Part shown: in pieces, positions 1-64,000 of the stretch
Layout of the letters: every line of letters begins with the position of its first letter
Position numbering within the stretch: position 1 is the first letter of the stretch
Assembly (NCBI GenBank): GCA_015488485.1
Contig: WFNR01000011.1
Span: forward strand, 1 to 64,000
Reading direction: 5' to 3'
Origin: Cyclobacteriaceae bacterium
GTDB taxonomy: Bacteria > Bacteroidota > Bacteroidia > Cytophagales > Cyclobacteriaceae
DNA length: 64,000 bases
Translations under genes and position numbers: made by a program
Notes under the pieces: model-generated
What the model saw: only the letters and a program-made list of their open reading frames with translations
Databases searched by the model: none
Told to the model about the DNA's origin: nothing

Positions 1-666
1 ACAAAATCTAAAATCTTAAATTAAATATCTGCCATCTTAAATCTTAACCGCTAAGGGCGCCAAGAAGTGCGCAAAGGGCGCTAAGGAAACGCGGAGATGC
101 GGAAAAGCGGGAAGCCAGAAGCTAAAAGCTCGAAGCTCGAAGCTCAAAACGCGCTGGGCCTCCCCTTTAGGGGATTGAGGGGGTGCGGGGGTAACTGAGG
201 TAAGAGGACTGAGGTAAGATAACGGATGACTGAGGTAAGATGACGGAAGACTGAGGTCGGGTGACAGATGTCGGACAAAATCTAAAATCTTAAATTATAT
301 ATCTGCCATCTTAAATCTTAACCGCAAAGGGCGCCAAGAAGTGCGCAAAGGGCGCTAAGGAAACGCGGAGATGCGGTGAAGCGGGAAGCCAGAAGCCAGA
401 AGCTAAAAGCTCGAAGCTCGAAGCTCAAAACGCGCTGGGCCTCCCCTTTAGGGGAACGAGGGGCCGCGTGGGTCTGATGACTGAGGGCGGATGACGGAAG
501 ACTGAGGTCGGGTGACAGAAGTCGGACAAAATCTAAAATCTTAAATTATATATCTGCCATCTTAAATCTTAACCGCCAAGGGCGCAAATGCGGGGAAGCG
601 GGAATGCGGATATGCGTAGATGCGGGAGTGTGGGTTGGCTCGAAACTCGAAGCTACAAGTGGATAG
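1..666. repeat. Three tandem copies of a modular intergenic repeat
   Basis: No convincing gene lies here. The stretch contains three direct repeats starting at about 1, 275 and 526 (periods 274 and 251 bp; the third is shortened). Each begins with ACAAAATCTAAAATCTTAAA, then an AT-rich word ending in CTTAACCGC, then GGGCGC-type words. Copies one and two go on to AGCTCGA iterations, a CCCCTTTAGGGG palindrome (162-173, 443-454) followed by more G runs, and ACTGAGGT microrepeats. Related words recur at 40093-40794, so this is a dispersed family. Similar low-complexity words are common between genes in Bacteroidota; their function is unknown. Confidence 0.85.
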
Positions 667-709
667 CAAAGATCTCATCCCCAGTCCCAAGGGCACCGGC
701 CATTACGCG

Positions 710-925
710 TTAATAACTACTCTGACGGGACAGCAGCCTACGCTGGAGGTAGTTGCCCTTACCCACCAGTTGTAGGATATAGTAGTCCTTGAAGTCTTCG
801 TAAGAAAGGTACTCCGGGCAACCCGAGCGGCAATCGGCCAGCAGCAGGGCCACTTGTTGCAGGTAGCGGCTGTAGGCAGCTATAATAGCAGCCTCATCCA
901 TTTTGGCTAGTTTATCACCTAACAT
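710..925 (-). CDS. Small protein of unknown function
   Basis: This 71-residue ORF is not recognised. It is predicted to be cytoplasmic and largely helical, with an acidic N-terminal half, two cysteines (CRSGC), and a basic C-terminus ending LLSRQSSY. It starts 9 bp after the stop of the secreted protein at 935-1360 on the same strand, which suggests a two-gene transcript. Its position just outside the repeat block and its small size make it uncertain as a gene, but the codon pattern is not obviously spurious. A later start at the ninth codon is possible. Confidence 0.45.
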   Translation of the reverse strand: MLGDKLAKMDEAAIIAAYSRYLQQVALLLADCRSGCPEYLSYEDFKDYYILQLVGKGNYLQRRLLSRQSSY

Positions 926-934
926 CGCTGCCCA

Positions 935-1360
935 TCATAGGTATAAATGAGGTATCCAGTGTTGATTAACTGTCAACACATAGTCACCATAATGGCTATG
1001 TATGTTTATTTTTTTGATGGCTTTGTCACGCAGCGCCAATGCCATATCGTGCGGCACCAACACAAACACGCTGGCATAAGTTGTCTTCACCACCTGCTGA
1101 TTGGCCTCATTTATGTGAAAGGAAACTTTCTTGCTGCCATCGTCAAAGACAAATTCCACCACGTCTCCATCATCAAGCTGCAAACGGACGGGGGTATCAA
1201 TAGCTAGAAAAAGGGTGCCGTCCAGGTTAATGTAATGAGGGGCAGGTGAATTAGTCGTTTTAGGGTCACCTTCCGATATGCGGTTTCCCCCTATTATACT
1301 CATAGCGCTCAAAACGTAGAAGCCCAGAATTAAGCCTACAATCGCATAAAATCTTTTCAT
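935..1360 (-). CDS. Hypothetical protein with N-terminal membrane anchor or signal
   Basis: The 141-residue product starts MKRF and has one hydrophobic segment at about residues 4-22, either a signal peptide or an anchor. The rest is a beta-rich domain with an acidic patch (LQLDDGDVVEF) and no family that I recognise. It is therefore probably exported and small. The gene is divergent from the TPR gene at 1455 and leads a possible two-gene unit with the 71-residue ORF downstream. No function can be assigned. Confidence 0.6.
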   Translation of the reverse strand: MKRFYAIVGLILGFYVLSAMSIIGGNRISEGDPKTTNSPAPHYINLDGTLFLAIDTPVRLQLDDGDVVEFVFDDGSKKVSFHINEANQQVVKTTYASVFVLVPHDMALALRDKAIKKINIHSHYGDYVLTVNQHWIPHLYL

Positions 1361-1454
1361 GATATTTTTCCTTTTGGTTCATGAGCAAATTTCAGCCTGT
1401 AGTAGCGCTTATTTATGCGGAAAAAACCTATTTTGGCGTTTAGGTAAATTACCT

Positions 1455-2402
1455 ATGCATATGATTATCCGTAAAATGATGTTGTTCAGGCCATCAATCT
1501 TCGGTACCCTCTTGCTACTGTGGGCAGGTAGTCTGCTACCAGGCTATGCACAAACGCGGGAGTTTCTGTTCAACAATGGCGTTAATTATATGCTGGCCGA
1601 TAAACAAAAAGCCATTGAGCAGTTCAGCAAAGCCATTGCCATCGATTCGGCCTTTGGAGCGGCCTATTTTTACCGCGGAGTAGCACGTTTTAAGCTGGGG
1701 CGCTACACCCAGGCCATAGAAGACTTTAACCGCGTCTTGCAACTGGACACCACACTGAAAATTGTGAATATGTACAAAGGGTTTGCCTACCGGCAACTGG
1801 GCATGCAGGAAGAAAGCCTGCAGGCTTTTAACAGCTACCTGCAAAGCAAAGAACATCTCACTGCCCTGGACTACAACATCATCGGCAAGGCCAATCTGGA
1901 GGCGGGCGACCTGGATGCTGCCATCGGCAGTTTTACCAAAGCCCTGCAAGACAATACCAGCGAAGCGCAGTACTATTACCTGTTCCTGGCTTATTTCAAC
2001 AAAAAAGAATATGAGAAGGCGCTGCAACAAATCAATCTGGCTATCGAAGAAAATGAGAATTTCTACGGCTATTACCTGAACCGCGGCAGCACACGGCTTA
2101 TGATGGGGCATTTTGAGCAAGCCCTGCACGACTACGATTATGCCCTGCAACTGGAGCCCAACGTGCCCGACAGCTACTTTCTGCGCGGCCGGGTACTCGA
2201 CACCCTGCGGCAACACAATCTGGCCATTCGTGATTTCACCAGGGCCATAGAACTCAACCCTACCGATGGCACTTACTACTCCAAGCGCGGCAATGCCCGC
2301 TACGCTATCGGCAACCGGCAAGGCGCCTGCCTTGACTGGACCATTGCCAACCAACTGGGCTATTATGAGGATTTTGATAAAGTAAAATCCTTGTGCGAAT
2401 AA
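1455..2402 (+). CDS. Exported tetratricopeptide repeat protein
   Basis: The product is a solenoid of about seven or eight TPR units with the usual pattern (for example AAYFYRGVARFKLGRYTQAI). The C-terminal unit ends with a GACLDW-type motif often seen in Bacteroidota TPR proteins. A signal peptide with an h-region around FGTLLLLWAGSLLPGYAQ is seen only if translation starts at 1455 or 1461; an in-frame ATG at 1359 would put about 32 unlikely residues before the signal, so I prefer 1455. It probably works in the periplasm as a protein-protein scaffold. The prohibitin-like gene follows after 30 bp and may be co-transcribed. Confidence 0.85.
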   Translation: MHMIIRKMMLFRPSIFGTLLLLWAGSLLPGYAQTREFLFNNGVNYMLADKQKAIEQFSKAIAIDSAFGAAYFYRGVARFKLGRYTQAIEDFNRVLQLDTTLKIVNMYKGFAYRQLGMQEESLQAFNSYLQSKEHLTALDYNIIGKANLEAGDLDAAIGSFTKALQDNTSEAQYYYLFLAYFNKKEYEKALQQINLAIEENENFYGYYLNRGSTRLMMGHFEQALHDYDYALQLEPNVPDSYFLRGRVLDTLRQHNLAIRDFTRAIELNPTDGTYYSKRGNARYAIGNRQGACLDWTIANQLGYYEDFDKVKSLCE

Positions 2403-2432
2403 TAATCATCAAACCCTAAACCCCCTACTACC

Positions 2433-3257
2433 ATGAACAAACGAAAACTCACCCCCTATCTGATTTTGGTCATTGCCATAGTTATTTTCGGAGCTATTCT
2501 GGCCAATAGCACCTTTCTGACCATCGAAGCCGGTGAAGCCGGAGTCCTGTTTCGCAAATTTGGCGGAGGACTGGATAAGGAAACCATCTACGGCCAGGGG
2601 TTTCATGTGGTAGCGCCCTGGAACACCATGTACATTTATAATATAAAAGAGCAAACAGCCGAAGAATCGATGAGCGTGCTGGATCGCAACGGCCTCTCGA
2701 TGAATGTAGATGTAACGGTGCGTTTTAACCCCAAGCATGATAAGATCGGCTACTTGCATGAGCGCTTTGGCAAAACCTATATAACCACCCTGGTGATACC
2801 CGAAGTACGCTCGGCCGTACGCCAGGTGATGGGGCGCTACTCGGCCGAAGAGATTTACTCTACCAAACGTGCCGAAGTGGAACAAAGCATTATCGATGAG
2901 GCACAATCTACCCTGGGCAACGACCGCAACAACATCCAGATGACCGCCCTGCTGATACGTGCAGTGGAGCTGCCGGCCAACATCAAGCAGGCCATCGAAA
3001 ACAAACTACAGCAAGAGCAGGAAATGCTGGCCTACCGTTTTAAGCTGGAGAAAGAGAAATCGGAAGCCGAGCGCAAGCGCATAGCCGCTGAAGGCGAAGC
3101 GGTAGCCAACCGCATAGTAAGCAACAGTCTTACAGATAAACTATTGAAAATGAGGGGAATAGAAGCAACTCAGGAAATCTCCAAATCGCCCAATACCAAA
3201 GTAATCGTAATTGGCGGAGGCGATAGCGGCCTGCCGCTGATACTGGGCAATAATTAG
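2433..3257 (+). CDS. SPFH/prohibitin family membrane protein
   Basis: The 274-residue protein has an N-terminal transmembrane segment (about residues 9-26) followed by a prohibitin-type SPFH/Band 7 domain (IEAGEAGVLFRKFGGGL, then VTVRFNPKHDKIGYLHERFG) and a long charged helix (residues about 180-235, KLEKEKSEAERKRIAAEGEA) that should form a coiled coil. Such proteins assemble into membrane rings that organise microdomains or regulate FtsH-type proteases. The C-terminus is glycine-rich (VIGGGDSGLPLILGNN). It sits between the TPR gene and citrate synthase. The family is clear; the specific partner is not. Confidence 0.9.
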   Translation: MNKRKLTPYLILVIAIVIFGAILANSTFLTIEAGEAGVLFRKFGGGLDKETIYGQGFHVVAPWNTMYIYNIKEQTAEESMSVLDRNGLSMNVDVTVRFNPKHDKIGYLHERFGKTYITTLVIPEVRSAVRQVMGRYSAEEIYSTKRAEVEQSIIDEAQSTLGNDRNNIQMTALLIRAVELPANIKQAIENKLQQEQEMLAYRFKLEKEKSEAERKRIAAEGEAVANRIVSNSLTDKLLKMRGIEATQEISKSPNTKVIVIGGGDSGLPLILGNN

Positions 3258-3382
3258 CGTAGATTTTAGCGAATTACCGGCAAAAATACAATGACCGACT
3301 GCCTTTTATTTGGCTGTAAAATGAACTATTTTAGTAGCCGTAAAGTTCTATTAGAAAAACACATTATACGAAAGAAAAAATC

Positions 3383-4669
3383 ATGGTAAAATCAGCTCAA
3401 ATCACAATAGACGGAAAGACATTCGAATTTCCGGTTGTAGAAGGCACCGAACACGAACTCGCTATTGATATCGGCAAGCTCAGAGCCCAAACGGGCGTTA
3501 TCACCCTCGATCCCGGTTTTAAAAATACCGGCTCCACTTCCAGCGCCATCACCTTCCTCAATGGCGAAGAAGGCATACTACGCTACCGTGGGTATAGCAT
3601 CGAAGATCTGGCCGAGAAATCCACCTTCCTGGAGGTAGCCTATCTGCTCATTTATGGTGAGTTGCCTTCAAAATCCGAATTTGATAAGTTTAAGGAAGAC
3701 ATCAAGTATCACACCCTGGTGCATGAGGATATCAAGACCATCCTCACGGGCTTCCCCTCCAATGCCCACCCGATGGGGGTACTCTCTTCCCTGGTTACAT
3801 CACTTACCGCTTTTTATCCCGAATCGCTCGATCCCAATCGCTCGCGCGAAGGGGTTGACCTGAGCATTGCCCGCATCATTGCCAAGCTGCCCACCTTTGC
3901 TGCCTGGTCGTACAAAAACCAGAAAGGGCAGCCGGTGGTGTATCCGCGCAACGAGCTGGAATATGTGCCCAACTTCCTGCGCATGATGTTTGCCCTGCCT
4001 ACCGAAGACTATGAGGTAAACCCGGTGGTGGCCAGGGCGCTTGACCAATTGCTCATTCTGCATGCTGACCACGAGCAAAACTGCTCTACCTCTACGGTGC
4101 GCATTGTAGGCTCCTCACAGGCCAGCCTGTTTGCCTCTATCTCGGCCGGCATCAACGCCCTGTGGGGCCCCTTGCACGGTGGCGCCAACCAAGCGGTAAT
4201 CGAAATGCTGGAGAACATCAGAAAAGACGGTGGCGATACAAAAAAATGGATGGACAAAGCCAAAGACAAGAACGATCCGTTCAGGCTGATGGGCTTTGGC
4301 CACCGGGTGTATAAGAATTTCGACCCGCGCGCCCGTATTCTGAAAAAAGCGGCCGATGATGTGCTCGAGTCGCTCGGTGTGGTGGACCCTGTGCTCGATA
4401 TCGCCAAAGGGCTGGAAGAAGTAGCCCTGAGCGATGAGTACTTTATCGAGCGCAAGCTCTACCCCAATGTGGACTTCTACTCAGGCATTATATACCGGGC
4501 CCTGGGCATTCCGGTGGATATGTTTACCGTGATGTTCGCCCTGGGTCGTCTGCCCGGCTGGATAGCCCAGTGGAAGGAAATGCGCGAGAGTGGAGAGCCA
4601 ATCGGTCGTCCGCGACAGGTGTACATCGGCCACCCGGCACGCGATTATACGCCTATTGATAAGCGATAG
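3383..4669 (+). CDS. gltA: Citrate synthase (type II, hexameric family)
   Basis: It condenses oxaloacetate and acetyl-CoA to citrate, the entry reaction of the TCA cycle. The 428-residue length and the N-terminal beta domain beginning DGKTFEFPVVEGTE fit the bacterial type II enzyme. Catalytic and substrate regions are visible: ILHADHEQNCST, the LWGPLHGGANQAVIEML histidine region, and MGFGHRVYKNFDPRARIL; the catalytic aspartate lies in the NVDFYSGIIYRALG segment. A 125-bp leader separates it from the gene upstream and a clear terminator follows, so it is probably monocistronic. Confidence 0.97.
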   Translation: MVKSAQITIDGKTFEFPVVEGTEHELAIDIGKLRAQTGVITLDPGFKNTGSTSSAITFLNGEEGILRYRGYSIEDLAEKSTFLEVAYLLIYGELPSKSEFDKFKEDIKYHTLVHEDIKTILTGFPSNAHPMGVLSSLVTSLTAFYPESLDPNRSREGVDLSIARIIAKLPTFAAWSYKNQKGQPVVYPRNELEYVPNFLRMMFALPTEDYEVNPVVARALDQLLILHADHEQNCSTSTVRIVGSSQASLFASISAGINALWGPLHGGANQAVIEMLENIRKDGGDTKKWMDKAKDKNDPFRLMGFGHRVYKNFDPRARILKKAADDVLESLGVVDPVLDIAKGLEEVALSDEYFIERKLYPNVDFYSGIIYRALGIPVDMFTVMFALGRLPGWIAQWKEMRESGEPIGRPRQVYIGHPARDYTPIDKR

Positions 4670-4691
4670 CACAGTTTTTCTGCCGTAAATC

Positions 4692-4735
4692 ATCACCCTG
4701 AATCGAAAAATGAGTAGATTCGGGGTGATTTTTTA
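4692..4735 (+). terminator. Rho-independent terminator after citrate synthase
   Basis: A 13-bp stem (ATCACCCTGAATC at 4692-4704 with GATTCGGGGTGAT at 4717-4729, one G-T pair) closes a 12-nt loop and runs into a T tract. It lies 22 bp after the gltA stop and just before the ACBP gene, which separates the two transcription units. Confidence 0.85.
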
Positions 4736-4746
4736 TATATGACATT

Positions 4747-5013
4747 ATGGACTTACAACAACAATTTGCCGAAGCCCGGAAGCAAGTCAATAATCTGAGT
4801 GCCCGCCCTACCAACGAAGAATTGCTGCTGCTTTATGCCTTGTACAAGCAGGCTACAGCAGGCGATGTACAGGGCGAAAGGCCGGGCGGTTTTGACTTTA
4901 AGGGCGCTGCCAAGTACGATGCCTGGGCAGCTCAAAAGGGCAAAACTGCCGAACAAGCTATGCAGGAATACATTGCGCTGGTGGAGAAGCTGGTGGCTAC
5001 CTACAACACCTGA
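4747..5013 (+). CDS. Acyl-CoA-binding protein (ACBP)
   Basis: The 88-residue protein matches the four-helix ACBP fold that sequesters long-chain acyl-CoA esters in the cytoplasm. Visible signatures are the N-terminal FAEARKQVNNL helix, LLLLYALYKQAT (containing the conserved YxxYKQAT-like stretch), GDVQGERPGGFDFKGAAKYDAWAA (the usual K..W motif) and the final helix AMQEYIALVEKL. The family is best known from eukaryotes and is less common in bacteria. It is the first gene of an operon with rsmE (3-bp gap) and the SpmAB fusion; functional linkage to them is not obvious. Confidence 0.93.
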   Translation: MDLQQQFAEARKQVNNLSARPTNEELLLLYALYKQATAGDVQGERPGGFDFKGAAKYDAWAAQKGKTAEQAMQEYIALVEKLVATYNT

Positions 5014-5016
5014 TAC

Positions 5017-5718
5017 ATGGAGGTCTTTTACCAACCTGATATCCTGAACGGTGTTCACCACCTCTCTGCCGATGAATCGAAGCACTGTATCAAGGTGCTG
5101 CGCCATGGTAAGGGCGACCGGATATACGTGGCTGATGGGCGCGGTACTTTGTTTGAAGTGCGCATAGAAGACCCCAACCCCAAAGCCTGTGTTTTTAGCA
5201 TTATCAGCCACAGCCGCAGGCCTGATAAAGGCTTTGCCGTAAGCATTGCCATAGCCCCTACTAAAAACAACGAGCGCACCGAGTGGTTTGTAGAAAAAGC
5301 CATTGAGTTGGGTATTGACGAAATCAATTTTTATTTTGGCCGCCATTCGGAACGCAAGAAAATGAATATGGAACGCCTGCACAAAAAAGCGGTAGCCGCC
5401 ATGAAGCAGTCGGAGCAGTTTATTTTACCGGCCATGAAACTGTACGACAGCTTTGCCGACTGCCTGGCCGCCACTCCGGCCGACCGGCAGCGTTTTATTG
5501 CCCATGTGGACCCCAGCCACCCCTATCACCTGATGGATATGGCGGAAAAAGGTGGTGCCTATACCGTGTTTATCGGGCCGGAAGGCGACTTTGCCGAAGA
5601 TGAGCTGGTGGCGGCTTTTGAGGCCGGTTTTACCAAGGTAAGCCTGGGCCCCAACCGCCTGCGCACCGAAACGGCCGGCCTGGTGGCCTGCCACATCCTG
5701 AACCTGATAAACCGCTGA
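5017..5718 (+). CDS. rsmE: 16S rRNA (uracil-1498-N3)-methyltransferase RsmE
   Basis: It methylates U1498 of 16S rRNA using S-adenosylmethionine. The 233-residue protein has the PUA-like N-terminal domain (FYQPDILNGVHHLSADESKHCIKVLRHGKGD) and a C-terminal SPOUT domain with the knot signatures FIGPEGDFAEDE and SLGPNRLRTETAGL. It follows the ACBP gene by 3 bp and precedes the SpmAB gene by 1 bp, indicating translational coupling within one operon. Confidence 0.95.
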   Translation: MEVFYQPDILNGVHHLSADESKHCIKVLRHGKGDRIYVADGRGTLFEVRIEDPNPKACVFSIISHSRRPDKGFAVSIAIAPTKNNERTEWFVEKAIELGIDEINFYFGRHSERKKMNMERLHKKAVAAMKQSEQFILPAMKLYDSFADCLAATPADRQRFIAHVDPSHPYHLMDMAEKGGAYTVFIGPEGDFAEDELVAAFEAGFTKVSLGPNRLRTETAGLVACHILNLINR

Positions 5719-5719
5719 T

Positions 5720-6952
5720 ATGGCACTCAATTACATCTGGGTCGGTTTCTTTCTCATTGCCTTTGCCATCGGGCTGGTAAGGCTGATTTTTATGGGTGAT
5801 ACGGAGATCTTTCCAGCCATGTTCAACAATGTAATGGACATGGCCAAGACCGGTTTCGACATCTCGCTCGGCCTTACCGGTGCCATGACCCTGTGGCTGG
5901 GCATTATGAAAATAGGCGAAAAAGGCGGCATCGTGCATATTTTTTATAAACTCACCGGGCCGCTGCTACGCAGGCTGTTTCCTTCGCTGCCGCCTGAGAG
6001 CAGCGCCTTTGCCCCGATGATCATGAACGTATCGGCCAATATGATGGGTCTTGACAACGCAGCCACCCCCCTCGGCCTGCAGGCCATGAAAGAAATGCAA
6101 AAGGTAAATCCGCACCCCGACACCGCTTCCGATGCCCAGATTATGTTTCTGGTGCTCAACACCTCGGGGCTTACTATCTTGCCAATCAATGTAATGGTAA
6201 TACGCGCCCAGATGGGCGCAGCCGACCCGTCCGATATCTTTATTCCCACCCTACTGGCTACTTACTTTGCCACCCTGGCCGGTTTGATTATCGTGTCTAT
6301 TTACCAGCGGATAAATCTGTTCAACAAAGTAATCATAGCCTACCTGGGTAGCCTCACAGCCTTTATCATGGGGCTGATCTGGTACCTGAGCACTTTGAGC
6401 AAAAGCGAGATAGCCGTTTTCTCTTCGGTAGCCAGCAACTTCATCCTGTTCAGCACCATTATCTTTTTTATTATCCTGGCCATGCGGCAAAAGCAAAATG
6501 TGTACGAAGCGTTTATCGAAGGTGCCAAAGAGGGTTTCGGTATTGCCGTTACCATTATACCCTACCTGGTGGCCATGCTGGTAGCCATAGGCGCTTTCCG
6601 GGCTTCCGGTGCGCTCGATTACCTCACCGATGGGGTGGCCGCTTTCTTTCATTTGCTCGGCATCAACACCGACTTCGTGCCTTCGTTGCCCACTGCTTTT
6701 ATGCGGCCGCTAAGCGGTAGCGGAGCACGCGGTATGATGGTGGAAACGATTAATGCCTATGGGGTCGATTCGTTTGCCGGACGGCTGGCCAGCGTGATGC
6801 AGGGTACCACCGAAACCACCTTTTATGTGATAGCCGTTTATTTCGGGGCAGTGAACATCCGCAAGACACGCTATGCCATCACTTGCGGCCTCTTTGCCGA
6901 TATGGTGGGGTTGATAGCAGCCATCCTGCTGTCCTATTTGTTCTTTCACTAA
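5720..6952 (+). CDS. SpmA-SpmB fusion, nucleoside-recognition (Gate) domain membrane protein
   Basis: The 410-residue polytopic membrane protein fuses two Gate domains. The N-terminal half is SpmA-like (MIMNVSANMMGLDNAATPLG) and the C-terminal half is SpmB-like (AFIEGAKEGFGIAVTIIPYL, then MRPLSGSGARGMM and MQGTTETTFYVIAVYFGAV). In Bacillus these are two spore maturation proteins; here they are a single polypeptide in an organism with no sporulation genes in view. The domains resemble nucleoside transporter gates, so transport of an unknown solute is an inference. It is the last gene of the ACBP-rsmE operon. Confidence 0.9.
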   Translation: MALNYIWVGFFLIAFAIGLVRLIFMGDTEIFPAMFNNVMDMAKTGFDISLGLTGAMTLWLGIMKIGEKGGIVHIFYKLTGPLLRRLFPSLPPESSAFAPMIMNVSANMMGLDNAATPLGLQAMKEMQKVNPHPDTASDAQIMFLVLNTSGLTILPINVMVIRAQMGAADPSDIFIPTLLATYFATLAGLIIVSIYQRINLFNKVIIAYLGSLTAFIMGLIWYLSTLSKSEIAVFSSVASNFILFSTIIFFIILAMRQKQNVYEAFIEGAKEGFGIAVTIIPYLVAMLVAIGAFRASGALDYLTDGVAAFFHLLGINTDFVPSLPTAFMRPLSGSGARGMMVETINAYGVDSFAGRLASVMQGTTETTFYVIAVYFGAVNIRKTRYAITCGLFADMVGLIAAILLSYLFFH

Positions 6953-7101
6953 ACAAGCTTAAAAGGGAATGTTTTACATAATCGCATATTCAATTATGAT
7001 ATCAACAAAAATTTATTTATCTATCTAAATTTCAATTACTTAAATCAAAGTAATAAAAGTTTGAATTTAATCATTGATATACCCTTAATCAACCTGCACC
7101 T

Positions 7102-8190
7102 ATGACACTTCCTACCGGTCGCTATCGCTCACTTGATGTTTTCAGAGGCCTGACCATCGCTATGATGATACTGGTAAACACCCCCGGCAGTTGGCAGCAT
7201 ATCTACGCACCGCTGCGCCATGCCGAGTGGCACGGCTACACTCCTACCGATCTGGTCTTCCCGTTTTTTCTGGTGGCCGTAGGGCTGTCAATGAGTTTTG
7301 TTTTGCCCAGGTACCGGGCGCGGGGGAACAAGGCTTTTTACAGCAAGGTGATAAGACGTGTGCTGCTTATCTTTTTTATCGGGCTGGCGCTTACGGCCTT
7401 CCCCTTCTACAACAAAGACTACAGCCAATTGCGTATCCTGGGGGTGCTGCAGCGCATTGCCCTGGCCTACGGCCTGGCGGCTGTCTGGGTTTACCACCTG
7501 CGGCAGGTACGCCTGCTTATCATCACGTCCTTGCTGGTACTGGTAGGCTACTGGCTGCTGCTCTGGCTGGCCGGTGGCCCCGACCCCTACTCGCTTACCC
7601 ACAACCTGCCGCGCCAGCTCGACCTGCTGGTGCTGGGCGCCAACCACATGTGGCACGGTCATGGCCTTGCTTTCGACCCCGAGGGGCTGCTCAGCACCTT
7701 TCCGGCCGCGGTATCGGTAGTGAGCGGCTATCTGCTCGGCCTGCTTATTCAGCAAACCAAGCGGCCGGCTCCGGTGTGGCTGGCCGGTGTCCTGCTGCTG
7801 GCAGCCGGCTATCTGTGGAGCCTGGTTATGCCGATTAACAAATCATTGTGGACCAGCAGCTATGTGCTGGTGTCATCGGGCATTGCGGCCCTGGTGCTGG
7901 GTGTGCTGATCTATCTGATAGACATCAGGGGGTTGACCGGCTGGGCCAAACCTTTTGAAATCTTCGGCATGAATCCGCTGGCTGTCTTTATCTTGTCGAT
8001 ACTCTGGGTGAAAATTTATTTTATGATTCACATTGGTGACCGCAATATGTACGGCTGGCTTTACCACACCGTATTTGAGCCGATCGGCAACCCTACATTC
8101 GGCTCACTGCTGTTTGCCTTGTTTCACGTAGCCGGTTGCTGGCTGGTAGCCTGGCTGCTATACCGTAAACAGATAGTGATTAAAGTGTGA
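7102..8190 (+). CDS. NagX/HGSNAT-like membrane acyltransferase (DUF5009 family)
   Basis: The 362-residue protein has about ten hydrophobic segments and the hallmarks of the heparan-alpha-glucosaminide N-acetyltransferase-like family: the start RSLDVFRGLTIAMMILVNTPG, WHGYTPTDLVFPFFLVAVG, a histidine-rich loop MWHGHG, and FDPEGLLSTFPAAVSV. Relatives acetylate amino sugars across the membrane using acetyl-CoA; the substrate here is unknown. A 149-bp AT-rich gap precedes it with no perfect promoter consensus. It converges with the Crp/Fnr gene, with only 7 bp between stops. Confidence 0.88.
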   Translation: MTLPTGRYRSLDVFRGLTIAMMILVNTPGSWQHIYAPLRHAEWHGYTPTDLVFPFFLVAVGLSMSFVLPRYRARGNKAFYSKVIRRVLLIFFIGLALTAFPFYNKDYSQLRILGVLQRIALAYGLAAVWVYHLRQVRLLIITSLLVLVGYWLLLWLAGGPDPYSLTHNLPRQLDLLVLGANHMWHGHGLAFDPEGLLSTFPAAVSVVSGYLLGLLIQQTKRPAPVWLAGVLLLAAGYLWSLVMPINKSLWTSSYVLVSSGIAALVLGVLIYLIDIRGLTGWAKPFEIFGMNPLAVFILSILWVKIYFMIHIGDRNMYGWLYHTVFEPIGNPTFGSLLFALFHVAGCWLVAWLLYRKQIVIKV

Positions 8191-8197
8191 AAGGGGG

Positions 8198-8908
8198 CTA
8201 ATAAATACCTCCAATACGCTGCAACGCCTTCAGGTCTTTGATGATAATCTTGCGGCCGTTGGTTTTGATAAGCTCTTCTTCCTTAAAATCATGAATCACC
8301 CTGATCAGTGTTTCAGTGGCCGTGCCCACCATATTGGCCAGGGCTTCGCGGGTCAGGTTGATTTCAGCCATCTCCTCCTCCCCTTGCGGGTTGTTGCGCG
8401 CATATACCGAGTTGAGCAGCACCAGGGTAGCTGCAGTGCGCTCACGCACCGGCTTCTGGGCGATATCCGTCACTACATTGGTTAAGGAGATCACCTCTTT
8501 CGAGAGATCAGTAATCAGGCGCTTGTTGAGCACCTTGTCATTTTGAAATGATTTGAGAAATTGCTCACGGGGAATATGGCAGGCCACCACTTCTTCCAGG
8601 GCTTCTACGGATACATGATAGAGCGAATCGCTGAGCATGGCCCGGTAACCGACCAGATCCCCGTCTTTGAGGATAGCCGTAATATGCTCCTTGCCCTGCT
8701 GGCCAAGCTTAAAAACCTTTACCTTACCCGACTTAATACAATAAACGCCCAACGGTCGTGTACCTTCCTGGATCAAACGCTGCCCTTTTTTGTACAGGTT
8801 ACAGGTTTTGCTCATATCGAGCAGCTCCAGGGTCTCATCATTAACCCCTGCCAGCTTTCCGTGGTAGCGTGTTTTGCATTCGCGGCAGTGTGGGAATAAA
8901 TCAGGCAT
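8198..8908 (-). CDS. Crp/Fnr family transcriptional regulator
   Basis: The 236-residue protein has an N-terminal cyclic-nucleotide-binding-type beta roll (KKGQRLIQEGTRPLGVYCIKSGKVKV), a dimerisation helix and a winged helix-turn-helix. The recognition helix region GTATETLIRVIHDF keeps the Glu and Arg (ETLIR) that contact the TGA core in Crp and Fnr. Cysteines lie at 8, 11, 36, 57 and 110; C110 aligns with the central Fe-S ligand of Fnr, but the third N-terminal Fnr cysteine is missing, so an Fe-S sensor is only a possibility. The desaturase gene lies upstream on the same strand; a matching palindrome lies in its promoter. Confidence 0.93.
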   Translation of the reverse strand: MPDLFPHCRECKTRYHGKLAGVNDETLELLDMSKTCNLYKKGQRLIQEGTRPLGVYCIKSGKVKVFKLGQQGKEHITAILKDGDLVGYRAMLSDSLYHVSVEALEEVVACHIPREQFLKSFQNDKVLNKRLITDLSKEVISLTNVVTDIAQKPVRERTAATLVLLNSVYARNNPQGEEEMAEINLTREALANMVGTATETLIRVIHDFKEEELIKTNGRKIIIKDLKALQRIGGIY

Positions 8909-8924
8909 ATAGCGGTTGTTTTGC

Positions 8925-8941
8925 CAAAAATAGCAAATCTA
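8925..8941 (-). promoter_or_regulatory. Probable promoter of the Crp/Fnr gene (two -7 boxes)
   Basis: Read on the minus strand, two exact TAnnTTTG elements (TAGATTTG, 8934-8941, and TATTTTTG, 8925-8932) lie 17-33 bp before the start codon. They match the Bacteroidota sigma factor consensus. No good TTTG -33 element is seen at the expected distance. Confidence 0.5.
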
Positions 8942-8982
8942 CCCTTAAAGTTAGCCCGTGTTTCTTAAAAAATCAATACTTG

Positions 8983-9621
8983 TTAATCGTCTTTGGGCTG
9001 GGTGCCGAATACTACATCCCACAAATTGGTAGATACCCCAAAGGCTTTGGTTTCAGGATACTTGTAGTGGTGCAGGGCATGCCACTTCCACAACCTGTTG
9101 AGCGGCTTGAATTTTGGCGGCTTAAACAAATGCTGGAAATAGTGCAACGTGATATACATAACGTATCCGAACAAAAAGCCGGGGAAAAAGGCAAAAGCAA
9201 AATCACGCATGATAAGCCAAAACAGGCTGAAAAACAAGGTGATAAGAATCAAGGCCGGTACCGGTGGCATAGCCAGCCGGGTGGGATCTTTCGGGTATTG
9301 ATGGTGGATACCGTGACCTACATGTTGTATGCGTAACAGGATTTTGTTATCGGTCTTGACATGGTACAGCCAGCGATGCACCCAATATTCGGCCAGCGTC
9401 CAGGTAAGCCACCCCCCCAGGAATAACAACACAAACGCCCAGGGCTCGAACATAGACCAGAATTTGTAAATAAAGATACCCACGATAATCAGGTGCATGG
9501 TAATGGGTATGGAAATGTGGGTACGAGTCAGTTTTTCCATAAAGCTGTTTTTAAACAGCGAATCGGTACCTACATTGCGCGGTTTCAAATGCTCGGGTAT
9601 ACGGTCGAATTGTTTTTCCAT
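8983..9621 (-). CDS. Fatty acid hydroxylase/sterol desaturase family membrane protein
   Basis: The 212-residue protein is a di-iron membrane oxygenase. The histidine clusters are H82-RWLY-H87, H103-GI-HH107, H160/H164 and H181-AL-HH185, spaced around hydrophobic segments as in fatty acid 2-hydroxylase and sterol desaturases. Closest in layout are short bacterial FA2H-like proteins that hydroxylate acyl chains of membrane lipids; the exact substrate is not visible. It lies 74 bp upstream of the Crp/Fnr gene and is divergent from the YeeE pair. Its upstream region carries an Fnr-like palindrome at 9670-9681. Confidence 0.9.
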   Translation of the reverse strand: MEKQFDRIPEHLKPRNVGTDSLFKNSFMEKLTRTHISIPITMHLIIVGIFIYKFWSMFEPWAFVLLFLGGWLTWTLAEYWVHRWLYHVKTDNKILLRIQHVGHGIHHQYPKDPTRLAMPPVPALILITLFFSLFWLIMRDFAFAFFPGFLFGYVMYITLHYFQHLFKPPKFKPLNRLWKWHALHHYKYPETKAFGVSTNLWDVVFGTQPKDD

Positions 9622-9638
9622 GGCTTCAGTAATTTTTA

Positions 9639-9681
9639 CAAAAATGCAGTAAAAAAAAGGGCTTTTGAATGATTTAAATCA
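9639..9681 (-). promoter_or_regulatory. Putative Fnr/Crp-type site and -7 box before the desaturase gene
   Basis: TGATTTAAATCA at 9670-9681 is a perfect 12-bp palindrome with the Fnr core TGAT-N4-ATCA. A near-consensus -7 element (CATTTTTG on the minus strand, one mismatch) lies at 9639-9646. If that box is real, the palindrome is centred about 40 bp before the transcription start, the class II activator position. The Crp/Fnr gene is the next gene downstream. This is inference from spacing and sequence. Confidence 0.45.
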
Positions 9682-9907
9682 GCTTTTAATACGAAAAATA
9701 ACCTGCCGGGTTAGGCAATCAGACTATTTTCTGCACATCAGAAAACAGGAGTTCTTTTTAGCGGTTTTCGAGCTGCTGTCAAAACAATTTACCTCAAGGC
9801 AATTCTCTTAAAATCAGCCAAATAAAACACATGATGGAACACCAAATGGGAAATCCAAAGGCACAATAAAATTATAAATTATAGTATGAGCCAGGTCATT
9901 ATTTTAG

Positions 9908-9921
9908 ACAATAAAAATTGT
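9908..9921 (+). promoter_or_regulatory. Inverted repeat in front of the YeeE pair
   Basis: ACAAT-AAAA-ATTGT is a perfect 14-bp inverted repeat 42 bp before the yeeE-like start codon. It abuts a weak -7 box (TAAATTTA, 9921-9928, one mismatch), a place where a repressor would block transcription. The rest of the 9622-9962 gap is AT-rich; a 7-bp hairpin (TTTTCTG/CAGAAAA) lies at 9727-9745 and no ORF is seen. Confidence 0.3.
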
Positions 9922-9962
9922 AAATTTAGCACCTGTAAAATATTCACTAAACCTATACAGCC

Positions 9963-10604
9963 ATGTATGAAAAATTGTTAGCCTTACAGGAATTCATCAG
10001 CCAGCCTTGGCCCTGGTGGATGGGTGCCGTGGTTATCGGCTCCACGGTTTTTATCCTGTTGTTCTTCGATAAAGAGTTTGGTCTGTCGGCCAACCTGCGC
10101 ATCATGTGTGCAGCCGATGGGGCCGGAGACTATGCCGATTTCTTCGATTTTGACTGGAGCAAGCAGGGTTGGAACCTGATGATCGCCCTGGGAGCCCTTT
10201 TCGGGGGGTATATTGCCGCCAATTATTTCGGGGGTGATTTTCAGGCGCATGTCAGCCCGGCTACGGTAGAAACGCTCAACCAGATTGCCGGCAAGGATAT
10301 TCTGGAATATGGCAACGTACCCATTGTACCCGGCACCGATGTTATTCACCCCAGCGTTCCGGAGTTCTGGGATATCTACTCCTGGCGTTCACTCTTTACC
10401 CTAAGAGGATTTATCATCATTGTAGTAGGCGGCTTTTTGGTAGGCTTTGGCGCCCGCTATGCCGGTGGATGTACATCCGGGCACGCTATCTCCGGATTGG
10501 CCGACCTGCAGTTGCCTTCCTTTGTAGCAGTACTGGGCTTCTTTATCGGTGGGTTGATCATGACCTGGTTTATATTGCCCTACATCTTAAGAATCGGTTT
10601 CTAA
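9963..10604 (+). CDS. YeeE/YedE family transporter, N-terminal half protein
   Basis: The 213-residue membrane protein belongs to the YeeE/YedE (TsuA-like, DUF395) family, whose characterised members take up thiosulfate through conserved cysteines. The signature GFGARYAGGCTSGHAISGLA with its cysteine is present near the C-terminus, and several transmembrane segments surround it. Single-chain homologues are about twice as long; here the second half is the separate gene at 10623, 18 bp downstream, so the two chains probably form one transporter. Import of thiosulfate or another reduced sulfur compound is inferred from the family. Confidence 0.9.
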   Translation: MYEKLLALQEFISQPWPWWMGAVVIGSTVFILLFFDKEFGLSANLRIMCAADGAGDYADFFDFDWSKQGWNLMIALGALFGGYIAANYFGGDFQAHVSPATVETLNQIAGKDILEYGNVPIVPGTDVIHPSVPEFWDIYSWRSLFTLRGFIIIVVGGFLVGFGARYAGGCTSGHAISGLADLQLPSFVAVLGFFIGGLIMTWFILPYILRIGF

Positions 10605-10622
10605 CCTTAAACTTTGAGAATT

Positions 10623-11036
10623 ATGAAAATGTTTAAATATATTGTCGTAGGCTTCTTCTTCGGCTTCGGCATGTGGAAACTGGAGGCCATCTCCGCTTTT
10701 CGTATTATGGAAATGTTTCACTTTCAGTCATTCCATATGTACGGCATCATCATTAGCGGAGTACTTACCAGTATGATTATCACCCAGCTTTTCCGCAAGG
10801 GCAAAATCAAGACCATTAAAGGTATTCAGCACCAGTTTAATGACAAAGACCGTACCTGGCCGCGCTACATAATCGGGGGCATTATCTTCGGTATGGGCTG
10901 GGCGCTTACCGGGGTGTGTACCGGTATGATGTTCGTGCTGCTGGGAGCCGGCTATACGGTATTCGTGGTTTTTATGGGTTCTGCCATGCTGGGTACCTTT
11001 GTCTATGGCCTTACCAGAAAATGGCTGCCACATTAA
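10623..11036 (+). CDS. YeeE/YedE family transporter, C-terminal half protein
   Basis: This 137-residue membrane protein is the second half of the split YeeE/YedE transporter. It has about four hydrophobic segments and the signature MGWALTGVCTGMMFVLLGAG with a conserved cysteine. The ATG at 10623 is preferred over a TTG at 10614 because the latter leaves an odd N-terminus. It ends 29 bp before a strong terminator, so the transporter forms a two-gene operon. Confidence 0.9.
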   Translation: MKMFKYIVVGFFFGFGMWKLEAISAFRIMEMFHFQSFHMYGIIISGVLTSMIITQLFRKGKIKTIKGIQHQFNDKDRTWPRYIIGGIIFGMGWALTGVCTGMMFVLLGAGYTVFVVFMGSAMLGTFVYGLTRKWLPH

Positions 11037-11065
11037 TCTAAATAATCCGATTGTCGTTATTTTTG

Positions 11066-11104
11066 AAAATGCTGTTTTATCATATTGGTAAAACAGCATT
11101 TTTC
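11066..11104 (+). terminator. Rho-independent terminator after the YeeE pair
   Basis: A perfect 14-bp stem (11066-11079 with 11089-11102, core AATGCTGTTTTA/TAAAACAGCATT) closes a 9-nt loop and is followed by TTCTTGTTTT. It also shows that in-frame codons before 11117 do not belong to the next gene. Confidence 0.85.
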
Positions 11105-11116
11105 TTGTTTTACCAG

Positions 11117-11953
11117 ATGCGCCTAAAAGCTATCATACTTCTGTTCTTAATCTATACCGTCAACTCCCCTCTGCGGGGGCAGTCGCGGGAGATTATGATT
11201 GATATGATCAATCATTGCAACAACCTGCAAGGTTATAAGTCAAGGGTAGAAAAGATAGAACGCATAAAGGGTGAGTTGATTAAGCAGGTATCGGATGTGA
11301 AGCTGGCACGCCATCCGTTGCGCATTTACATCTACCAGCTTTATCCGAAAAAAGGTGTTGAGATATTGTGCAAAGCCGGCTCCAACAAAGCCATTGTCAA
11401 CATGAACTCCTTCCCCTGGATCAACCTACATCTTGACCCCTACGGCACGCTGATGCGCAGAAACCAGCATCATATTATCTATGACTCGGGCTTCGACCTG
11501 CTGGCCAGTATTTTGCGCAAAGAACTGGCCAAAATTGGTAACGACACCCTGGGACGTATCTTCTACCACGGTATCATCCAATACCAGGGGCGCCCCTCCT
11601 ACCACATCGAGATGCGCACCCCCGACTACCGCCTGGTGAAATATACCGTACAGGAAAACGAAGACCTGACCACCATCGCCCGCAAGCTGAACATCAGCGA
11701 ATACAAAATTCTGGAACTAAACGATGATATAGATTTTTATGATGATGTAAAGGCCGGACAGGTGATAACCGTCACCTCCGATTATGCCCGTAAAATGAAC
11801 ATCTATATTGACCTGGAGTATATGCTGCCCCTGTACGTAGAGGTATTTGACGAAGAGGGGCTGTACGAAAGCTACGGTTACACGCAGTTTATTTTGAATC
11901 CGCCCTTTGCGGCCGATGAATTTACTGAAGATTACGAAGAATATAATTTTTAG
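11117..11953 (+). CDS. Exported DUF1571-type protein with LysM domain
   Basis: The start at 11117 gives a signal peptide (MRLKAIILLFLIYTVNSPLRGQ); an upstream in-frame TTG at 11051 would read through the terminator hairpin. The body resembles DUF1571 outer membrane/periplasmic proteins (YKSRVEKIERIKGEL, VKLARHPLRIYIYQLYPKKGVEILC, GSNKAIVNMN). A LysM motif follows at about residues 175-225 (YTVQENEDLTTIARKLNISE), which would bind peptidoglycan. It is probably a periplasmic or cell-wall-associated protein of unknown activity. The stop directly abuts the Bcp start codon, so the two are co-transcribed. Confidence 0.8.
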   Translation: MRLKAIILLFLIYTVNSPLRGQSREIMIDMINHCNNLQGYKSRVEKIERIKGELIKQVSDVKLARHPLRIYIYQLYPKKGVEILCKAGSNKAIVNMNSFPWINLHLDPYGTLMRRNQHHIIYDSGFDLLASILRKELAKIGNDTLGRIFYHGIIQYQGRPSYHIEMRTPDYRLVKYTVQENEDLTTIARKLNISEYKILELNDDIDFYDDVKAGQVITVTSDYARKMNIYIDLEYMLPLYVEVFDEEGLYESYGYTQFILNPPFAADEFTEDYEEYNF

Positions 11954-12415
11954 ATGATGCTTACCCCAGGTACACAGGCGCCCGATTTCACCTTGCCCGA
12001 CCAGCACAATACCCCCTGGCAACTAAGCCGGTATATAGGTAAAAATGAAATCGTGCTTTACTTCTACCCCAAAGACAACACCCCCGGCTGTACGGCCGAG
12101 GCCTGCTCATTCAGGGATAATATGACTGCCTTCGGCAAGCTGCAGGCGCTGGTTGTAGGCATCAGCGCTGATACGCCCGCTCAGCACCGCCAGTTTATCG
12201 AGCACTACGGGCTCCCTTTTACCCTGCTTAGTGATACCGATAACCGCATACGACAACTCTATCAGGTACCGAAAAGTCTCTTAGGCCTGCTACCCGGGCG
12301 CACCACTTACATCATCAACCGCCAGGGTATTATTACCCATACTTTCAACCACCAGTTGGCTGCCAGGCGGCATGTAAGCGAGGCTTTGCAGGCACTGCAG
12401 GAGTTACATCAGTAG
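11954..12415 (+). CDS. bcp: Thiol peroxidase of the Bcp/PrxQ type
   Basis: The 153-residue cytoplasmic peroxiredoxin reduces hydrogen peroxide and organic hydroperoxides with thioredoxin as donor. The peroxidatic C46 and resolving C51 are in DNTPGCTAEACSFRD, the pattern of the atypical two-cysteine PrxQ class. It starts immediately after the stop of the LysM gene and its 3' end overlaps the convergent nitrilase-like gene by 7 bp. Confidence 0.95.
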   Translation: MMLTPGTQAPDFTLPDQHNTPWQLSRYIGKNEIVLYFYPKDNTPGCTAEACSFRDNMTAFGKLQALVVGISADTPAQHRQFIEHYGLPFTLLSDTDNRIRQLYQVPKSLLGLLPGRTTYIINRQGIITHTFNHQLAARRHVSEALQALQELHQ

Positions 12416-13548
12416 CGCACTACGGTAATCTGCGGGCCGTCATAGGGTATAGCCAGATAGGTATTGCCCTCGTAGTACACAATGGTACGACCGTCATCGC
12501 CCAGATCCCATATCTGGCCGCGCAAAAACACATTGATGCCATAGCGCACCCCGGCAGCAGCCGCCCGGCCACCCATGCTGTAGCGCAACCAGGCCTGCTC
12601 TTCGGTAATGTTACCCACATCCTGCGGCCTTACGTCATCAGGCATAGCGGCACCATTATAACCCTGCCAGGGTGTGGCCCACAGGCTATCAGGTGTAGAA
12701 TATGAGGGTACGGCCATCACTTCCACTCCGGCAGTCCGCAACTGCTCATAAACAGGCGGGTACCAGGAATCGGCACATATGGCTATACCCAGGCGACCGG
12801 CAGCGGTATTGAAAGCAGGCAGGGTACCACCGGCCGGCTCACAGAAAGGCAATTCACTGTCGATCGGGTATTGTTTGCGTACTACGGCCGGCTCTATCGT
12901 GCCATCGGGGGTGAATACAAAGGAGGCATTGTAAAGTTTATTACCCATAGGCACAATATGGCCGTCTTTTACCACCGGGTCGGGCAGCACTACCGAGCCG
13001 GCCACGATAGTTACCTGGTAGTCGGCAGCCAGTTTTTTAAATGTCCACTCATAGATGGCGGCTGTCTGCCGGGCTTTCATCAGAAAAAGGGCGGCCGTAA
13101 CCTTGTCGTGGGCGCTGCTGCGCCATATGGCCCTGACAAAAGACGGCAAATTGCTAAGCACTACCAGCCGTAGGGCCTCCTGGCTATGCGGGTTAGCAAA
13201 TACCGCCTGTTTCTCTCCGGCCGCTACCAGCCAGGTACCCACATGCTCGGCCAGCACCACCACGGCCCCGGCAGGCAGCAGGCCACGCTGGGTGGCAGTC
13301 GTAAAATAATCGTTAAGCCGTTGATAGAAGCGCGGCCCGGTGGCATAATCGGCCGGCTGCATATAGGGCTGAATACCTACCAGGCGCACCGCAGCACCCG
13401 GATTGCCTACCTCAAAAAAGGTAATCTCCGGTTGCGGTTGTGCCGGCAAGGAGGTATCGTCATCTACCCGCCCCAGCTTGCTCCATACCAGATATGCCAG
13501 CAATAAGCCGCCTGCCAACACCAGAGAATAGCGCAAATACTTAGGCAT
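12409..13548 (-). CDS. Membrane-anchored carbon-nitrogen hydrolase (nitrilase superfamily)
   Basis: The 379-residue protein has an N-terminal transmembrane anchor (about residues 6-23) and a nitrilase-fold domain. The catalytic triad is visible: E101 (VVLAEHVGTW), K225 (VVRKQYPI) and C258 (AICADSWYPP). Members hydrolyse amides or nitriles or transfer acyl groups; the substrate is unknown and the anchor suggests an extracytoplasmic site. Its start overlaps the end of the GH15 gene by 8 bp on the same strand, so the two are translationally coupled. Confidence 0.85.
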   Translation of the reverse strand: MPKYLRYSLVLAGGLLLAYLVWSKLGRVDDDTSLPAQPQPEITFFEVGNPGAAVRLVGIQPYMQPADYATGPRFYQRLNDYFTTATQRGLLPAGAVVVLAEHVGTWLVAAGEKQAVFANPHSQEALRLVVLSNLPSFVRAIWRSSAHDKVTAALFLMKARQTAAIYEWTFKKLAADYQVTIVAGSVVLPDPVVKDGHIVPMGNKLYNASFVFTPDGTIEPAVVRKQYPIDSELPFCEPAGGTLPAFNTAAGRLGIAICADSWYPPVYEQLRTAGVEVMAVPSYSTPDSLWATPWQGYNGAAMPDDVRPQDVGNITEEQAWLRYSMGGRAAAAGVRYGINVFLRGQIWDLGDDGRTIVYYEGNTYLAIPYDGPQITVVRY

Positions 13549-15388
13549 GGTTTTCTTTGTTTCTTACCCCCTTAAAATCTTTATCGTCAGGTTTTTCTTC
13601 TATCAGAAAATTAGGCTTATCCAGCTTGAGCGCTATTTTAAAAGCGGCATTCATCAGGCCTACATGGCTGTAGGTTTGTGGAAAGTTGCCCCACTGGCTA
13701 CCGGTTTCGGCATCTATATCTTCACTGTGCAGCCCCAGGTGGTTGGTAAAGCCCAGCAGGTGTTCGAATATTTCGGAGGCTTCGCGCAAGCGCCCGACAG
13801 CCGCCAGGGCCTCTACATACCAGTAGGCACAGATCAGGAAGGTGCTCTGCGGTTTGCCAAAATCATCTTCGTGTTTATAGCGGTAAAACAGCCCTTCGTT
13901 GGTGCGCAGCTCCTTTTCCAGCGCTTGCAGATGCCCCTGCGCACGGGGCGATTGCGGGTCGAGGTAGTTCATGGTAATCAGGTGCAATTGGCTGGCATCC
14001 AGCCGGTCACTCTCTATCGAAGAGGTATAGGCCTTGAGGCTCGGCTTGTAGCAGCGCTCGATCTGGCGGGCGGCTTCATCACGTAGCTTAATAGCATAGT
14101 TGTACATGTTGTCGTCCTGCAGATGACGGGCTATCTTGAGCGCGGCACTGGCTCCCGCCCAGTGAAACTGAAAGGTGTAGCAATGACGAAAGCTCATATT
14201 GCGCAACTCCCACAGACCGGCATCGGGTTCGTCCATGGTGTTGGCAATATTGTTGAGCAAATCCATCACTATATCGGTAGAGCGCTGGCGGCCGGCCGTG
14301 CTCAGGCGTTCATCGGTATAGAGTGGCAGGATGGAGACGAGCATTTGACCGTAAACATCATTCTGGATATGCTCTTTGGCCTGATTGCCGACCCTTACCG
14401 GCCGGTTGCCCAGGTAGCCTTGCAGGTCGAGGATGCGTTCATCAAAGTCTTCACGACCTACAATGTTGTACACCGGATTGTAGCGCAGGTGCCGGTTCAC
14501 CGAAATATTCTCGATATAATTGGAGTATTTTTCCAGTTCCTCAAACTGCCCGATAGCGCTGAGGGCATTGAGCGTATAGTATGAATCGCGCATCCAGCAG
14601 TAGCGATAATCCCAGTTGCGACCGGAGCCCGGGTGCTCGGGCAGACTGGTTGTGGTAGAAGCCGTAATGGCACCGGTATCTTCAAACTGATGGAGCTTCA
14701 AGGTAAGGGCCGAACGGATAACGGCCTCCTGCCACAGCGGCCCGATGGTACAATGGCGCACCCAATCCTGCCAATAGGCAATGGTTTTGCTTAAAAAACT
14801 TTCTGCCGTGCTCACAATGGGGCCTTCCAGCGGCACCCCCCAGGTAAGAAACAGATATACGGGCTCGTTCAGTTGAAATGACTTGTTGTTCAATAAATAA
14901 TGCAGCGACACATTAGTAGTAAGCCGCACCGGCTGCTCATAGCCTTCGTAACGCAGGTGGCTGCTGCCCGACAGCACCTGGGGTTGCATAGCCCCGTATT
15001 CCCCACGCGGATCGCAGACAACCCTGATGCGCGGCATGCCGTGCACGGCTTCTATTTTGCGCACCAACATCAAAGGCCGGTAGTGGCGGTCGAAATTCTC
15101 AAAACGGGGCGCGAAGTCGGTCACTTTGAGGCAACCGTCTTCGGTTTCCAGTTCGGTGCACAGTACATTGGTGTTCTTGATGTAGTACTGACGGCTATCT
15201 ACTATGCCCATATCGGGTATTACGCTGAAGGTGCCACCTTTGTCTTCATCCAGTAGCCCGCCAAAAATAAAACTGCTGTCGAAGCGCGGCCAGCACAGCC
15301 ACTGTACCCGGGCCCGGGTATCAATCAGGGCCTGGTAAGAGCAATTACCAATCAATCCCAGATTATAGGTATGGCGGTCCGGCTTCAT
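13541..15388 (-). CDS. Glycoside hydrolase family 15 protein (glucoamylase/trehalase-like)
   Basis: The 615-residue cytoplasmic protein has the GH15 layout: an N-terminal beta domain (IGNCSYQALIDTRARVQWLCWPRFDS) and an (alpha/alpha)6 barrel with NWDYRYCWMRDSYYTLNAL. Likely catalytic acid and base are E394 (LWELRNMSF) and E561 (DIDAETGSQWGNFPQTYSH). Bacterial members of this subfamily hydrolyse alpha-glucans, trehalose or related oligosaccharides. No signal peptide is seen. It overlaps the downstream nitrilase-type gene. The specific substrate is open. Confidence 0.9.
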   Translation of the reverse strand: MKPDRHTYNLGLIGNCSYQALIDTRARVQWLCWPRFDSSFIFGGLLDEDKGGTFSVIPDMGIVDSRQYYIKNTNVLCTELETEDGCLKVTDFAPRFENFDRHYRPLMLVRKIEAVHGMPRIRVVCDPRGEYGAMQPQVLSGSSHLRYEGYEQPVRLTTNVSLHYLLNNKSFQLNEPVYLFLTWGVPLEGPIVSTAESFLSKTIAYWQDWVRHCTIGPLWQEAVIRSALTLKLHQFEDTGAITASTTTSLPEHPGSGRNWDYRYCWMRDSYYTLNALSAIGQFEELEKYSNYIENISVNRHLRYNPVYNIVGREDFDERILDLQGYLGNRPVRVGNQAKEHIQNDVYGQMLVSILPLYTDERLSTAGRQRSTDIVMDLLNNIANTMDEPDAGLWELRNMSFRHCYTFQFHWAGASAALKIARHLQDDNMYNYAIKLRDEAARQIERCYKPSLKAYTSSIESDRLDASQLHLITMNYLDPQSPRAQGHLQALEKELRTNEGLFYRYKHEDDFGKPQSTFLICAYWYVEALAAVGRLREASEIFEHLLGFTNHLGLHSEDIDAETGSQWGNFPQTYSHVGLMNAAFKIALKLDKPNFLIEEKPDDKDFKGVRNKENHA

Positions 15389-15416
15389 AAAAAATAATCA
15401 TAATTGAAAAGCAGGC

Positions 15417-15446
15417 GAAAATTAGCCAATTTATAGTTGAACTCAA
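15417..15446 (-). promoter_or_regulatory. Probable promoter of the GH15 operon
   Basis: On the minus strand a TTG (complement of 15444-15446) lies 19 bp before TAATTTTC (15417-15424), one mismatch from TAnnTTTG. Spacing fits the Bacteroidota -33/-7 promoter, 29 bp before the start codon. Confidence 0.4.
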
Positions 15447-15479
15447 CCAGTCAACCGCTAAAATTCCATACTTTTTCAA

Positions 15480-16319
15480 TCAGGCGCTGGCCACCGCCTC
15501 TAGCAATTCAGCCGGCTCCGGCCTGATCAGGTAATTGTTGGTACGATCGACATAGATGATGCGACCCTGCTCATCGGTAATAATGACGGTAGGCAATACC
15601 GTATCTTTCTTGTATTGGCTCATGCCAAATCCCAGCGGTACACCTTCCGGGTGTTCGATACCCAGCAACCTGGCCATGCGGTTTTCGCAGTCGGTAAGAA
15701 AAACAAAGGCGGCTGACAGCTTGCCGGCCAGTTCGCTAGTCTTTTCAGGCGGCTGCGGACTGATGAGCAGCACTTCGGCACCGCGTTCCTGCAAATCGCT
15801 GTACTGCCGGGACAACTCACGTATCTGGGCCATATCTACCGGACACCAGTTGCCCCGAAAAAACAGATAAACCACTTTTTTACCCAGCAATTGACTGCAA
15901 TAGAAAGTATTTCCCTCAGGGGTTTCAAAGGTGAGTTCAGGCAGTACTTTACCGGTTTGCAAATAGGGAGAATCAGGCAATTCGAGCACCGCATACCAAA
16001 ACAAATAAAGCACCCAAAACACGAAGCCACCAGCATACATGGCCATTACCAGCCAACCGATTTCATGCAGGCTAGCCAGGGGCATCAGCGTGCCTGCCAG
16101 GATAATGATGGTAAAAGCTATCTGCCTGACGGCTGCCTGCGCAACAGTAGCCACATTAAGGCCCAGGTAAAATGCCAGTGGCAAAAGAGCCGACAACAAC
16201 ATACCGGTAGTGGCCATGCCGAAGCCCAGCACATTGACAAAATAAATACCCACAGCCGCCAGCAGTATCCAGTACCACACGGCCAGCAGGATAAAAATCC
16301 TCTTCAGTTTGCTTTTCAT
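15480..16319 (-). CDS. Membrane-anchored redoxin with a single active-site cysteine
   Basis: The 279-residue protein has four hydrophobic segments in residues 1-112 followed by a thioredoxin-fold AhpC/TSA domain. The active site reads GNWCPVD: C159 is kept but the usual second cysteine is replaced by D162. This would suit a one-cysteine peroxiredoxin or a protein that uses another partner (C141 is also nearby). It overlaps the paralogous upstream gene by 4 bp (ATGA), indicating a tandem duplication in one operon. The redox domain probably works at the membrane; which side it faces was not determined. Confidence 0.85.
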   Translation of the reverse strand: MKSKLKRIFILLAVWYWILLAAVGIYFVNVLGFGMATTGMLLSALLPLAFYLGLNVATVAQAAVRQIAFTIIILAGTLMPLASLHEIGWLVMAMYAGGFVFWVLYLFWYAVLELPDSPYLQTGKVLPELTFETPEGNTFYCSQLLGKKVVYLFFRGNWCPVDMAQIRELSRQYSDLQERGAEVLLISPQPPEKTSELAGKLSAAFVFLTDCENRMARLLGIEHPEGVPLGFGMSQYKKDTVLPTVIITDEQGRIIYVDRTNNYLIRPEPAELLEAVASA

Positions 16320-17161
16320 AGCTTGTTGATCAGTTGCAGAAAAACTTCCGGCTCCGGGCGTAGCCGGTAATTATCGGTTTGCGCTGCCAACATCACCTGT
16401 CCTGTTTCATCAACCAGCAGCACTGTGGGCAGCACTGTGGCACTGTCGTAGCCCAGCGCCTGCATACCGGCAGGGGTGCCAAAGGCATGGGCAATGCCCA
16501 GTTTACGGGCCATCCGGTTATCCTCATCTACCAGAAAAGTAAGGCCGGCATCGTACTTGTGCGCCAGTTGCCGGCTGTAGCCTGCCGGTTGCGGGCTCAC
16601 CAGCACCACCTGCACACCGGCAGCGTGTAGCTTACGGTAGCCAGCAGCTATTTCTTTTATCTGCGCCATGCACAGCGGGCACCAATTGCCGCGGTAAAAC
16701 ATGTATAACACCTTCTTACCCAGCCATTGCTTGCTTGTTACCGGTTGGCCATCTACATCGGCAAAGGTGAGCTCAGGCAAGCGCTCACCGGCCCGCCATT
16801 GCCTGGCAGCAGCGGGCAAACGTGAATACCAGTAAACATACAACATCCACAGTACCGGGCTCAACGCCACGGCAAACACCCACCAGGAGGAAGCCGTAGT
16901 CGGCCAGCCGTCATAAAAAAGGATAAGCATTCCGGCCAGAATGGCCAGGGTAATGATATGCAGGCCGGAATCGGCAATTCTGGCGGCCGGCCGCCAGCCC
17001 ATCAGCACAACAAAAAAAGCAAATGGCACACCCCCGGCTAGCATCAGCGCCAGCACCAGCCGGCCGTTACCCCCGCTGTACAACAGAAAACCGGCATACA
17101 GAGTTAGTGCCAGCCAATAAGTAATAACAAAGGAGATAAAAAACGATTTTAATAAGTTCAT
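16316..17161 (-). CDS. Membrane-anchored redoxin with CPLC active site
   Basis: The 281-residue protein has the same architecture as its downstream paralogue: about four transmembrane segments (residues 5-112) and a C-terminal thioredoxin-fold domain. It keeps a full CxxC active site, C161-P-L-C164, and ends with the shared RLRPEPEVFLQLINKL motif. It is probably a thiol-disulfide oxidoreductase or peroxiredoxin tethered to the membrane. It is the first gene of a two-gene operon and is divergent from the DUF1295 gene. Confidence 0.85.
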   Translation of the reverse strand: MNLLKSFFISFVITYWLALTLYAGFLLYSGGNGRLVLALMLAGGVPFAFFVVLMGWRPAARIADSGLHIITLAILAGMLILFYDGWPTTASSWWVFAVALSPVLWMLYVYWYSRLPAAARQWRAGERLPELTFADVDGQPVTSKQWLGKKVLYMFYRGNWCPLCMAQIKEIAAGYRKLHAAGVQVVLVSPQPAGYSRQLAHKYDAGLTFLVDEDNRMARKLGIAHAFGTPAGMQALGYDSATVLPTVLLVDETGQVMLAAQTDNYRLRPEPEVFLQLINKL

Positions 17162-17171
17162 ATCATAGTAG

Positions 17172-17179
17172 TATCTTTG
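17172..17179 (+). promoter_or_regulatory. Probable -7 box of the DUF1295 gene
   Basis: TATCTTTG matches TAnnTTTG exactly and lies 37 bp before the start codon in the short divergent gap. A T-rich patch about 21 bp upstream could serve as a poor -33 element. Confidence 0.4.
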
Positions 17180-17216
17180 TGATAAACCGATTTGACTCTA
17201 TTATAGTTCAATTTTT

Positions 17217-18092
17217 ATGCGCTTAACATCTGCCGACAAGAAAGTACTTTTTTTCCAGTATCTGTCTGTTATAGTTTCCTTTTTGTTACTCAATACTTAC
17301 ATCCCAGGCAGCGACCCGTTCAGTAAGTTGTTTCTGATATTCGCTTTTTTGATTATCCTGGTATATATCTTCGGATATCGCTTTGGCACCCATACGCTCT
17401 TTAGCCCGTTGTGGTATCTGCTGCCTTTACTTGCTGCCTGTTACTGGTTTTATAATTTCGGCCAAAAAGGTGTTACACTTAAAACCCTGATAGCTACAAG
17501 TCTGGTAGCTGTCTGGAGTATTGGCATGACTATTAACTGGTTGCGCAACTGGCAGGGCCTGTACAAGCCCGATTTCAGACACGAACAACTGGCGCGGCAG
17601 ACAGGTAAGTGGTATGTACTTATGAGCTTTCTGCTGATCTACCTTACGTTTATGATAATGACGTTTTTACTGGTTTCGCCATTGTACTATGCTTTTATGT
17701 TTGCCGACTCATGGCATTGGCTCAACTGGCTAGGCATTGGCCTGGGTCTATTAGGGATTATAATAGAAATAATAGCAGACAACCAACTCTACCGGTTTGT
17801 AATAAAGCAGCACAACCCCATTGCCGTGATGCGGTTCGGACTATGGCGCCATATCGCCCACCCCAATTATTTAGGTGATTTACTGTTTTGGCTGGGACTG
17901 GCACTGACTGCCTATCATGAGCTGGCAGATTACTGGATATTCATTGGCATTATTATTTATGCTCTGTTTGTCAGGCTAATATCCATCCCTGTGATGCGTA
18001 CTCATCTGCTGAGCAACAAGCCGGGTTACGATATTTATATTAAAAGCACATGGCCTCTTTTTCCCAAATTCTTCGGCAAAAAGCGCTCTTAG
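17217..18092 (+). CDS. DUF1295/steroid 5-alpha-reductase-like membrane protein
   Basis: The 291-residue protein has about seven hydrophobic segments and the C-terminal signature of the isoprenylcysteine methyltransferase/steroid 5-alpha-reductase superfamily: GLWRHIAHPNYLGDLLFWLGLAL followed by RTHLLSNKPGYDIYIKSTWPLFP. Such proteins bind NADPH or SAM and act on lipophilic substrates in the membrane; the reaction is not determinable here. Its 3' end overlaps the PqqB-like gene by 43 bp. Confidence 0.85.
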   Translation: MRLTSADKKVLFFQYLSVIVSFLLLNTYIPGSDPFSKLFLIFAFLIILVYIFGYRFGTHTLFSPLWYLLPLLAACYWFYNFGQKGVTLKTLIATSLVAVWSIGMTINWLRNWQGLYKPDFRHEQLARQTGKWYVLMSFLLIYLTFMIMTFLLVSPLYYAFMFADSWHWLNWLGIGLGLLGIIIEIIADNQLYRFVIKQHNPIAVMRFGLWRHIAHPNYLGDLLFWLGLALTAYHELADYWIFIGIIIYALFVRLISIPVMRTHLLSNKPGYDIYIKSTWPLFPKFFGKKRS

Positions 18093-19063
18093 TCTTGCTC
18101 CCGGTCTTGCTTCTGCTGGCATGCGGACAACCAGGAGAACACCGGAATAAGGCACAAGAGGCTGGCATCTCGCTGGTGGTACTGGGCATCGCCCAGGATG
18201 GCGGTTATCCGCAAGCCGGCTGTGAAAAAGCCTGCTGCCGGCCGGTTTGGGAAGGGCGGCAGCAGCCACGCAGGGTGGTATCGTTGGGCCTGGTGGATAA
18301 CATCAGCAACCATGTCTATCTTTTCGATGCCACACCCAATTTTCGTAGTCAATTGCACGATTTGCTGGGCTACCTGCCGGCCGGGCAGCGCAGCGTACAA
18401 AACCTGGGCGGCATCTTTCTTACCCATGCTCATACCGGCCACTACACAGGCCTGATGCACCTGGGTCGTGAGGCTATGGGAGCACACGGAGTGGCTGTTT
18501 ATGCCATGCCCCGCATGCTGGCCTTTTTGCAGAACAACGGCCCCTGGAATCAACTGGTAACCCTACAAAATATAGCCCTGCAACCGTTGCGGGCAGGCTC
18601 CTCCGTACATTTACCTAACAACATTACCGTGACCCCAATACTTGTGCCGCACCGCGATGAATACTCCGAAACGGTAGGCTTCCACATCCGGACACCAGCC
18701 AAAAGCGTGCTTTTTATTCCGGATATTGACAAATGGCAAAAATGGCAGCACAACATTGTAGAAGAAGTAAAAAAAGTTGACTATGCTCTGCTGGATGCCA
18801 CTTTTTACAGTGAGGGTGAACTCCCCAACCGCAATATGAAAGAGATACCCCATCCCTTTGTACCGGAAACCATGCAACTATTTGAAAACCAACCCGATAG
18901 TGTGAAAAGGAAAATCTATTTCATCCACTTCAACCACACAAATCCCCTGATGCTGGATGGCCCGGCCACTACCCTGGTACGTCAAAAAGGCTTTAACCTG
19001 GCGCGTGAAGACCAGCAGTTTAAAATATATAAAACGCCTGTTATTAAAAAAAATCGGCAATAG
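18050..19063 (+). CDS. PqqB-like MBL-fold lipoprotein
   Basis: The 337-residue protein begins with a lipoprotein signal (LLPVLLLLACG, lipidated C25) and continues with a metallo-beta-lactamase fold of the PqqB-like type: VVLGIAQDGGYPQAGC, LFDATPNFRSQL, LTHAHTGHYTGLM and LFIPDIDKWQ. The metal motif reads H126-A-H128-T-G-H131, with Gly where the hydrolases carry Asp. No other pqq genes are nearby, so a role in PQQ synthesis is doubtful and an extracytoplasmic hydrolase is more likely. The start overlaps the preceding gene by 43 bp; no later ATG would keep the signal. Confidence 0.85.
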   Translation: MASFSQILRQKALLVLLPVLLLLACGQPGEHRNKAQEAGISLVVLGIAQDGGYPQAGCEKACCRPVWEGRQQPRRVVSLGLVDNISNHVYLFDATPNFRSQLHDLLGYLPAGQRSVQNLGGIFLTHAHTGHYTGLMHLGREAMGAHGVAVYAMPRMLAFLQNNGPWNQLVTLQNIALQPLRAGSSVHLPNNITVTPILVPHRDEYSETVGFHIRTPAKSVLFIPDIDKWQKWQHNIVEEVKKVDYALLDATFYSEGELPNRNMKEIPHPFVPETMQLFENQPDSVKRKIYFIHFNHTNPLMLDGPATTLVRQKGFNLAREDQQFKIYKTPVIKKNRQ

Positions 19064-19137
19064 CGCTGGAATGTTGACTGGTCGTGCCTATTTTCGTTTG
19101 TTAAAAGTTTGTCATTCGGAAAAAAATATATGTTAAT

Positions 19138-20286
19138 ATGATTAACAGGTCATCAGGTCTCTTATACCTATTGGTAATCCTTTTCATTGGTAGTTGCCAG
19201 AAGAAAGAGGAAGCGCAAAAGCCACCAATACCCGAAGTAAAAGTGGTGGCTGTGATGCAGCAAAAACTACCGATTTATGAATACTTTGTCGGCCAGGTTT
19301 ATGGGCAGGAAGATGTAGCCATCAACGCCCGTGTAGAAGGCTACCTGACTGGTATTCACTTTCAGGAAGGTAGCCGGGTAAAAAAAGGGCAACTGCTTTA
19401 TTCGATAGACCAGGCGCCTTTTCTTGAAAAAGTGGCCAACGAAAAGAGCAAGGTGGCCGAGGCCCGCACCAAACTGGTAAATGCCGAAAACGAACTGGCA
19501 CGCTACCAGCCGTTGGCTGAAATAAATGCGGTAAGCAAGAGCGACCTCGACTTTGCCATTGCCAATCGCGATGCCGCCCAGGCTGCACTGGAAGCCGCCA
19601 AAGCCAGTCTGCGTATGGCCGAAATAAACTTGAGTTATACACGTATCAAATCACCTATTACAGGATTCATAGGCAAAACGTTGGCCCGGGTAGGTGAGTT
19701 CGTGGGGCGTAGCCCCAGCCCGGTACTGCTCAACACCGTATCCAAAATAGACCGGGTAAGGGTACAGTTCTTTATTACCGAAACCCAATATTTACATATA
19801 GTAAAAGAAGCGCTGCACAGAGAAAATAACCAGGAAAGAGAATCTGCCGGAGGGGTAACGCTCATACTGGCTGACGGCTCGGAGCATCCGTATAAAGGCA
19901 AAATAGACTTTGCCAACCGCGAGGTGGACCCGCAAACGGGCACCATGCTCATTCAGGCCTCATTCCCTAACCCTGAACTTTTGCTGCGCCCCGGTCAGTT
20001 TGCCCGGGTGAAAGTGCTCATGGAAACCGTAGATAATGCCCTGATAGTACCCTTGCGTTGTCTGAGCGAACTGCAGGGCAGGTATTCTGCCTTTGTGGTA
20101 GGTGCCGATAGCACGGTGAGCGTAAAACAAGTAGAAGTAGGCCGCAAAATAGGCGATGTGGTGCAAATAACCGATGGCTTGCAAGCAGGTGATAAAATTA
20201 TTATCGAAGGGCTGCAAATGGCCGGCAATGGTGTGAAGGTAAAACCCATAACTGAAAAATTTGTAAGCAAAGCTACCGATCTGTAA
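19138..20286 (+). CDS. RND efflux periplasmic adaptor (membrane fusion lipoprotein)
   Basis: The 382-residue protein is an AcrA/MexA-type adaptor that links the inner membrane RND pump to the outer membrane channel. It has a lipoprotein signal ending IGSC (C20), a lipoyl/barrel-sandwich domain (INARVEGYLTGIHFQEGSRVKKGQLLYSI in pieces), a coiled-coil hairpin (residues about 95-160) and beta-barrel and membrane-proximal domains (PGQFARVKVLMETV, LQAGDKIIIEGLQ). It leads a three-gene operon; the pump starts 2 bp after its stop. No local regulator is present. Confidence 0.95.
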   Translation: MINRSSGLLYLLVILFIGSCQKKEEAQKPPIPEVKVVAVMQQKLPIYEYFVGQVYGQEDVAINARVEGYLTGIHFQEGSRVKKGQLLYSIDQAPFLEKVANEKSKVAEARTKLVNAENELARYQPLAEINAVSKSDLDFAIANRDAAQAALEAAKASLRMAEINLSYTRIKSPITGFIGKTLARVGEFVGRSPSPVLLNTVSKIDRVRVQFFITETQYLHIVKEALHRENNQERESAGGVTLILADGSEHPYKGKIDFANREVDPQTGTMLIQASFPNPELLLRPGQFARVKVLMETVDNALIVPLRCLSELQGRYSAFVVGADSTVSVKQVEVGRKIGDVVQITDGLQAGDKIIIEGLQMAGNGVKVKPITEKFVSKATDL

Positions 20287-20288
20287 TC

Positions 20289-23200
20289 ATGGCTGATAAC
20301 AAAGGAAATTTTTTCGTCCACCGTCCTATTGTAGCTATGGTTATCGCCATAGTGATCGTTATTGTAGGCACCATTTCGATGATAGGGCTGCCGATAGAGC
20401 AATACCCCAACCTGACTCCCCCGATAGTAGAAGTACGTGCCACATATACAGGGGCCAATTCCCTGAACGTAGAAGAGTCGGTAGCTACCCCGCTCGAGCA
20501 GGAAATCAACGGGGTGGACAATATGATATACATGAAGTCCACCAACTCCAATGACGGTACCATGAACATCGAGGTGTCGTTTGATGTAGGCACCGACCCC
20601 GATATGAATACCGTACTTACGCAAAACAGGGTGTCGGCCGCCTCGGCCAAGCTGCCTGCGGAAGTAACCAAATACGGGGTGACCACCAAAAAATCCCTGC
20701 CCAACATCCTACTGCTCGTTACTCTTACCTCCGATGGTCGCTACGACCAGCAGTTCCTCGGCAACTACGCGCTGATTAACATCAAAGACCAACTGGCCCG
20801 TATCAAGGGTATCGGCCGGGTAGAAGTGCTGGGAGCAGCCAACTATTCGATGCGTATCTGGGTGAAACCCGACCGCCTGGCACACATGGGCCTTACCGTA
20901 CCGGAAATCATCAATGCCATCAATCAGCAAAACGTTATTGTACCCGGTGGCAAGTTTGGTGCTGAGCCGGCTCCTCCCGGCACCGAGTTCACCTATACGG
21001 TCAGATTGCCCGAGCGCTTCAATTCGCCCGAAGCCTTTGGCGAAATTGTAGTACGCACCAAAAACGATGGCTCACAGATTAAGTTGAAAGATATTGCCAC
21101 CATTAACCTGGGGGTGGAAACCTACAACATGTTTTCGCGCCTAAACGGCCAGACAGGAGCTATTATAGCACTTTATCAGGCTCCCGGCTCCAATGCTGTA
21201 GAGCTGGCCCAAAGCATTCGCGACAACATGGAAGAAATAGCCCAGCGTTTTCCGGAGGGCATTAGCTATACGGTATCGATGGATACCACCAAAGCCATTG
21301 ATGCCGGAATTGACGAAATCATTACCACGCTGATTATTGCCCTGATACTGGTTATCCTGGTGGTTTTTCTTTTCATTCAGGATTGGCGGGCTACCCTTAT
21401 CCCTACCCTGGCCATACCTGTATCTCTGATTGGTGCCTTTATCTTTTTCCCCATGCTGGGCTTTACCATCAATGTGCTCTCCCTGCTGGGGTTGGTGCTG
21501 GCTATTGGTATTGTGGTTGATGACGCCATCGTAGTGGTAGAGGCCGTACAGGTGAATATCGAAAAAGGGATGAATGCCAAAGAGGCCACCATAGAAGCCA
21601 TGCGAGCTGTTACGGCTCCGGTTATTGCCACTACTCTGGTTCTGATAGCCGTATTTATACCGGTGGCCGGTATGGCCGGCATTACCGGCATCCTTTACCA
21701 GCAGTTTGCCATCACCATTGTGGTATCGGTTATGGTATCCTCTGTCAATGCCCTTTCTCTAAGCCCGGCCTTGTGCTCGCTGCTGCTAAAAAAACCACAA
21801 CCCTATAAGGGCCCGCTGGGATGGTTTTTCGGCAAATTCAACAAAGGGATGGATCGCAGTACCGAGTCTTACATGAGTTTTACTAATATTGTTACACGTA
21901 AAATAAAACGCGGGGTAATTTTTATCCTTATTACTATGGTAGCAGCCGGTATCTTCGGCAAGATGGTGCCGGGCGGTTTCATCCCGGAAGAAGATATGGG
22001 TTATTTCTTTGTCAACGTACAGCTACCCAATGCCGCCTCACTGCAACGTGCTGACGAGATTACCAAGCAGGTGGAGAATATTCTGATGGAGTTTGATGAG
22101 ATAGAGTATGTGACCACCGCTACTGGTTATAGTATTCTGTCAGGGGCTATGATTTCCAACACCGGCTTCTTATTTATATCACTCAAAAACTGGGACGAGC
22201 GTGACTATACCGCCAAAGAACTTATACAAAGGGTAAACCAACGCCTGAGCAAAGAAGTGCGGGGCGCCCAGGTGTTTGCTTTTGGCCCGCCTGCCCTACC
22301 CGGCCTGGGCAATGGTTCCGGATTTAGTATTATGCTGCAAGACCGTGGTGGTAACGATGTCAGCTATCTGGCAGAACATGTAGCTAATTTTATTAAAGAA
22401 GCCAATAAGCGCCCGGAGATCGGGGCAGCCTTCACTACCTTCCAGGCCAACACCCCGCAGCGCTTTATGGATATCGACAAAGAAAAAGCCCTGAAACTGG
22501 GCATTAACCTGGCAGACCTGTACACCACCGTAGGAGCTTTTATGGGTGGGGCTTATGTCAACGATTTTACCCGCTTTGGTCGCCTGTACAAAACCTATAT
22601 CCAGGCCGAACCGCAATATCGTGTAGATGAATCACGCATCAGTGATTTCTTTATCCGCAACAAAGACGGTAAAATGGTGCCGCTGTCTACAGTAGCCACT
22701 ATCAAGCCCATCTCCGGCCCCGATTATACCATTCGTTTCAACCTTTTCCGCTCGGTGGAAATAACCGGTGGGCCGGCACCCGGCTATACTTCCGATCAGG
22801 CGCGGCAGGCCCTGAAAGAGGTAGCCGAAAAAGTGCTGCCGGCCGATATGTCGTATGCCTGGAACGCCATGTCATTTCAGGAAGAAAAGGCCTCGGGCTC
22901 ATTGGGGGCAATCCTTACATTCTCCCTGGTGTTTGTGTTTCTGATTCTGGCTGCCCAGTATGAGAGCTGGTCGTTGCCGTTCAGTATCCTGTTGGGCACC
23001 CCTTTTGCCATATTGGGAGCTCTGTTTGCCCTTTGGCTAAGCCGGCAGTTCTCCCCTACTTTCGAAAACAACATTTTTGCCCAGGTATCTTTTGTAATGC
23101 TGATAGGCATGGCGGCCAAAAATGCTATTCTGATTGTAGAATTTGCCAATGAAGAATTCAAGAAAGGACTTAGTTTGTTTGACGCTGCCATTAAAGCCGC

Positions 23201-23444
23201 GCAATCGCGCTTCCGGCCTATCCTGATGACCGCTTTCTCTTTTATACTGGGTGTGCTGCCGTTGGTGGTAGCCTCCGGAGCCGGTGCCGAAGCCCGCAAA
23301 GTAATGGGTATGGCCCTGTTGGGCGGTATGGTACTGGCCACTTTCCTGGGAGTATTTCTTTATCCGATGTTGTTTGTCTTTATCGGTAAAATAACCGGTT
23401 ATGAGAAGAAACGTGACGCTGCCGCATCCTCAAATAACGAATAA
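20289..23444 (+). CDS. RND efflux pump, HAE1 family (AcrB/MexB-like)
   Basis: The 1051-residue inner membrane pump exports hydrophobic and amphiphilic compounds using the proton gradient. Length and duplicated topology fit the HAE1 family. The proton relay is intact: D411-D412 in GIVVDDAIVVVE (TM4) and K944 in MAAKNAILIVEFANEE (TM10). N-terminal FFVHRPIVAMVIAIVIVIVG and the porter motifs are typical. It lies between its adaptor and outer membrane factor genes in one operon. Substrates cannot be read from the sequence. Confidence 0.97.
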   Translation: MADNKGNFFVHRPIVAMVIAIVIVIVGTISMIGLPIEQYPNLTPPIVEVRATYTGANSLNVEESVATPLEQEINGVDNMIYMKSTNSNDGTMNIEVSFDVGTDPDMNTVLTQNRVSAASAKLPAEVTKYGVTTKKSLPNILLLVTLTSDGRYDQQFLGNYALINIKDQLARIKGIGRVEVLGAANYSMRIWVKPDRLAHMGLTVPEIINAINQQNVIVPGGKFGAEPAPPGTEFTYTVRLPERFNSPEAFGEIVVRTKNDGSQIKLKDIATINLGVETYNMFSRLNGQTGAIIALYQAPGSNAVELAQSIRDNMEEIAQRFPEGISYTVSMDTTKAIDAGIDEIITTLIIALILVILVVFLFIQDWRATLIPTLAIPVSLIGAFIFFPMLGFTINVLSLLGLVLAIGIVVDDAIVVVEAVQVNIEKGMNAKEATIEAMRAVTAPVIATTLVLIAVFIPVAGMAGITGILYQQFAITIVVSVMVSSVNALSLSPALCSLLLKKPQPYKGPLGWFFGKFNKGMDRSTESYMSFTNIVTRKIKRGVIFILITMVAAGIFGKMVPGGFIPEEDMGYFFVNVQLPNAASLQRADEITKQVENILMEFDEIEYVTTATGYSILSGAMISNTGFLFISLKNWDERDYTAKELIQRVNQRLSKEVRGAQVFAFGPPALPGLGNGSGFSIMLQDRGGNDVSYLAEHVANFIKEANKRPEIGAAFTTFQANTPQRFMDIDKEKALKLGINLADLYTTVGAFMGGAYVNDFTRFGRLYKTYIQAEPQYRVDESRISDFFIRNKDGKMVPLSTVATIKPISGPDYTIRFNLFRSVEITGGPAPGYTSDQARQALKEVAEKVLPADMSYAWNAMSFQEEKASGSLGAILTFSLVFVFLILAAQYESWSLPFSILLGTPFAILGALFALWLSRQFSPTFENNIFAQVSFVMLIGMAAKNAILIVEFANEEFKKGLSLFDAAIKAAQSRFRPILMTAFSFILGVLPLVVASGAGAEARKVMGMALLGGMVLATFLGVFLYPMLFVFIGKITGYEKKRDAAASSNNE

Positions 23445-23445
23445 A

Positions 23446-24885
23446 ATGAAGAGACAAAATATCATATTATTAGCAACTGTATTTTTTGCTTCGTTGTTGC
23501 TCGATAGCTGCAAGGTAGGACCCGATTTTTCCAAACCGGATATGCCGGCACCGGCTACCTTTCGCTATAGTGATATGGCAGCCGATACGGTCATCAACCT
23601 GCGCTGGTGGCAATTGTTTAACAATCCTGAACTGGACAGCCTGATCACCATTGGCTTGCGCGAAAACAAGGATGTGCTCAAAGCGGCCAGCCGGGTGGAG
23701 CAGGCCATGATCACCATCGGGTTTACCAAAGCCGACCAGTTTCCGGCTATCGGGGTAGCCGGCACAGCCACAGCCGGTAATATTATCGGCAATCAACCCT
23801 TGTCGGCCGATGCCGGCATTTATCTGGGTGCCTTAACCCTTAACTGGGAGATTGATTTCTGGGGCAAATTTCGCAGAGCAACGGAAGCCGCCCGGGCTAA
23901 CTTCGTGGCCTCACAATATGCCCAGCGTACCATCCAGATCGGCCTGATCAGCGCCATCACGCAGACGTACTTCCTGCTGCTCGATTACCGCTGGCGCCTG
24001 GAGATAGCCCGTAAAACCTATGAGTCACGCAAGGTAGCCCTGGAAATCATCAAAGCCCGCTTTGAAAAGGGCATTGTACCTGAAATAGACCTGAACCAGG
24101 CACAAATACAACTAAGCATAGCCCAGGCCAACGTACCTTTTTACGAGCGCCTGGTAGCCACTACCGAAACGGCCCTGGCCGTACTGTTGGGGCGCAACCC
24201 GTACGAGATCAATACCCAGGTTACCCTACTTGGTCAGGCTTTCCCTGATGATATACCGCCAGGTATCCCCTCTGAGCTGCTGGAGCGCAGGCCCGATGTC
24301 ATGGCTGCTCAAAATCGTTACCATGCCGAAGTAGCCAATGTTGGTGTGGCTGTGGCACAGCGGTTTCCCTCTATCAGCCTTACCGGGCTGATAGGTGGCG
24401 TAGCTTCGCATGAGCTCTCTCAGGCTGTATCGGGTGGCCTGGCCTGGAGTGCCGGTGCCGGGCTGGTCAGCCCGTTGATTAATTGGGGTAAAAACAAAAA
24501 GCGGGTGGAAATACAACGTCAAATTGCCCAACAGGCAGCTTACGACTATGAAAACACCGTTATCCAGGCTTTTAAGGAAGTGGAAGACGCCCTGATAACC
24601 GTTCGTACCAAAAAGGCTGAATTGCAAGCCCGTGAACAGCAAATGCGGGCCGCCCTCAATACCCGCAGGCTCTCGCAAAAGCGCTACGATGGCGGGGTAA
24701 CCAGCTACCTGGAAGTGCTGGAAAGCGACCGCTCTGCTTTCGAAGCGGAGCTGGTGTATGCGCAGGCAAGGCAGGAACTGCTGTCAAGCTACATCTTGCT
24801 TTACAAAGCACTGGGTGGCGGATGGATTACTCCGGCCGAGGAAGAAGCTGCCCAACAGGCGGCTGCTGAAGAACAACAAAAATAA
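23446..24885 (+). CDS. Outer membrane efflux lipoprotein (OprM/NodT type)
   Basis: The 479-residue protein is the outer membrane channel of the RND system. The ATG at 23446, one base after the pump stop, gives a lipoprotein signal (LLDSC); an in-frame ATG at 23401 would overlap the pump gene and spoil the signal. The mature part opens KVGPDFSKPDMPAP as in NodT proteins and contains two TolC-type repeats (ELLERRPDVMAAQNRY; YDYENTVIQAFKEVEDALI). The C-terminal tail is rich in Glu, Ala and Gln. It converges on the epimerase gene with no gap. Confidence 0.96.
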   Translation: MKRQNIILLATVFFASLLLDSCKVGPDFSKPDMPAPATFRYSDMAADTVINLRWWQLFNNPELDSLITIGLRENKDVLKAASRVEQAMITIGFTKADQFPAIGVAGTATAGNIIGNQPLSADAGIYLGALTLNWEIDFWGKFRRATEAARANFVASQYAQRTIQIGLISAITQTYFLLLDYRWRLEIARKTYESRKVALEIIKARFEKGIVPEIDLNQAQIQLSIAQANVPFYERLVATTETALAVLLGRNPYEINTQVTLLGQAFPDDIPPGIPSELLERRPDVMAAQNRYHAEVANVGVAVAQRFPSISLTGLIGGVASHELSQAVSGGLAWSAGAGLVSPLINWGKNKKRVEIQRQIAQQAAYDYENTVIQAFKEVEDALITVRTKKAELQAREQQMRAALNTRRLSQKRYDGGVTSYLEVLESDRSAFEAELVYAQARQELLSSYILLYKALGGGWITPAEEEAAQQAAAEEQQK

Positions 24886-25917
24886 CTACAACAACTCTAC
24901 CGGCTCAGCGAGCAGGGTTACCCCATTGCCGGGCGTGGCCGGATAGACAATCATACCGTTGTCGAAGCTCACCCCCCTGGCCGGGTCGTTGGCTATCAGC
25001 AAGGTGCCATCGGCATCCAGGTAGTTGAGTTGCGGAGCCAGTTGCGCCAGTGCCGAAATACCCACCGATGATTCGTTCATACAGCCGCCCATCACCTGCA
25101 TACCCAGGACCCTCGCCTGCCGCACCATACGGTTGGCCGGGGTCAGCCCCCCACACTTGGTGAGCTTGATATTGATACCGTGAAAATAACCGGCACAACG
25201 CGCTACGTCTTCCTCCGTCTGACATGATTCATCGGCTATTACCGGCAATACACTCTCCTTATACACCTGTTTCATTCCTTGCCAGTCGGCCGGGTCGAGT
25301 GGCTGCTCGATATACTCAACGCCCAGTTCCTGCAACTCGCGGGCCTTGGCAATGGCCTCCTCTGCCTGCCAGGCACAATTGGCATCTACCCTGAACACGG
25401 CATTGGTATGCTGACGCAACTCCCTGACAATCGCCACATCATCTTCGGTACCCAGCTTTATCTTGTACAACGGCCAGGGCCTGGCTTTTAATTTCTCCAC
25501 CATCTTATCCACAGAGGCCAGACCTATGGTATAATCGGTAAGCGGTGGTTGCCTGTCTGCCCCGCCCAGATAACTGCGCGTGCTGATGCCTTGCTTCTTG
25601 CCATACCAGTCGTAAGCCGCCTCATCAACCGCACATAAGGCAAAGTTGCCGATAGCAGTGTGCTGCTGTAGAAAAGCATGTACCTCCTCCGGCCGTGCCG
25701 GCACCAAAGATTGCAAGGCGCGGGCAGCTTCCGCCAAATCCTGGCGAATGGTTGCCTCATCAATACCGAAATAGGTGTTTACCGTAGTTTCGCCATAGCC
25801 GCTGATGCCATCCTGTCGTAGTATGGCTATGAATACCACCTGCACACTACGCTGGCTGTGAGCTGTCTTAAAATGATCTTTGAGCCTTAGCTCAAAACGA
25901 GCCGCCTGTAATTCCAT
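24886..25917 (-). CDS. Dipeptide epimerase (L-Ala-D/L-Glu epimerase type)
   Basis: The 343-residue enolase-superfamily enzyme probably epimerises L-Ala-D-Glu or related dipeptides released from peptidoglycan. It has a capping domain (ARFELRLKDHFKTAHSQRS) and a TIM barrel with the base motif YKIKLG, metal ligands in RVDANCAW, EYIEQPL and IADESCQ, and the second lysine in NIKLTKCGGLT. Specificity within the MR/MLE group is inferred from overall pattern. It stands alone on the minus strand. Confidence 0.9.
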   Translation of the reverse strand: MELQAARFELRLKDHFKTAHSQRSVQVVFIAILRQDGISGYGETTVNTYFGIDEATIRQDLAEAARALQSLVPARPEEVHAFLQQHTAIGNFALCAVDEAAYDWYGKKQGISTRSYLGGADRQPPLTDYTIGLASVDKMVEKLKARPWPLYKIKLGTEDDVAIVRELRQHTNAVFRVDANCAWQAEEAIAKARELQELGVEYIEQPLDPADWQGMKQVYKESVLPVIADESCQTEEDVARCAGYFHGINIKLTKCGGLTPANRMVRQARVLGMQVMGGCMNESSVGISALAQLAPQLNYLDADGTLLIANDPARGVSFDNGMIVYPATPGNGVTLLAEPVELL

Positions 25918-25991
25918 AGATGCAAGTATAAACCGGAATAATGGGTTTGCGGATATCCTCAGGCATGGTTTTACGAAAATAAGCCACCCGG

Positions 25992-26540
25992 CTACAGTTC
26001 AATGCGACAATTATATTTTGACAGCTCGTCCATTTCTTCTTCCATGCTGAATTCAGCCCGTTTGTCGTGCATGTACTTGCGATGGTACTCTTTCAGGTCT
26101 TTACGCAGAATGCTTTCGGCATAGCGCCTGATATCCTCTTCGCTGGTCAACAGCAAGCCCGGCACTGCGGTCGGCTTGTCATTTTCATCTTTGGCCACCA
26201 TGGTGAAATAGGAGGTATTGGTATGCTTAACCACGCGTTGCTTAACATTCTCGGCCGTGACTTTAATACCCACCACCAGCGAGGTACGACCAGTGTAGTT
26301 TACCCGCGCCAGCAGTGATACCAGATCACCTACCTCTACCGGCTGCAAAAAATCAACATTCTCCACGGCCACAGTCACACAGTAGTTTTCGGCATGCTTG
26401 GTAGCACAGGCATAGGCTACCTTGTCCATCAGTGATAAAAGGATACCGCCATGTATTTTGCCACCGAAATTGGCATACGAGGGTATCATCAATTCGGTAA
26501 GAGTGGTATCCGAATCAGACGGCCTTTTATAGCGTTGCAT
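25992..26540 (-). CDS. Acyl-CoA thioesterase (hotdog fold, YciA-like)
   Basis: The 182-residue cytoplasmic protein has the 4HBT hotdog domain: the start SDTTLTELMIPSYANFGGKIHGGILLSLMDKVAYACA contains the catalytic GGKIHGG..LMD motif, followed by ENVDFLQPVEVGDLVSL. It would hydrolyse acyl-CoA thioesters. The C-terminal about 50 residues are charged and helical. A second, related thioesterase is encoded at 36083-36613. Confidence 0.92.
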   Translation of the reverse strand: MQRYKRPSDSDTTLTELMIPSYANFGGKIHGGILLSLMDKVAYACATKHAENYCVTVAVENVDFLQPVEVGDLVSLLARVNYTGRTSLVVGIKVTAENVKQRVVKHTNTSYFTMVAKDENDKPTAVPGLLLTSEEDIRRYAESILRKDLKEYHRKYMHDKRAEFSMEEEMDELSKYNCRIEL

Positions 26541-26579
26541 AGGCCGAAATTAGTAAAAACAAGTCAATTACGGAAATTA

Positions 26580-27917
26580 TCAGCCAGCCGCTATCTTTTT
26601 CAGCGCGAGGTGATTAAAGCGCCACAGCGTCCAGACTGCGGCAAAAGTAAGCCCCAGAAGCAGGCCTGTCCAGATGCCTGCCGGGCCCATAGCGGTTTTA
26701 AAGCCGAGCACATAACCCAGCGGCAAAGCCAGCACCCAGTAGGCAGTAAAAGTAATAAACATGGGTATTTTCACATCTTTCATCCCTCTTAAGGCCCCCA
26801 GGGCGATCACCTGAATACCATCCGACAACTGAAACAGGGCGGCAATTACCAGCAGTGACGAGGCTATCTGCAATACTTGCGGATTGTTGTTATACAAGGT
26901 AGGCAAAAAGTGCTTACCTACAATAAAAACCATGGCAAAGAAAGCCATCAGCGCTGTACCCATGCCTACCAGGGTAAGGCCGGCCGTACGCATAGTGCGA
27001 TAGTTGCCCCGCCCCAGTTGGTTGCCCACCCGAATGGCTGCTGCCGCCCCCAGCCCGGAAACTGTCATATAGGTGATAGACGCCAGGTTGATGGCAATCT
27101 GATGCGCTGCCTGTGTAGCCGCACTTATCCAGCCCATCATCAACGCGGCCACTCCAAATGCCCCTACCTCGAAAACGAACTGAAAGCCGGCCGGCATGCC
27201 GATACGTAGCAGTTCCCGGATCATCTTTTTGTCAAGCCCACGCCAGCCAAAACCGGCCAGATATGGCTTAAACCGGCTGTCGATAAGCACATAAATCACC
27301 ACCAGCACAGCCATGCCCGTACGGGCGATAAGGGTGGCGATACCCGCCCCCAGCAAGCCCAGAGCCGGGAAGCCCAGCTTGCCGTAGATAAGTACATAGT
27401 TGAGCAAAACATTCAGGATATTCATACTCACAGAGACCATCATAGGTACGCGGGTAATAGAAAGCCCCTCACTAAACTGTCTGAACGACTGGAAGACCAT
27501 CATGGGTAACAACGTCAAGCCAATGGTCATCAGGTAAGGCGTGGCCTGTTCCACTACTTCCGGCTGCTGGCCGAAGTAGCTTAGAAAACGGGCGATAATC
27601 ATCACCCCAATCAGCAGGATAAGCCCCAGGGAGGTATTTACATAAAGCCCGTGCCGCAGCACCTTGCCACACTCCTGCGGTTGGTCACGGCCATGCGCAA
27701 ACCCCACCATGGGCGTAATGGCAAAGGTTACCCCCAGCCCGAAAGTCATAAAAAAATAAAAAATGGCATTGCCCAGCGAGGCTCCGGCCAGGGGAATGTA
27801 GCCGACCCGCCCCACCATCATATTATCGGCCACGCCTACCAGCACATGCCCCAACTGGCTGGCCATTACCGGCAAGGCCAGGTGTATATTGGTGCGCAGG
27901 TGCTCTTTCAGGGTCAT
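26580..27917 (-). CDS. MATE family multidrug efflux transporter (NorM-like)
   Basis: The about 445-residue protein has twelve hydrophobic segments in two MATE repeats (ALPVMASQLGHVLVGVADNMMVG; the second half begins near LLRIGMPAGFQFVFEVGAFG). It should export cationic compounds in exchange for protons or sodium. The ATG at 27917 is preferred to a TTG at 27926 because the family sequence begins near MTLKEHL. An exact TAnnTTTG box (TATTTTTG on the minus strand, 27924-27931) lies just 7 bp before this start, which would give a very short leader. Confidence 0.93.
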   Translation of the reverse strand: MTLKEHLRTNIHLALPVMASQLGHVLVGVADNMMVGRVGYIPLAGASLGNAIFYFFMTFGLGVTFAITPMVGFAHGRDQPQECGKVLRHGLYVNTSLGLILLIGVMIIARFLSYFGQQPEVVEQATPYLMTIGLTLLPMMVFQSFRQFSEGLSITRVPMMVSVSMNILNVLLNYVLIYGKLGFPALGLLGAGIATLIARTGMAVLVVIYVLIDSRFKPYLAGFGWRGLDKKMIRELLRIGMPAGFQFVFEVGAFGVAALMMGWISAATQAAHQIAINLASITYMTVSGLGAAAAIRVGNQLGRGNYRTMRTAGLTLVGMGTALMAFFAMVFIVGKHFLPTLYNNNPQVLQIASSLLVIAALFQLSDGIQVIALGALRGMKDVKIPMFITFTAYWVLALPLGYVLGFKTAMGPAGIWTGLLLGLTFAAVWTLWRFNHLALKKIAAG

Positions 27918-27989
27918 AGCCGGCAAAAATAGAGCAATTAACCAAGGACCCGGTAGCCAACCATAAAATAAAGTACTGGTGGTCGGTGG

Positions 27990-28700
27990 TTAGGGAACAA
28001 TCAAATGCGGCACTTTAGCCAGTTGCCAGTCGATTACCAACCCACCGGCCAGATCGCGGGCTATCTGCTCACCATACAACACCTGCGTCAGGTACAGGGC
28101 CGCCTCAAAAGAACGGGCGCCTCCGGCCGAAGTAATAAACTTGCCGTCATGCACGAAATACACACTGTCAATCACCTGCAAATGCGGGAAACGCTCCTTA
28201 TACAAGGCCAAATCGCCCGGAAAAGTGGTAGAGGCATGGTCGTCAAGCAAACCCGCCTGGGCCAGCACAAAGGCCCCGTCACAATGTGAGGTAACATAAG
28301 TGGCCTGCCCTGCCGCACGCCTCACAAAAGCCAGCATAGCGCTATCCTCCAGGTCGGTATCGAGGTGATGCTCGGCACTGGGCACTACCAGAATATCGAT
28401 AGGTGGCAGGCTGTCGGTCAGATAACCGTAATCGGGCGTAATCTGCAACCCCTCAAAAGTATGTATAGGCTCTCTGGTAGCTGCCACTGTAAATACATTC
28501 ATGGCCTTAATACCCTGGCGGAAGATAGTATGCTGGAAGATATCATAGGGCGCAGTAAGCTCGGTATTATAGGTGCCGTTCATAACCAAAAAAGCCACAT
28601 TATACCGATTAGCCGGCAATTCACGGCTAGCTTTTTCGGTTGATTTTTGGCAGGCATACCCTACAGTAAGCAAGATAATAGAAGAAATCAGGTAACGCAT
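27990..28700 (-). CDS. Exported DJ-1/PfpI family protein
   Basis: The 236-residue protein has an N-terminal export signal with a cysteine at position 17 (weak lipobox) and a DJ-1/PfpI (class I glutamine amidotransferase-like) domain: NVAFLVMNGTYNTELTAPYDIFQ, ILVVPSAEHH, and the nucleophile elbow VTSHCDGAFVLAQAGLLDD. It resembles the N-terminal domain of GATase-type AraC regulators but lacks the DNA-binding part. A role in stress protection or glyoxal detoxification is only a family-based guess. Transcription may be monocistronic. Confidence 0.85.
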   Translation of the reverse strand: MRYLISSIILLTVGYACQKSTEKASRELPANRYNVAFLVMNGTYNTELTAPYDIFQHTIFRQGIKAMNVFTVAATREPIHTFEGLQITPDYGYLTDSLPPIDILVVPSAEHHLDTDLEDSAMLAFVRRAAGQATYVTSHCDGAFVLAQAGLLDDHASTTFPGDLALYKERFPHLQVIDSVYFVHDGKFITSAGGARSFEAALYLTQVLYGEQIARDLAGGLVIDWQLAKVPHLIVP

Positions 28701-28753
28701 AATAACAAGGCTTGGTCTGAAACCTGCAAGTTAACAGAAATCCGTCAGAGACT

Positions 28754-28774
28754 AAAAAGCAAGCGCCTGCTTTT
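28754..28774 (-). terminator. Possible terminator after the nucleotidyltransferase/HEPN remnant
   Basis: On the minus strand AAAAGCA and TGCTTTT form a 7-bp stem around a 6-nt loop and end in a run of five T. It lies between the broken HEPN gene and the PfpI gene. Confidence 0.4.
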
Positions 28775-28827
28775 GTCATATTAAGAACAATTGGATTTAG
28801 GTGAACAACGCTGGGAGTCCTGCTCAC

Positions 28828-28893
28828 ATTTATTTCCGCCTCAGCCCTATTAATCCTACATTCGACCAACACTTGTCTTTCATGAGCGTTCAT
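28828..28893 (-). pseudogene. HEPN-domain gene remnant (N-terminal ~22 codons only)
   Basis: The reading frame opens with an ATGA overlap on the stop of the nucleotidyltransferase gene, the usual MNT/HEPN arrangement, and the first residues (MNAHERQVLVECRINRAE) look like the start of a HEPN protein. After about 22 codons the similarity ends; the frame continues to 28627 without the LYYACF-type helix or the RX4-6H motif, and I did not find them in other frames before the PfpI gene. I therefore read it as a toxin gene lost by deletion. The short match makes this tentative. Confidence 0.5.
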
Positions 28894-29207
28894 AGTTCGA
28901 CACCTTCGTTGGTTACATACTCATAAAAGGGAGTGATTCTGTGGCGCAATTCCCAATCTTTTTTCGAGAGTACCAAAGGGCTGATGATTATGCCAGTTTC
29001 AAATTCTATGTCGTATAAAGGATATTTTATCCTTTTTTCATCTTTTCGTGAGACCGTGTTCTTATTCAGTAAAATAAGTATATCCAGGTCCGACTGGTTG
29101 GTTTGCTCACCACGAGCATAAGACCCATAAAGAATTACAGTGGCATCAGGTTCCACCGATTTAACTGCCTGTCGAATCTTTAATACTATATCTTTCTTAT
29201 CAATCAT
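28890..29207 (-). CDS. MNT-type nucleotidyltransferase domain protein
   Basis: The 105-residue protein has the minimal nucleotidyltransferase fold: VILYGSYARGEQTNQSDLDILILL carries the GS-Y-ARG and D-x-D metal motif, and a third acidic residue is likely in YDIEFETGII. In intact systems such proteins act as antitoxins, modifying or neutralising a HEPN ribonuclease. Its partner here is truncated (28828-28893). An exact -7 box lies 4 bp before the start codon. Confidence 0.9.
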   Translation of the reverse strand: MIDKKDIVLKIRQAVKSVEPDATVILYGSYARGEQTNQSDLDILILLNKNTVSRKDEKRIKYPLYDIEFETGIIISPLVLSKKDWELRHRITPFYEYVTNEGVEL

Positions 29208-29211
29208 TAAC

Positions 29212-29219
29212 CAAATTTA
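29212..29219 (-). promoter_or_regulatory. -7 box of the nucleotidyltransferase gene
   Basis: On the minus strand TAAATTTG matches TAnnTTTG exactly and ends only 4 bp before the ATG at 29207, which predicts a leaderless or nearly leaderless mRNA. No clear -33 element is seen. Confidence 0.4.
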
Positions 29220-29375
29220 CTTATTTTCTTTGAATGATGCCGTTACACAATCAAGCGCAGTATCAGAAAAATGCCTGTCAAGGCAATTTATAAACCTGGA
29301 AGTGCTGCAATTTCTCTGTCAAAACTTTAGTCTGATTTTGGCCATATTCATTAACTTGCAAGAAAATTCACAACT

Positions 29376-29879
29376 ATGGCTACAATAACACTCAAAGGCA
29401 ACGAAATTCATACGCAGGGCGAGCTACCCAAGGTAGGCTCCGATGCCCCACTGTTTACCCTGGTAAAATCCGATTTATCGCTGCTCTCGGCCTCCGAGCT
29501 TAAGGGCAAGAAGGTGGTCCTCAATATCTTCCCTTCGCTCGACACCGGTGTCTGTGCCGCATCGGTACGGCAGTTTAACAAGATGGCCGGAGAAGACCTG
29601 GGGGCCGTGGTGGTCAATATCTCCAAAGACCTGCCTTTTGCCCACAAGCGCTTTTGCGATTCGGAGGGTATCGACAATGTTATCAACGTTTCCGATTTCC
29701 GCGATTCCAACTTTGCCGATGCCTATGGCACCCTGATTGTGGACGGTCCACTGGCAGGCCTGCATTCGCGGGCCGTAGTGGTGGTGGATGAAGAAGGCAA
29801 CGTGATATATACCGAGCAGGTACCCGAAATCACCCAGGAGCCCGATTATGAGGCGGTACTACAGGCGGTGAAGGGTTAA
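29376..29879 (+). CDS. tpx: Thiol peroxidase Tpx
   Basis: The 167-residue atypical two-cysteine peroxiredoxin reduces lipid and hydrogen peroxides with thioredoxin. The peroxidatic C60 (FPSLDTGVCAASVRQF) and resolving C94 (KRFCDSEGIDN) are at the positions expected for the family, and the N-terminus TLKGNEIHTQGELPKVG is characteristic. The OsmC-type gene follows after 15 bp, making a peroxide defence pair. Confidence 0.97.
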   Translation: MATITLKGNEIHTQGELPKVGSDAPLFTLVKSDLSLLSASELKGKKVVLNIFPSLDTGVCAASVRQFNKMAGEDLGAVVVNISKDLPFAHKRFCDSEGIDNVINVSDFRDSNFADAYGTLIVDGPLAGLHSRAVVVVDEEGNVIYTEQVPEITQEPDYEAVLQAVKG

Positions 29880-29894
29880 TCAGAGAAGAAGGTT

Positions 29895-30308
29895 ATGAAG
29901 ATAATAACCCGCTACAAGGAAGATGAGCTTTTTGTGGCCGAAAATGAACATGGCCATAGCATCCACATAGACATGCGGCATCCCGAAGTCAAAAGCAGCC
30001 TGGCACCGGTAGAAATGATGCTGGCTGCTATTGCCGGCTGTGCGGCTGTTGATATCGTGGCTATGATACGTAAGAAACGCAAAACCTTCGTAGATCTGAT
30101 TATCGAAACCACCGGTGTGCGCAGAGACGAGCACCCGCGCGGCCTTACCCATATCACCTCAAAATACACTCTGGTGTCGCCCGACACTAGCCTGGAGACT
30201 TTTGAGAAAGTGGCCAAACTGGCTACCGACAAATATTGTTCGGCCGCCAGTTCGGTAAAGGCCGAAATTGAAGTAATCTGTGAGGTAAAACAGCCGGCAG
30301 AAGCCTGA
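29895..30308 (+). CDS. OsmC family protein
   Basis: The 137-residue cytoplasmic protein has the OsmC/Ohr fold, with the two conserved cysteines at C49 (LAAIAGCAAVDIV) and C115 (DKYCSAASSV). Members reduce organic hydroperoxides, though the YhfA-like branch to which this resembles is less well characterised. It lies 15 bp after tpx on the same strand and converges with the vWA gene. Confidence 0.92.
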   Translation: MKIITRYKEDELFVAENEHGHSIHIDMRHPEVKSSLAPVEMMLAAIAGCAAVDIVAMIRKKRKTFVDLIIETTGVRRDEHPRGLTHITSKYTLVSPDTSLETFEKVAKLATDKYCSAASSVKAEIEVICEVKQPAEA

Positions 30309-30309
30309 C

Positions 30310-32367
30310 TTAGTAGCCGCCACTGCTCTTGCGGATCAGCCATTCGGCAGTGGCCAGAAGCAGCAGTACTACCAGTACCCAGGGCAGTTGCAACAATAAA
30401 GCCTCTTTCTCGCGGGTATGAATAATGGCAGGCGCTTGCCGTTGGGTCAGTGCACGGGTTAGTTCAGGTAGCTTGTCGGCTGTAAAAAAGTCCCCGCCCG
30501 AGGCGGCCGACAGCTTGCGCAAAGTAGTAAAATCGGCCGTCAGGTCGGTTTCTTCTATCTCAGGGTTGTCAACAGCCAACTGGCCGCTCACCCGGTGCTG
30601 CTTACCCCGAATATTAGCAGTTGCGCTAAAACGGTACAATCCTGCCGGCAGGTCTTCCACTACAAACTGCCGGTTGCCATCTACAGGTGTAAACGTGTAC
30701 TGGCGCTGCAGGCTGTCGTTGGCAATGGTCAGGCTAACCGGAATGCCATAGAGTGGCTCAAAAATCTCATTGTAGAGCTCCGCCACAAATACGATACTCT
30801 CCCCTTCTTCATACTGGTCTTTAAGCGGATATACTCTGAACTGCCGCTTGTCCGGCCGGGCGGCCAGGTACATAGCCGTTTTGGTAACCAGTTCATCAAA
30901 ACGGGCGGTTTCGCCAAAGCGGGCATACTCATTAAGCCGCCAACGCCAGTAGCCATTGCCCAGCCATACACCCTGCCTGGGTTCTCCACTCTTAAACCAT
31001 ATCAGCGGATTGCGGGTTGGCACACTGCCTACCTGCTGCCAGAGCAGCACCTTGTCGTCCGGAGCCAACTGCACATCGCCAAAAGGCACATACACAGGCG
31101 GGCTCCCGGCCAGCAACTCTTCCGGATTGTGGTCGAGATGAAAATCATCAAAATCATTGTTCACTACACCGGTTACCTTATCGGGCTTGCCTGCTACGTT
31201 GTTAATCGACAGCAAGCCGGCCTGGCGCAAGGCCTTGAGATCGGCATCAGTACCGGCAATGATGAGCCTGGCTACACTGCTGGTGAGCAGCGGTTTTAGT
31301 TTGGAAGAAAACGCTTTCCGGGCCGGTACCTGTACCAGTATCAGCAATTGATAATCGTCCGGATTCACGGTCTGATTAATCTTTACCTCCACCTCAAACT
31401 GCTCTCTGGCTTCCAGGGCCAGCCGCAAGGCCTTGACATCAGGGGTGGGCACATCGGCAGCCAGCAATATTTTTTGCTTGCCCTCGATAATATCCACATA
31501 AAAGCCGGTACGATTATTTACCAGGGTAGCCTCGTCCGCTACCGGCTGCAGGCGCACCTCATAACGGTGTTTGCCGCCCTTATCGGCAGTAAGCAAAAAA
31601 CGCTGCCGGAGCAGCCTTTCGGATGGGCTAATTTCGAGGGGTTTCTCGGTAAGCAAACGTCCATCGCGGTAGATGCCGACACGCGAAGTGGCCGGCCCCA
31701 TGCCCTCGTTGCGTATAAGCACTTCCAGCGGAAACTGATTGCCCTGATAAACGGTTTTATTGTGCTGCACCTCGATAATGCTCAGGTCATGCCGCGGTAT
31801 GGTATCGCCCACCCCTACCGTATAAACAGGGGTGTACATGGTCAGGGCATCCGGAGCAAAGCCGGAGTTAAAAATGCCATCACTTACCACTATTAGCGCC
31901 CCCAAATTAGCTCCCTGATAAGTATTGACAATACGCCTGAGCATGCCGGCAATATCGGAACGCACCGCATCAAAGCGCAGGGAGTCCGGATTTACGGCCA
32001 TCTTGTTGAGTGTACTGAACTTCACTTGCCAGCCGGCATCCGCCAATGCCTCTTGCAGGTGGTGCAGTTCACCGATCATAGCGCTTCGCAACGAGTCACT
32101 GGTGGCTAAGGCCACCGAACGGGAATTGTCAACCGCCACTACCGCTACCGGTTTCTCAAAGAATTTACGCACCAGCCGCAGCCCGGGGCCCAGTAAGAGA
32201 AAAGCGAGCAGGTTAATCAGCAAAGCACGCAAGGCAAACAGCCAACGATTGGTGGCAGCCGGCCACGGAGCCCGGGCCGAATATTGTAGCCAGGCCACCA
32301 ACAGACCGGCCAGCAGGCATAGCCCTATGTACCAGGGTGAATATTCGAATGTGAACAATTGCTGCAT
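30310..32367 (-). CDS. Membrane protein with von Willebrand factor A-like domain
   Basis: The 685-residue protein has two N-terminal transmembrane segments (about residues 13-28 and 43-60), a vWA-type domain opening VAVVAVDNSRSVALAT (DxSxS metal motif) and LGALIVVSDGIFN, then beta-rich Ig-like regions and a C-terminal transmembrane helix (LPWVLVVLLLLATAEWLI). It resembles the large Bacteroidota membrane proteins related to BatA and to glutamine amidotransferase-like proteins of the same type. A role in envelope complex assembly is possible. No partner bat genes are adjacent. Confidence 0.85.
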   Translation of the reverse strand: MQQLFTFEYSPWYIGLCLLAGLLVAWLQYSARAPWPAATNRWLFALRALLINLLAFLLLGPGLRLVRKFFEKPVAVVAVDNSRSVALATSDSLRSAMIGELHHLQEALADAGWQVKFSTLNKMAVNPDSLRFDAVRSDIAGMLRRIVNTYQGANLGALIVVSDGIFNSGFAPDALTMYTPVYTVGVGDTIPRHDLSIIEVQHNKTVYQGNQFPLEVLIRNEGMGPATSRVGIYRDGRLLTEKPLEISPSERLLRQRFLLTADKGGKHRYEVRLQPVADEATLVNNRTGFYVDIIEGKQKILLAADVPTPDVKALRLALEAREQFEVEVKINQTVNPDDYQLLILVQVPARKAFSSKLKPLLTSSVARLIIAGTDADLKALRQAGLLSINNVAGKPDKVTGVVNNDFDDFHLDHNPEELLAGSPPVYVPFGDVQLAPDDKVLLWQQVGSVPTRNPLIWFKSGEPRQGVWLGNGYWRWRLNEYARFGETARFDELVTKTAMYLAARPDKRQFRVYPLKDQYEEGESIVFVAELYNEIFEPLYGIPVSLTIANDSLQRQYTFTPVDGNRQFVVEDLPAGLYRFSATANIRGKQHRVSGQLAVDNPEIEETDLTADFTTLRKLSAASGGDFFTADKLPELTRALTQRQAPAIIHTREKEALLLQLPWVLVVLLLLATAEWLIRKSSGGY

Positions 32368-32458
32368 GGCAGGTCAATGATACAACCGATTTACCCGGAA
32401 TGACAAATAAAAAAGCAACTTTACGAATAGTTAGCCCGGACGGATTATCTGAAAGGCA

Positions 32459-33262
32459 CTACTCCTTCCGGCCCTTAAGGTGCTCCAGCTCTTCCTTCAG
32501 CTTAAGCACCATGCCCGCCAACTCATTTACCGAGACATCGGCCGGCTCCAGATTGGGATCGGTAAAATCAACACTGATATAGGCCTTGGCTTCCCAAATC
32601 TCCAGCACATCGGCCGGCTCTATTTCGTAAGGTGCATACTGCCGGTTATCAGATACCAGATAAAGGTTGCCTTTTTCTTCCAGGTAGTTAAATACCCGCT
32701 TAAAAACCACCCCTTCCGAGCGCGTTACCAGCACATAGGTTTTACCATTTTTTATTTCCTCGGGGCGCTCGATGTAGGCGCCAATCACAATAGTGCCCGA
32801 GCGGATGGGCAACATGGAGTCACCGCTGATTTCAAAGGCCCGATATGTATAATGGTCGGGCAGGAATGGTAGGCGAAAACGCGGTAGCTCAGCCAGGTAC
32901 TCGGGGTCGGCATAGCCGTTGAGGTAGCCGGCAGCCGCTTTTTGCGGTACCAGCTCGATATTTTCACGTTCGTGCTCATCTACCGTAACCGCCAGCACCT
33001 TAAACTTAGGCGTAGGATTGTCTTTTAAAAAGGCCTCGAACTCCTTGGCCGACATTTGCCAGAGCTTTCTCTCCACCAAATCATCAATACGGATACCGAA
33101 TACCTCCGACAGCTTAATCAGGTTGTGGATACGCGGATCAGCCCGCCCTTCTTCGTAAGCCCCCACCAACGAGCGCTTGATGCCCAATGCCTCGGCCAGG
33201 GTTTGCTGGGTATAACCTGCCCGCTTGCGCAAAAACTTGATATTTTCACTTACTATACTCAT
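32459..33262 (-). CDS. XRE-S24 transcriptional repressor (LexA-like, self-cleaving type)
   Basis: The 267-residue protein has an N-terminal helix-turn-helix (residues 6-60, LRKRAGYTQQTLAEALGI), an Ala-Gly cleavage site candidate (A111-G112 in QKAAAGYLNGY) and a C-terminal S24 peptidase domain with S149 (ISGDSMLP) and K188 (VVFKRV). It ends with a short leucine-containing helix. Such proteins repress stress or DNA damage genes until RecA-stimulated self-cleavage. It follows the small unknown gene by about 6 bp, and an inverted repeat in front of that gene could be its own operator. No phage genes are nearby. Confidence 0.92.
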   Translation of the reverse strand: MSIVSENIKFLRKRAGYTQQTLAEALGIKRSLVGAYEEGRADPRIHNLIKLSEVFGIRIDDLVERKLWQMSAKEFEAFLKDNPTPKFKVLAVTVDEHERENIELVPQKAAAGYLNGYADPEYLAELPRFRLPFLPDHYTYRAFEISGDSMLPIRSGTIVIGAYIERPEEIKNGKTYVLVTRSEGVVFKRVFNYLEEKGNLYLVSDNRQYAPYEIEPADVLEIWEAKAYISVDFTDPNLEPADVSVNELAGMVLKLKEELEHLKGRKE

Positions 33263-33268
33263 AATCAG

Positions 33269-33535
33269 TTATTTAAACATCAATATACCGGTATCCTGTT
33301 TATGGCGACCAACGCAGTACAAGTGTGGTTGATATCCGGCTGCTGCCCGATGGCAATACTGCCCGATGCGTGCCACCACCTCTCTAAGCGATTCTTGCGG
33401 CTCGGCCAGTAAATAGCCGTACGTCCGTTGGGCACCTTGTTCATAGAGTTCGAATTTTACCTGCACACGCCCCGATTGCAGCCGCTTGCTACTGAGCTTC
33501 AACTTCTGCCATTTTTCCGTACCAAATTGCATCAT
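33269..33535 (-). CDS. Small protein of unknown function upstream of the XRE-S24 gene
   Basis: The 88-residue product is not recognised. It is basic at the N-terminus (GTEKWQKLKLSSKRLQSG), then beta-strand-like (VQVKFELYEQGAQRTYGYLL), with two cysteines in the second half. The ATG at 33535 is used instead of an in-frame TTG at 33541. It is the first gene of an operon with the repressor, so it is likely under the same control and may belong to the same response. Confidence 0.7.
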   Translation of the reverse strand: MMQFGTEKWQKLKLSSKRLQSGRVQVKFELYEQGAQRTYGYLLAEPQESLREVVARIGQYCHRAAAGYQPHLYCVGRHKQDTGILMFK

Positions 33536-33542
33536 ACCCAAA

Positions 33543-33579
33543 CAAAATTAGCTACCACTCATCAATGATAGCTAATTTT
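33543..33579 (-). promoter_or_regulatory. Promoter and candidate operator of the XRE-S24 operon
   Basis: AAAATTAGCTA (33544-33554) and TAGCTAATTTT (33569-33579) are 11-bp perfect inverted arms around a 14-bp spacer. On the minus strand TAATTTTG (33543-33550), an exact TAnnTTTG, lies within the proximal arm 8 bp before the start codon. A dimeric repressor bound here would cover the promoter; autoregulation by the XRE-S24 protein is inferred. Confidence 0.5.
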
Positions 33580-33629
33580 ATTTGAATATACTAATTATTT
33601 TAGTATTTATTTTGTTTTGCCTTGTTATA

Positions 33630-35294
33630 TCAGGCTTCGCGCAGCTTTCTGCGCAGTATTTTACCTACATTCGATTTGGGCAGTTCATCCTTAAATTCGA
33701 TGTACTTAGGCCGCTTGTAATTGGTCAGGTTTTCTTTGCAGTACTCTATAATTTCCTGCTCTGTCAGGGAATCGTCCTTTTTCACGATGTAGGCTTTCAC
33801 CGCTTCGGTGGTACGCTCATCAGGCACCCCGATTACCGCCACTTCCAGCACTTTATCATGGCTGGCGATTACATCCTCCACCTCATTGGGGTACACATTA
33901 AAGCCCGATACCAGGATCATATCTTTCTTACGGTCCACAATCTTGAAAAACCCTTCATTGTCCATAATACCGATATCTCCGGTGCGGAAGAAAGAACCGA
34001 AAAACACTTTTTCCGTCTCGGCCGGGCGCTGCCAGTAGCCTTTCATCACCTGCGGGCCTTCTACGCATATTTCACCACGCTCCCCTACCGGCACTTCCTT
34101 GCCATCATCGTCCATTACCTTTACTACTGTGCTCGGGGCCGGCAGACCGATGGTACCCTTGCGGGCGGTACCATCCAGCGGATTGCAGGTTACCAGCGGT
34201 GAGGTTTCACTCAGCCCATAGCCTTCGGCCAGTTGCTTGCCGGTAACCTCCTGCCACAGATCGGCTACAAAGCTTTGAACCGCCATACCACCACCAATGG
34301 TGTATTTAAGGCGTGAGAAATCCACTTTGCGAAACTCGGGGTTGTTAAGCAACCCGACAAACAGCGTATTTACAGCCGTAAATACGGTCATTTTTACTTT
34401 TTTCAACTCCTTGATAAAGCCCGGTATATCGCGCGGATTGGTAATCAACAGGTTGTTGGCACCCAGGTGAAACATCAGCAAACAATTGACCGTGAGGGCA
34501 AAAATATGATACAGCGGCAGTGCCGTAACCACCAATTCCTTGCCCGGGTCGGTATCCAGAAACCACTCATCTGCCTGTAAGATATTGGCTACAATATTGC
34601 GGTGCGTCAGGGTAGCGCCTTTCGATACGCCCGTAGTACCGCCCGTATATTGCAGGAAGGCAATGTCCTCGTGCGTGAGTTTTACAGGTGTGAACTCATG
34701 GCGCTCGCCTTCCTGCAAGGCTTGCAGAAAGGTAGCATTCACCGGCAAATTATAGGCCGGTACCATTTTCTTGATGTACTTGACCACAAAATTGACCAGT
34801 ATGCGCTTAAAACCACCAAGCATATCACCCAGTTCGGTGGTGATAATGGTTTTAATCGGGGTGTCGGCCAGTATCTCTTCCAGATTGTGGGCAAAATTGG
34901 CCACAATCACAATGGCCACCGCCCCGGAATCCTTAAACTGATGCTGCATCTCGCGCGGGGTATAGAGCGGGTTGGTGTTTACCACCACCAGACCGGCCCG
35001 CAGCGCTCCGAACAGAGCAATAGGGTACTGCAGCAGGTTGGGCATCTGGATGGCAATACGATCGCCTTTTTTCAGGCCGGCTACATTTACCAGATAAGAG
35101 GCAAACTGCCGCGAATATTTGTCGATATCACCATAGGTGAGTTTAGCGCCCATATTTTCAAAAGCAGGATAATCCTTAAAGCGCTCCATGCTCTCCTCCA
35201 GGATCTCCACGATCGAGTTATATCTGTTGGGGTCTATTTCATGGGCAACGCCCTCAGGATATTGGGCAAACCAGGGATAAGGTTGTTTCAGCAT
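33630..35294 (-). CDS. Long-chain fatty acid-CoA ligase (FadD type)
   Basis: The 554-residue ANL-superfamily enzyme activates fatty acids with ATP and CoA. Core motifs are present: the P-loop QYTGGTTGVSKGATLTHRN, GYGLSETSP, FRTGDIGIMDNEG, VDRKKDMILVSGFNVYPNEVE and the C-terminal lysine in KSNVGKILRRKL. It starts with WFAQYPEGVAHEIDPNRY as in FadD. The gene is divergent from pcm. Confidence 0.95.
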   Translation of the reverse strand: MLKQPYPWFAQYPEGVAHEIDPNRYNSIVEILEESMERFKDYPAFENMGAKLTYGDIDKYSRQFASYLVNVAGLKKGDRIAIQMPNLLQYPIALFGALRAGLVVVNTNPLYTPREMQHQFKDSGAVAIVIVANFAHNLEEILADTPIKTIITTELGDMLGGFKRILVNFVVKYIKKMVPAYNLPVNATFLQALQEGERHEFTPVKLTHEDIAFLQYTGGTTGVSKGATLTHRNIVANILQADEWFLDTDPGKELVVTALPLYHIFALTVNCLLMFHLGANNLLITNPRDIPGFIKELKKVKMTVFTAVNTLFVGLLNNPEFRKVDFSRLKYTIGGGMAVQSFVADLWQEVTGKQLAEGYGLSETSPLVTCNPLDGTARKGTIGLPAPSTVVKVMDDDGKEVPVGERGEICVEGPQVMKGYWQRPAETEKVFFGSFFRTGDIGIMDNEGFFKIVDRKKDMILVSGFNVYPNEVEDVIASHDKVLEVAVIGVPDERTTEAVKAYIVKKDDSLTEQEIIEYCKENLTNYKRPKYIEFKDELPKSNVGKILRRKLREA

Positions 35295-35389
35295 AGGTTA
35301 AAAATGGTTGGTTCGAGTTGCTAAAAATAAATAAGAATTCTTTACCTGAAAAATAGCAGGGCAAAAATTTACCGGCAACAGACCCTCCG

Positions 35390-35421
35390 TTTGTAAATCC
35401 TGGCGCCAGCCTCTATCTTCG
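35390..35421 (+). promoter_or_regulatory. Probable promoter of pcm
   Basis: TTTG at 35390-35393, a 20-bp spacer and TATCTTCG at 35414-35421 (one mismatch from TAnnTTTG) form a good Bacteroidota promoter. It ends 7 bp before the pcm ATG, so the leader would be very short. Confidence 0.5.
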
Positions 35422-35428
35422 CTGCCAG

Positions 35429-36076
35429 ATGGAAGACAGTTATAAACACCGCGGCCTGAGGCGCAAGCTCATCAATACCATTCGCAGCAAAGGTATCCAT
35501 GACGAGGCCGTGCTGACGGCCATGAACAAGGTGCCGCGCCATTTTTTCTTCGACAACGCTTTTTTGGAGCATGCCTATCAGGATAAGGCTTTTCCCATTG
35601 GCCAGGGACAGACCATTTCGCAGCCCTATACGGTAGCTTTTCAAACGATGCTGCTGGCAGTAAAGCCGGGCGACAAGGTGCTGGAGATCGGTACCGGCTC
35701 GGGCTACCAGGCCTGCATACTGCTGGAGCTGGTGGCTGAGGTTTATACCATTGAGTACAATAAGGTATTGTACGAGAAAACCCGCAAATTTCTACCCAAA
35801 ATAGGCTACAAACCGCATTTCAAACACGGTGACGGCTCATTGGGATGGCCTGAGCACGCCCCCTATGACGGCATTGTGGTAACTGCAGGCGCTCCGGCCG
35901 TGCCCGAGGCGCTTAAACAGCAACTGGCTATAGGTGGCCGCCTGGTAATACCGGTAGGCAGCACCGACCGCCAGCGTATGGTGCGTATAACACGTACCGC
36001 AGAAAATGAATACCAAACCAGGGAGTATGATTACTTTGCTTTTGTACCTTTGCTGGGCAAACAAGGGTGGAAATAA
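35429..36076 (+). CDS. pcm: Protein-L-isoaspartate O-methyltransferase
   Basis: The 215-residue SAM-dependent enzyme methylates isoaspartyl residues in damaged proteins and starts their repair. It has the PCMT N-terminus (VLTAMNKVPRHFFFDNAFLEHAYQD), the GQGQTISQPYTVAFQT segment, SAM motif I VLEIGTGSGYQACIL, and PYDGIVVTAGAPAVPEAL. It opens a three-gene plus-strand cluster with a thioesterase 6 bp downstream and an unknown gene. Confidence 0.95.
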   Translation: MEDSYKHRGLRRKLINTIRSKGIHDEAVLTAMNKVPRHFFFDNAFLEHAYQDKAFPIGQGQTISQPYTVAFQTMLLAVKPGDKVLEIGTGSGYQACILLELVAEVYTIEYNKVLYEKTRKFLPKIGYKPHFKHGDGSLGWPEHAPYDGIVVTAGAPAVPEALKQQLAIGGRLVIPVGSTDRQRMVRITRTAENEYQTREYDYFAFVPLLGKQGWK

Positions 36077-36082
36077 ACAGCT

Positions 36083-36613
36083 ATGGCACACAAAAAAAAG
36101 TATGTACGTGAGTCGAAGGTAACCATGACCGAATTGGTATTGCCCAACGACACCAATACCCTGCACAACCTGATGGGTGGGCGCCTGATGCATTGGATGG
36201 ACATTGCCTCGGCAATCTGTGCCCAGAAACACTCCAACCGCATCGTGGTTACCGCTTCGGTTGACAATATCTCTTTTCAGAAACCGATTAGCCTGGGTGA
36301 TGTAGTTACGTTGCAGGCTCAGATAACGCGGGCCTTTAACTCTTCGATGGAAATCTTTGTTAAAGTGAAATCGGAGGATGTGCCGGGTGGCACCAGCGAG
36401 GTTACCCATAGCGCTTTCTTTACCTTCGTGGCGGTAGATCAGGGCGGCCGCCCGATTGATGTGCCCGAGGTGGTGCCGGAAACAGAGGAAGAAAAGGAAC
36501 TCTTTGCCGGTGCCCTGCGTAGGCGCCAGTTACGCCTGGTACTGGCCAAACGCATGAAACCGGCTGATGCCAACGAACTCAAGGCTTTGTTTTTTGACAA
36601 CGACCATGAATAA
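36083..36613 (+). CDS. Acyl-CoA thioesterase (hotdog fold)
   Basis: The 176-residue protein has a 4HBT hotdog domain with VTMTELVLPNDTNTLHNLMGGRLMHWMDIASAICA and DNISFQKPISLGDVVTL, like cytosolic acyl-CoA hydrolases. It is a distant paralogue of the protein at 25992-26540. The C-terminal acidic helix is followed by ANELKALFFDNDHE, whose codons overlap the next gene by 8 bp. Confidence 0.92.
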   Translation: MAHKKKYVRESKVTMTELVLPNDTNTLHNLMGGRLMHWMDIASAICAQKHSNRIVVTASVDNISFQKPISLGDVVTLQAQITRAFNSSMEIFVKVKSEDVPGGTSEVTHSAFFTFVAVDQGGRPIDVPEVVPETEEEKELFAGALRRRQLRLVLAKRMKPADANELKALFFDNDHE

Positions 36614-37058
36614 TTCACCTGCCGGTAAATTGCATTTCCTGTTTAACGAAACACTCTATGTGTTGCCCGAACATGGTGAGTCTCACCCTGGCGAGGGGCC
36701 TGCTTACAAAGGGCAAAATAAAAAAGGTGTCCTCATCGCCAATTACGACAGAGGGGCGCATCCGATCAAGGCATTGGAAGAAGAATTTATCTTCAAAGGC
36801 CTGCACCGCCTCAATATCAACCTGGATGATGTGGTAATCATAAACCCTGCTGACTGGCAGGCAGAGGCCATCGACCAGCAGTTTCCGCATCGTGTCAAAC
36901 TGGTTTTTCAGGCTGATGGACCCACAGAAGGCCAGCGCTACCAGCCGCAGCAAGCCGGAGACCTCACCACCTTATACTGCCATACCATACAAGAGATAAT
37001 GGGCAGCCAGGAGCTAAAAAAGCTATTCTGGCAAGGACTCAAAGCCCTGTGGGCTTAA
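36606..37058 (+). CDS. Conserved-looking protein of unknown function
   Basis: The 150-residue product is not assigned. The ATG at 36606 overlaps the thioesterase stop by 8 bp and gives the N-terminus MNNSPAGKLHFLFNETLYVLP; a longer ORF from 36567 is less likely. The middle segment (KKGVLIANYDRG, then FKGLHRLNINLDDVVIINPADW) is arranged like a Rossmann-type beta-alpha-beta element and recalls, only loosely, the DNA polymerase III psi subunit. It is translationally coupled to the thioesterase. Confidence 0.75.
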   Translation: MNNSPAGKLHFLFNETLYVLPEHGESHPGEGPAYKGQNKKGVLIANYDRGAHPIKALEEEFIFKGLHRLNINLDDVVIINPADWQAEAIDQQFPHRVKLVFQADGPTEGQRYQPQQAGDLTTLYCHTIQEIMGSQELKKLFWQGLKALWA

Positions 37059-37112
37059 GCGCCTATAAATTCTCATAGTGGGCTATTGCTGAATAAAATC
37101 GGGCAAAAGGCA

Positions 37113-39335
37113 TCATGTTTTTTTCTTCCATGGCCAGCGTATGCCGGTCTTTTTGGGCCGTTGGTTTTCTTTCTTGTCTTTCTTAAAAATGTCTTTTAAG
37201 CGAAACCCCGGTTTAAACGGTTCGCAGTCCAGTTCGGCCTGCCACTTAGCGGGCAGGGCAGTAAAGCGCTCCCTGGTAATGGCAGCAGTGGCCGGGTCGG
37301 CAGTTAATCTCTGATAAAAACCGGCAAATACTGGCAGCGCCATGGTGGCCCCCTGCCCCAGCCTGGTATCGGTAAAGCTGATCTGCGGATACACCCCACC
37401 CACCCAGGTGGCTGCCACCAGACCGGGCGTAATAGCTACAAACCAACCGTCAGCATTATTTTGGGTGGTACCGGTTTTACCGCCAATCGCACCGCGCAAG
37501 CCATAGCGGCTGCGTATAGCACGGCCGGTACCGCCCTCAACCACTTGCTGCAGCATATAGGTGAGCATGGCAGCCGTGCGCTCGGTTATCACACGCTGCG
37601 GCTCAGGGGATTGATGCTCATAAATCACCCGGCCGTCTGACGTGGTTATTTTCTCAATGGTATAAGGCTCTATGTGGTAGCCACCGTTCACAAAAGCAGC
37701 ATAGGCGGTGGCCATCTCCAAAGGTGAAATAGCCGCAGTACCCAAAGCGATGGACGGCACGGCCGGGATGTCCGCCCGGATACCCAGGCGGTGTGCCAGG
37801 TCAATAGTATTTTCCAGGCCGGCATCCTGCAGCACTTTTACCGATACAGTATTGACCGAATGCTGCAACGCGCCTGTCAGGGAGTAGCGCCCTTCATAGG
37901 CATCATCGTCATTGGCCGGTCGCCAGGCATTCTCTTCCACCCGGTAGGTCTTTTGTTTGGTTTTATAATAGCGGCATGGTGGCACCCCGTTTTCAAGTGC
38001 CGCAGCATAGACAATGGGCTTAAAAGTAGAGCCCACCTGGCGCCTGGCATGATAATCTACATGATCGTAAGGGAAGAACCGGTAATTGATACCCCCTACC
38101 CAAACCCTGACTGCCCCGCTGCGTGGCGCCAACACTACCATGCCGGCCTGCAATATTTTCAGGTAATATTTAAGCGAATCCACCGGGCTCATCAGGCGTG
38201 TCACCGCACTATCGGGAGTATAGGCATACATTTTACGTGGGGTATTCAATTCTGCGGCTGAGCGTCCTTTTGCCGCCCGTCCCAGCTCACGCGCCAATAA
38301 TGAGGCATGCCGTTGCCAGAGCTGACGATCGCGCCAGTGCTTGTCAAACAAGGCCTGCAGTTGCTTCATGTGGCTATGCAGGGCAGCTTCGGCATGTTGC
38401 TGCATGGTTAGGTTGAGCGTGGTATGGACAACCAGGCCATCGGTCTGCAGGTTGTAGGTAGTATGGTGCTGGCGGTTGTATTGCTGCACCAGGGCGGTAG
38501 CCTGTTTTTTAACACGAGCCATAAAATAAGCTGCCGGCTGCTCCGGAGCCGGTTTGTAAGTCAACACCAACGGACGGGCGGCCAACTGACGCACAGTGGC
38601 CGTATCTAGCACGCCTGCTTCTTGCAGGCGTTGCAGCACCACGTTGCGCCTGCGCCTGGCCGCAGCCGGATGCAATACCGGGTTATAGGCCGTAGTGGCC
38701 TTAAGCATACCTACCAGGGTGGCTGCTTCCAGGGTATCCAGCCGCACGGCCGGTTTGCCGAAGTAGCGCTGGGCGGCCGACTCCACCCCGTAGATATCAA
38801 AGCCAAACGATACGGTATTCAGATAAAGAGTCAGGAGTTCTTCTTTGCTGTAGAGCCTTTCGAGACGATAGGCAGTAATGGCTTCACGGGTTTTGTTGAT
38901 GGGGTAATAAAAAAAACTATAGGGCTGCCTCGGAAAGAGATTTTTGGCCAGTTGCAAGGTAAGGGTACTACCGCCACCGGCTGCTTTTTGTTGCAGCAAT
39001 ACCGATTTCACCGCCACCCGCAGCAGACTACGCCAGTCTATACCCCGATGCTGATAAAAGCGCTTGTCTTCGGTGGCCACCAGCGCCTGTACCAGCACCG
39101 GTGCCACCTCTTCGCGGGAAACGGGCGTGCGATCGTAGCGGTATATTCTGCCAATCAGACGATTGCGGCTATCCAACACACGGGTAGCTGCCGGAGCAGT
39201 AAGGTGCTGCAACTCCTGAGTATCCGGTAAGGGCCCGAAAAAGCCATGATAAACCAGCGCAAAAAACATTGCTGCCAGCAACAGGGCTACCGACAACATC
39301 GCCCCGGCAATTCTTACAAGTCGTTTTTTCCACAT
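37113..39335 (-). CDS. Penicillin-binding protein 1A (bifunctional peptidoglycan synthase)
   Basis: The 740-residue class A PBP polymerises and crosslinks peptidoglycan outside the inner membrane. It has an N-terminal membrane anchor, a GT51 domain (ALVATEDKRFYQHRGIDW; GGSTLTLQLAKNLF) and a transpeptidase domain with S436-T-F-K439, SVN (in LQHSVNTVSVKV) and K620-T-G-T. The C-terminus is a lysine-rich tail (KKDKKENQRPKKTG). The gene stands alone on the minus strand, divergent from the lipoprotein gene. Confidence 0.95.
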   Translation of the reverse strand: MWKKRLVRIAGAMLSVALLLAAMFFALVYHGFFGPLPDTQELQHLTAPAATRVLDSRNRLIGRIYRYDRTPVSREEVAPVLVQALVATEDKRFYQHRGIDWRSLLRVAVKSVLLQQKAAGGGSTLTLQLAKNLFPRQPYSFFYYPINKTREAITAYRLERLYSKEELLTLYLNTVSFGFDIYGVESAAQRYFGKPAVRLDTLEAATLVGMLKATTAYNPVLHPAAARRRRNVVLQRLQEAGVLDTATVRQLAARPLVLTYKPAPEQPAAYFMARVKKQATALVQQYNRQHHTTYNLQTDGLVVHTTLNLTMQQHAEAALHSHMKQLQALFDKHWRDRQLWQRHASLLARELGRAAKGRSAAELNTPRKMYAYTPDSAVTRLMSPVDSLKYYLKILQAGMVVLAPRSGAVRVWVGGINYRFFPYDHVDYHARRQVGSTFKPIVYAAALENGVPPCRYYKTKQKTYRVEENAWRPANDDDAYEGRYSLTGALQHSVNTVSVKVLQDAGLENTIDLAHRLGIRADIPAVPSIALGTAAISPLEMATAYAAFVNGGYHIEPYTIEKITTSDGRVIYEHQSPEPQRVITERTAAMLTYMLQQVVEGGTGRAIRSRYGLRGAIGGKTGTTQNNADGWFVAITPGLVAATWVGGVYPQISFTDTRLGQGATMALPVFAGFYQRLTADPATAAITRERFTALPAKWQAELDCEPFKPGFRLKDIFKKDKKENQRPKKTGIRWPWKKKT

Positions 39336-39489
39336 AAAACCGCCCGCAATTAAGCCGCTAAAATAACGTGTACCTTGGCATTATATTGGTATGCTCCGAT
39401 AAGTTTCTCCTCATATTTTAAGCAAGCCTGGCAGGCTTTTTGTGAGTTAATTTTATATCTTTCGGACTTAACAATTAATCCAGAAAATT

Positions 39490-40092
39490 ATGCGTCCACT
39501 GCTCCCACTCATTGCTTTTTTATTATTGTTTGCCGGCAGTTGTAAAACCACTTTCGATCCGGCCCTGCTGCAACCTACCCAGGCTGCGGTTGAGCCTCGT
39601 TTGCCCAGGCTGGAAATTCAGGATCGGGGTACCGAAGTCAGTTATGCTACAATAAATAACCTGACGGTAAATGGCAAAATGTTTACCTTGCTGGATCGTG
39701 AACTGCCGAATATCTGCGAGCAGCGAGGTGAAAAGGAAGGCACCATTGAATCGGTGATCACCATTCTTGAATCGAATATGACCAACAAGGCCTTGTTTGT
39801 ATTCTCAACCTTAACCCTTTATACCATCAATTTGCTGGGAGCACCGATGTTTACGGTAGATTACCAAATGGAGATAGTCTTTAATATCAGGAATACAGCC
39901 GGTGACAAAATCTGGAGTAAAACATACTACCGGGAACAAAGGCACACCTACGGGATTTACTATGGCCTGGGTAAGCGAGATGACGCAATTTATCTGACCA
40001 TGTACCGGGATATGCTGAGCGAATTAAAGCAGGATCTGCAACGAGACAACCGGCAGATAAGAGAAGAGCTGACCAGGCAGACCGGAGTCTGA
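39490..40092 (+). CDS. Hypothetical lipoprotein
   Basis: The 200-residue protein has a lipoprotein signal (LIAFLLLFAGSC, C19 lipidated) and a mixed alpha/beta domain without recognisable family motifs. It has a hydrophobic stretch (LFVFSTLTLYTINLLGAPMF) in the middle and a charged C-terminal helix. Preceding it is a near-consensus -7 box (TATCTTTC, 39457-39464). It directly adjoins the repeat block that borders the Calvin cycle operon. Confidence 0.75.
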   Translation: MRPLLPLIAFLLLFAGSCKTTFDPALLQPTQAAVEPRLPRLEIQDRGTEVSYATINNLTVNGKMFTLLDRELPNICEQRGEKEGTIESVITILESNMTNKALFVFSTLTLYTINLLGAPMFTVDYQMEIVFNIRNTAGDKIWSKTYYREQRHTYGIYYGLGKRDDAIYLTMYRDMLSELKQDLQRDNRQIREELTRQTGV

Positions 40093-40794
40093 GGGGAAAT
40101 GACGGAAGTCGGACAAAATTTAAAGTCTGCAATCATCAATCTGCCATCATAAATCTTAACCGCAGAGGGTGCAGAGCGATAATGCGGGAACGCATAAAAG
40201 CGGAAAAGCGCTGGGCTTCCCCTTCAGGGGATTGAGGGGGCGCGGTGGCCTGAGGACAGAGGGCTTAAGTCTGATGATTGGTAACCGAGAACAGATTTCA
40301 GATAAATTCTTAAATCTCCAATCATCAACTGCCATCATAAATCTTAACCGCAGAGGGCGCAAAGTGGGCTTGCCTTTGACAGACAACCGCAGAGGGCGCA
40401 AAGGATAATAAAACGCTCTGTGTAACTCTGTGCTACTTTGTGGAACTCTGTGGTACAACCCACCATAGAAAGCTATGGAAAAAAGGGTACAAGCGGGAAT
40501 ATGGTTTTTAGCCCGCCTGCTGTCGGGCAGGCTGGAAGCTCGAAGCCCGCCTTGACCAGGAAGACTGGTAGCGAGGTCTTCCCCTTTAGGGGGACGAGGG
40601 GGCGCAGGGGGCTTGATGACTGAGGTCAGAGGTCGCAAGAATGAGAGCGAATGATGCACTAATTCTAACTTCTTCAATTACAATCTGCCTTCTTAACCGC
40701 AGAGGGCGCAGAGCGATAATGCGGGAACGCATAAAAGCGGAAAAGCGCTGGGCTTCCCCTTCAGGGGATTGAGGGGGCGCGGTGGCTGAAGCCT
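40093..40794. repeat. Cluster of dispersed modular repeats beside the cbb operon
   Basis: No gene is supported here. At least three imperfect units related to those at 1-666 are present. Two of them share a 90-bp stretch (40160-40249 and 40697-40786, offset 537 bp) that differs at only one base that I can see. Shared words include CTTAACCGCAGAGGGCGC, CCCCTTCAGGGG (40219-40230, 40756-40767; TTT version at 40581-40592) followed by G runs, GCTCGAAGC and GATGACTGAGGT. The cluster lies between the lipoprotein gene and the terminator of the cbb operon. Confidence 0.85.
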
Positions 40795-40836
40795 GAAAAA
40801 GTAAAAAGTGCCGCAGCGCCTGAGCGCTACGACACT
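40795..40836 (-). terminator. Rho-independent terminator of the cbb operon
   Basis: Read on the minus strand, AGTGTCGTAGCGC and GCGCTGCGGCACT form a 13-bp stem with two G-U pairs and a TCAG loop, followed by TTTTTACTTTTT. It lies 46 bp after the prk stop codon and ends the operon just before the repeat cluster. Confidence 0.88.
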
Positions 40837-40881
40837 ACAACCTAAAAAATAAACCACCTTATTCTCAAAAAAATAACCTTT

Positions 40882-41766
40882 CTATGCAAAGCTGATACCC
40901 AGCAACCGCCTGATGATAGGGGTTACCAGTATCTCCATAGCCAGAAACATTTTGGGGCCCGGCACCACAATGGTATTTCTACGCGAAATAAAAGAGCCTT
41001 CGATCATGCCTTTCAAATACAGCAGGTCGATATCGTATTTCAGGATAAGCTCTTTTTTGATGCGGATTACCACCAGGCTTTCATCCATGGTTGGAATATC
41101 ACGGGCAATAAACGGGTTGGAGGTATCCACGGTAGGCACACGCTGAAAATTAATATGGGTGCGCGAAAACTGCGGAGTAATATAGTCCACATAGTCATGG
41201 ATACGCTGCTTGATGGCCTCCACCACCGCCTCGGTGCTATAGCCGCGTTTCTGGCGGTCGCGCTGGATTTTCTGTATCCACTCCAGGTTGATGATGGGTA
41301 CCACCCCAATCAGCAAGTCCACAAAGGGCGCCACCTCGGGCACACCTCCATGCAACCCCTCGTAAAACAGAATATCCGAATCTTCATTGATCTCTTCCCA
41401 GGGAGTGAAGGTGCCCGGCTTCTGCCCCCATTTTTCGGCTTCCTCTTCAGAATGCAAGTAGAATCTACGCTTCCCTTTGCCTGTTTCACGATAGGTCCTG
41501 AATAAGTTAGCCAATTCATCAAAAAGATTAGCCTCGGCACTGAAGTGACTCAGCCGCTTGCCCTTAGCAGCGTATTCTTCCACCTTCTTTTTCATCTCTT
41601 CGCGGTCGTACTTATGGAAGCTATCACCCTCAATCATAATGGCTTTGAGGCCTTCGCGCACAATCACATCGCCAAAGGCAGCTTTAACCGTGCTGGTGCC
41701 GGCTCCGGAAGAACCGGTAATGGCGATAACTGGATGGTGCCCAATGGCAGATGATTTAGGTCCCAT
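40882..41766 (-). CDS. prk: Phosphoribulokinase (bacterial class I type)
   Basis: It phosphorylates ribulose 5-phosphate to ribulose 1,5-bisphosphate, the RuBisCO substrate, and with RuBisCO defines the Calvin cycle. The 294-residue length and sequence fit the octameric proteobacterial-type enzyme. The P-loop is ITGSSGAGTST (residues 16-26), followed by IEGDSFHKYDREEM, FYEGLHGGVPE, and IQRDRQKRGYS. It is the last gene of the operon, 5 bp after cbbX, and is followed by a strong terminator. Confidence 0.97.
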   Translation of the reverse strand: MGPKSSAIGHHPVIAITGSSGAGTSTVKAAFGDVIVREGLKAIMIEGDSFHKYDREEMKKKVEEYAAKGKRLSHFSAEANLFDELANLFRTYRETGKGKRRFYLHSEEEAEKWGQKPGTFTPWEEINEDSDILFYEGLHGGVPEVAPFVDLLIGVVPIINLEWIQKIQRDRQKRGYSTEAVVEAIKQRIHDYVDYITPQFSRTHINFQRVPTVDTSNPFIARDIPTMDESLVVIRIKKELILKYDIDLLYLKGMIEGSFISRRNTIVVPGPKMFLAMEILVTPIIRRLLGISFA

Positions 41767-41771
41767 TTTTT

Positions 41772-42686
41772 CTATTCTTTTTGGTTGGTTGAATCGGTTG
41801 ATTTTAACACCCGGCTGGCAGCTATATCCTCCTCTATTACGGTACTGAGGTCATCTGCACTCAAATCACGGTTTTGTTTAAACAACCGGTTGGCTTGCCG
41901 CAAAATCGCCCTGTCGAGGGCATTGCGTATAGACCTGGCATTGGCAAAATGCGGTTGATTTCTACGTGCAGCAATGTATTTTTTCATAATCTGCTCGGCA
42001 CTTTTATCGAACCGGTAGTTTTGCTCTTCCAACATTTTACGGGCTATTTGTAGCAACTCATCATCTGTATAATCAGGAAAATCAATATGATGTGCAATGC
42101 GTGAGCGAAAGCCCGGGTTGGAGGTAAAAAACCTGTCCATCTTGTCGGCATAGCCGGCCAAAATCACCACCAGATCATCCCGGTTGTTTTCCATAATCTG
42201 CAATAGTATTTCTATGGCTTCCTGACCATAATCACGTTCATTATCCGGCCTGTACAGATAATAAGCCTCATCGATAAACAGCACTCCCCCCATGGCTTTT
42301 TTGATCATTTCCTTGGTTTTGGGAGCAGTATGGCCGATATACTGGCCTACCAGATCATCACGGGTTACACTTACCAGATGACCTTTACGCACATAGCCGA
42401 GCCGGTGCAGCAAGGCTGCCATACGCATGGCCACTGTGGTCTTGCCCGTACCGGGATTACCCGTAAAACTCATATGCAATGAAGGCTTGGCGGTGGTAAG
42501 CGCCATCTCTTCGCGCGCTTTATTGACCATCAACAGAGCTGCTATCTCCCTGATGCGGGTCTTAACCGGCTGCAAACCAATAAGGTCACGATCCAGCTCA
42601 TCGAGCACTTCCTTTACACCGGATTCCTCAAAGGCTTGCTGCAGGTTATAGCTTTCGGGTATCTTTTTGCTTTCTTCTTCCAACAT
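41772..42686 (-). CDS. cbbX: Red-type RuBisCO activase CbbX (AAA+ ATPase)
   Basis: CbbX is a hexameric AAA+ remodeller that frees inhibited red-type RuBisCO by pulling on the C-terminal tail of the large subunit. The 304-residue protein has Walker A G76-NPGTGK82-TT, the pore loop Y116-I-G, Walker B LFIDE140 and the sensor/arginine region [12 protein letters not shown] to [15 protein letters not shown]. The partner CbbL has the extended tail such an activase needs. It lies between cbbS and prk. Confidence 0.97.
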
Positions 42687-42715
42687 AATTTTTACAAGCT
42701 AATAGCTATGAATCA

Positions 42716-43138
42716 CTAATAACGCTCACCTGCCGGCTTATCGGTAGCGTAGCTATGGGTTGTATAGCGAATCTTTCTGTCATCAACCTCTTGGCGCTCC
42801 AGCCTGAAACCTTTTTCCTCACCTTTAGGCCGGTTTACAATAAAGGACAACCTGATAGATTCCCAACCATGCGAATTATCGAAAGCAGTAAGACGTATAT
42901 AATGATTGTCGCCATAAACTTTGCGGCATTCATTGAGTTCATACATCACACCTGCAGCATCTTTTACATCAAACATGGGCAGCCCCCACATTTCCCAGTA
43001 AGTATTGCGCGGATGCGGGTCATCGGTAAATTCCAGGTTCACGGCCCAACCGTTGTCTATACAATATTGTACTTGTTTGCTGATCTGCTCATCAGTGAGG
43101 TCGGGCAAGTATGAGAATGTTCCTTGTGTCAGTTTCAT
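42716..43138 (-). CDS. cbbS: RuBisCO small subunit, red form I
   Basis: The 140-residue protein starts [26 protein letters not shown] and contains [12 protein letters not shown] and [14 protein letters not shown], typical of red-type CbbS. The C-terminal extension ([20 protein letters not shown]) corresponds to the beta-hairpin that lines the central pore in red-type enzymes. It lies 40 bp after cbbL and 29 bp before cbbX. Confidence 0.97.
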
Positions 43139-43178
43139 AATTTATCTTGTTTTATTTTATTGTTAATCAATTCTTTAA

Positions 43179-44651
<1,473 letters not shown>

Positions 44652-44656
44652 TTATT

Positions 44657-45715
44657 TTATTTCTGTTCCAGTTCACCGGAAGCATAGCGCTGAGCCATAT
44701 CTTCCAGCGAGATAGGTTTTATTTTGCTGGCATTGCCTGCTGTACCGAAGGCCTCGAAGCGCTCCTCGCAGAGCTCCTGCATTTTATCAGTACCCGGCTT
44801 CAATATCTTGCGGGGGTCAAACTCCTGGGGATTTTCGGTGATCACCCTGCGCATCTGGCCCGATATGGCCATGCGGCAATCGGTATCGATGTTTACCTTG
44901 CGCACCCCGTGTTTGATGCCCTTTACAATTTCTTCTACCGGTACACCATAAGTCTGCGGCATCTCTCCCCCGTACTTGTTGATGATATCCTGCAGTTCCT
45001 GCGGCACCGAGCTGGAGCCATGCATCACCATGTGTACGGTAGGCATTTTCTCGTGAATGGCCTTTACCACGTCAATGGCCAGAATATCGCCATCGGGCTT
45101 GCGGGTGAACTTATAGGCGCCATGTGAGGTACCAATGGCTACCGCCAGGGCATCTACCTGGGTTTGCTTTACAAAGTCATAGGCCTGGTCGGGGTCGGTA
45201 AGCAATTGCTCCTTGCTCAGCTTGCCTTCAAAACCGTGGCCATCCTCCTTATCCCCTTCTCCGGTCTCCAGCGAACCCAGGCAACCCAGCTCCCCTTCTA
45301 CCGAGGCACCCACCGAATGGGCCATCTCAGATACCCGCTGGGTGATATCCACATTGTATTCGTAGGAGGCCACCGTTTTGGCATCTTCTTCCAGCGAGCC
45401 ATCCATCATTACACTGGTAAAATTGTTGCGGATGGCCGTCAGGCAGGTAGTGTAGTTGTTGCCATGATCCTGATGCAGCACAATGGGTATTTCGGGGTAC
45501 ATCTCCACGGCTGCATTTACCATGTGGCGGATAAAAATATCTCCGGCATAGGAGCGTGCCCCGCGGCTGGCCTGCAAAATCACCGGTGAGTCGGTTTTTT
45601 TGGCGGCCCGCATAATCGCCTGAATCTGCTCCAGGTTGTTGATGTTGAAAGCCGGCACGCCATAGCCGTATTCGGCTGCGTGGTCGAGCAATTGTCTGAG
45701 GTTAATAAGTGCCAT
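44657..45715 (-). CDS. fba: Class II fructose-bisphosphate aldolase (Calvin cycle subtype)
   Basis: The 352-residue zinc enzyme makes fructose 1,6-bisphosphate and probably sedoheptulose 1,7-bisphosphate from triose and erythrose phosphates. Metal and catalytic motifs include HQDHGN (H81, D83, H84), [34 protein letters not shown] and [11 protein letters not shown]. This layout matches aldolases found in cbb operons. It lies between glpX and cbbL with gaps of 20 and 29 bp. Confidence 0.96.
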
Positions 45716-45735
45716 ATTGTTTAGGTTTAAGTTGA

Positions 45736-46758
45736 TTAAATATTTTCCAATCCCAGTTTGTCCACCTGGTCGCGGTTGGCGAAGTCCATCGGCCGCTTGA
45801 GCTGGTGAATACCCTTGATATAGCGCACCGAGCCGGTAAGGGCGCGGGCCACTATGGAGTGCGTGGTAACCCCCTGGGTACGATCGAAGTGCACGCCTTC
45901 CAGAAAGGAGCCTTCGGTGATGCCGGTGGCGGCAAAAAAGCCGTCTTCCGCATTGATCAGCTTGTCGAGGGTGAGCACTTCGCTCAAATCCACATTATTC
46001 TCCTTTAGCCTGGCAATCTCCTCCGGCAATTGCGGGGCGCGCATGCCCTGCATGCCCCCGCCCAGGGCCTTTACCGCCACAGCGCTTATCACCCCTTCCG
46101 GGGTGCCGCCAATGCCCATAAGCACATCCACACCGGTACCCGGTATGGCGGCCATCAGGGCGCCCATCACATCGCCATCGGTATGCAGGGTGATGCGTGC
46201 CCCGGCCGCCCGTATCTCAGCCATGAGCTCACGGTGACGCGGCTTGTCCAGCATAAACACTGTCAGGTCTTGCACCTTGCGCTCCAGCGCCCTGGCAATC
46301 GCTTGCAGGTTGGCCGTGGGCGATTGGGTGATATCTATCACGTCTTTCGCCCTGCGATCTACCACCAGTTTGTTCATATAAAAAGAGTCACCCGGGTTCC
46401 ACATGCTGCCTTTTTCGGCCATGGCCATTACGGCAATCGAGTTCGGGCGCCCCAGGGCCAGCAGGTTGGTGCCCTCCACCGGATCCACCGCCACGTCCAC
46501 TTCCGCACCTTGCCCGCTACCCACTTGTTCGCCATTGTACAGCATGGGGGCTTCATCCTTTTCGCCCTCACCTATCACCACCGTACCGCGGATGTCCACC
46601 GTATCGAGCACCGCCCGCATAGCATCTACGGCAGCCTGGTCACCGGCTTCCTTATCACCTGTGCCCATGTAACGCGCGGCCGAGATGGCGGCAGCTTCGG
46701 TAACCCGCACCATCTCCATGGCCAGGTTGCGATCGGGTTTTATGCTGTTGTTGCTCAT
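45736..46758 (-). CDS. glpX: Class II fructose-1,6-bisphosphatase (GlpX type)
   Basis: The 340-residue enzyme dephosphorylates fructose 1,6-bisphosphate; in cyanobacteria GlpX-type proteins also hydrolyse sedoheptulose 1,7-bisphosphate, and both steps are needed here. Typical motifs are [53 protein letters not shown] and [14 protein letters not shown]. Many proteobacterial cbb operons carry the unrelated class I enzyme (CbbF) instead. It starts 1 bp after the transketolase stop. Confidence 0.95.
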
Positions 46759-46759
46759 T

Positions 46760-48769
46760 TTATTGCTTTTCGTTAATCAGTATATTTTTCATTACCTGCA
46801 GGGTAAGTTCCTTTACCCTTTCGGCTGTCAGGCCCAGTTCACGATAGATTGTCTTATAGGGTGCCGAGGCGCCAAAGCGATCGAGGCCGAGCACGGCACC
46901 ATCGAGGCCTACGTAGCGCTCCCAGCCCCAGGTAGCGCCCGCCTCTACAGCCACGCGCACGCGCACGTTGGGCGGCAGCACCTCCTGGCGGTAGGCAGCA
47001 TCCTGCTTGTCGAAGATATCGGTAGACGGCATGGACACCACCCGCACGCCTATGCCCTGGTCATTAAGCAGCTTCCTGGCTTCCAGCGCTATCTCCAATT
47101 CCGAGCCGGAGGCCAGCAGGATAGCGGTAAAATCGTCATCCTCACAAAAGATATAGCCACCCCTTGCCGCCAGGGCTGCCGGGGCATAGCCCTGGGCTGC
47201 GCGGTCGTACACCGGTAGCTTCTGCCGGGTGAGCACCAAGCTGGTGGGGCCATCGGTGTTAGCCAGGGCCAGTTGCCAGCCGGCAATGGTTTCGTTGGCA
47301 TCGGCCGGGCGAAAGACCATCATGTTGGGCATAGCCCTGAGTGATGACAGGTGCTCCACCGGCTGGTGGGTAGGTCCGTCTTCGCCCAGCCCGATGGAGT
47401 CGTGCGTAAGAACGAATACCACCCGTAATCCCATGAGGGCTGCCATGCGCATAGCCGAGCGCATGTAATCGCTGAATACGAAAAAGGTACCGCCATAAGG
47501 GATAACCCCACCGTGCAGTGCCAGGCCATTCATAATGGCGCCCATGCCGAACTCACGCACACCATAGTGGATATAGCGACCGCTGCGGTTGTCCGGACTA
47601 TAAGAGGTCTCCCCCTTGGGATAGGTGTTGTTGGAGGGCGTCAGGTCGGCCGAGCCACCCAGCAGCGAAGGCAGTTGGGCAGCCAGTTGGTCGAGGATTG
47701 CGCCCGATGCCGAGCGGGTGGCCAGAGCCTGGCCAGGCTCGAAGTCGGCTACCTGCAGGGCACTTACATCTTCCTTGCCCAACTGCGCAAACACTTGTGC
47801 CTCTTGCGGGTACGCTTCCTGATAGCGGGCCAGCAACCGGTTCCAATCCTCCTCTGCCGCTTTGCCTTTGTCCAGGGCTTCCCGGAAAAAAGCCCGTACG
47901 TCATCAGGGATATAGAATTCTTCGTCCGGCAGGCCCAGCGCAGCTTTACTCAGCGTTACCTCCTCTTCACCCAATGGCGAACCATGCACATGCGAGGTGC
48001 CGGCTTTGTTGGGACTGCCTTTTCCAATAATGGTTTGGCAGGCTATCAGCGAGGGCTGCCCGGTAGCCTGGCGGGCCGTTTCGAGGGCAGCCGCCACGGC
48101 CGCCATATCATGGCCATCTACCTTTTGCGTGTGCCAGCCATAGGCTGCAAAGCGTTGCAGCACATTTTCCGAAAAGGACAATTCGGTTTTGCCGTCAATG
48201 GTGATGTTGTTGTCATCGTAAAGGACAATGAGTTTACCCAGCTTATTATGGCCGGCAAAAGAAGCCACTTCATGTGAGATGCCTTCTTCCAGATCGCCAT
48301 CGCCCACCATGCAATAAGTAAAGTGGTCCACAACAGGCATTTCCGGCTTGTTGAAGCGGGCGGCCAGCGATGATTCGGCCAGCGCCATACCCACAGCATT
48401 GGCCAGCCCCTGCCCCAGCGGTCCCGTGGTGGTTTCTACACCCGGGGTATCGCCATATTCCGGATGTCCGGGGGTATGGCTGCCCCACTGACGGAAATTC
48501 TGCAGCTCGGAGAGTGGCAGGTCGTAGCCGCTGAGGTGCAACAGGCTGTAGAGCAGCATGCTGCCATGCCCGCCCGACAGCACGAAGCGGTCGCGGTTAA
48601 ACCAACCAGGGTTAGCCGGATTATGGGTAAGAAACTGCGTCCAAAGTACAGTGGCAAAATCGGCCGCTCCCATGGGCAGACCGGGGTGGCCCGAGTTGGC
48701 GCGCTGCACACCGTCCATGCTCAGGCCACGTACTACATTAGCTGCTTTTTGTAAAAGTTCCAGGTTCAT
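46760..48769 (-). CDS. tkt: Transketolase
   Basis: The 669-residue thiamine-diphosphate enzyme transfers two-carbon units in the regenerative phase of the Calvin cycle. It has [37 protein letters not shown], the cofactor motif [26 protein letters not shown] and [20 protein letters not shown]. The start overlaps the cbbY stop by 4 bp. In a cbb operon it corresponds to cbbT. Confidence 0.97.
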
Positions 48770-49488
48770 TTTTTGGTTGATATTTGTTGAGGTTGAAATT
48801 TTTCTGCCAGAATACCGGCCACATCCACTTCGGCCCAGGAGGTGGCCACCTGCAGGGCGCCTGTAAAGTCTTCGTGAGCAGTGTAGTCGTTGGTAACTAC
48901 TATTGTGGGAATACCGGCCTTACGGGCAGCTTTGAAACCGGCTGCCGAGTCTTCAAATACCAGACAATCTGCAGCCGGCAAACCCAGTATGTCCAGACAT
49001 TTTTCATAAAGCATGCCCTCCTCACCGGTTTTCTGCCCCGATTCCTTGCCCAATACCGGTTGAAAGACATCCTTATAAGCCGGCAACTTGGTAACCAGCA
49101 GTTGGTGGATTTGCTTTTCATGCGATGTAGAAACAATGGCCAGTCTTACACCCGCCTCTACCAAAGTGGCAATCACCGCTTCTACACCGGGTCGCAAGCG
49201 GGTTTGATGCACATATTTATTGATATACAATTCTTTCTTGATAGGGATAAAGGCCTCGACATAGGCTTCCGTATCGGCCGCTCCGTAACCCATGTTGCGC
49301 AGTACATGCCGCAAGCGATTGGCATTGCCCTGCATCTGCTCCAGCAACTGGCGAAACTCCGGCCACTCCCACTGCAAAGGCAGGCCCAAGATACGGAAGG
49401 CCTCGTTACAGGCAGGCAAATGGCCGTAACGCTCCGAATCGGCTATGGTGCCGTCCACGTCAAATATGATAGCTGCCGGTTTTTGCAT
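48766..49488 (-). CDS. cbbY: CbbY-type HAD phosphatase
   Basis: The 240-residue HAD hydrolase has the motif [16 protein letters not shown] (D10, D12), a helical cap and [22 protein letters not shown]. CbbY in red-type RuBisCO operons removes xylulose 1,5-bisphosphate, an inhibitory side product of RuBisCO; a phosphoglycolate phosphatase role is an alternative but the sequence and context favour CbbY. It is the first gene of the operon and overlaps transketolase by 4 bp. Confidence 0.92.
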
Positions 49489-49590
49489 AACCGGCCTTAG
49501 TACGAGAGTCGTGCCAAAGGCAAATTAATTTATCTATCTTATTGATTTTCAGTAGTTAAAATTTTAAACCCTATAATTCATCCGCTTATT

Positions 49591-49745
49591 ATGTGTCAAT
49601 TATGGCGCATTTATCTTAAACATAGCCTGCTTAGCTGTCAATATATTTTTTATATATTGATTATCAATTACTTAACTGTGACAATAATGGCAATTATAAA
49701 TTTATTCCATGTCCTGACAGTTAAAATATGTGTCAAAAATGACAC
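49591..49745. promoter_or_regulatory. Regulatory region between the cbb operon and the A2M gene
   Basis: The 344-bp divergent gap (49489-49832) is AT-rich and has no supported gene. TGWCAAW direct repeats start at 49594, 49636, 49679 and 49731, that is at spacings of 42, 43 and 52 bp, close to whole helical turns. Inverted repeats are TCAATATAT/ATATATTGA (49638-49660), ATTGATTATCAAT (49656-49668), TTAACTGT/ACAGTTAA (49672-49724) and GTGTCA-AAAA-TGACAC (49730-49745). These look like regulator sites for the cbb operon, the A2M gene or both. No exact -7 consensus was found on either strand. Confidence 0.5.
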
Positions 49746-49832
49746 TAAAGGTATCTTCAGGAAGAATCAAAGACATTCCTTTTACATACAGGCAAAATAT
49801 TTATAATTTAGACGGCCAAGCAAATATCAATT

Positions 49833-52800
49833 ATGAACCGTCCTCTTAATTTCACCTTCTTGACAAAAACATCTGCATTTTTACTAACATACCTACCCTT
49901 CCTGCTATTGTGGTTTACTGCCTGCCAAACAGCAGACGATTACCGGCAACCCGGCTATCAACAGCGCTTCAGCCCCTATATCAGTTCGCACACCAACGGC
50001 CTGGTATCGGTAGCCGGCCCTATTAAGCTGGTTTTTAGCAAACGACCGGCCGAGTCGTTGTATAAGGGAGAAATACCAGCGGACATTATTACTACCCAAC
50101 CGGCCAGCAAGGGCAAGCTATGGTGGCAAAATGAGCTTACCCTGGTATATGAGCCTGAGGAATGGCTGCAAAGAGGGCAAACCTATCTGGTAAAAGTTGA
50201 TTTACAAGCCCTGTTTCCCGATGAAGACCTGCCCGCCCCGGTATATCGCTTTGAGATTACCACCCCGGAGCAAAAATTTTCCGTTAACATAGAGAACCTG
50301 CAAATGAGCGAAACCGGCAAGGGTGGTGAGCTGTTTCTAACCGGCATATTTACCACAGCCGATGTTACCGATATTGCCAAAGTAAAACAGGTTTTACAAG
50401 CAAAATACGACCAGCCGCTCACAGTTAGCTGGGATGAGGCCGGTGATAACAAAACTTTTACTTTCAACATCAAGGGCATCGCACGCAGCAATAAACCCCG
50501 CCAGCTTGTGCTTGATTTTGACGGCAAGGCTATTGGCGCCCACCAGAAGCTTAGTCGCCAAATAACTATACCCGCCCGTGATGAGTACCGTATATTATCG
50601 GTACGCCTGGTCAACAACCGGGAGCGTTACATTGCCGTGCACTTCAGCAGCCGGCTGGATGCCCGGCAAAACCTGGACGGCCTGGTGAGCATCGGTGACG
50701 AACCGGTAACACCCCGGTTGGTAATTGATAACAATGTATTGCGTATCTACCCGGCCAGCGACCTGCAGGGTGAGCAGCGATTATTTATCAGCAAGGCGGT
50801 GGTAAACACTGCAGGGAGACAGCTACCTGAAGATTATCATACTCTTATACAATTCAGCCACATAAAACCGCAAGTGCGTCTGCTGGAAGCTAAAAACAAG
50901 GTAATCTTACCCAGCAGCAACGGACTGGTATTTCCTTTTGCGGCTGCCGGCCTGCAAGCAGTAGATGTGATTGTCTATAAAATTTACCCGCACAACATCC
51001 TGCAATATTTGCAAGTAAATGGCCTGGGAGGTGACAACGAACTATACCGGGTGGCCAAACCGATTGTCAAGAAAACCATTGACCTGAACAGCAGCGGGCC
51101 GGTCAACCTGCACAAGTGGAACCGTTTTACCCTCGCCCTGAGTGAAATCATCAATACCGAACCGGGGGCCTTGTACCGGGTAATGATTGGTTTCAGCAAA
51201 AAGCACAGCCTGTATGCCTGCGGCAACCCCGAAGATGAGCAAACACTGGCAGATGAACCCCGGGATGAGGACTATTGGGATATGTATGAACAGTACTATC
51301 CGCCTTATTTTGACTGGAGCAAAAGGGACGACCCCTGCTCGCGTTCGTACTATGGCAGGCGCAGGTCTGTTTATCAAACCCTATTGGCCTCCGACCTGGG
51401 GTTGATAGCTAAAAAAGGCAGTGATGATTATGTGCACATTTTCGTGACCAACCTGCTTAATACTCAACCGCTGTCGGGGGTAACGGTGCAGCTTTATAAT
51501 TTTCAGCAGGAGTTGCTCGGCAGTGGCACCACCGATGACAATGGCATGGCCGTATTGGCGGCTGCGGATGAACTTTTTGTAGTGGTGGCCGACTACAACG
51601 GTCAGGCAGGCTACCTGAAAGTAACCGATGGCGATGCCCTGTCGGTAAGCAATTTCGATGTAAGCGGCACCCAGGTACAACAAGGCCTCAAAGGGTTTAT
51701 CTACGGTGAGCGCGGTGTATGGCGCCCGGCCGATACGGTACATCTGGCTTTTATCCTGCAGCATGCTACCGCAGAGCTGCCTGCCGGGCATCCGGTGATT
51801 ATGAGGCTCTATAACCCCAGCGGCCAACTGCTGGCCCGCCAGGTAAGCCAGGCTGCCAGCGGCAATATCTATCGCTTTGACTTCCCTACCTCCGCCAGCG
51901 CCCCTACCGGCAACTGGCAGGCTGTGGCTAGTGTGGGTGGCGCCAGCTTCCGCAAGACGGTGAAGATTGAAACCATAAAACCCAACCGGCTGAAAATCAG
52001 CTTCCACCCTGACAAAGAGGCCTTTACCTATGCCGATGGCGCTATCACCGGTAATCTGGATGTACGCTGGCTAACCGGAGCCAATGCCGGCAACCTGAAA
52101 GTAGAATACGAAATGCTGGTGCGCCCGGCAAAGACCACCTTTAAAGACTTTCCGCTCTATACCTTCGATGACCGATCCCGTGAATTTTACAGTGAGCGGC
52201 AATTGGTGTACACAGGACACCTGAACGATGCCGGCCGCGCCAAAATCAGGATTGACATGAGAGAGGCCGTTAGCCAATCACCCGGCATGGTGCAAGCCAA
52301 CCTGTACGGCAAGGTATATGAGCCGGGCGGTGACTTCAGCATCAGCACTACTGCCATACCCTATTATCCGTACAGCAGCTTTGTAGGCCTGAAACTACCA
52401 GCAGGCGATAACCACGGTATGCTACTCACCGATCAGAATCACCGCGTGGATATCGTAACAGTAGATGCCAACGGCAAGCCGGTGAATCGCCAGGGCGTAA
52501 AGATAAATGTATATGAACTCGACTGGCGCTGGTGGTGGGACAACTCCTTTGAGGATGTGGGCAACTATATCAACAGCAACTACCAAAGCCCGGTACAGTC
52601 CGCCACGGTAAATACCGTAAACGGCCGGGCCACCTGGACATTGCGTATCAACAAACCGGCCTGGGGGCGCTATTATGTGCAGGTTACCGACCCCGTGTCG
52701 GGGCACTCGGCCGGCAAGGCGGTTTATATCGACTGGCCCGGGTGGGCAGGCAAAGCGCAGCGTGGCGAGTTGGACGGAGCCTCGATGCTGCAGTTTGAAA

Positions 52801-55388
52801 TAGCCAGGGAAAGCTATCAGGTAGGCAAAGAAATGGTGATAAAGATACCCAGCACACCGGGTAATCGCATACTGGTAAGTCTGGAAACGGGTAGTCGTAT
52901 CCTGCAATCGTTTTGGCAGGAAACCACAGCGCAACAAACAGTTGTCAAAATAAAGGCCACCCCTGAAATGGCACCCAATGTGTATGTGCATCTGACCATG
53001 CTGCAACCTCACGGCCAGCAACAAAACGACCTGCCGATACGTCTCTACGGCATCGCCTCAGTGAAAGTAGTGGAGCCTGCTTCGGTACTGCAACCCCTGC
53101 TAAAGGTGCCGGACAAGGTACGACCGGAGCAATCATTTAGTATTGAAGTAAAAGAGAAAGACGGACGCCCGATGAGCTATACCCTGGCGGTGGTTGACGA
53201 AGGTTTGCTGGATATCACCAATTACAAAACCCCTGATCCGTGGGCCCATTTTTATGCCCGTGAGGCCCTGGGGGTAAAAACCTGGGACATCTATGACGAT
53301 GTAATAGGCGCCTATGGCGGCTGGCTGGAGAGGCTACTGGCTATTGGCGGTGATGAGGAACTGAATGCTTTCGAACCCGAAAACACTACCAACCGCTTCA
53401 AACCGGTGGTCTTCTTCCTGGGGCCTTTCAGCCTGGCAGCCGGTAAAAGTGCCACCCATCATCTTACCCTGCCCCCCTACACCGGCCGGATTAAAACCAT
53501 GCTGGTGGCCGCCAATGATCAGGCTTACGGTCATACCGAGGCCACTACACTGGTCAAGCAGCCACTCATGCTGCTGGCCACCCTGCCACGCGTAGCCGGA
53601 CCGAATGAAAAAATCGTGCTACCGGTAAACGTATTTGCAGAAGAGGACAATATCAAAAATGTAAAGGTAAGTGTAGAAACCGATGATCATTTTACGGTAA
53701 TAGGCCAACCGGAAAAGACTGTCACTTTCACCAAAAGTGGTGATAAGCTGGTGACCTTCGCCTTGCAAACCGGAATGGCCACCGACACCGGCAGGGTTGT
53801 GGTTCGGGCGCGCAGTGGCAGCCAAAAAGCATCCTATGCCGTTGACCTAAGCATAATACCGCGCAATCCCCCGATTACCTATGTAGCGGATCAACTGCTG
53901 CAAGCCGGCACCAACTGGCAAACACACTACCAGCCGGCCGGTATTACCGGTCACAACAGGGCGGCCATTGAGCTGAGCAACCTGCCACCGCTTAATCTGG
54001 AAAAACGCCTGGGCTATCTGATCAACTACCCACACGGCTGTATCGAGCAAACCGTATCAGCCGCTTTTGCCCAGTTGTATCTGCCAAACCTGACAGAGAT
54101 AACTGCCAACCAGGCTGCCAGCATTGAACATCATATTACGGCTGCCATCAATAAGCTAAATGATTTTCAGGTATCTTCAGGCGGTTTTTCATACTGGCCC
54201 GGACAAAGTGCTGCCAATATTTGGGGCAGCAATTATGCCGGCCATTTTATGCTGGCTGCCGAAAAGGCCGGTTATGCCATACCTGCACATCTGCTGAATA
54301 ACTGGCTGAGCTTTCAACGACAAGAAGCACGCAACTGGCAGGCCGCCACCGATGCCGACAACGACCTGGCCCAGGCTTATCGCCTTTATACGCTGGCCCT
54401 GGCCGGCAAGCCAGAAATGGGCGCTATGAACCGGCTGCGCAAGCGTAGCGACCTAAGTGTTGCAGCCGCCTGGCGTCTTGCGCTGGCCTATGCCGTAGCC
54501 GGCTACGACAAGCAAGCCAAAGAACTGGTAACCAGTGTAATAGATAAACCCCTGTCGTCAGCCGATTATGATTTCTACACCTATGGCTCACCCCTGCGCG
54601 ACCGTGCCATGCAACTGGAGACTTTACTGACCCTTGGCCAGCAGCAGCAAGCCTATGAAATAATACTGGAAATAGCCAACGAACTTGCACAACCGGACAA
54701 GTGGCTTAGCACACAAACCACCGCCTATTGTCTGCTGGCTTTGAGCCAGGCTGCCGGACAGGGTATAGACAGCGAACCGCTGCAAGCCGAAATAAACATC
54801 AATGGCCGGGCAAGCACGGTAAGCAGCCAAAAGTACCTGTATCGTCTGATGCTCGAGTCACCCGACAAGCAGACCACCATCGAGGTCAGCAATACCGGCA
54901 GCGCTCCGCTGTTTGCCCGTTTGATCAGGTCGGGCATACCGCTGGAAGGCAGCGAGCAGGTCGTCAGCCGCAACCTCTTGATTAAAGTTGACTATACCGA
55001 TAACCGCGGCAACAGGATAGCGGTAAACAGCCTGCCACAGGGCACGAATTTCAAGGCTACGGTTACCGTTACCAATCCCGGAGGGCGTGGCCGCTACCGC
55101 GATATGGCCCTTACCCAGTTGTTTCCTGCCGGCTGGGAGATCGTCAATACCCGTCTGGACGGCAGCCGCGGCAGCTCTCTTGCCACCTATACCGACATCC
55201 GCGATGACCGTGTGATGCAGTATTTTGATCTGCCGGCAGGCAAGAGCATTACCTTTGAAGTACTGCTCAATGCCACCTACCAGGGGCGCTACTATCTGCC
55301 GGCCGTTACGGCTTCAGCCATGTATGATATCAGCGTATATGCCAGCATACCGGGACAATGGGTGGAAGTAACAGCCGGCAAAGATTGA
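49833..55388 (+). CDS. Bacterial alpha-2-macroglobulin family lipoprotein (YfhM-like)
   Basis: The 1851-residue protein has a lipoprotein signal (LLLWFTAC) and the multi-domain A2M architecture: repeated macroglobulin domains, an MG2/MG-like central part (GLKGFIYGERGVWRPADTVHL), and a thioester domain with the intact motif C1403-I-E-Q in YPHGCIEQTVS. It should trap proteases at the outer cell surface or periplasm by covalent capture after bait cleavage. It overlaps the PBP1C gene by 31 bp; this pair (yfhM-pbpC in E. coli) is thought to guard and repair the envelope. Confidence 0.95.
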   Translation: MNRPLNFTFLTKTSAFLLTYLPFLLLWFTACQTADDYRQPGYQQRFSPYISSHTNGLVSVAGPIKLVFSKRPAESLYKGEIPADIITTQPASKGKLWWQNELTLVYEPEEWLQRGQTYLVKVDLQALFPDEDLPAPVYRFEITTPEQKFSVNIENLQMSETGKGGELFLTGIFTTADVTDIAKVKQVLQAKYDQPLTVSWDEAGDNKTFTFNIKGIARSNKPRQLVLDFDGKAIGAHQKLSRQITIPARDEYRILSVRLVNNRERYIAVHFSSRLDARQNLDGLVSIGDEPVTPRLVIDNNVLRIYPASDLQGEQRLFISKAVVNTAGRQLPEDYHTLIQFSHIKPQVRLLEAKNKVILPSSNGLVFPFAAAGLQAVDVIVYKIYPHNILQYLQVNGLGGDNELYRVAKPIVKKTIDLNSSGPVNLHKWNRFTLALSEIINTEPGALYRVMIGFSKKHSLYACGNPEDEQTLADEPRDEDYWDMYEQYYPPYFDWSKRDDPCSRSYYGRRRSVYQTLLASDLGLIAKKGSDDYVHIFVTNLLNTQPLSGVTVQLYNFQQELLGSGTTDDNGMAVLAAADELFVVVADYNGQAGYLKVTDGDALSVSNFDVSGTQVQQGLKGFIYGERGVWRPADTVHLAFILQHATAELPAGHPVIMRLYNPSGQLLARQVSQAASGNIYRFDFPTSASAPTGNWQAVASVGGASFRKTVKIETIKPNRLKISFHPDKEAFTYADGAITGNLDVRWLTGANAGNLKVEYEMLVRPAKTTFKDFPLYTFDDRSREFYSERQLVYTGHLNDAGRAKIRIDMREAVSQSPGMVQANLYGKVYEPGGDFSISTTAIPYYPYSSFVGLKLPAGDNHGMLLTDQNHRVDIVTVDANGKPVNRQGVKINVYELDWRWWWDNSFEDVGNYINSNYQSPVQSATVNTVNGRATWTLRINKPAWGRYYVQVTDPVSGHSAGKAVYIDWPGWAGKAQRGELDGASMLQFEIARESYQVGKEMVIKIPSTPGNRILVSLETGSRILQSFWQETTAQQTVVKIKATPEMAPNVYVHLTMLQPHGQQQNDLPIRLYGIASVKVVEPASVLQPLLKVPDKVRPEQSFSIEVKEKDGRPMSYTLAVVDEGLLDITNYKTPDPWAHFYAREALGVKTWDIYDDVIGAYGGWLERLLAIGGDEELNAFEPENTTNRFKPVVFFLGPFSLAAGKSATHHLTLPPYTGRIKTMLVAANDQAYGHTEATTLVKQPLMLLATLPRVAGPNEKIVLPVNVFAEEDNIKNVKVSVETDDHFTVIGQPEKTVTFTKSGDKLVTFALQTGMATDTGRVVVRARSGSQKASYAVDLSIIPRNPPITYVADQLLQAGTNWQTHYQPAGITGHNRAAIELSNLPPLNLEKRLGYLINYPHGCIEQTVSAAFAQLYLPNLTEITANQAASIEHHITAAINKLNDFQVSSGGFSYWPGQSAANIWGSNYAGHFMLAAEKAGYAIPAHLLNNWLSFQRQEARNWQAATDADNDLAQAYRLYTLALAGKPEMGAMNRLRKRSDLSVAAAWRLALAYAVAGYDKQAKELVTSVIDKPLSSADYDFYTYGSPLRDRAMQLETLLTLGQQQQAYEIILEIANELAQPDKWLSTQTTAYCLLALSQAAGQGIDSEPLQAEININGRASTVSSQKYLYRLMLESPDKQTTIEVSNTGSAPLFARLIRSGIPLEGSEQVVSRNLLIKVDYTDNRGNRIAVNSLPQGTNFKATVTVTNPGGRGRYRDMALTQLFPAGWEIVNTRLDGSRGSSLATYTDIRDDRVMQYFDLPAGKSITFEVLLNATYQGRYYLPAVTASAMYDISVYASIPGQWVEVTAGKD

Positions 55389-57742
55389 GACGACTCCTAC
55401 AGAAGAGATACATCTGGTGGCTGGCCGGAATGCTCATGCTGTTTGGGGTTGGCATATTGCTTTTGCCACTCCCCATCCCCTTTGATAAGCCGCACAGCAC
55501 CATCCTTTACGACCGCCACGGCCGCTTGCTGGGGGCGGCCCTGGCGGCTGACGATCAGTGGCGCTTCCCCCCTGCCGATTCCATCCCCGAAAAATTCACC
55601 ACTGCCTTGCTGCTCTACGAAGACGAATATTTTTACTATCATCCGGGCATAAACCCTTTCTCCCTCTGGCGGGCCTGGCGGCAAAATAAGCGGGTCGGCA
55701 AGATAGTAAGTGGCGGCAGTACGCTGAGCATGCAAACCGTACGAATGGCGCTAGGCAATCAACCGCGTACCTATCGGCAAAAAGTCTATGAAATGCTGTT
55801 GACGCTCAAGTTGGAATGGCTCTACAGTAAAGAAGAAATCCTAAAATTTTACAGCGAAAACGCGCCTTTTGGCGGCAATATTGTAGGCCTCGAAGCCGCC
55901 TCCTGGCGTTATTTCGGCATTGCCCCCGGGCAGTTATCGTGGGGCGAAGCAGCTGCCCTGGCCGTACTACCCAACCAACCGGCTGGCATCTATCCGGGTC
56001 ATCAAATGGCCGCATTCAAACGTAAACGGGATCGTTTATTACATAAAATTCATGATCATGGCTATCTGAGCGATTCCGACCTGGAGCTGGCTTTGGCCGA
56101 GCCTTTACCCCAACAGCTTTTGGAATTCCCCACCCTGGCTTATCACCTGCTGCACCGCAGCATGCAGGAAGGACATAGCGGCAAACGGGTGTATAGCACC
56201 CTGGATGCCTCCCTGCAACAGCAGGTAAAGCAGCTTACCGGACATCATAGCAGCATTTGGGCGGCCAACCAGGTGCACAATGCAGCCGCCATTGTAATAG
56301 AAGCCAAAACCGGCCATATACTGGCCTATGTGGGCAACACCTTCAATCCCGGGCCGCACGGCCAGCATGTGGATATCATTACCGCACCCAGGAGCCCGGG
56401 CAGCCTGCTGAAGCCGCTGCTCTATGCCGCGGCCCTTGACGAAGGCCTCATCACCCCACGGCAATTGCTGCCCGATATTCCGCTGTTCTATCGAGGCTTC
56501 GTGCCGCAGAATTTCGACAAAAAATACCGCGGTGCCGTAGCAGCCGACCATGCCCTGGCCAGCAGCTTGAATGTGCCTTTCGTGCATCTGCTGATCGATT
56601 ATGGCTATGAGAAGTTCCATCACCAATTAAAACAAATGGGGCTGAGCAGCCTTAGTGAACCGGCCGGCCACTACGGCCTGGCGCTTATTCTGGGTGGTAT
56701 GGAAACCTCACTTGACCAGCTTACCGCCCTCTATGCCGGCACTTTGCGCGCCTACCAGCGCTTTGGCCAGCGGCCGCTACACCAAGGCTATAGCCGTGGT
56801 GATTATTTTGCCAATAGCTATCTGAGAGACGACAAGCAAGAAACGGATACCAGCCTGCAGGAACGAGGCTATCTGCGGGCCTCGTCTATCGGCTACATGC
56901 TGCAAGCCATGCAGCAGCTTAACCGGCCGGCCACCGAAGCCGGCTGGCAGCAGTTTGCCGGCAGCAAGAAGATAGCCTGGAAAACCGGTACCAGCTATGG
57001 CCTGCGCGATGCCTGGGCCATAGGCCTGAGCGATGACTATGTAGTAGGGGTATGGCTGGGTAATGCCGATGGCGAAGGACGGCCCGGCCTGACAGGGGCT
57101 ACGGCAGCCGCACCGTTGTTATTCCGTATTTTCGATGTTCTGCCGGGTCAGGCTCATTTCGATCAGCCTTTTGGCACTGCCGTAGCCATATGCCGGCAAA
57201 GTGGTATGCGAGCCGGGCCCAATTGCCCTGATGTAATAAACGAAACGCTGGCGGTCCATCTGGAGGGCACCCCGCAATGCCGTTATCATAAGCTTATTCA
57301 TCTCAACAAAGAAGCTACCTATCAGGTAAACAGCAGTTGTTATGACGTAAGTGAAATAAAAACAAGCGCGTGGTTTGTATTGCCACCGGTAATGGCCTGG
57401 TATTACCGCAAGTATCATCTTGAATATCAAGATCCTCCCCCCTTTGCTCCCGGTTGTCGGGCCGATGAGGCAAGACAACACATTGCACTTATCTATCCGC
57501 GGCAGTTTACGCGCGTTTATATACCGGTAGAACAGGATGGTACCCCGGGCCAGGTCGTTTTTGAGGCGGCCCATACAAATCCAGATGCAGTAATCTACTG
57601 GCACCTGGACAACCAATATATCGGGCAAACCAGCGGTCGCCATCAAATGGCTATCAGGGCCGGCAAAGGCCTGCACCGGCTTACCCTGCTTGACAAACAG
57701 GGCCATGAACTGACCAGAACGTTTAGGGTAGTGAGCGAATAA
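55358..57742 (+). CDS. pbpC: Penicillin-binding protein 1C
   Basis: The 794-residue class A PBP has an N-terminal anchor (WWLAGMLMLFGVGILLLPLPIP), a GT51 domain (YEDEYFYYHPGINPFSLWRAW; SGGSTLSMQTVRMAL), a transpeptidase domain with S349-L-L-K (SPGSLLKPLLYAAAL), SLN (ASSLNVPFVHLL) and KTG (AWKTGTSYGLRDAW), and the C-terminal BiPBP_C-type domain (about residues 700-794). The ATG at 55358 lies inside the A2M gene, so translation of the two is coupled. Confidence 0.95.
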   Translation: MGGSNSRQRLRRLLQKRYIWWLAGMLMLFGVGILLLPLPIPFDKPHSTILYDRHGRLLGAALAADDQWRFPPADSIPEKFTTALLLYEDEYFYYHPGINPFSLWRAWRQNKRVGKIVSGGSTLSMQTVRMALGNQPRTYRQKVYEMLLTLKLEWLYSKEEILKFYSENAPFGGNIVGLEAASWRYFGIAPGQLSWGEAAALAVLPNQPAGIYPGHQMAAFKRKRDRLLHKIHDHGYLSDSDLELALAEPLPQQLLEFPTLAYHLLHRSMQEGHSGKRVYSTLDASLQQQVKQLTGHHSSIWAANQVHNAAAIVIEAKTGHILAYVGNTFNPGPHGQHVDIITAPRSPGSLLKPLLYAAALDEGLITPRQLLPDIPLFYRGFVPQNFDKKYRGAVAADHALASSLNVPFVHLLIDYGYEKFHHQLKQMGLSSLSEPAGHYGLALILGGMETSLDQLTALYAGTLRAYQRFGQRPLHQGYSRGDYFANSYLRDDKQETDTSLQERGYLRASSIGYMLQAMQQLNRPATEAGWQQFAGSKKIAWKTGTSYGLRDAWAIGLSDDYVVGVWLGNADGEGRPGLTGATAAAPLLFRIFDVLPGQAHFDQPFGTAVAICRQSGMRAGPNCPDVINETLAVHLEGTPQCRYHKLIHLNKEATYQVNSSCYDVSEIKTSAWFVLPPVMAWYYRKYHLEYQDPPPFAPGCRADEARQHIALIYPRQFTRVYIPVEQDGTPGQVVFEAAHTNPDAVIYWHLDNQYIGQTSGRHQMAIRAGKGLHRLTLLDKQGHELTRTFRVVSE

Positions 57743-57812
57743 CTTGGTATAAGTGCTTGAAAATAAACGGGTTTACAAATGAACTCTTATAAGCTATTCA
57801 GTGTTACCCTGC

Positions 57813-59543
57813 TTATATATTGCCATTCTCTGACTTGCTAACCTCCTTACTTTTCATAAAAAGCTGAAAGAGTATCCCCAGCAGTACCACCAGCAAGGCC
57901 CCAATCGGGTTGAACCACAGGTAGCCCAACTCAAGCGTGCCCGAGCGTGTTTTAAAATAAAGGATAAGGATGACCAACTCACTCACCAGCGTGGCGGCAA
58001 ACACGGCATGGGCCTTTACAAAGCGCACCCCGAAAGCCACCAGAAAAATACCCAGAATAGGTCCGTAGAACACCGAGCCCAGGATATTCACCGCCTGAAT
58101 GAGGTTATCCAATTGCGAGGCAAAAATGGCAAACAGCAATGCCAACAGCCCCCAAAACACGGTAAACAGGCGCGACATAAACAAATAATGGCTATCGGAA
58201 GCCTCTCTGGTAATCAGCCGCTTGTAGAAATCGACCACGGTGGTCGAACCAAGGGCATTGAGCTCGGAGGAGGTGGAACTCATGGCAGCAGCAAAGATGA
58301 CCGCCATCAGCAGGCCTATGAGGCCATGCGGCAAGTAGTTGAGCACGAAGGTAATAAATACATAATCGGCATCCTTTTCGTACAGATCCGGATCTATTTT
58401 CTTAAGCAAACCGGCAGCGCGGCTCTCCAGGTCTTTTTGGCGCTGGTCAAGAGCCCGTGCTGCGGTGGCCAGGCGCTCAAACTGTTGCTTGTCGCCCTGC
58501 TTTTTGGCCGACAGCATGGTAAGCAGGGTCTTTTTCTTTTGCTCAAAAACAGATTTATGCTCTTCTTCCAGCAAACGCAACTCCGCCTCGTACTTGCTTT
58601 GATAACCCTTTTCAAGCCCCACCGGATTGAAAAAAATGGGTGGAGCGGTAAACTGATAGAAAACAAACACCAGCACACCCACAAACAGGATGCTATACTG
58701 CATGGGTATTTTCATAAAGCCGTTAAACAACAACCCCACCCGTATCTCCTGGATATTCTTGCCCGACAGATAGCGCTGCACCTGCGACTGGTCGGTACCG
58801 AAATAGGCCAGAAACAGAAAAAGGGCAGCCGTCAGGCCACTCCAGATATTATAGCGGCTGGAAGGGTCGAAATGCCAATCGATAGCCTGCATCTTACCCA
58901 ATTGGTCGGCCACGGTAACCGCCCCGCCAAACTGCACCTCCGCGGGCATGGACATTACCAGCACCACAAAAGCCACCACCATGCCGGCCATTATCACAAA
59001 CATCTGATGTTTTTGGGTTTCGGCCACGGCTTTGGTGCCACCTGAAACCGTATAGATAATCACCAGCACACCAATAATGAGAATGGTGATGTTCAGATCC
59101 CACTTCATGATGGTAGTGAGAATAATTGCCGGGGCATAGATGGTAATACCGGCTGCCAGCCCCCGTGATACCAGAAAAAGAAATGCCGCCAGCACCCGCG
59201 ATTTCAGGTCAAAGCGCCTTTCCAGAAACTCATAGGCTGTATAGACTTTCAGGCGATGATAAAGCGGCACCACTACCACGGCAATAATGATCATGGCAAT
59301 AGGCATACCGAAATAAAACTGCACGAAACCCATGCCGTCTTCAAATGCCTGGCCGGGTGTGGATAAAAAGGTGATGGCGCTGGCCTGGGTAGCCATTACC
59401 GATAGGGCAATAGTGCCCCACTTCATGGTGTTATTGCCCAGCAGGTAGCCGTCCAGCCCCTTGCTGCCGCGCGCCTTCCAGGTGCCGTAGATAATAATCG
59501 ACAGCATGGTGCCGATCAATACAAAGAAATCCAGTGCATTCAT
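57813..59543 (-). CDS. Sodium:solute symporter (SSS family) with coiled-coil insert
   Basis: The 576-residue membrane protein has the LeuT-type core of the SSS family (TMKWGTIALSVMATQASAITFLSTPGQAF, GTDQSQVQRYLSGKN). Between about residues 310 and 392 it carries an extra hydrophilic, charged segment (EAELRLLEEEHKSVFEQKKK and following) predicted as a helical hairpin or coiled coil. Then come FAAAMSSTSSELNALGSTTVVDFYKR and the last helices. The substrate is unknown; adjacency to a PIG-L deacetylase and a GH2 enzyme suggests a sugar or amino sugar. It starts 26 bp after the PIG-L stop. Confidence 0.93.
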   Translation of the reverse strand: MNALDFFVLIGTMLSIIIYGTWKARGSKGLDGYLLGNNTMKWGTIALSVMATQASAITFLSTPGQAFEDGMGFVQFYFGMPIAMIIIAVVVVPLYHRLKVYTAYEFLERRFDLKSRVLAAFLFLVSRGLAAGITIYAPAIILTTIMKWDLNITILIIGVLVIIYTVSGGTKAVAETQKHQMFVIMAGMVVAFVVLVMSMPAEVQFGGAVTVADQLGKMQAIDWHFDPSSRYNIWSGLTAALFLFLAYFGTDQSQVQRYLSGKNIQEIRVGLLFNGFMKIPMQYSILFVGVLVFVFYQFTAPPIFFNPVGLEKGYQSKYEAELRLLEEEHKSVFEQKKKTLLTMLSAKKQGDKQQFERLATAARALDQRQKDLESRAAGLLKKIDPDLYEKDADYVFITFVLNYLPHGLIGLLMAVIFAAAMSSTSSELNALGSTTVVDFYKRLITREASDSHYLFMSRLFTVFWGLLALLFAIFASQLDNLIQAVNILGSVFYGPILGIFLVAFGVRFVKAHAVFAATLVSELVILILYFKTRSGTLELGYLWFNPIGALLVVLLGILFQLFMKSKEVSKSENGNI

Positions 59544-59569
59544 AAAGATCGATTATCAGCCTGTTTCAT

Positions 59570-62071
59570 TTAATTACGGCCTTTGCCAGTTTTTTCCACC
59601 CTGGCAGCCCGGCCATACGACAACAGGTTGGCAAAAATACGGTAAGCGCCAGGCACTCCGGCCGGCAGTTCTCTAAACCACGAATAGCCCGTATAAATAA
59701 AATGCCCTTTGCCATAGTCCGCTACCAACAGACCGCCATCCTTGGGTTCTTCACCGGGGTCGTGCGATGACAGGATAGCCGTGTAGCGCTCATCCCAGCC
59801 GGCCGGAAAGTAGAGGCCACGCTCCTGCACCCATCCCCGGAAATCTGCCGGGGAAATCTTATTGGGGTAGTTCATCAACGGGTGCCCGGGCTGCAGGATG
59901 GTTACCGGAGCCTTTTCATCAGCCACCCGGCTATCGGCTGAGCGCCCGGTAAAACGCAACTCATAAGGAGCAAAATCCTGCCAGTTGAGCCTGCGGCCGG
60001 TATTGTATTGCATGACCACCGTACCGCCCTGCTCCATGTATGCCAGGATATCCGGCTTCTTTTCTTTCAGCCATGGCAAGGTATTGGCCGCCCGAATGCC
60101 AAAGACCAGCACATCTATTGTGGCCAGCTTGGCAGCATTGATATCTGCCTTATCCAGCATCACCACCTCCAGGCCCATCTGGCGTAGCGCCTCAGGCACC
60201 CGGTCGCCAGCGCCCATCACGTAGCCTACCCGCTGCACAGCGAGTTTTATATCCAGGTTTTCGGCACGTGCTTCTGCTGGTGGCATGATTATCTGGTAAG
60301 GAATATGATTGTAGGCGATGTTCTGCACGGCCAGCGAATAGGCTTGTCTGTCTATTTCCATCACTGCCTTGATTTTGCCCGATGATGGTCCTTTAGGGGT
60401 TACGGTAAAGGTAAGCTCACTGCTTTGCCCCTTGCCTTGCAGGGTCAGGGGCACCACTGCCGGACTTACCTGCCAGCCCTGTGGCACCTGCAAATGCACC
60501 TTGCCGGCTACCTTGTCGCTAACAGCCTTAACAGCCACCTGCACTTGCCGGGGCTCATTGTTTTTAAAAATATAAACCGGGCTACTCAAGTTGAGAAACA
60601 CCGGAGGCGTAACCGCCACCGGGCGGTGCATCTCACCATTCACCCGGTCGGTCCAGCGATATACCAATGGCAGATGATGCGTCAGATGCAGGCCGTTGAT
60701 TTCCAAATCAAGGTTAAGGGTAAAGGCCGGTGGGTTTTCCGGACGGCCGATCATTTGCAGGTCATCCACCCGATACATACCCAGCGTACCAGACTTTTGC
60801 AGCCAGTACGGATTGCTGAAAGGCTGGTCGGGAGGCACCTTTACAGCCCATTTTATCAAGTATTTGTTGTCTTGTTGCAAGGATAGGGCAAGCGTAGTAT
60901 CGGCACTGGCAATGTGAGCGGCAAGTACCTTTACCGGCACTACGGAACGGTTTACCAGCTCCATATCGAAATCCAGCCGTTCTCCGGGCACTACCGTATA
61001 ATCAGCCGCCCAAGCTGCGCTGAACAGGCCGCTACAGGCCAGTATCAGTTCTTCGGTCTCGGCCAGCTTACGCTGCCGCCAAAAATCGTCCTCAACCTGC
61101 TCAATAGCTTTGTACAGCTCCACCAGTGCCGGTACCGAAGCAGCCGGTTGCCTGGGGTCAAAAGCGGCAATAATTTTATCAATCCGACCGGCTATTTCCG
61201 GATGACCGGTACGCCCCCAGGTAATATCGATGCCGTCAAAAATATTCTTATCGGCAGGTTGCCCCGCTACCAATGACAGGTACTCATAGGTATGGCCGCG
61301 GCTTAGCGGCACACCAAAACCCTGGCTCTTGTGCATGGAGCGGCTGCGGGCCGCCATTTCGGTGTACGACTCGCCCAGCAGAGGATTATACGTGCCGACA
61401 TCCACGCGTATTACATCATCGCGCTGGGCAATGTTTTTATCCCACCAACGCCCGGAGTTAACCATGATTCTGGTTGGTTGCCAGGGTTTTACAAATTGCA
61501 GCTGGTCGGCAAAGGCAATGGTGCCGGCTACCTGAAAAGCCTCTTGTGCCATAATAGCCGAAGTGGTATGATGGCCATGCCCAGCCCGGGCATCGGGCGG
61601 GAAGCGGGTGATAATGACATCGGGGCGAAACTGCCTGATTACCCACACCACATCGTGCAGCACTGCCGTGCTATCCCAGATGCGCAACGTCTCCCGGGCG
61701 TTTTTTGAATAACCGAAATCATTGGCACGGGTAAAGAACTGCTGGCCGCCATCTATCCTGCGGGCAGCCAGCAACTCTTGGGTGCGAATCACCCCCAGCC
61801 CTTCACGCAGCTCGGGGCCAATCAGGTTCTGTCCGCCATCACCGCGGGTAAGGGCCAGGTAGGCAGTTTTCACTTGCCGCTCATTGGCCAACCAGGCAAT
61901 CAGACGGGTATTTTCATCATCCGGATGGGCCGCCACATACAGGGCGCTGCCCAGCACCTTCAGTTGCTGCATTTTGTGCAGAATACGGCCGGCATCGGGC
62001 TGTGGCGGCTGCGCCATGCCCGGTAGAGCCAGGCAAGCCAAAAGCAGAAGAAAGGCATATTTCGATTTCAT
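59570..62071 (-). CDS. Exported PIG-L family deacetylase
   Basis: The 833-residue protein has a signal peptide (LLLLACLALPGMAQ), an LmbE/PIG-L domain with the zinc motif AAHPDDENTR (H49, D51-D52) and a second histidine cluster GHGHHTTSA, then Ig-like beta domains, and at the C-terminus a ThuA/amidotransferase-like part (DVLVFGIRAANTLPWLKEKKPDIL). Family members remove acetyl groups from N-acetylglucosamine-type substrates. It is exported and next to an SSS symporter and a beta-mannosidase-like gene, so glycan degradation is a reasonable inference. Confidence 0.92.
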   Translation of the reverse strand: MKSKYAFLLLLACLALPGMAQPPQPDAGRILHKMQQLKVLGSALYVAAHPDDENTRLIAWLANERQVKTAYLALTRGDGGQNLIGPELREGLGVIRTQELLAARRIDGGQQFFTRANDFGYSKNARETLRIWDSTAVLHDVVWVIRQFRPDVIITRFPPDARAGHGHHTTSAIMAQEAFQVAGTIAFADQLQFVKPWQPTRIMVNSGRWWDKNIAQRDDVIRVDVGTYNPLLGESYTEMAARSRSMHKSQGFGVPLSRGHTYEYLSLVAGQPADKNIFDGIDITWGRTGHPEIAGRIDKIIAAFDPRQPAASVPALVELYKAIEQVEDDFWRQRKLAETEELILACSGLFSAAWAADYTVVPGERLDFDMELVNRSVVPVKVLAAHIASADTTLALSLQQDNKYLIKWAVKVPPDQPFSNPYWLQKSGTLGMYRVDDLQMIGRPENPPAFTLNLDLEINGLHLTHHLPLVYRWTDRVNGEMHRPVAVTPPVFLNLSSPVYIFKNNEPRQVQVAVKAVSDKVAGKVHLQVPQGWQVSPAVVPLTLQGKGQSSELTFTVTPKGPSSGKIKAVMEIDRQAYSLAVQNIAYNHIPYQIIMPPAEARAENLDIKLAVQRVGYVMGAGDRVPEALRQMGLEVVMLDKADINAAKLATIDVLVFGIRAANTLPWLKEKKPDILAYMEQGGTVVMQYNTGRRLNWQDFAPYELRFTGRSADSRVADEKAPVTILQPGHPLMNYPNKISPADFRGWVQERGLYFPAGWDERYTAILSSHDPGEEPKDGGLLVADYGKGHFIYTGYSWFRELPAGVPGAYRIFANLLSYGRAARVEKTGKGRN

Positions 62072-62177
62072 AGTCGGCTTCTGTAAACGGTTGTGGTGCT
62101 AAACTGTTGTATTTTTTTGAAAAAACACAAGAAAGTTTTGCCAGTGGTAAACGAACCTTGATAAGTCGGTTATCGGT

Positions 62178-64000
62178 TTACTTCCCATCCAATCCTAAGG
62201 ACAGCAGCTTATCGCCCCGATAGCTGCCGGGCTGTACAAACAAAACATACTCCACATCCACCGGTTTTCCGGCAACAAGCAGGGTTATCTTCAGATAATG
62301 GGTAGCCGGGTCGCTGCCGTCCAGTATTTTTCCCGTATGGCTGCGGTACACGCTGGCTACTGAATTGGCTGGCACCTTAGCCGGCCACTCCTTGCGCCAC
62401 AAAAGTTGGTCTTGGTTGTCAAAAAACTCCAGCAACAGCTTACCCTTAACGTCCTGCAACCGGTCGTTGGCCAGATAAACATCAAACTGCCCGTTTTTTA
62501 TTTCCGGTATAATTATCACCGGCTTATAACGGTCCTGCACCACCTGCCAGGCGGTTTTTGGCCTGCCGAAGTAGTCAATCACCGACCAGCCTGGGGCCGG
62601 CCAGCAGTCCTGCAACTGCCAGAACAGCGTGCCGCCACAGCGCTGGCGTTGCAAGCGGTGCGATTCAATGGCATATTTAAGCGCCAGCGCCTGTACCTGC
62701 TGACTTTTTTCTATAAAATACTCAAAATCAACCGCTTTTCCAAAATATTTCTCAGCCATAGTCACCATCATGCTATCGCCTATATAGCTGCGCTGATGAC
62801 TAAGGGCCGGGTCGCTGCCCGGTTGCAACGGCTTGCCGGCTGTATAAGACTGCACCGTTGAGCCGGCAGGGTACGATTGAAAACCGTATTCTACCACGAA
62901 CCGCCCTACCTTTTCTTTAAAAGCGGCAATATCCTGCCGGCCATGCCACACGCGCCAGTCGTGCATGCTGCCGTGGTTGTAGTCGCCCTGAGGACCCCAG
63001 TTGCTTTGCGGTGAGGTAGTGGTGTAAGGCCGCGAGGGGTCTTGTAGGTGCAGGATATCGGGAATGGTTTGGCGGAACAGTTGCAGGTAGGCCTGCCACA
63101 AAGCAGCCGAATCGGCCGGTGAGTAACCATATTGTGCCTGCCAGCCCCAATGATGCCAGGCTACTTCAATTTCGTTGTTGCCGTTCCACAAGGCAATAGA
63201 CGGATGGTGCTGCAGGCGCCCCACCTGATAAAACACCTCATCGGCAATATTGGCCATAAGCGCTTCATCGGGTGGGTACATGGTATTGGCAAACATAAAA
63301 TCCTGCCATACCAGTATGCCGTAGCGGTCGCACAGGTCGTAAAAAATGTCTTTCTCATAGATACCACCACCCCAAACACGCAACATATTGATGCCCGCCT
63401 GCTTCACGGCCTGCAAGCGCTGCCTGTAAAGGGAATCGGGCACGGTAGCCGGCAACACGCTCAGGGGTGTCCAGTTGGCTCCTTTTATCATAATAGGCCG
63501 GTCGTTTAATTTAAAATAAAAGGAGCGACCGATGCTATCCGGCTTCTGCACCAACTCAATGGTACGCACCCCCAGTTGGTAGATCTTGTGCTGCAGCTCA
63601 GTGCCATCGGCTGTAATGGCTACCGGTATGCTATATAAATGCGGCTCGCCCCAGCCATTGGGCTGCCACAACACAGGGTTTTGAATGGCGAAGTCGAGCT
63701 CCAGGTTATTTACCCCTTGTTGCAGTTGCACCGTTCGTTCTACATCTGCAACAGTGAGTGTTACCTCCTTTGTTGCTGTGGCCATAACCCGGATCTTAGC
63801 CGTATAAGTTGCCTCCTGAGCAGTAAAGAGGCCGGGTTCAAAGCGCACCTGATCGATATAGGCTACCTCGTACAGGGCCAGTTTTACCGGCTGCCAGATA
63901 CCCATGGTTACCAGACGCGGGGCGAAGTCCCAGCCGAACTGATAGGCCGCCTTGCGGGTAAAAGGCCCGACATTGGCTGTTGTATCGGTATTCCAGGCCG
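62178..64000 (-). CDS. Glycoside hydrolase family 2 protein, beta-mannosidase-like (partial, 5' end outside window)
   Basis: The open frame runs from the stop at 62178 through the window edge, giving about 607 codons of an enzyme normally around 850 residues. The codons beyond 63905 continue the family sequence (AAYQFGWDFAPRLVTMGIWQPV), so the ATG at 63903-63905 is internal. The acid/base and nucleophile glutamates are visible in LWNGNNEIEVAWHHWG and FVVEYGFQSYP, and WGGGIYEKDIFYDLCDRYGI fits beta-mannosidases. It probably cleaves terminal beta-mannose from glycans. The signal peptide, if any, is not in view. Confidence 0.93.
   Translation of the reverse strand, partial: AWNTDTTANVGPFTRKAAYQFGWDFAPRLVTMGIWQPVKLALYEVAYIDQVRFEPGLFTAQEATYTAKIRVMATATKEVTLTVADVERTVQLQQGVNNLELDFAIQNPVLWQPNGWGEPHLYSIPVAITADGTELQHKIYQLGVRTIELVQKPDSIGRSFYFKLNDRPIMIKGANWTPLSVLPATVPDSLYRQRLQAVKQAGINMLRVWGGGIYEKDIFYDLCDRYGILVWQDFMFANTMYPPDEALMANIADEVFYQVGRLQHHPSIALWNGNNEIEVAWHHWGWQAQYGYSPADSAALWQAYLQLFRQTIPDILHLQDPSRPYTTTSPQSNWGPQGDYNHGSMHDWRVWHGRQDIAAFKEKVGRFVVEYGFQSYPAGSTVQSYTAGKPLQPGSDPALSHQRSYIGDSMMVTMAEKYFGKAVDFEYFIEKSQQVQALALKYAIESHRLQRQRCGGTLFWQLQDCWPAPGWSVIDYFGRPKTAWQVVQDRYKPVIIIPEIKNGQFDVYLANDRLQDVKGKLLLEFFDNQDQLLWRKEWPAKVPANSVASVYRSHTGKILDGSDPATHYLKITLLVAGKPVDVEYVLFVQPGSYRGDKLLSLGLDGK

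Follow-up and report, generated by a model that had tools for sequence, protein, structure and literature searches.

The Calvin-cycle (cbb) operon described here is probably driven, in place of CbbR, by a sigma-54-dependent activator with a Rossmann-type N-terminal domain, for which three copies of a 16-bp dyad, GTGnCA-N4-TGnCAC, would serve as phased enhancers. The analysed window, which contains the operon, spans the opening 64 kb of contig C11 in a Bacteroidota assembly (G000; 3.17 Mb, approximately 95% complete). The same judgement, made jointly for the whole reading, makes the 344-bp gap ahead of its first gene (49489–49832; 30% G+C) the likely upstream control region. Dyads conserved in sequence and geometry are linked to the activator gene across genomes; RpoN is encoded and no CbbR is detectable.

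The cbb operon and its surroundings

The operon occupies the minus strand (40882–49488) in the order cbbY-tkt-glpX-fba-cbbL-cbbS-cbbX-prk. It opens with a cbbY-type HAD phosphatase (48766–49488), followed by transketolase (46760–48769), a glpX-type fructose-1,6-bisphosphatase (45736–46758), a class II fructose-bisphosphate aldolase (44657–45715), the large (43179–44627) and small (42716–43138) subunits of a red-type form I RuBisCO, a cbbX-type AAA+ RuBisCO activase (41772–42686) and phosphoribulokinase (40882–41766). Among the matches listed, CbbL shares 84–89% identity with alphaproteobacterial proteins. The divergent gene on the plus strand (49833–55388) encodes a bacterial alpha-2-macroglobulin, as the initial annotation had proposed, and is probably a bystander, because ffh occupies its place in a congener (G001). 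As a regulated target this gene was rejected, having no strong sigma-54 box on its strand and not lying beside the operon in G001. An Rfam search of 49300–50000 returned no RNA element match. Elsewhere in the window a Crp-family regulator gene (8198–8908) and a Sulf_transp gene (9963–10604) lie approximately 1 kb apart, with no tie to the cbb gap seen.

The lack of a cbbR gene adjoining the operon, recorded at the outset, was borne out, and none was found in the approximately 95% complete genome; a CbbR-like gene was present at 76 of 79 related alphaproteobacterial loci. A CbbR encoded elsewhere was rejected, as the LysR genes found were most like a katG-adjoining, OxyR-like LysR gene and shared approximately 22–31% identity with an alphaproteobacterial CbbR. 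LysR boxes of the ATAC-N7-GTAT type were represented by one 7/8 match in the G000 gap and none in relatives. RegA/PrrA, whose half-sites (GNGNC...GNCNC) looked alike, was set aside, with no ActR/PrrA/RegA ortholog above the NF033791 cut-off and no GCGNC-N5-GNCGC site.

Three 16-bp dyads in the gap

The four TGWCAAW motifs first described in the gap lie exactly at 49594, 49636, 49679 and 49731, in steps of 42, 43 and 52 bp; chance would give 0.14 copies for that strand (P = 0.0025 with both strands counted). As a conserved unit this motif did not survive comparison, being absent as such from relatives, where the 16-bp dyad is kept instead. Three of the four copies are half-sites of the dyad, and the other is a lone TGTCAAT (49636–49642, plus strand) outside any dyad, with no counterpart seen in G001. 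On the operon strand, the distal dyad 1 (GTGTCATTTTTGACAC, 49730–49745) is a 10/10 match, identical to the GTGTCA-AAAA-TGACAC palindrome noted earlier; it is centred 223.5 bp from the GG of the −24 element described below and its position is kept in G001. Dyad 2 (TTGCCATTATTGTCAC, 49678–49693; 9/10) is centred at 171.5 bp with an 8/10 counterpart in G001, and the proximal dyad 3 (GCGCCATAATTGACAC, 49593–49608; 9/10) at 86.5 bp with a 9/10 counterpart. Between dyads 2 and 3 an AT-rich block (49650–49668) contains the inverted repeat ATTGATTATCAAT together with AATCAATATATAA, which is IHF-like with one mismatch; a resembling block is present in G001, which faintly suggests a possible DNA bend site. 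Four inverted repeats had been counted in the gap. Six-base inverted repeats do fall into four groups, of which the three besides GTGTCA-AAAA-TGACAC are AT-rich and near chance, with 5 exact pairs compared with approximately 2 expected.

Dyads with at most one mismatch number three in the 64-kb window, all within the gap; 2.3 are expected over the whole 64 kb. Shuffling the gap does not yield the dyads, with 0.0013 expected per gap. When spacers of 0–15 bp were compared, an excess was seen for the 4-bp spacer only. As for a wider regulon, the remaining perfect dyads of G000 and G059 seem to fall within coding sequence; weaker targets with one mismatch may exist. For the dyad spacings (52, 85, 51, 85, 87, 138, 62, 86 and 150 bp, relatives included), phase coherence came to 0.62 with a helical repeat of 10.5 bp and to 0.78 with one of 10.7 bp; because G000 and G001 are not independent, this is no more than suggestive of helical phasing.

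The dyad in related genomes

The same cbb operon is present in G001, where ffh is the upstream neighbour, and in G059 (MAG ‘Bacteroidetes bacterium Dive96_bin3.134’). G000, G001 and G059 helped to define the motif and are therefore not independent tests; the motif had already been fixed when dyads were detected in G096, G786 and G728 and in the promoter of the G000 activator gene itself. A regulator other than CbbR, in a layout fitting cooperative phased binding, had been predicted, and conservation in relatives with the same operon agrees with this: the dyad steps are 85 and 52 bp in G000 and 85 and 51 bp in G001, despite the differing upstream neighbour, and the G059 gap contains one 10/10, one 9/10 and one 8/10 dyad. 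The dyad also precedes the cbb operons of G096, a genome from another family, and its congener G786 (dyads GTGTCACTTGTGTCAC and GTGTCATTTTTGTCAC), in which RuBisCO is of the green type of form I and 59–62% identical to the red one. At these loci (L165/L167 and L173) the phosphoribulokinase looks unlike that of the red-type operons, with the same activator adjoining. Across four gaps, 8 dyads of at least 9/10 were observed compared with 0.04 expected, and across six regions 13 compared with approximately 0.07.

In G728, which carries no RuBisCO, the stretch directly behind the activator gene contains a TTGGCAC box and three dyads, scoring 10/10, 9/10 and 10/10. The dyads thus track the activator, not RuBisCO. 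The G728 region (L174:11120–11829) lies between the activator gene and a gene for a 115-aa thioredoxin-like protein. None of 83 divergent-regulator gaps of alphaproteobacterial loci contained a dyad. Nine further loci for enhancer-binding proteins were compared in these genomes; eight had none, and L120 had two 9/10 matches in 3.5 kb. No dyads were found in front of the G001 hydrogenases, nor in the short stretch covered in G059. Hydrogenase operons were rejected as co-targets on these grounds; the G000 hydrogenase contig stops inside the small-subunit gene.

A candidate sigma-54 promoter

A sigma-54-type box, TTGGCACGACTCTCGTA (49501–49517, minus strand), has, relative to YTGGCACG-N4-TTGCW, a complete −24 element and a degenerate −12 element (GT for GC), with its TTGG 29 nt before the cbbY start. 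With a hand-made matrix, it was the sole match above 13 bits in the window, and it falls in an aligned block in G001. The distance from the sense TTGGC box to the start codon is 29 nt in G000, G001 and G096, 31 nt in G786, 51 nt in G059 (a GTG start assumed) and 95 nt in G728, so that in four of the five cbb genomes TTGG precedes the first gene by 29–31 nt. The −12 element reads GC in G096 and G786, GT in G000 and G001, GA in G059 and GG in G728; the G096 box is weak (P = 0.23).

The centre of the proximal dyad lies 86.5–134.5 bp from the GG across genomes, the 10/10 dyad being used for G096 and G059; one of the G059 dyads overlaps the −24 box there. The arrangement of several dyads approximately 80–300 bp upstream of the promoter box is that of enhancers of sigma-54 promoters. 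Given that −24 falls approximately 26 nt before the ATG in G000, the implied leader is approximately 2 nt and the mRNA would be nearly leaderless, placing an AAGG ribosome-binding-like sequence outside it.

A sigma-54 activator with a Rossmann domain

The activator consists of an N-terminal Rossmann domain of NAD-binding type, an AAA+ domain with a GAFTGA loop and a Fis-type HTH. Pfam matches were Sigma54_activat and HTH_8, the latter just below the cut-off in G001. GAFTGA is invariant across six activator orthologs and the HTH core is conserved. RpoN (PF04552) is encoded in G000, G001, G059 and G096, the four genomes tested. A search with the N-terminal domain gave three matches, one distant, in 395 Bacteroidota genomes and four matches, one weak, in 395 genomes of the class; the activator is encoded in approximately 1% of sampled Bacteroidota and in all five dyad-bearing cbb genomes. 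Profile comparison of the sensor domain with solved structures returned weak matches to acetaldehyde dehydrogenase (2e-5), DapB (6e-4) and Rex (5e-3). A GAGxGG glycine-rich loop and an acidic residue after β2 (VxD) are conserved, and by this sequence resemblance the domain is a putative NAD(H) sensor. In G413 (L166:6494–8329) a 611-aa protein also begins with this type of Rossmann domain, and a response-regulator-like gene comes next; the protein may be a sensor kinase and possibly represents another redox-sensor architecture.

The activator gene is close to the cbb genes in G059, G096 and G786, adjoining a phosphoglycolate phosphatase gene in G059 and G096, and away from the operon in G000 and G001. 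The G000 activator (G000:C153, 460 aa) is 52–53% identical to that of G059, and a 9/10 dyad lies 21 bp before its start codon. Behind its gene, at L150:2284–3922, come genes for a CopD-family protein and a multihaem cytochrome c. The G001 activator (G001:C248) is divergent from hypF. The G059 activator (463 aa) shares a contig with a NiFe hydrogenase and the phosphoglycolate phosphatase, and the cbb contig overlaps this preceding contig by 343 bp, 341 of them identical. Joining the two through this overlap, we infer the order hydrogenase, activator, gph, cbb across the contig joint. The L116 segment (179–8437) holds the NiFe hydrogenase, activator and phosphatase ahead of cbb, and hyp genes follow the operon in L004; by gene content, L116/L004 appears to be a compact island for H2-driven autotrophy in Bacteroidota. 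Genes for a canonical NiFe hydrogenase large subunit, a cytochrome-b-like protein and a maturation protease occur together in G000 (L159, G000:C177) and G001 (L160, G001:C271), making H2 oxidation likely in these congeners.

By protein identity alone, the G059 activator is nearer that of G096 (63%) than that of G000 (52%), whereas the G059 RuBisCO is 88% identical to that of G000. Because they point to different genomes, activator and RuBisCO seem to have had separate histories, with the motif retained.

Proposed mechanism and alternatives

In the proposed mechanism, the three GTGnCA-N4-TGnCAC dyads would act as enhancers approximately 85–225 bp upstream of the promoter, near helical phase. 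The protein binding them would be G000:C153, a sigma-54 enhancer-binding protein whose gene lies elsewhere in the genome. Once its Rossmann domain signals a suitable redox or metabolite state, with NAD(H) as the probable signal, the activator would assemble on the dyads and, through DNA looping, contact sigma-54 RNA polymerase at the TTGGCAC box before cbbY. Opening of the promoter would then turn the cbb operon on, with the Rossmann activator standing in for CbbR. We infer binding of the activator to the dyads from genetic linkage; the mechanism further predicts a sigma-54-dependent start site, NAD(H) as the ligand, and a protein that activates the operon instead of repressing it.

The Rossmann activator could instead bind the dyads while transcription of the operon begins at a Bacteroidota sigma-A promoter or another start, TTGGC being a further operator half-site near the start codon. 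This would accommodate a G059 box that is half of a 9/10 dyad, a −12 element that is degenerate in four of six genomes and an implied leader that is nearly absent. We regard it as unlikely, given TTGG at 29, 29, 29 and 31 nt in four cbb genomes, two with an unrelated RuBisCO lineage, GC at −12 in G096 and G786, the GAFTGA sigma-54 contact loop retained by the activator, and the G728 box 95 nt upstream, which leaves a normal leader. Coincidental conservation in these genomes of sites for an unlinked TetR, GntR, MarR or LysR regulator is less probable again. The dyads accompany the activator gene into the RuBisCO-less G728, one stands in the activator's own promoter in G000, and positions 85–285 bp upstream fit an enhancer better than a repressor site, while LysR and RegA sites and genes fail the tests above; on the other side, such families commonly use 16-bp dyad operators and the activator gene is not beside the operon in G000 and G001.

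Control of the Crp/Fnr type, to which the repeats had been attributed in the initial annotation, is very improbable. The window does contain a Crp-family gene (8198–8908) and the arms are TGTGA-like in places, but the 16-bp dyad, with its GTG..CAC arms, is offset in each half by one bp from the register of TGTGA-N6-TCACA, and neither that consensus nor TTGAT-N4-ATCAA occurs in the gap at one mismatch or fewer in G000, G001, G059 or G728. Chance repeats in AT-rich DNA can be all but dismissed: a G+C content of 30% and the AT-rich, near-chance nature of some inverted repeats would favour them, but dyads turn up in six regions from six genomes and are far scarcer in shuffled sequence.

Comparison with known systems

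The phased-enhancer reading has its closest parallel in NtrC/NifA-type systems, which likewise have several dyads (here 85–285 bp upstream) near helical phase, an activator with AAA+/GAFTGA and a Fis HTH, and RpoN. The NifA site is TGT-N10-ACA, and its arm geometry equals that of the GTG-N10-CAC found here. The sensor of such systems is a receiver, GAF or PAS domain, whereas here it is a Rossmann domain of NAD type; in further contrast, the apparent target is a Calvin-cycle operon and the −12 element is degenerate. CbbR (LysR) systems share upstream control through several sites, but here no CbbR was found and the dyads are not LysR boxes. Rex also uses an NAD(H)-type Rossmann domain in transcription control (the profile match being weak, E = 0.005), but is a repressor of another architecture, and its site, TTGTGAAW4TTCACAA (PMC2883068), differs from the dyad. 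RtcR fuses a CARF Rossmann domain to an AAA+ sigma-54 activator (PMC9650030). The fusion of a Rossmann-like sensor to such an activator is common to both, but CARF, which binds RtcAB, is a different Rossmann family from the domain here, which resembles DapB, acetaldehyde dehydrogenase and Rex. Within the literature searched, which took in few subscription journals, no paper was found on sigma-54 control of a cbb operon or on the Rossmann activator.

Activator and dyad accompany red-type RuBisCO operons and, as a separate pairing, green-type ones, so that one kind of regulator may have displaced CbbR on more than one occasion. We advance this tentatively, at slightly less than an even chance, together with the wider suggestion that, in a lineage of Bacteroidota, CO2 fixation is governed by a sigma-54 ATPase switch with a direct NAD(H) sensor. 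Carbon fixation may here be switched by a machine very unlike CbbR, with a rare regulator family marking Calvin-cycle operons in Bacteroidota. If so, horizontal transfer would have been followed by a rebuilding of control around an ATP-dependent sigma-54 switch that carries its own redox-type sensor, a concrete case of a transferred pathway being rewired and of autotrophy being coupled to reductant supply.
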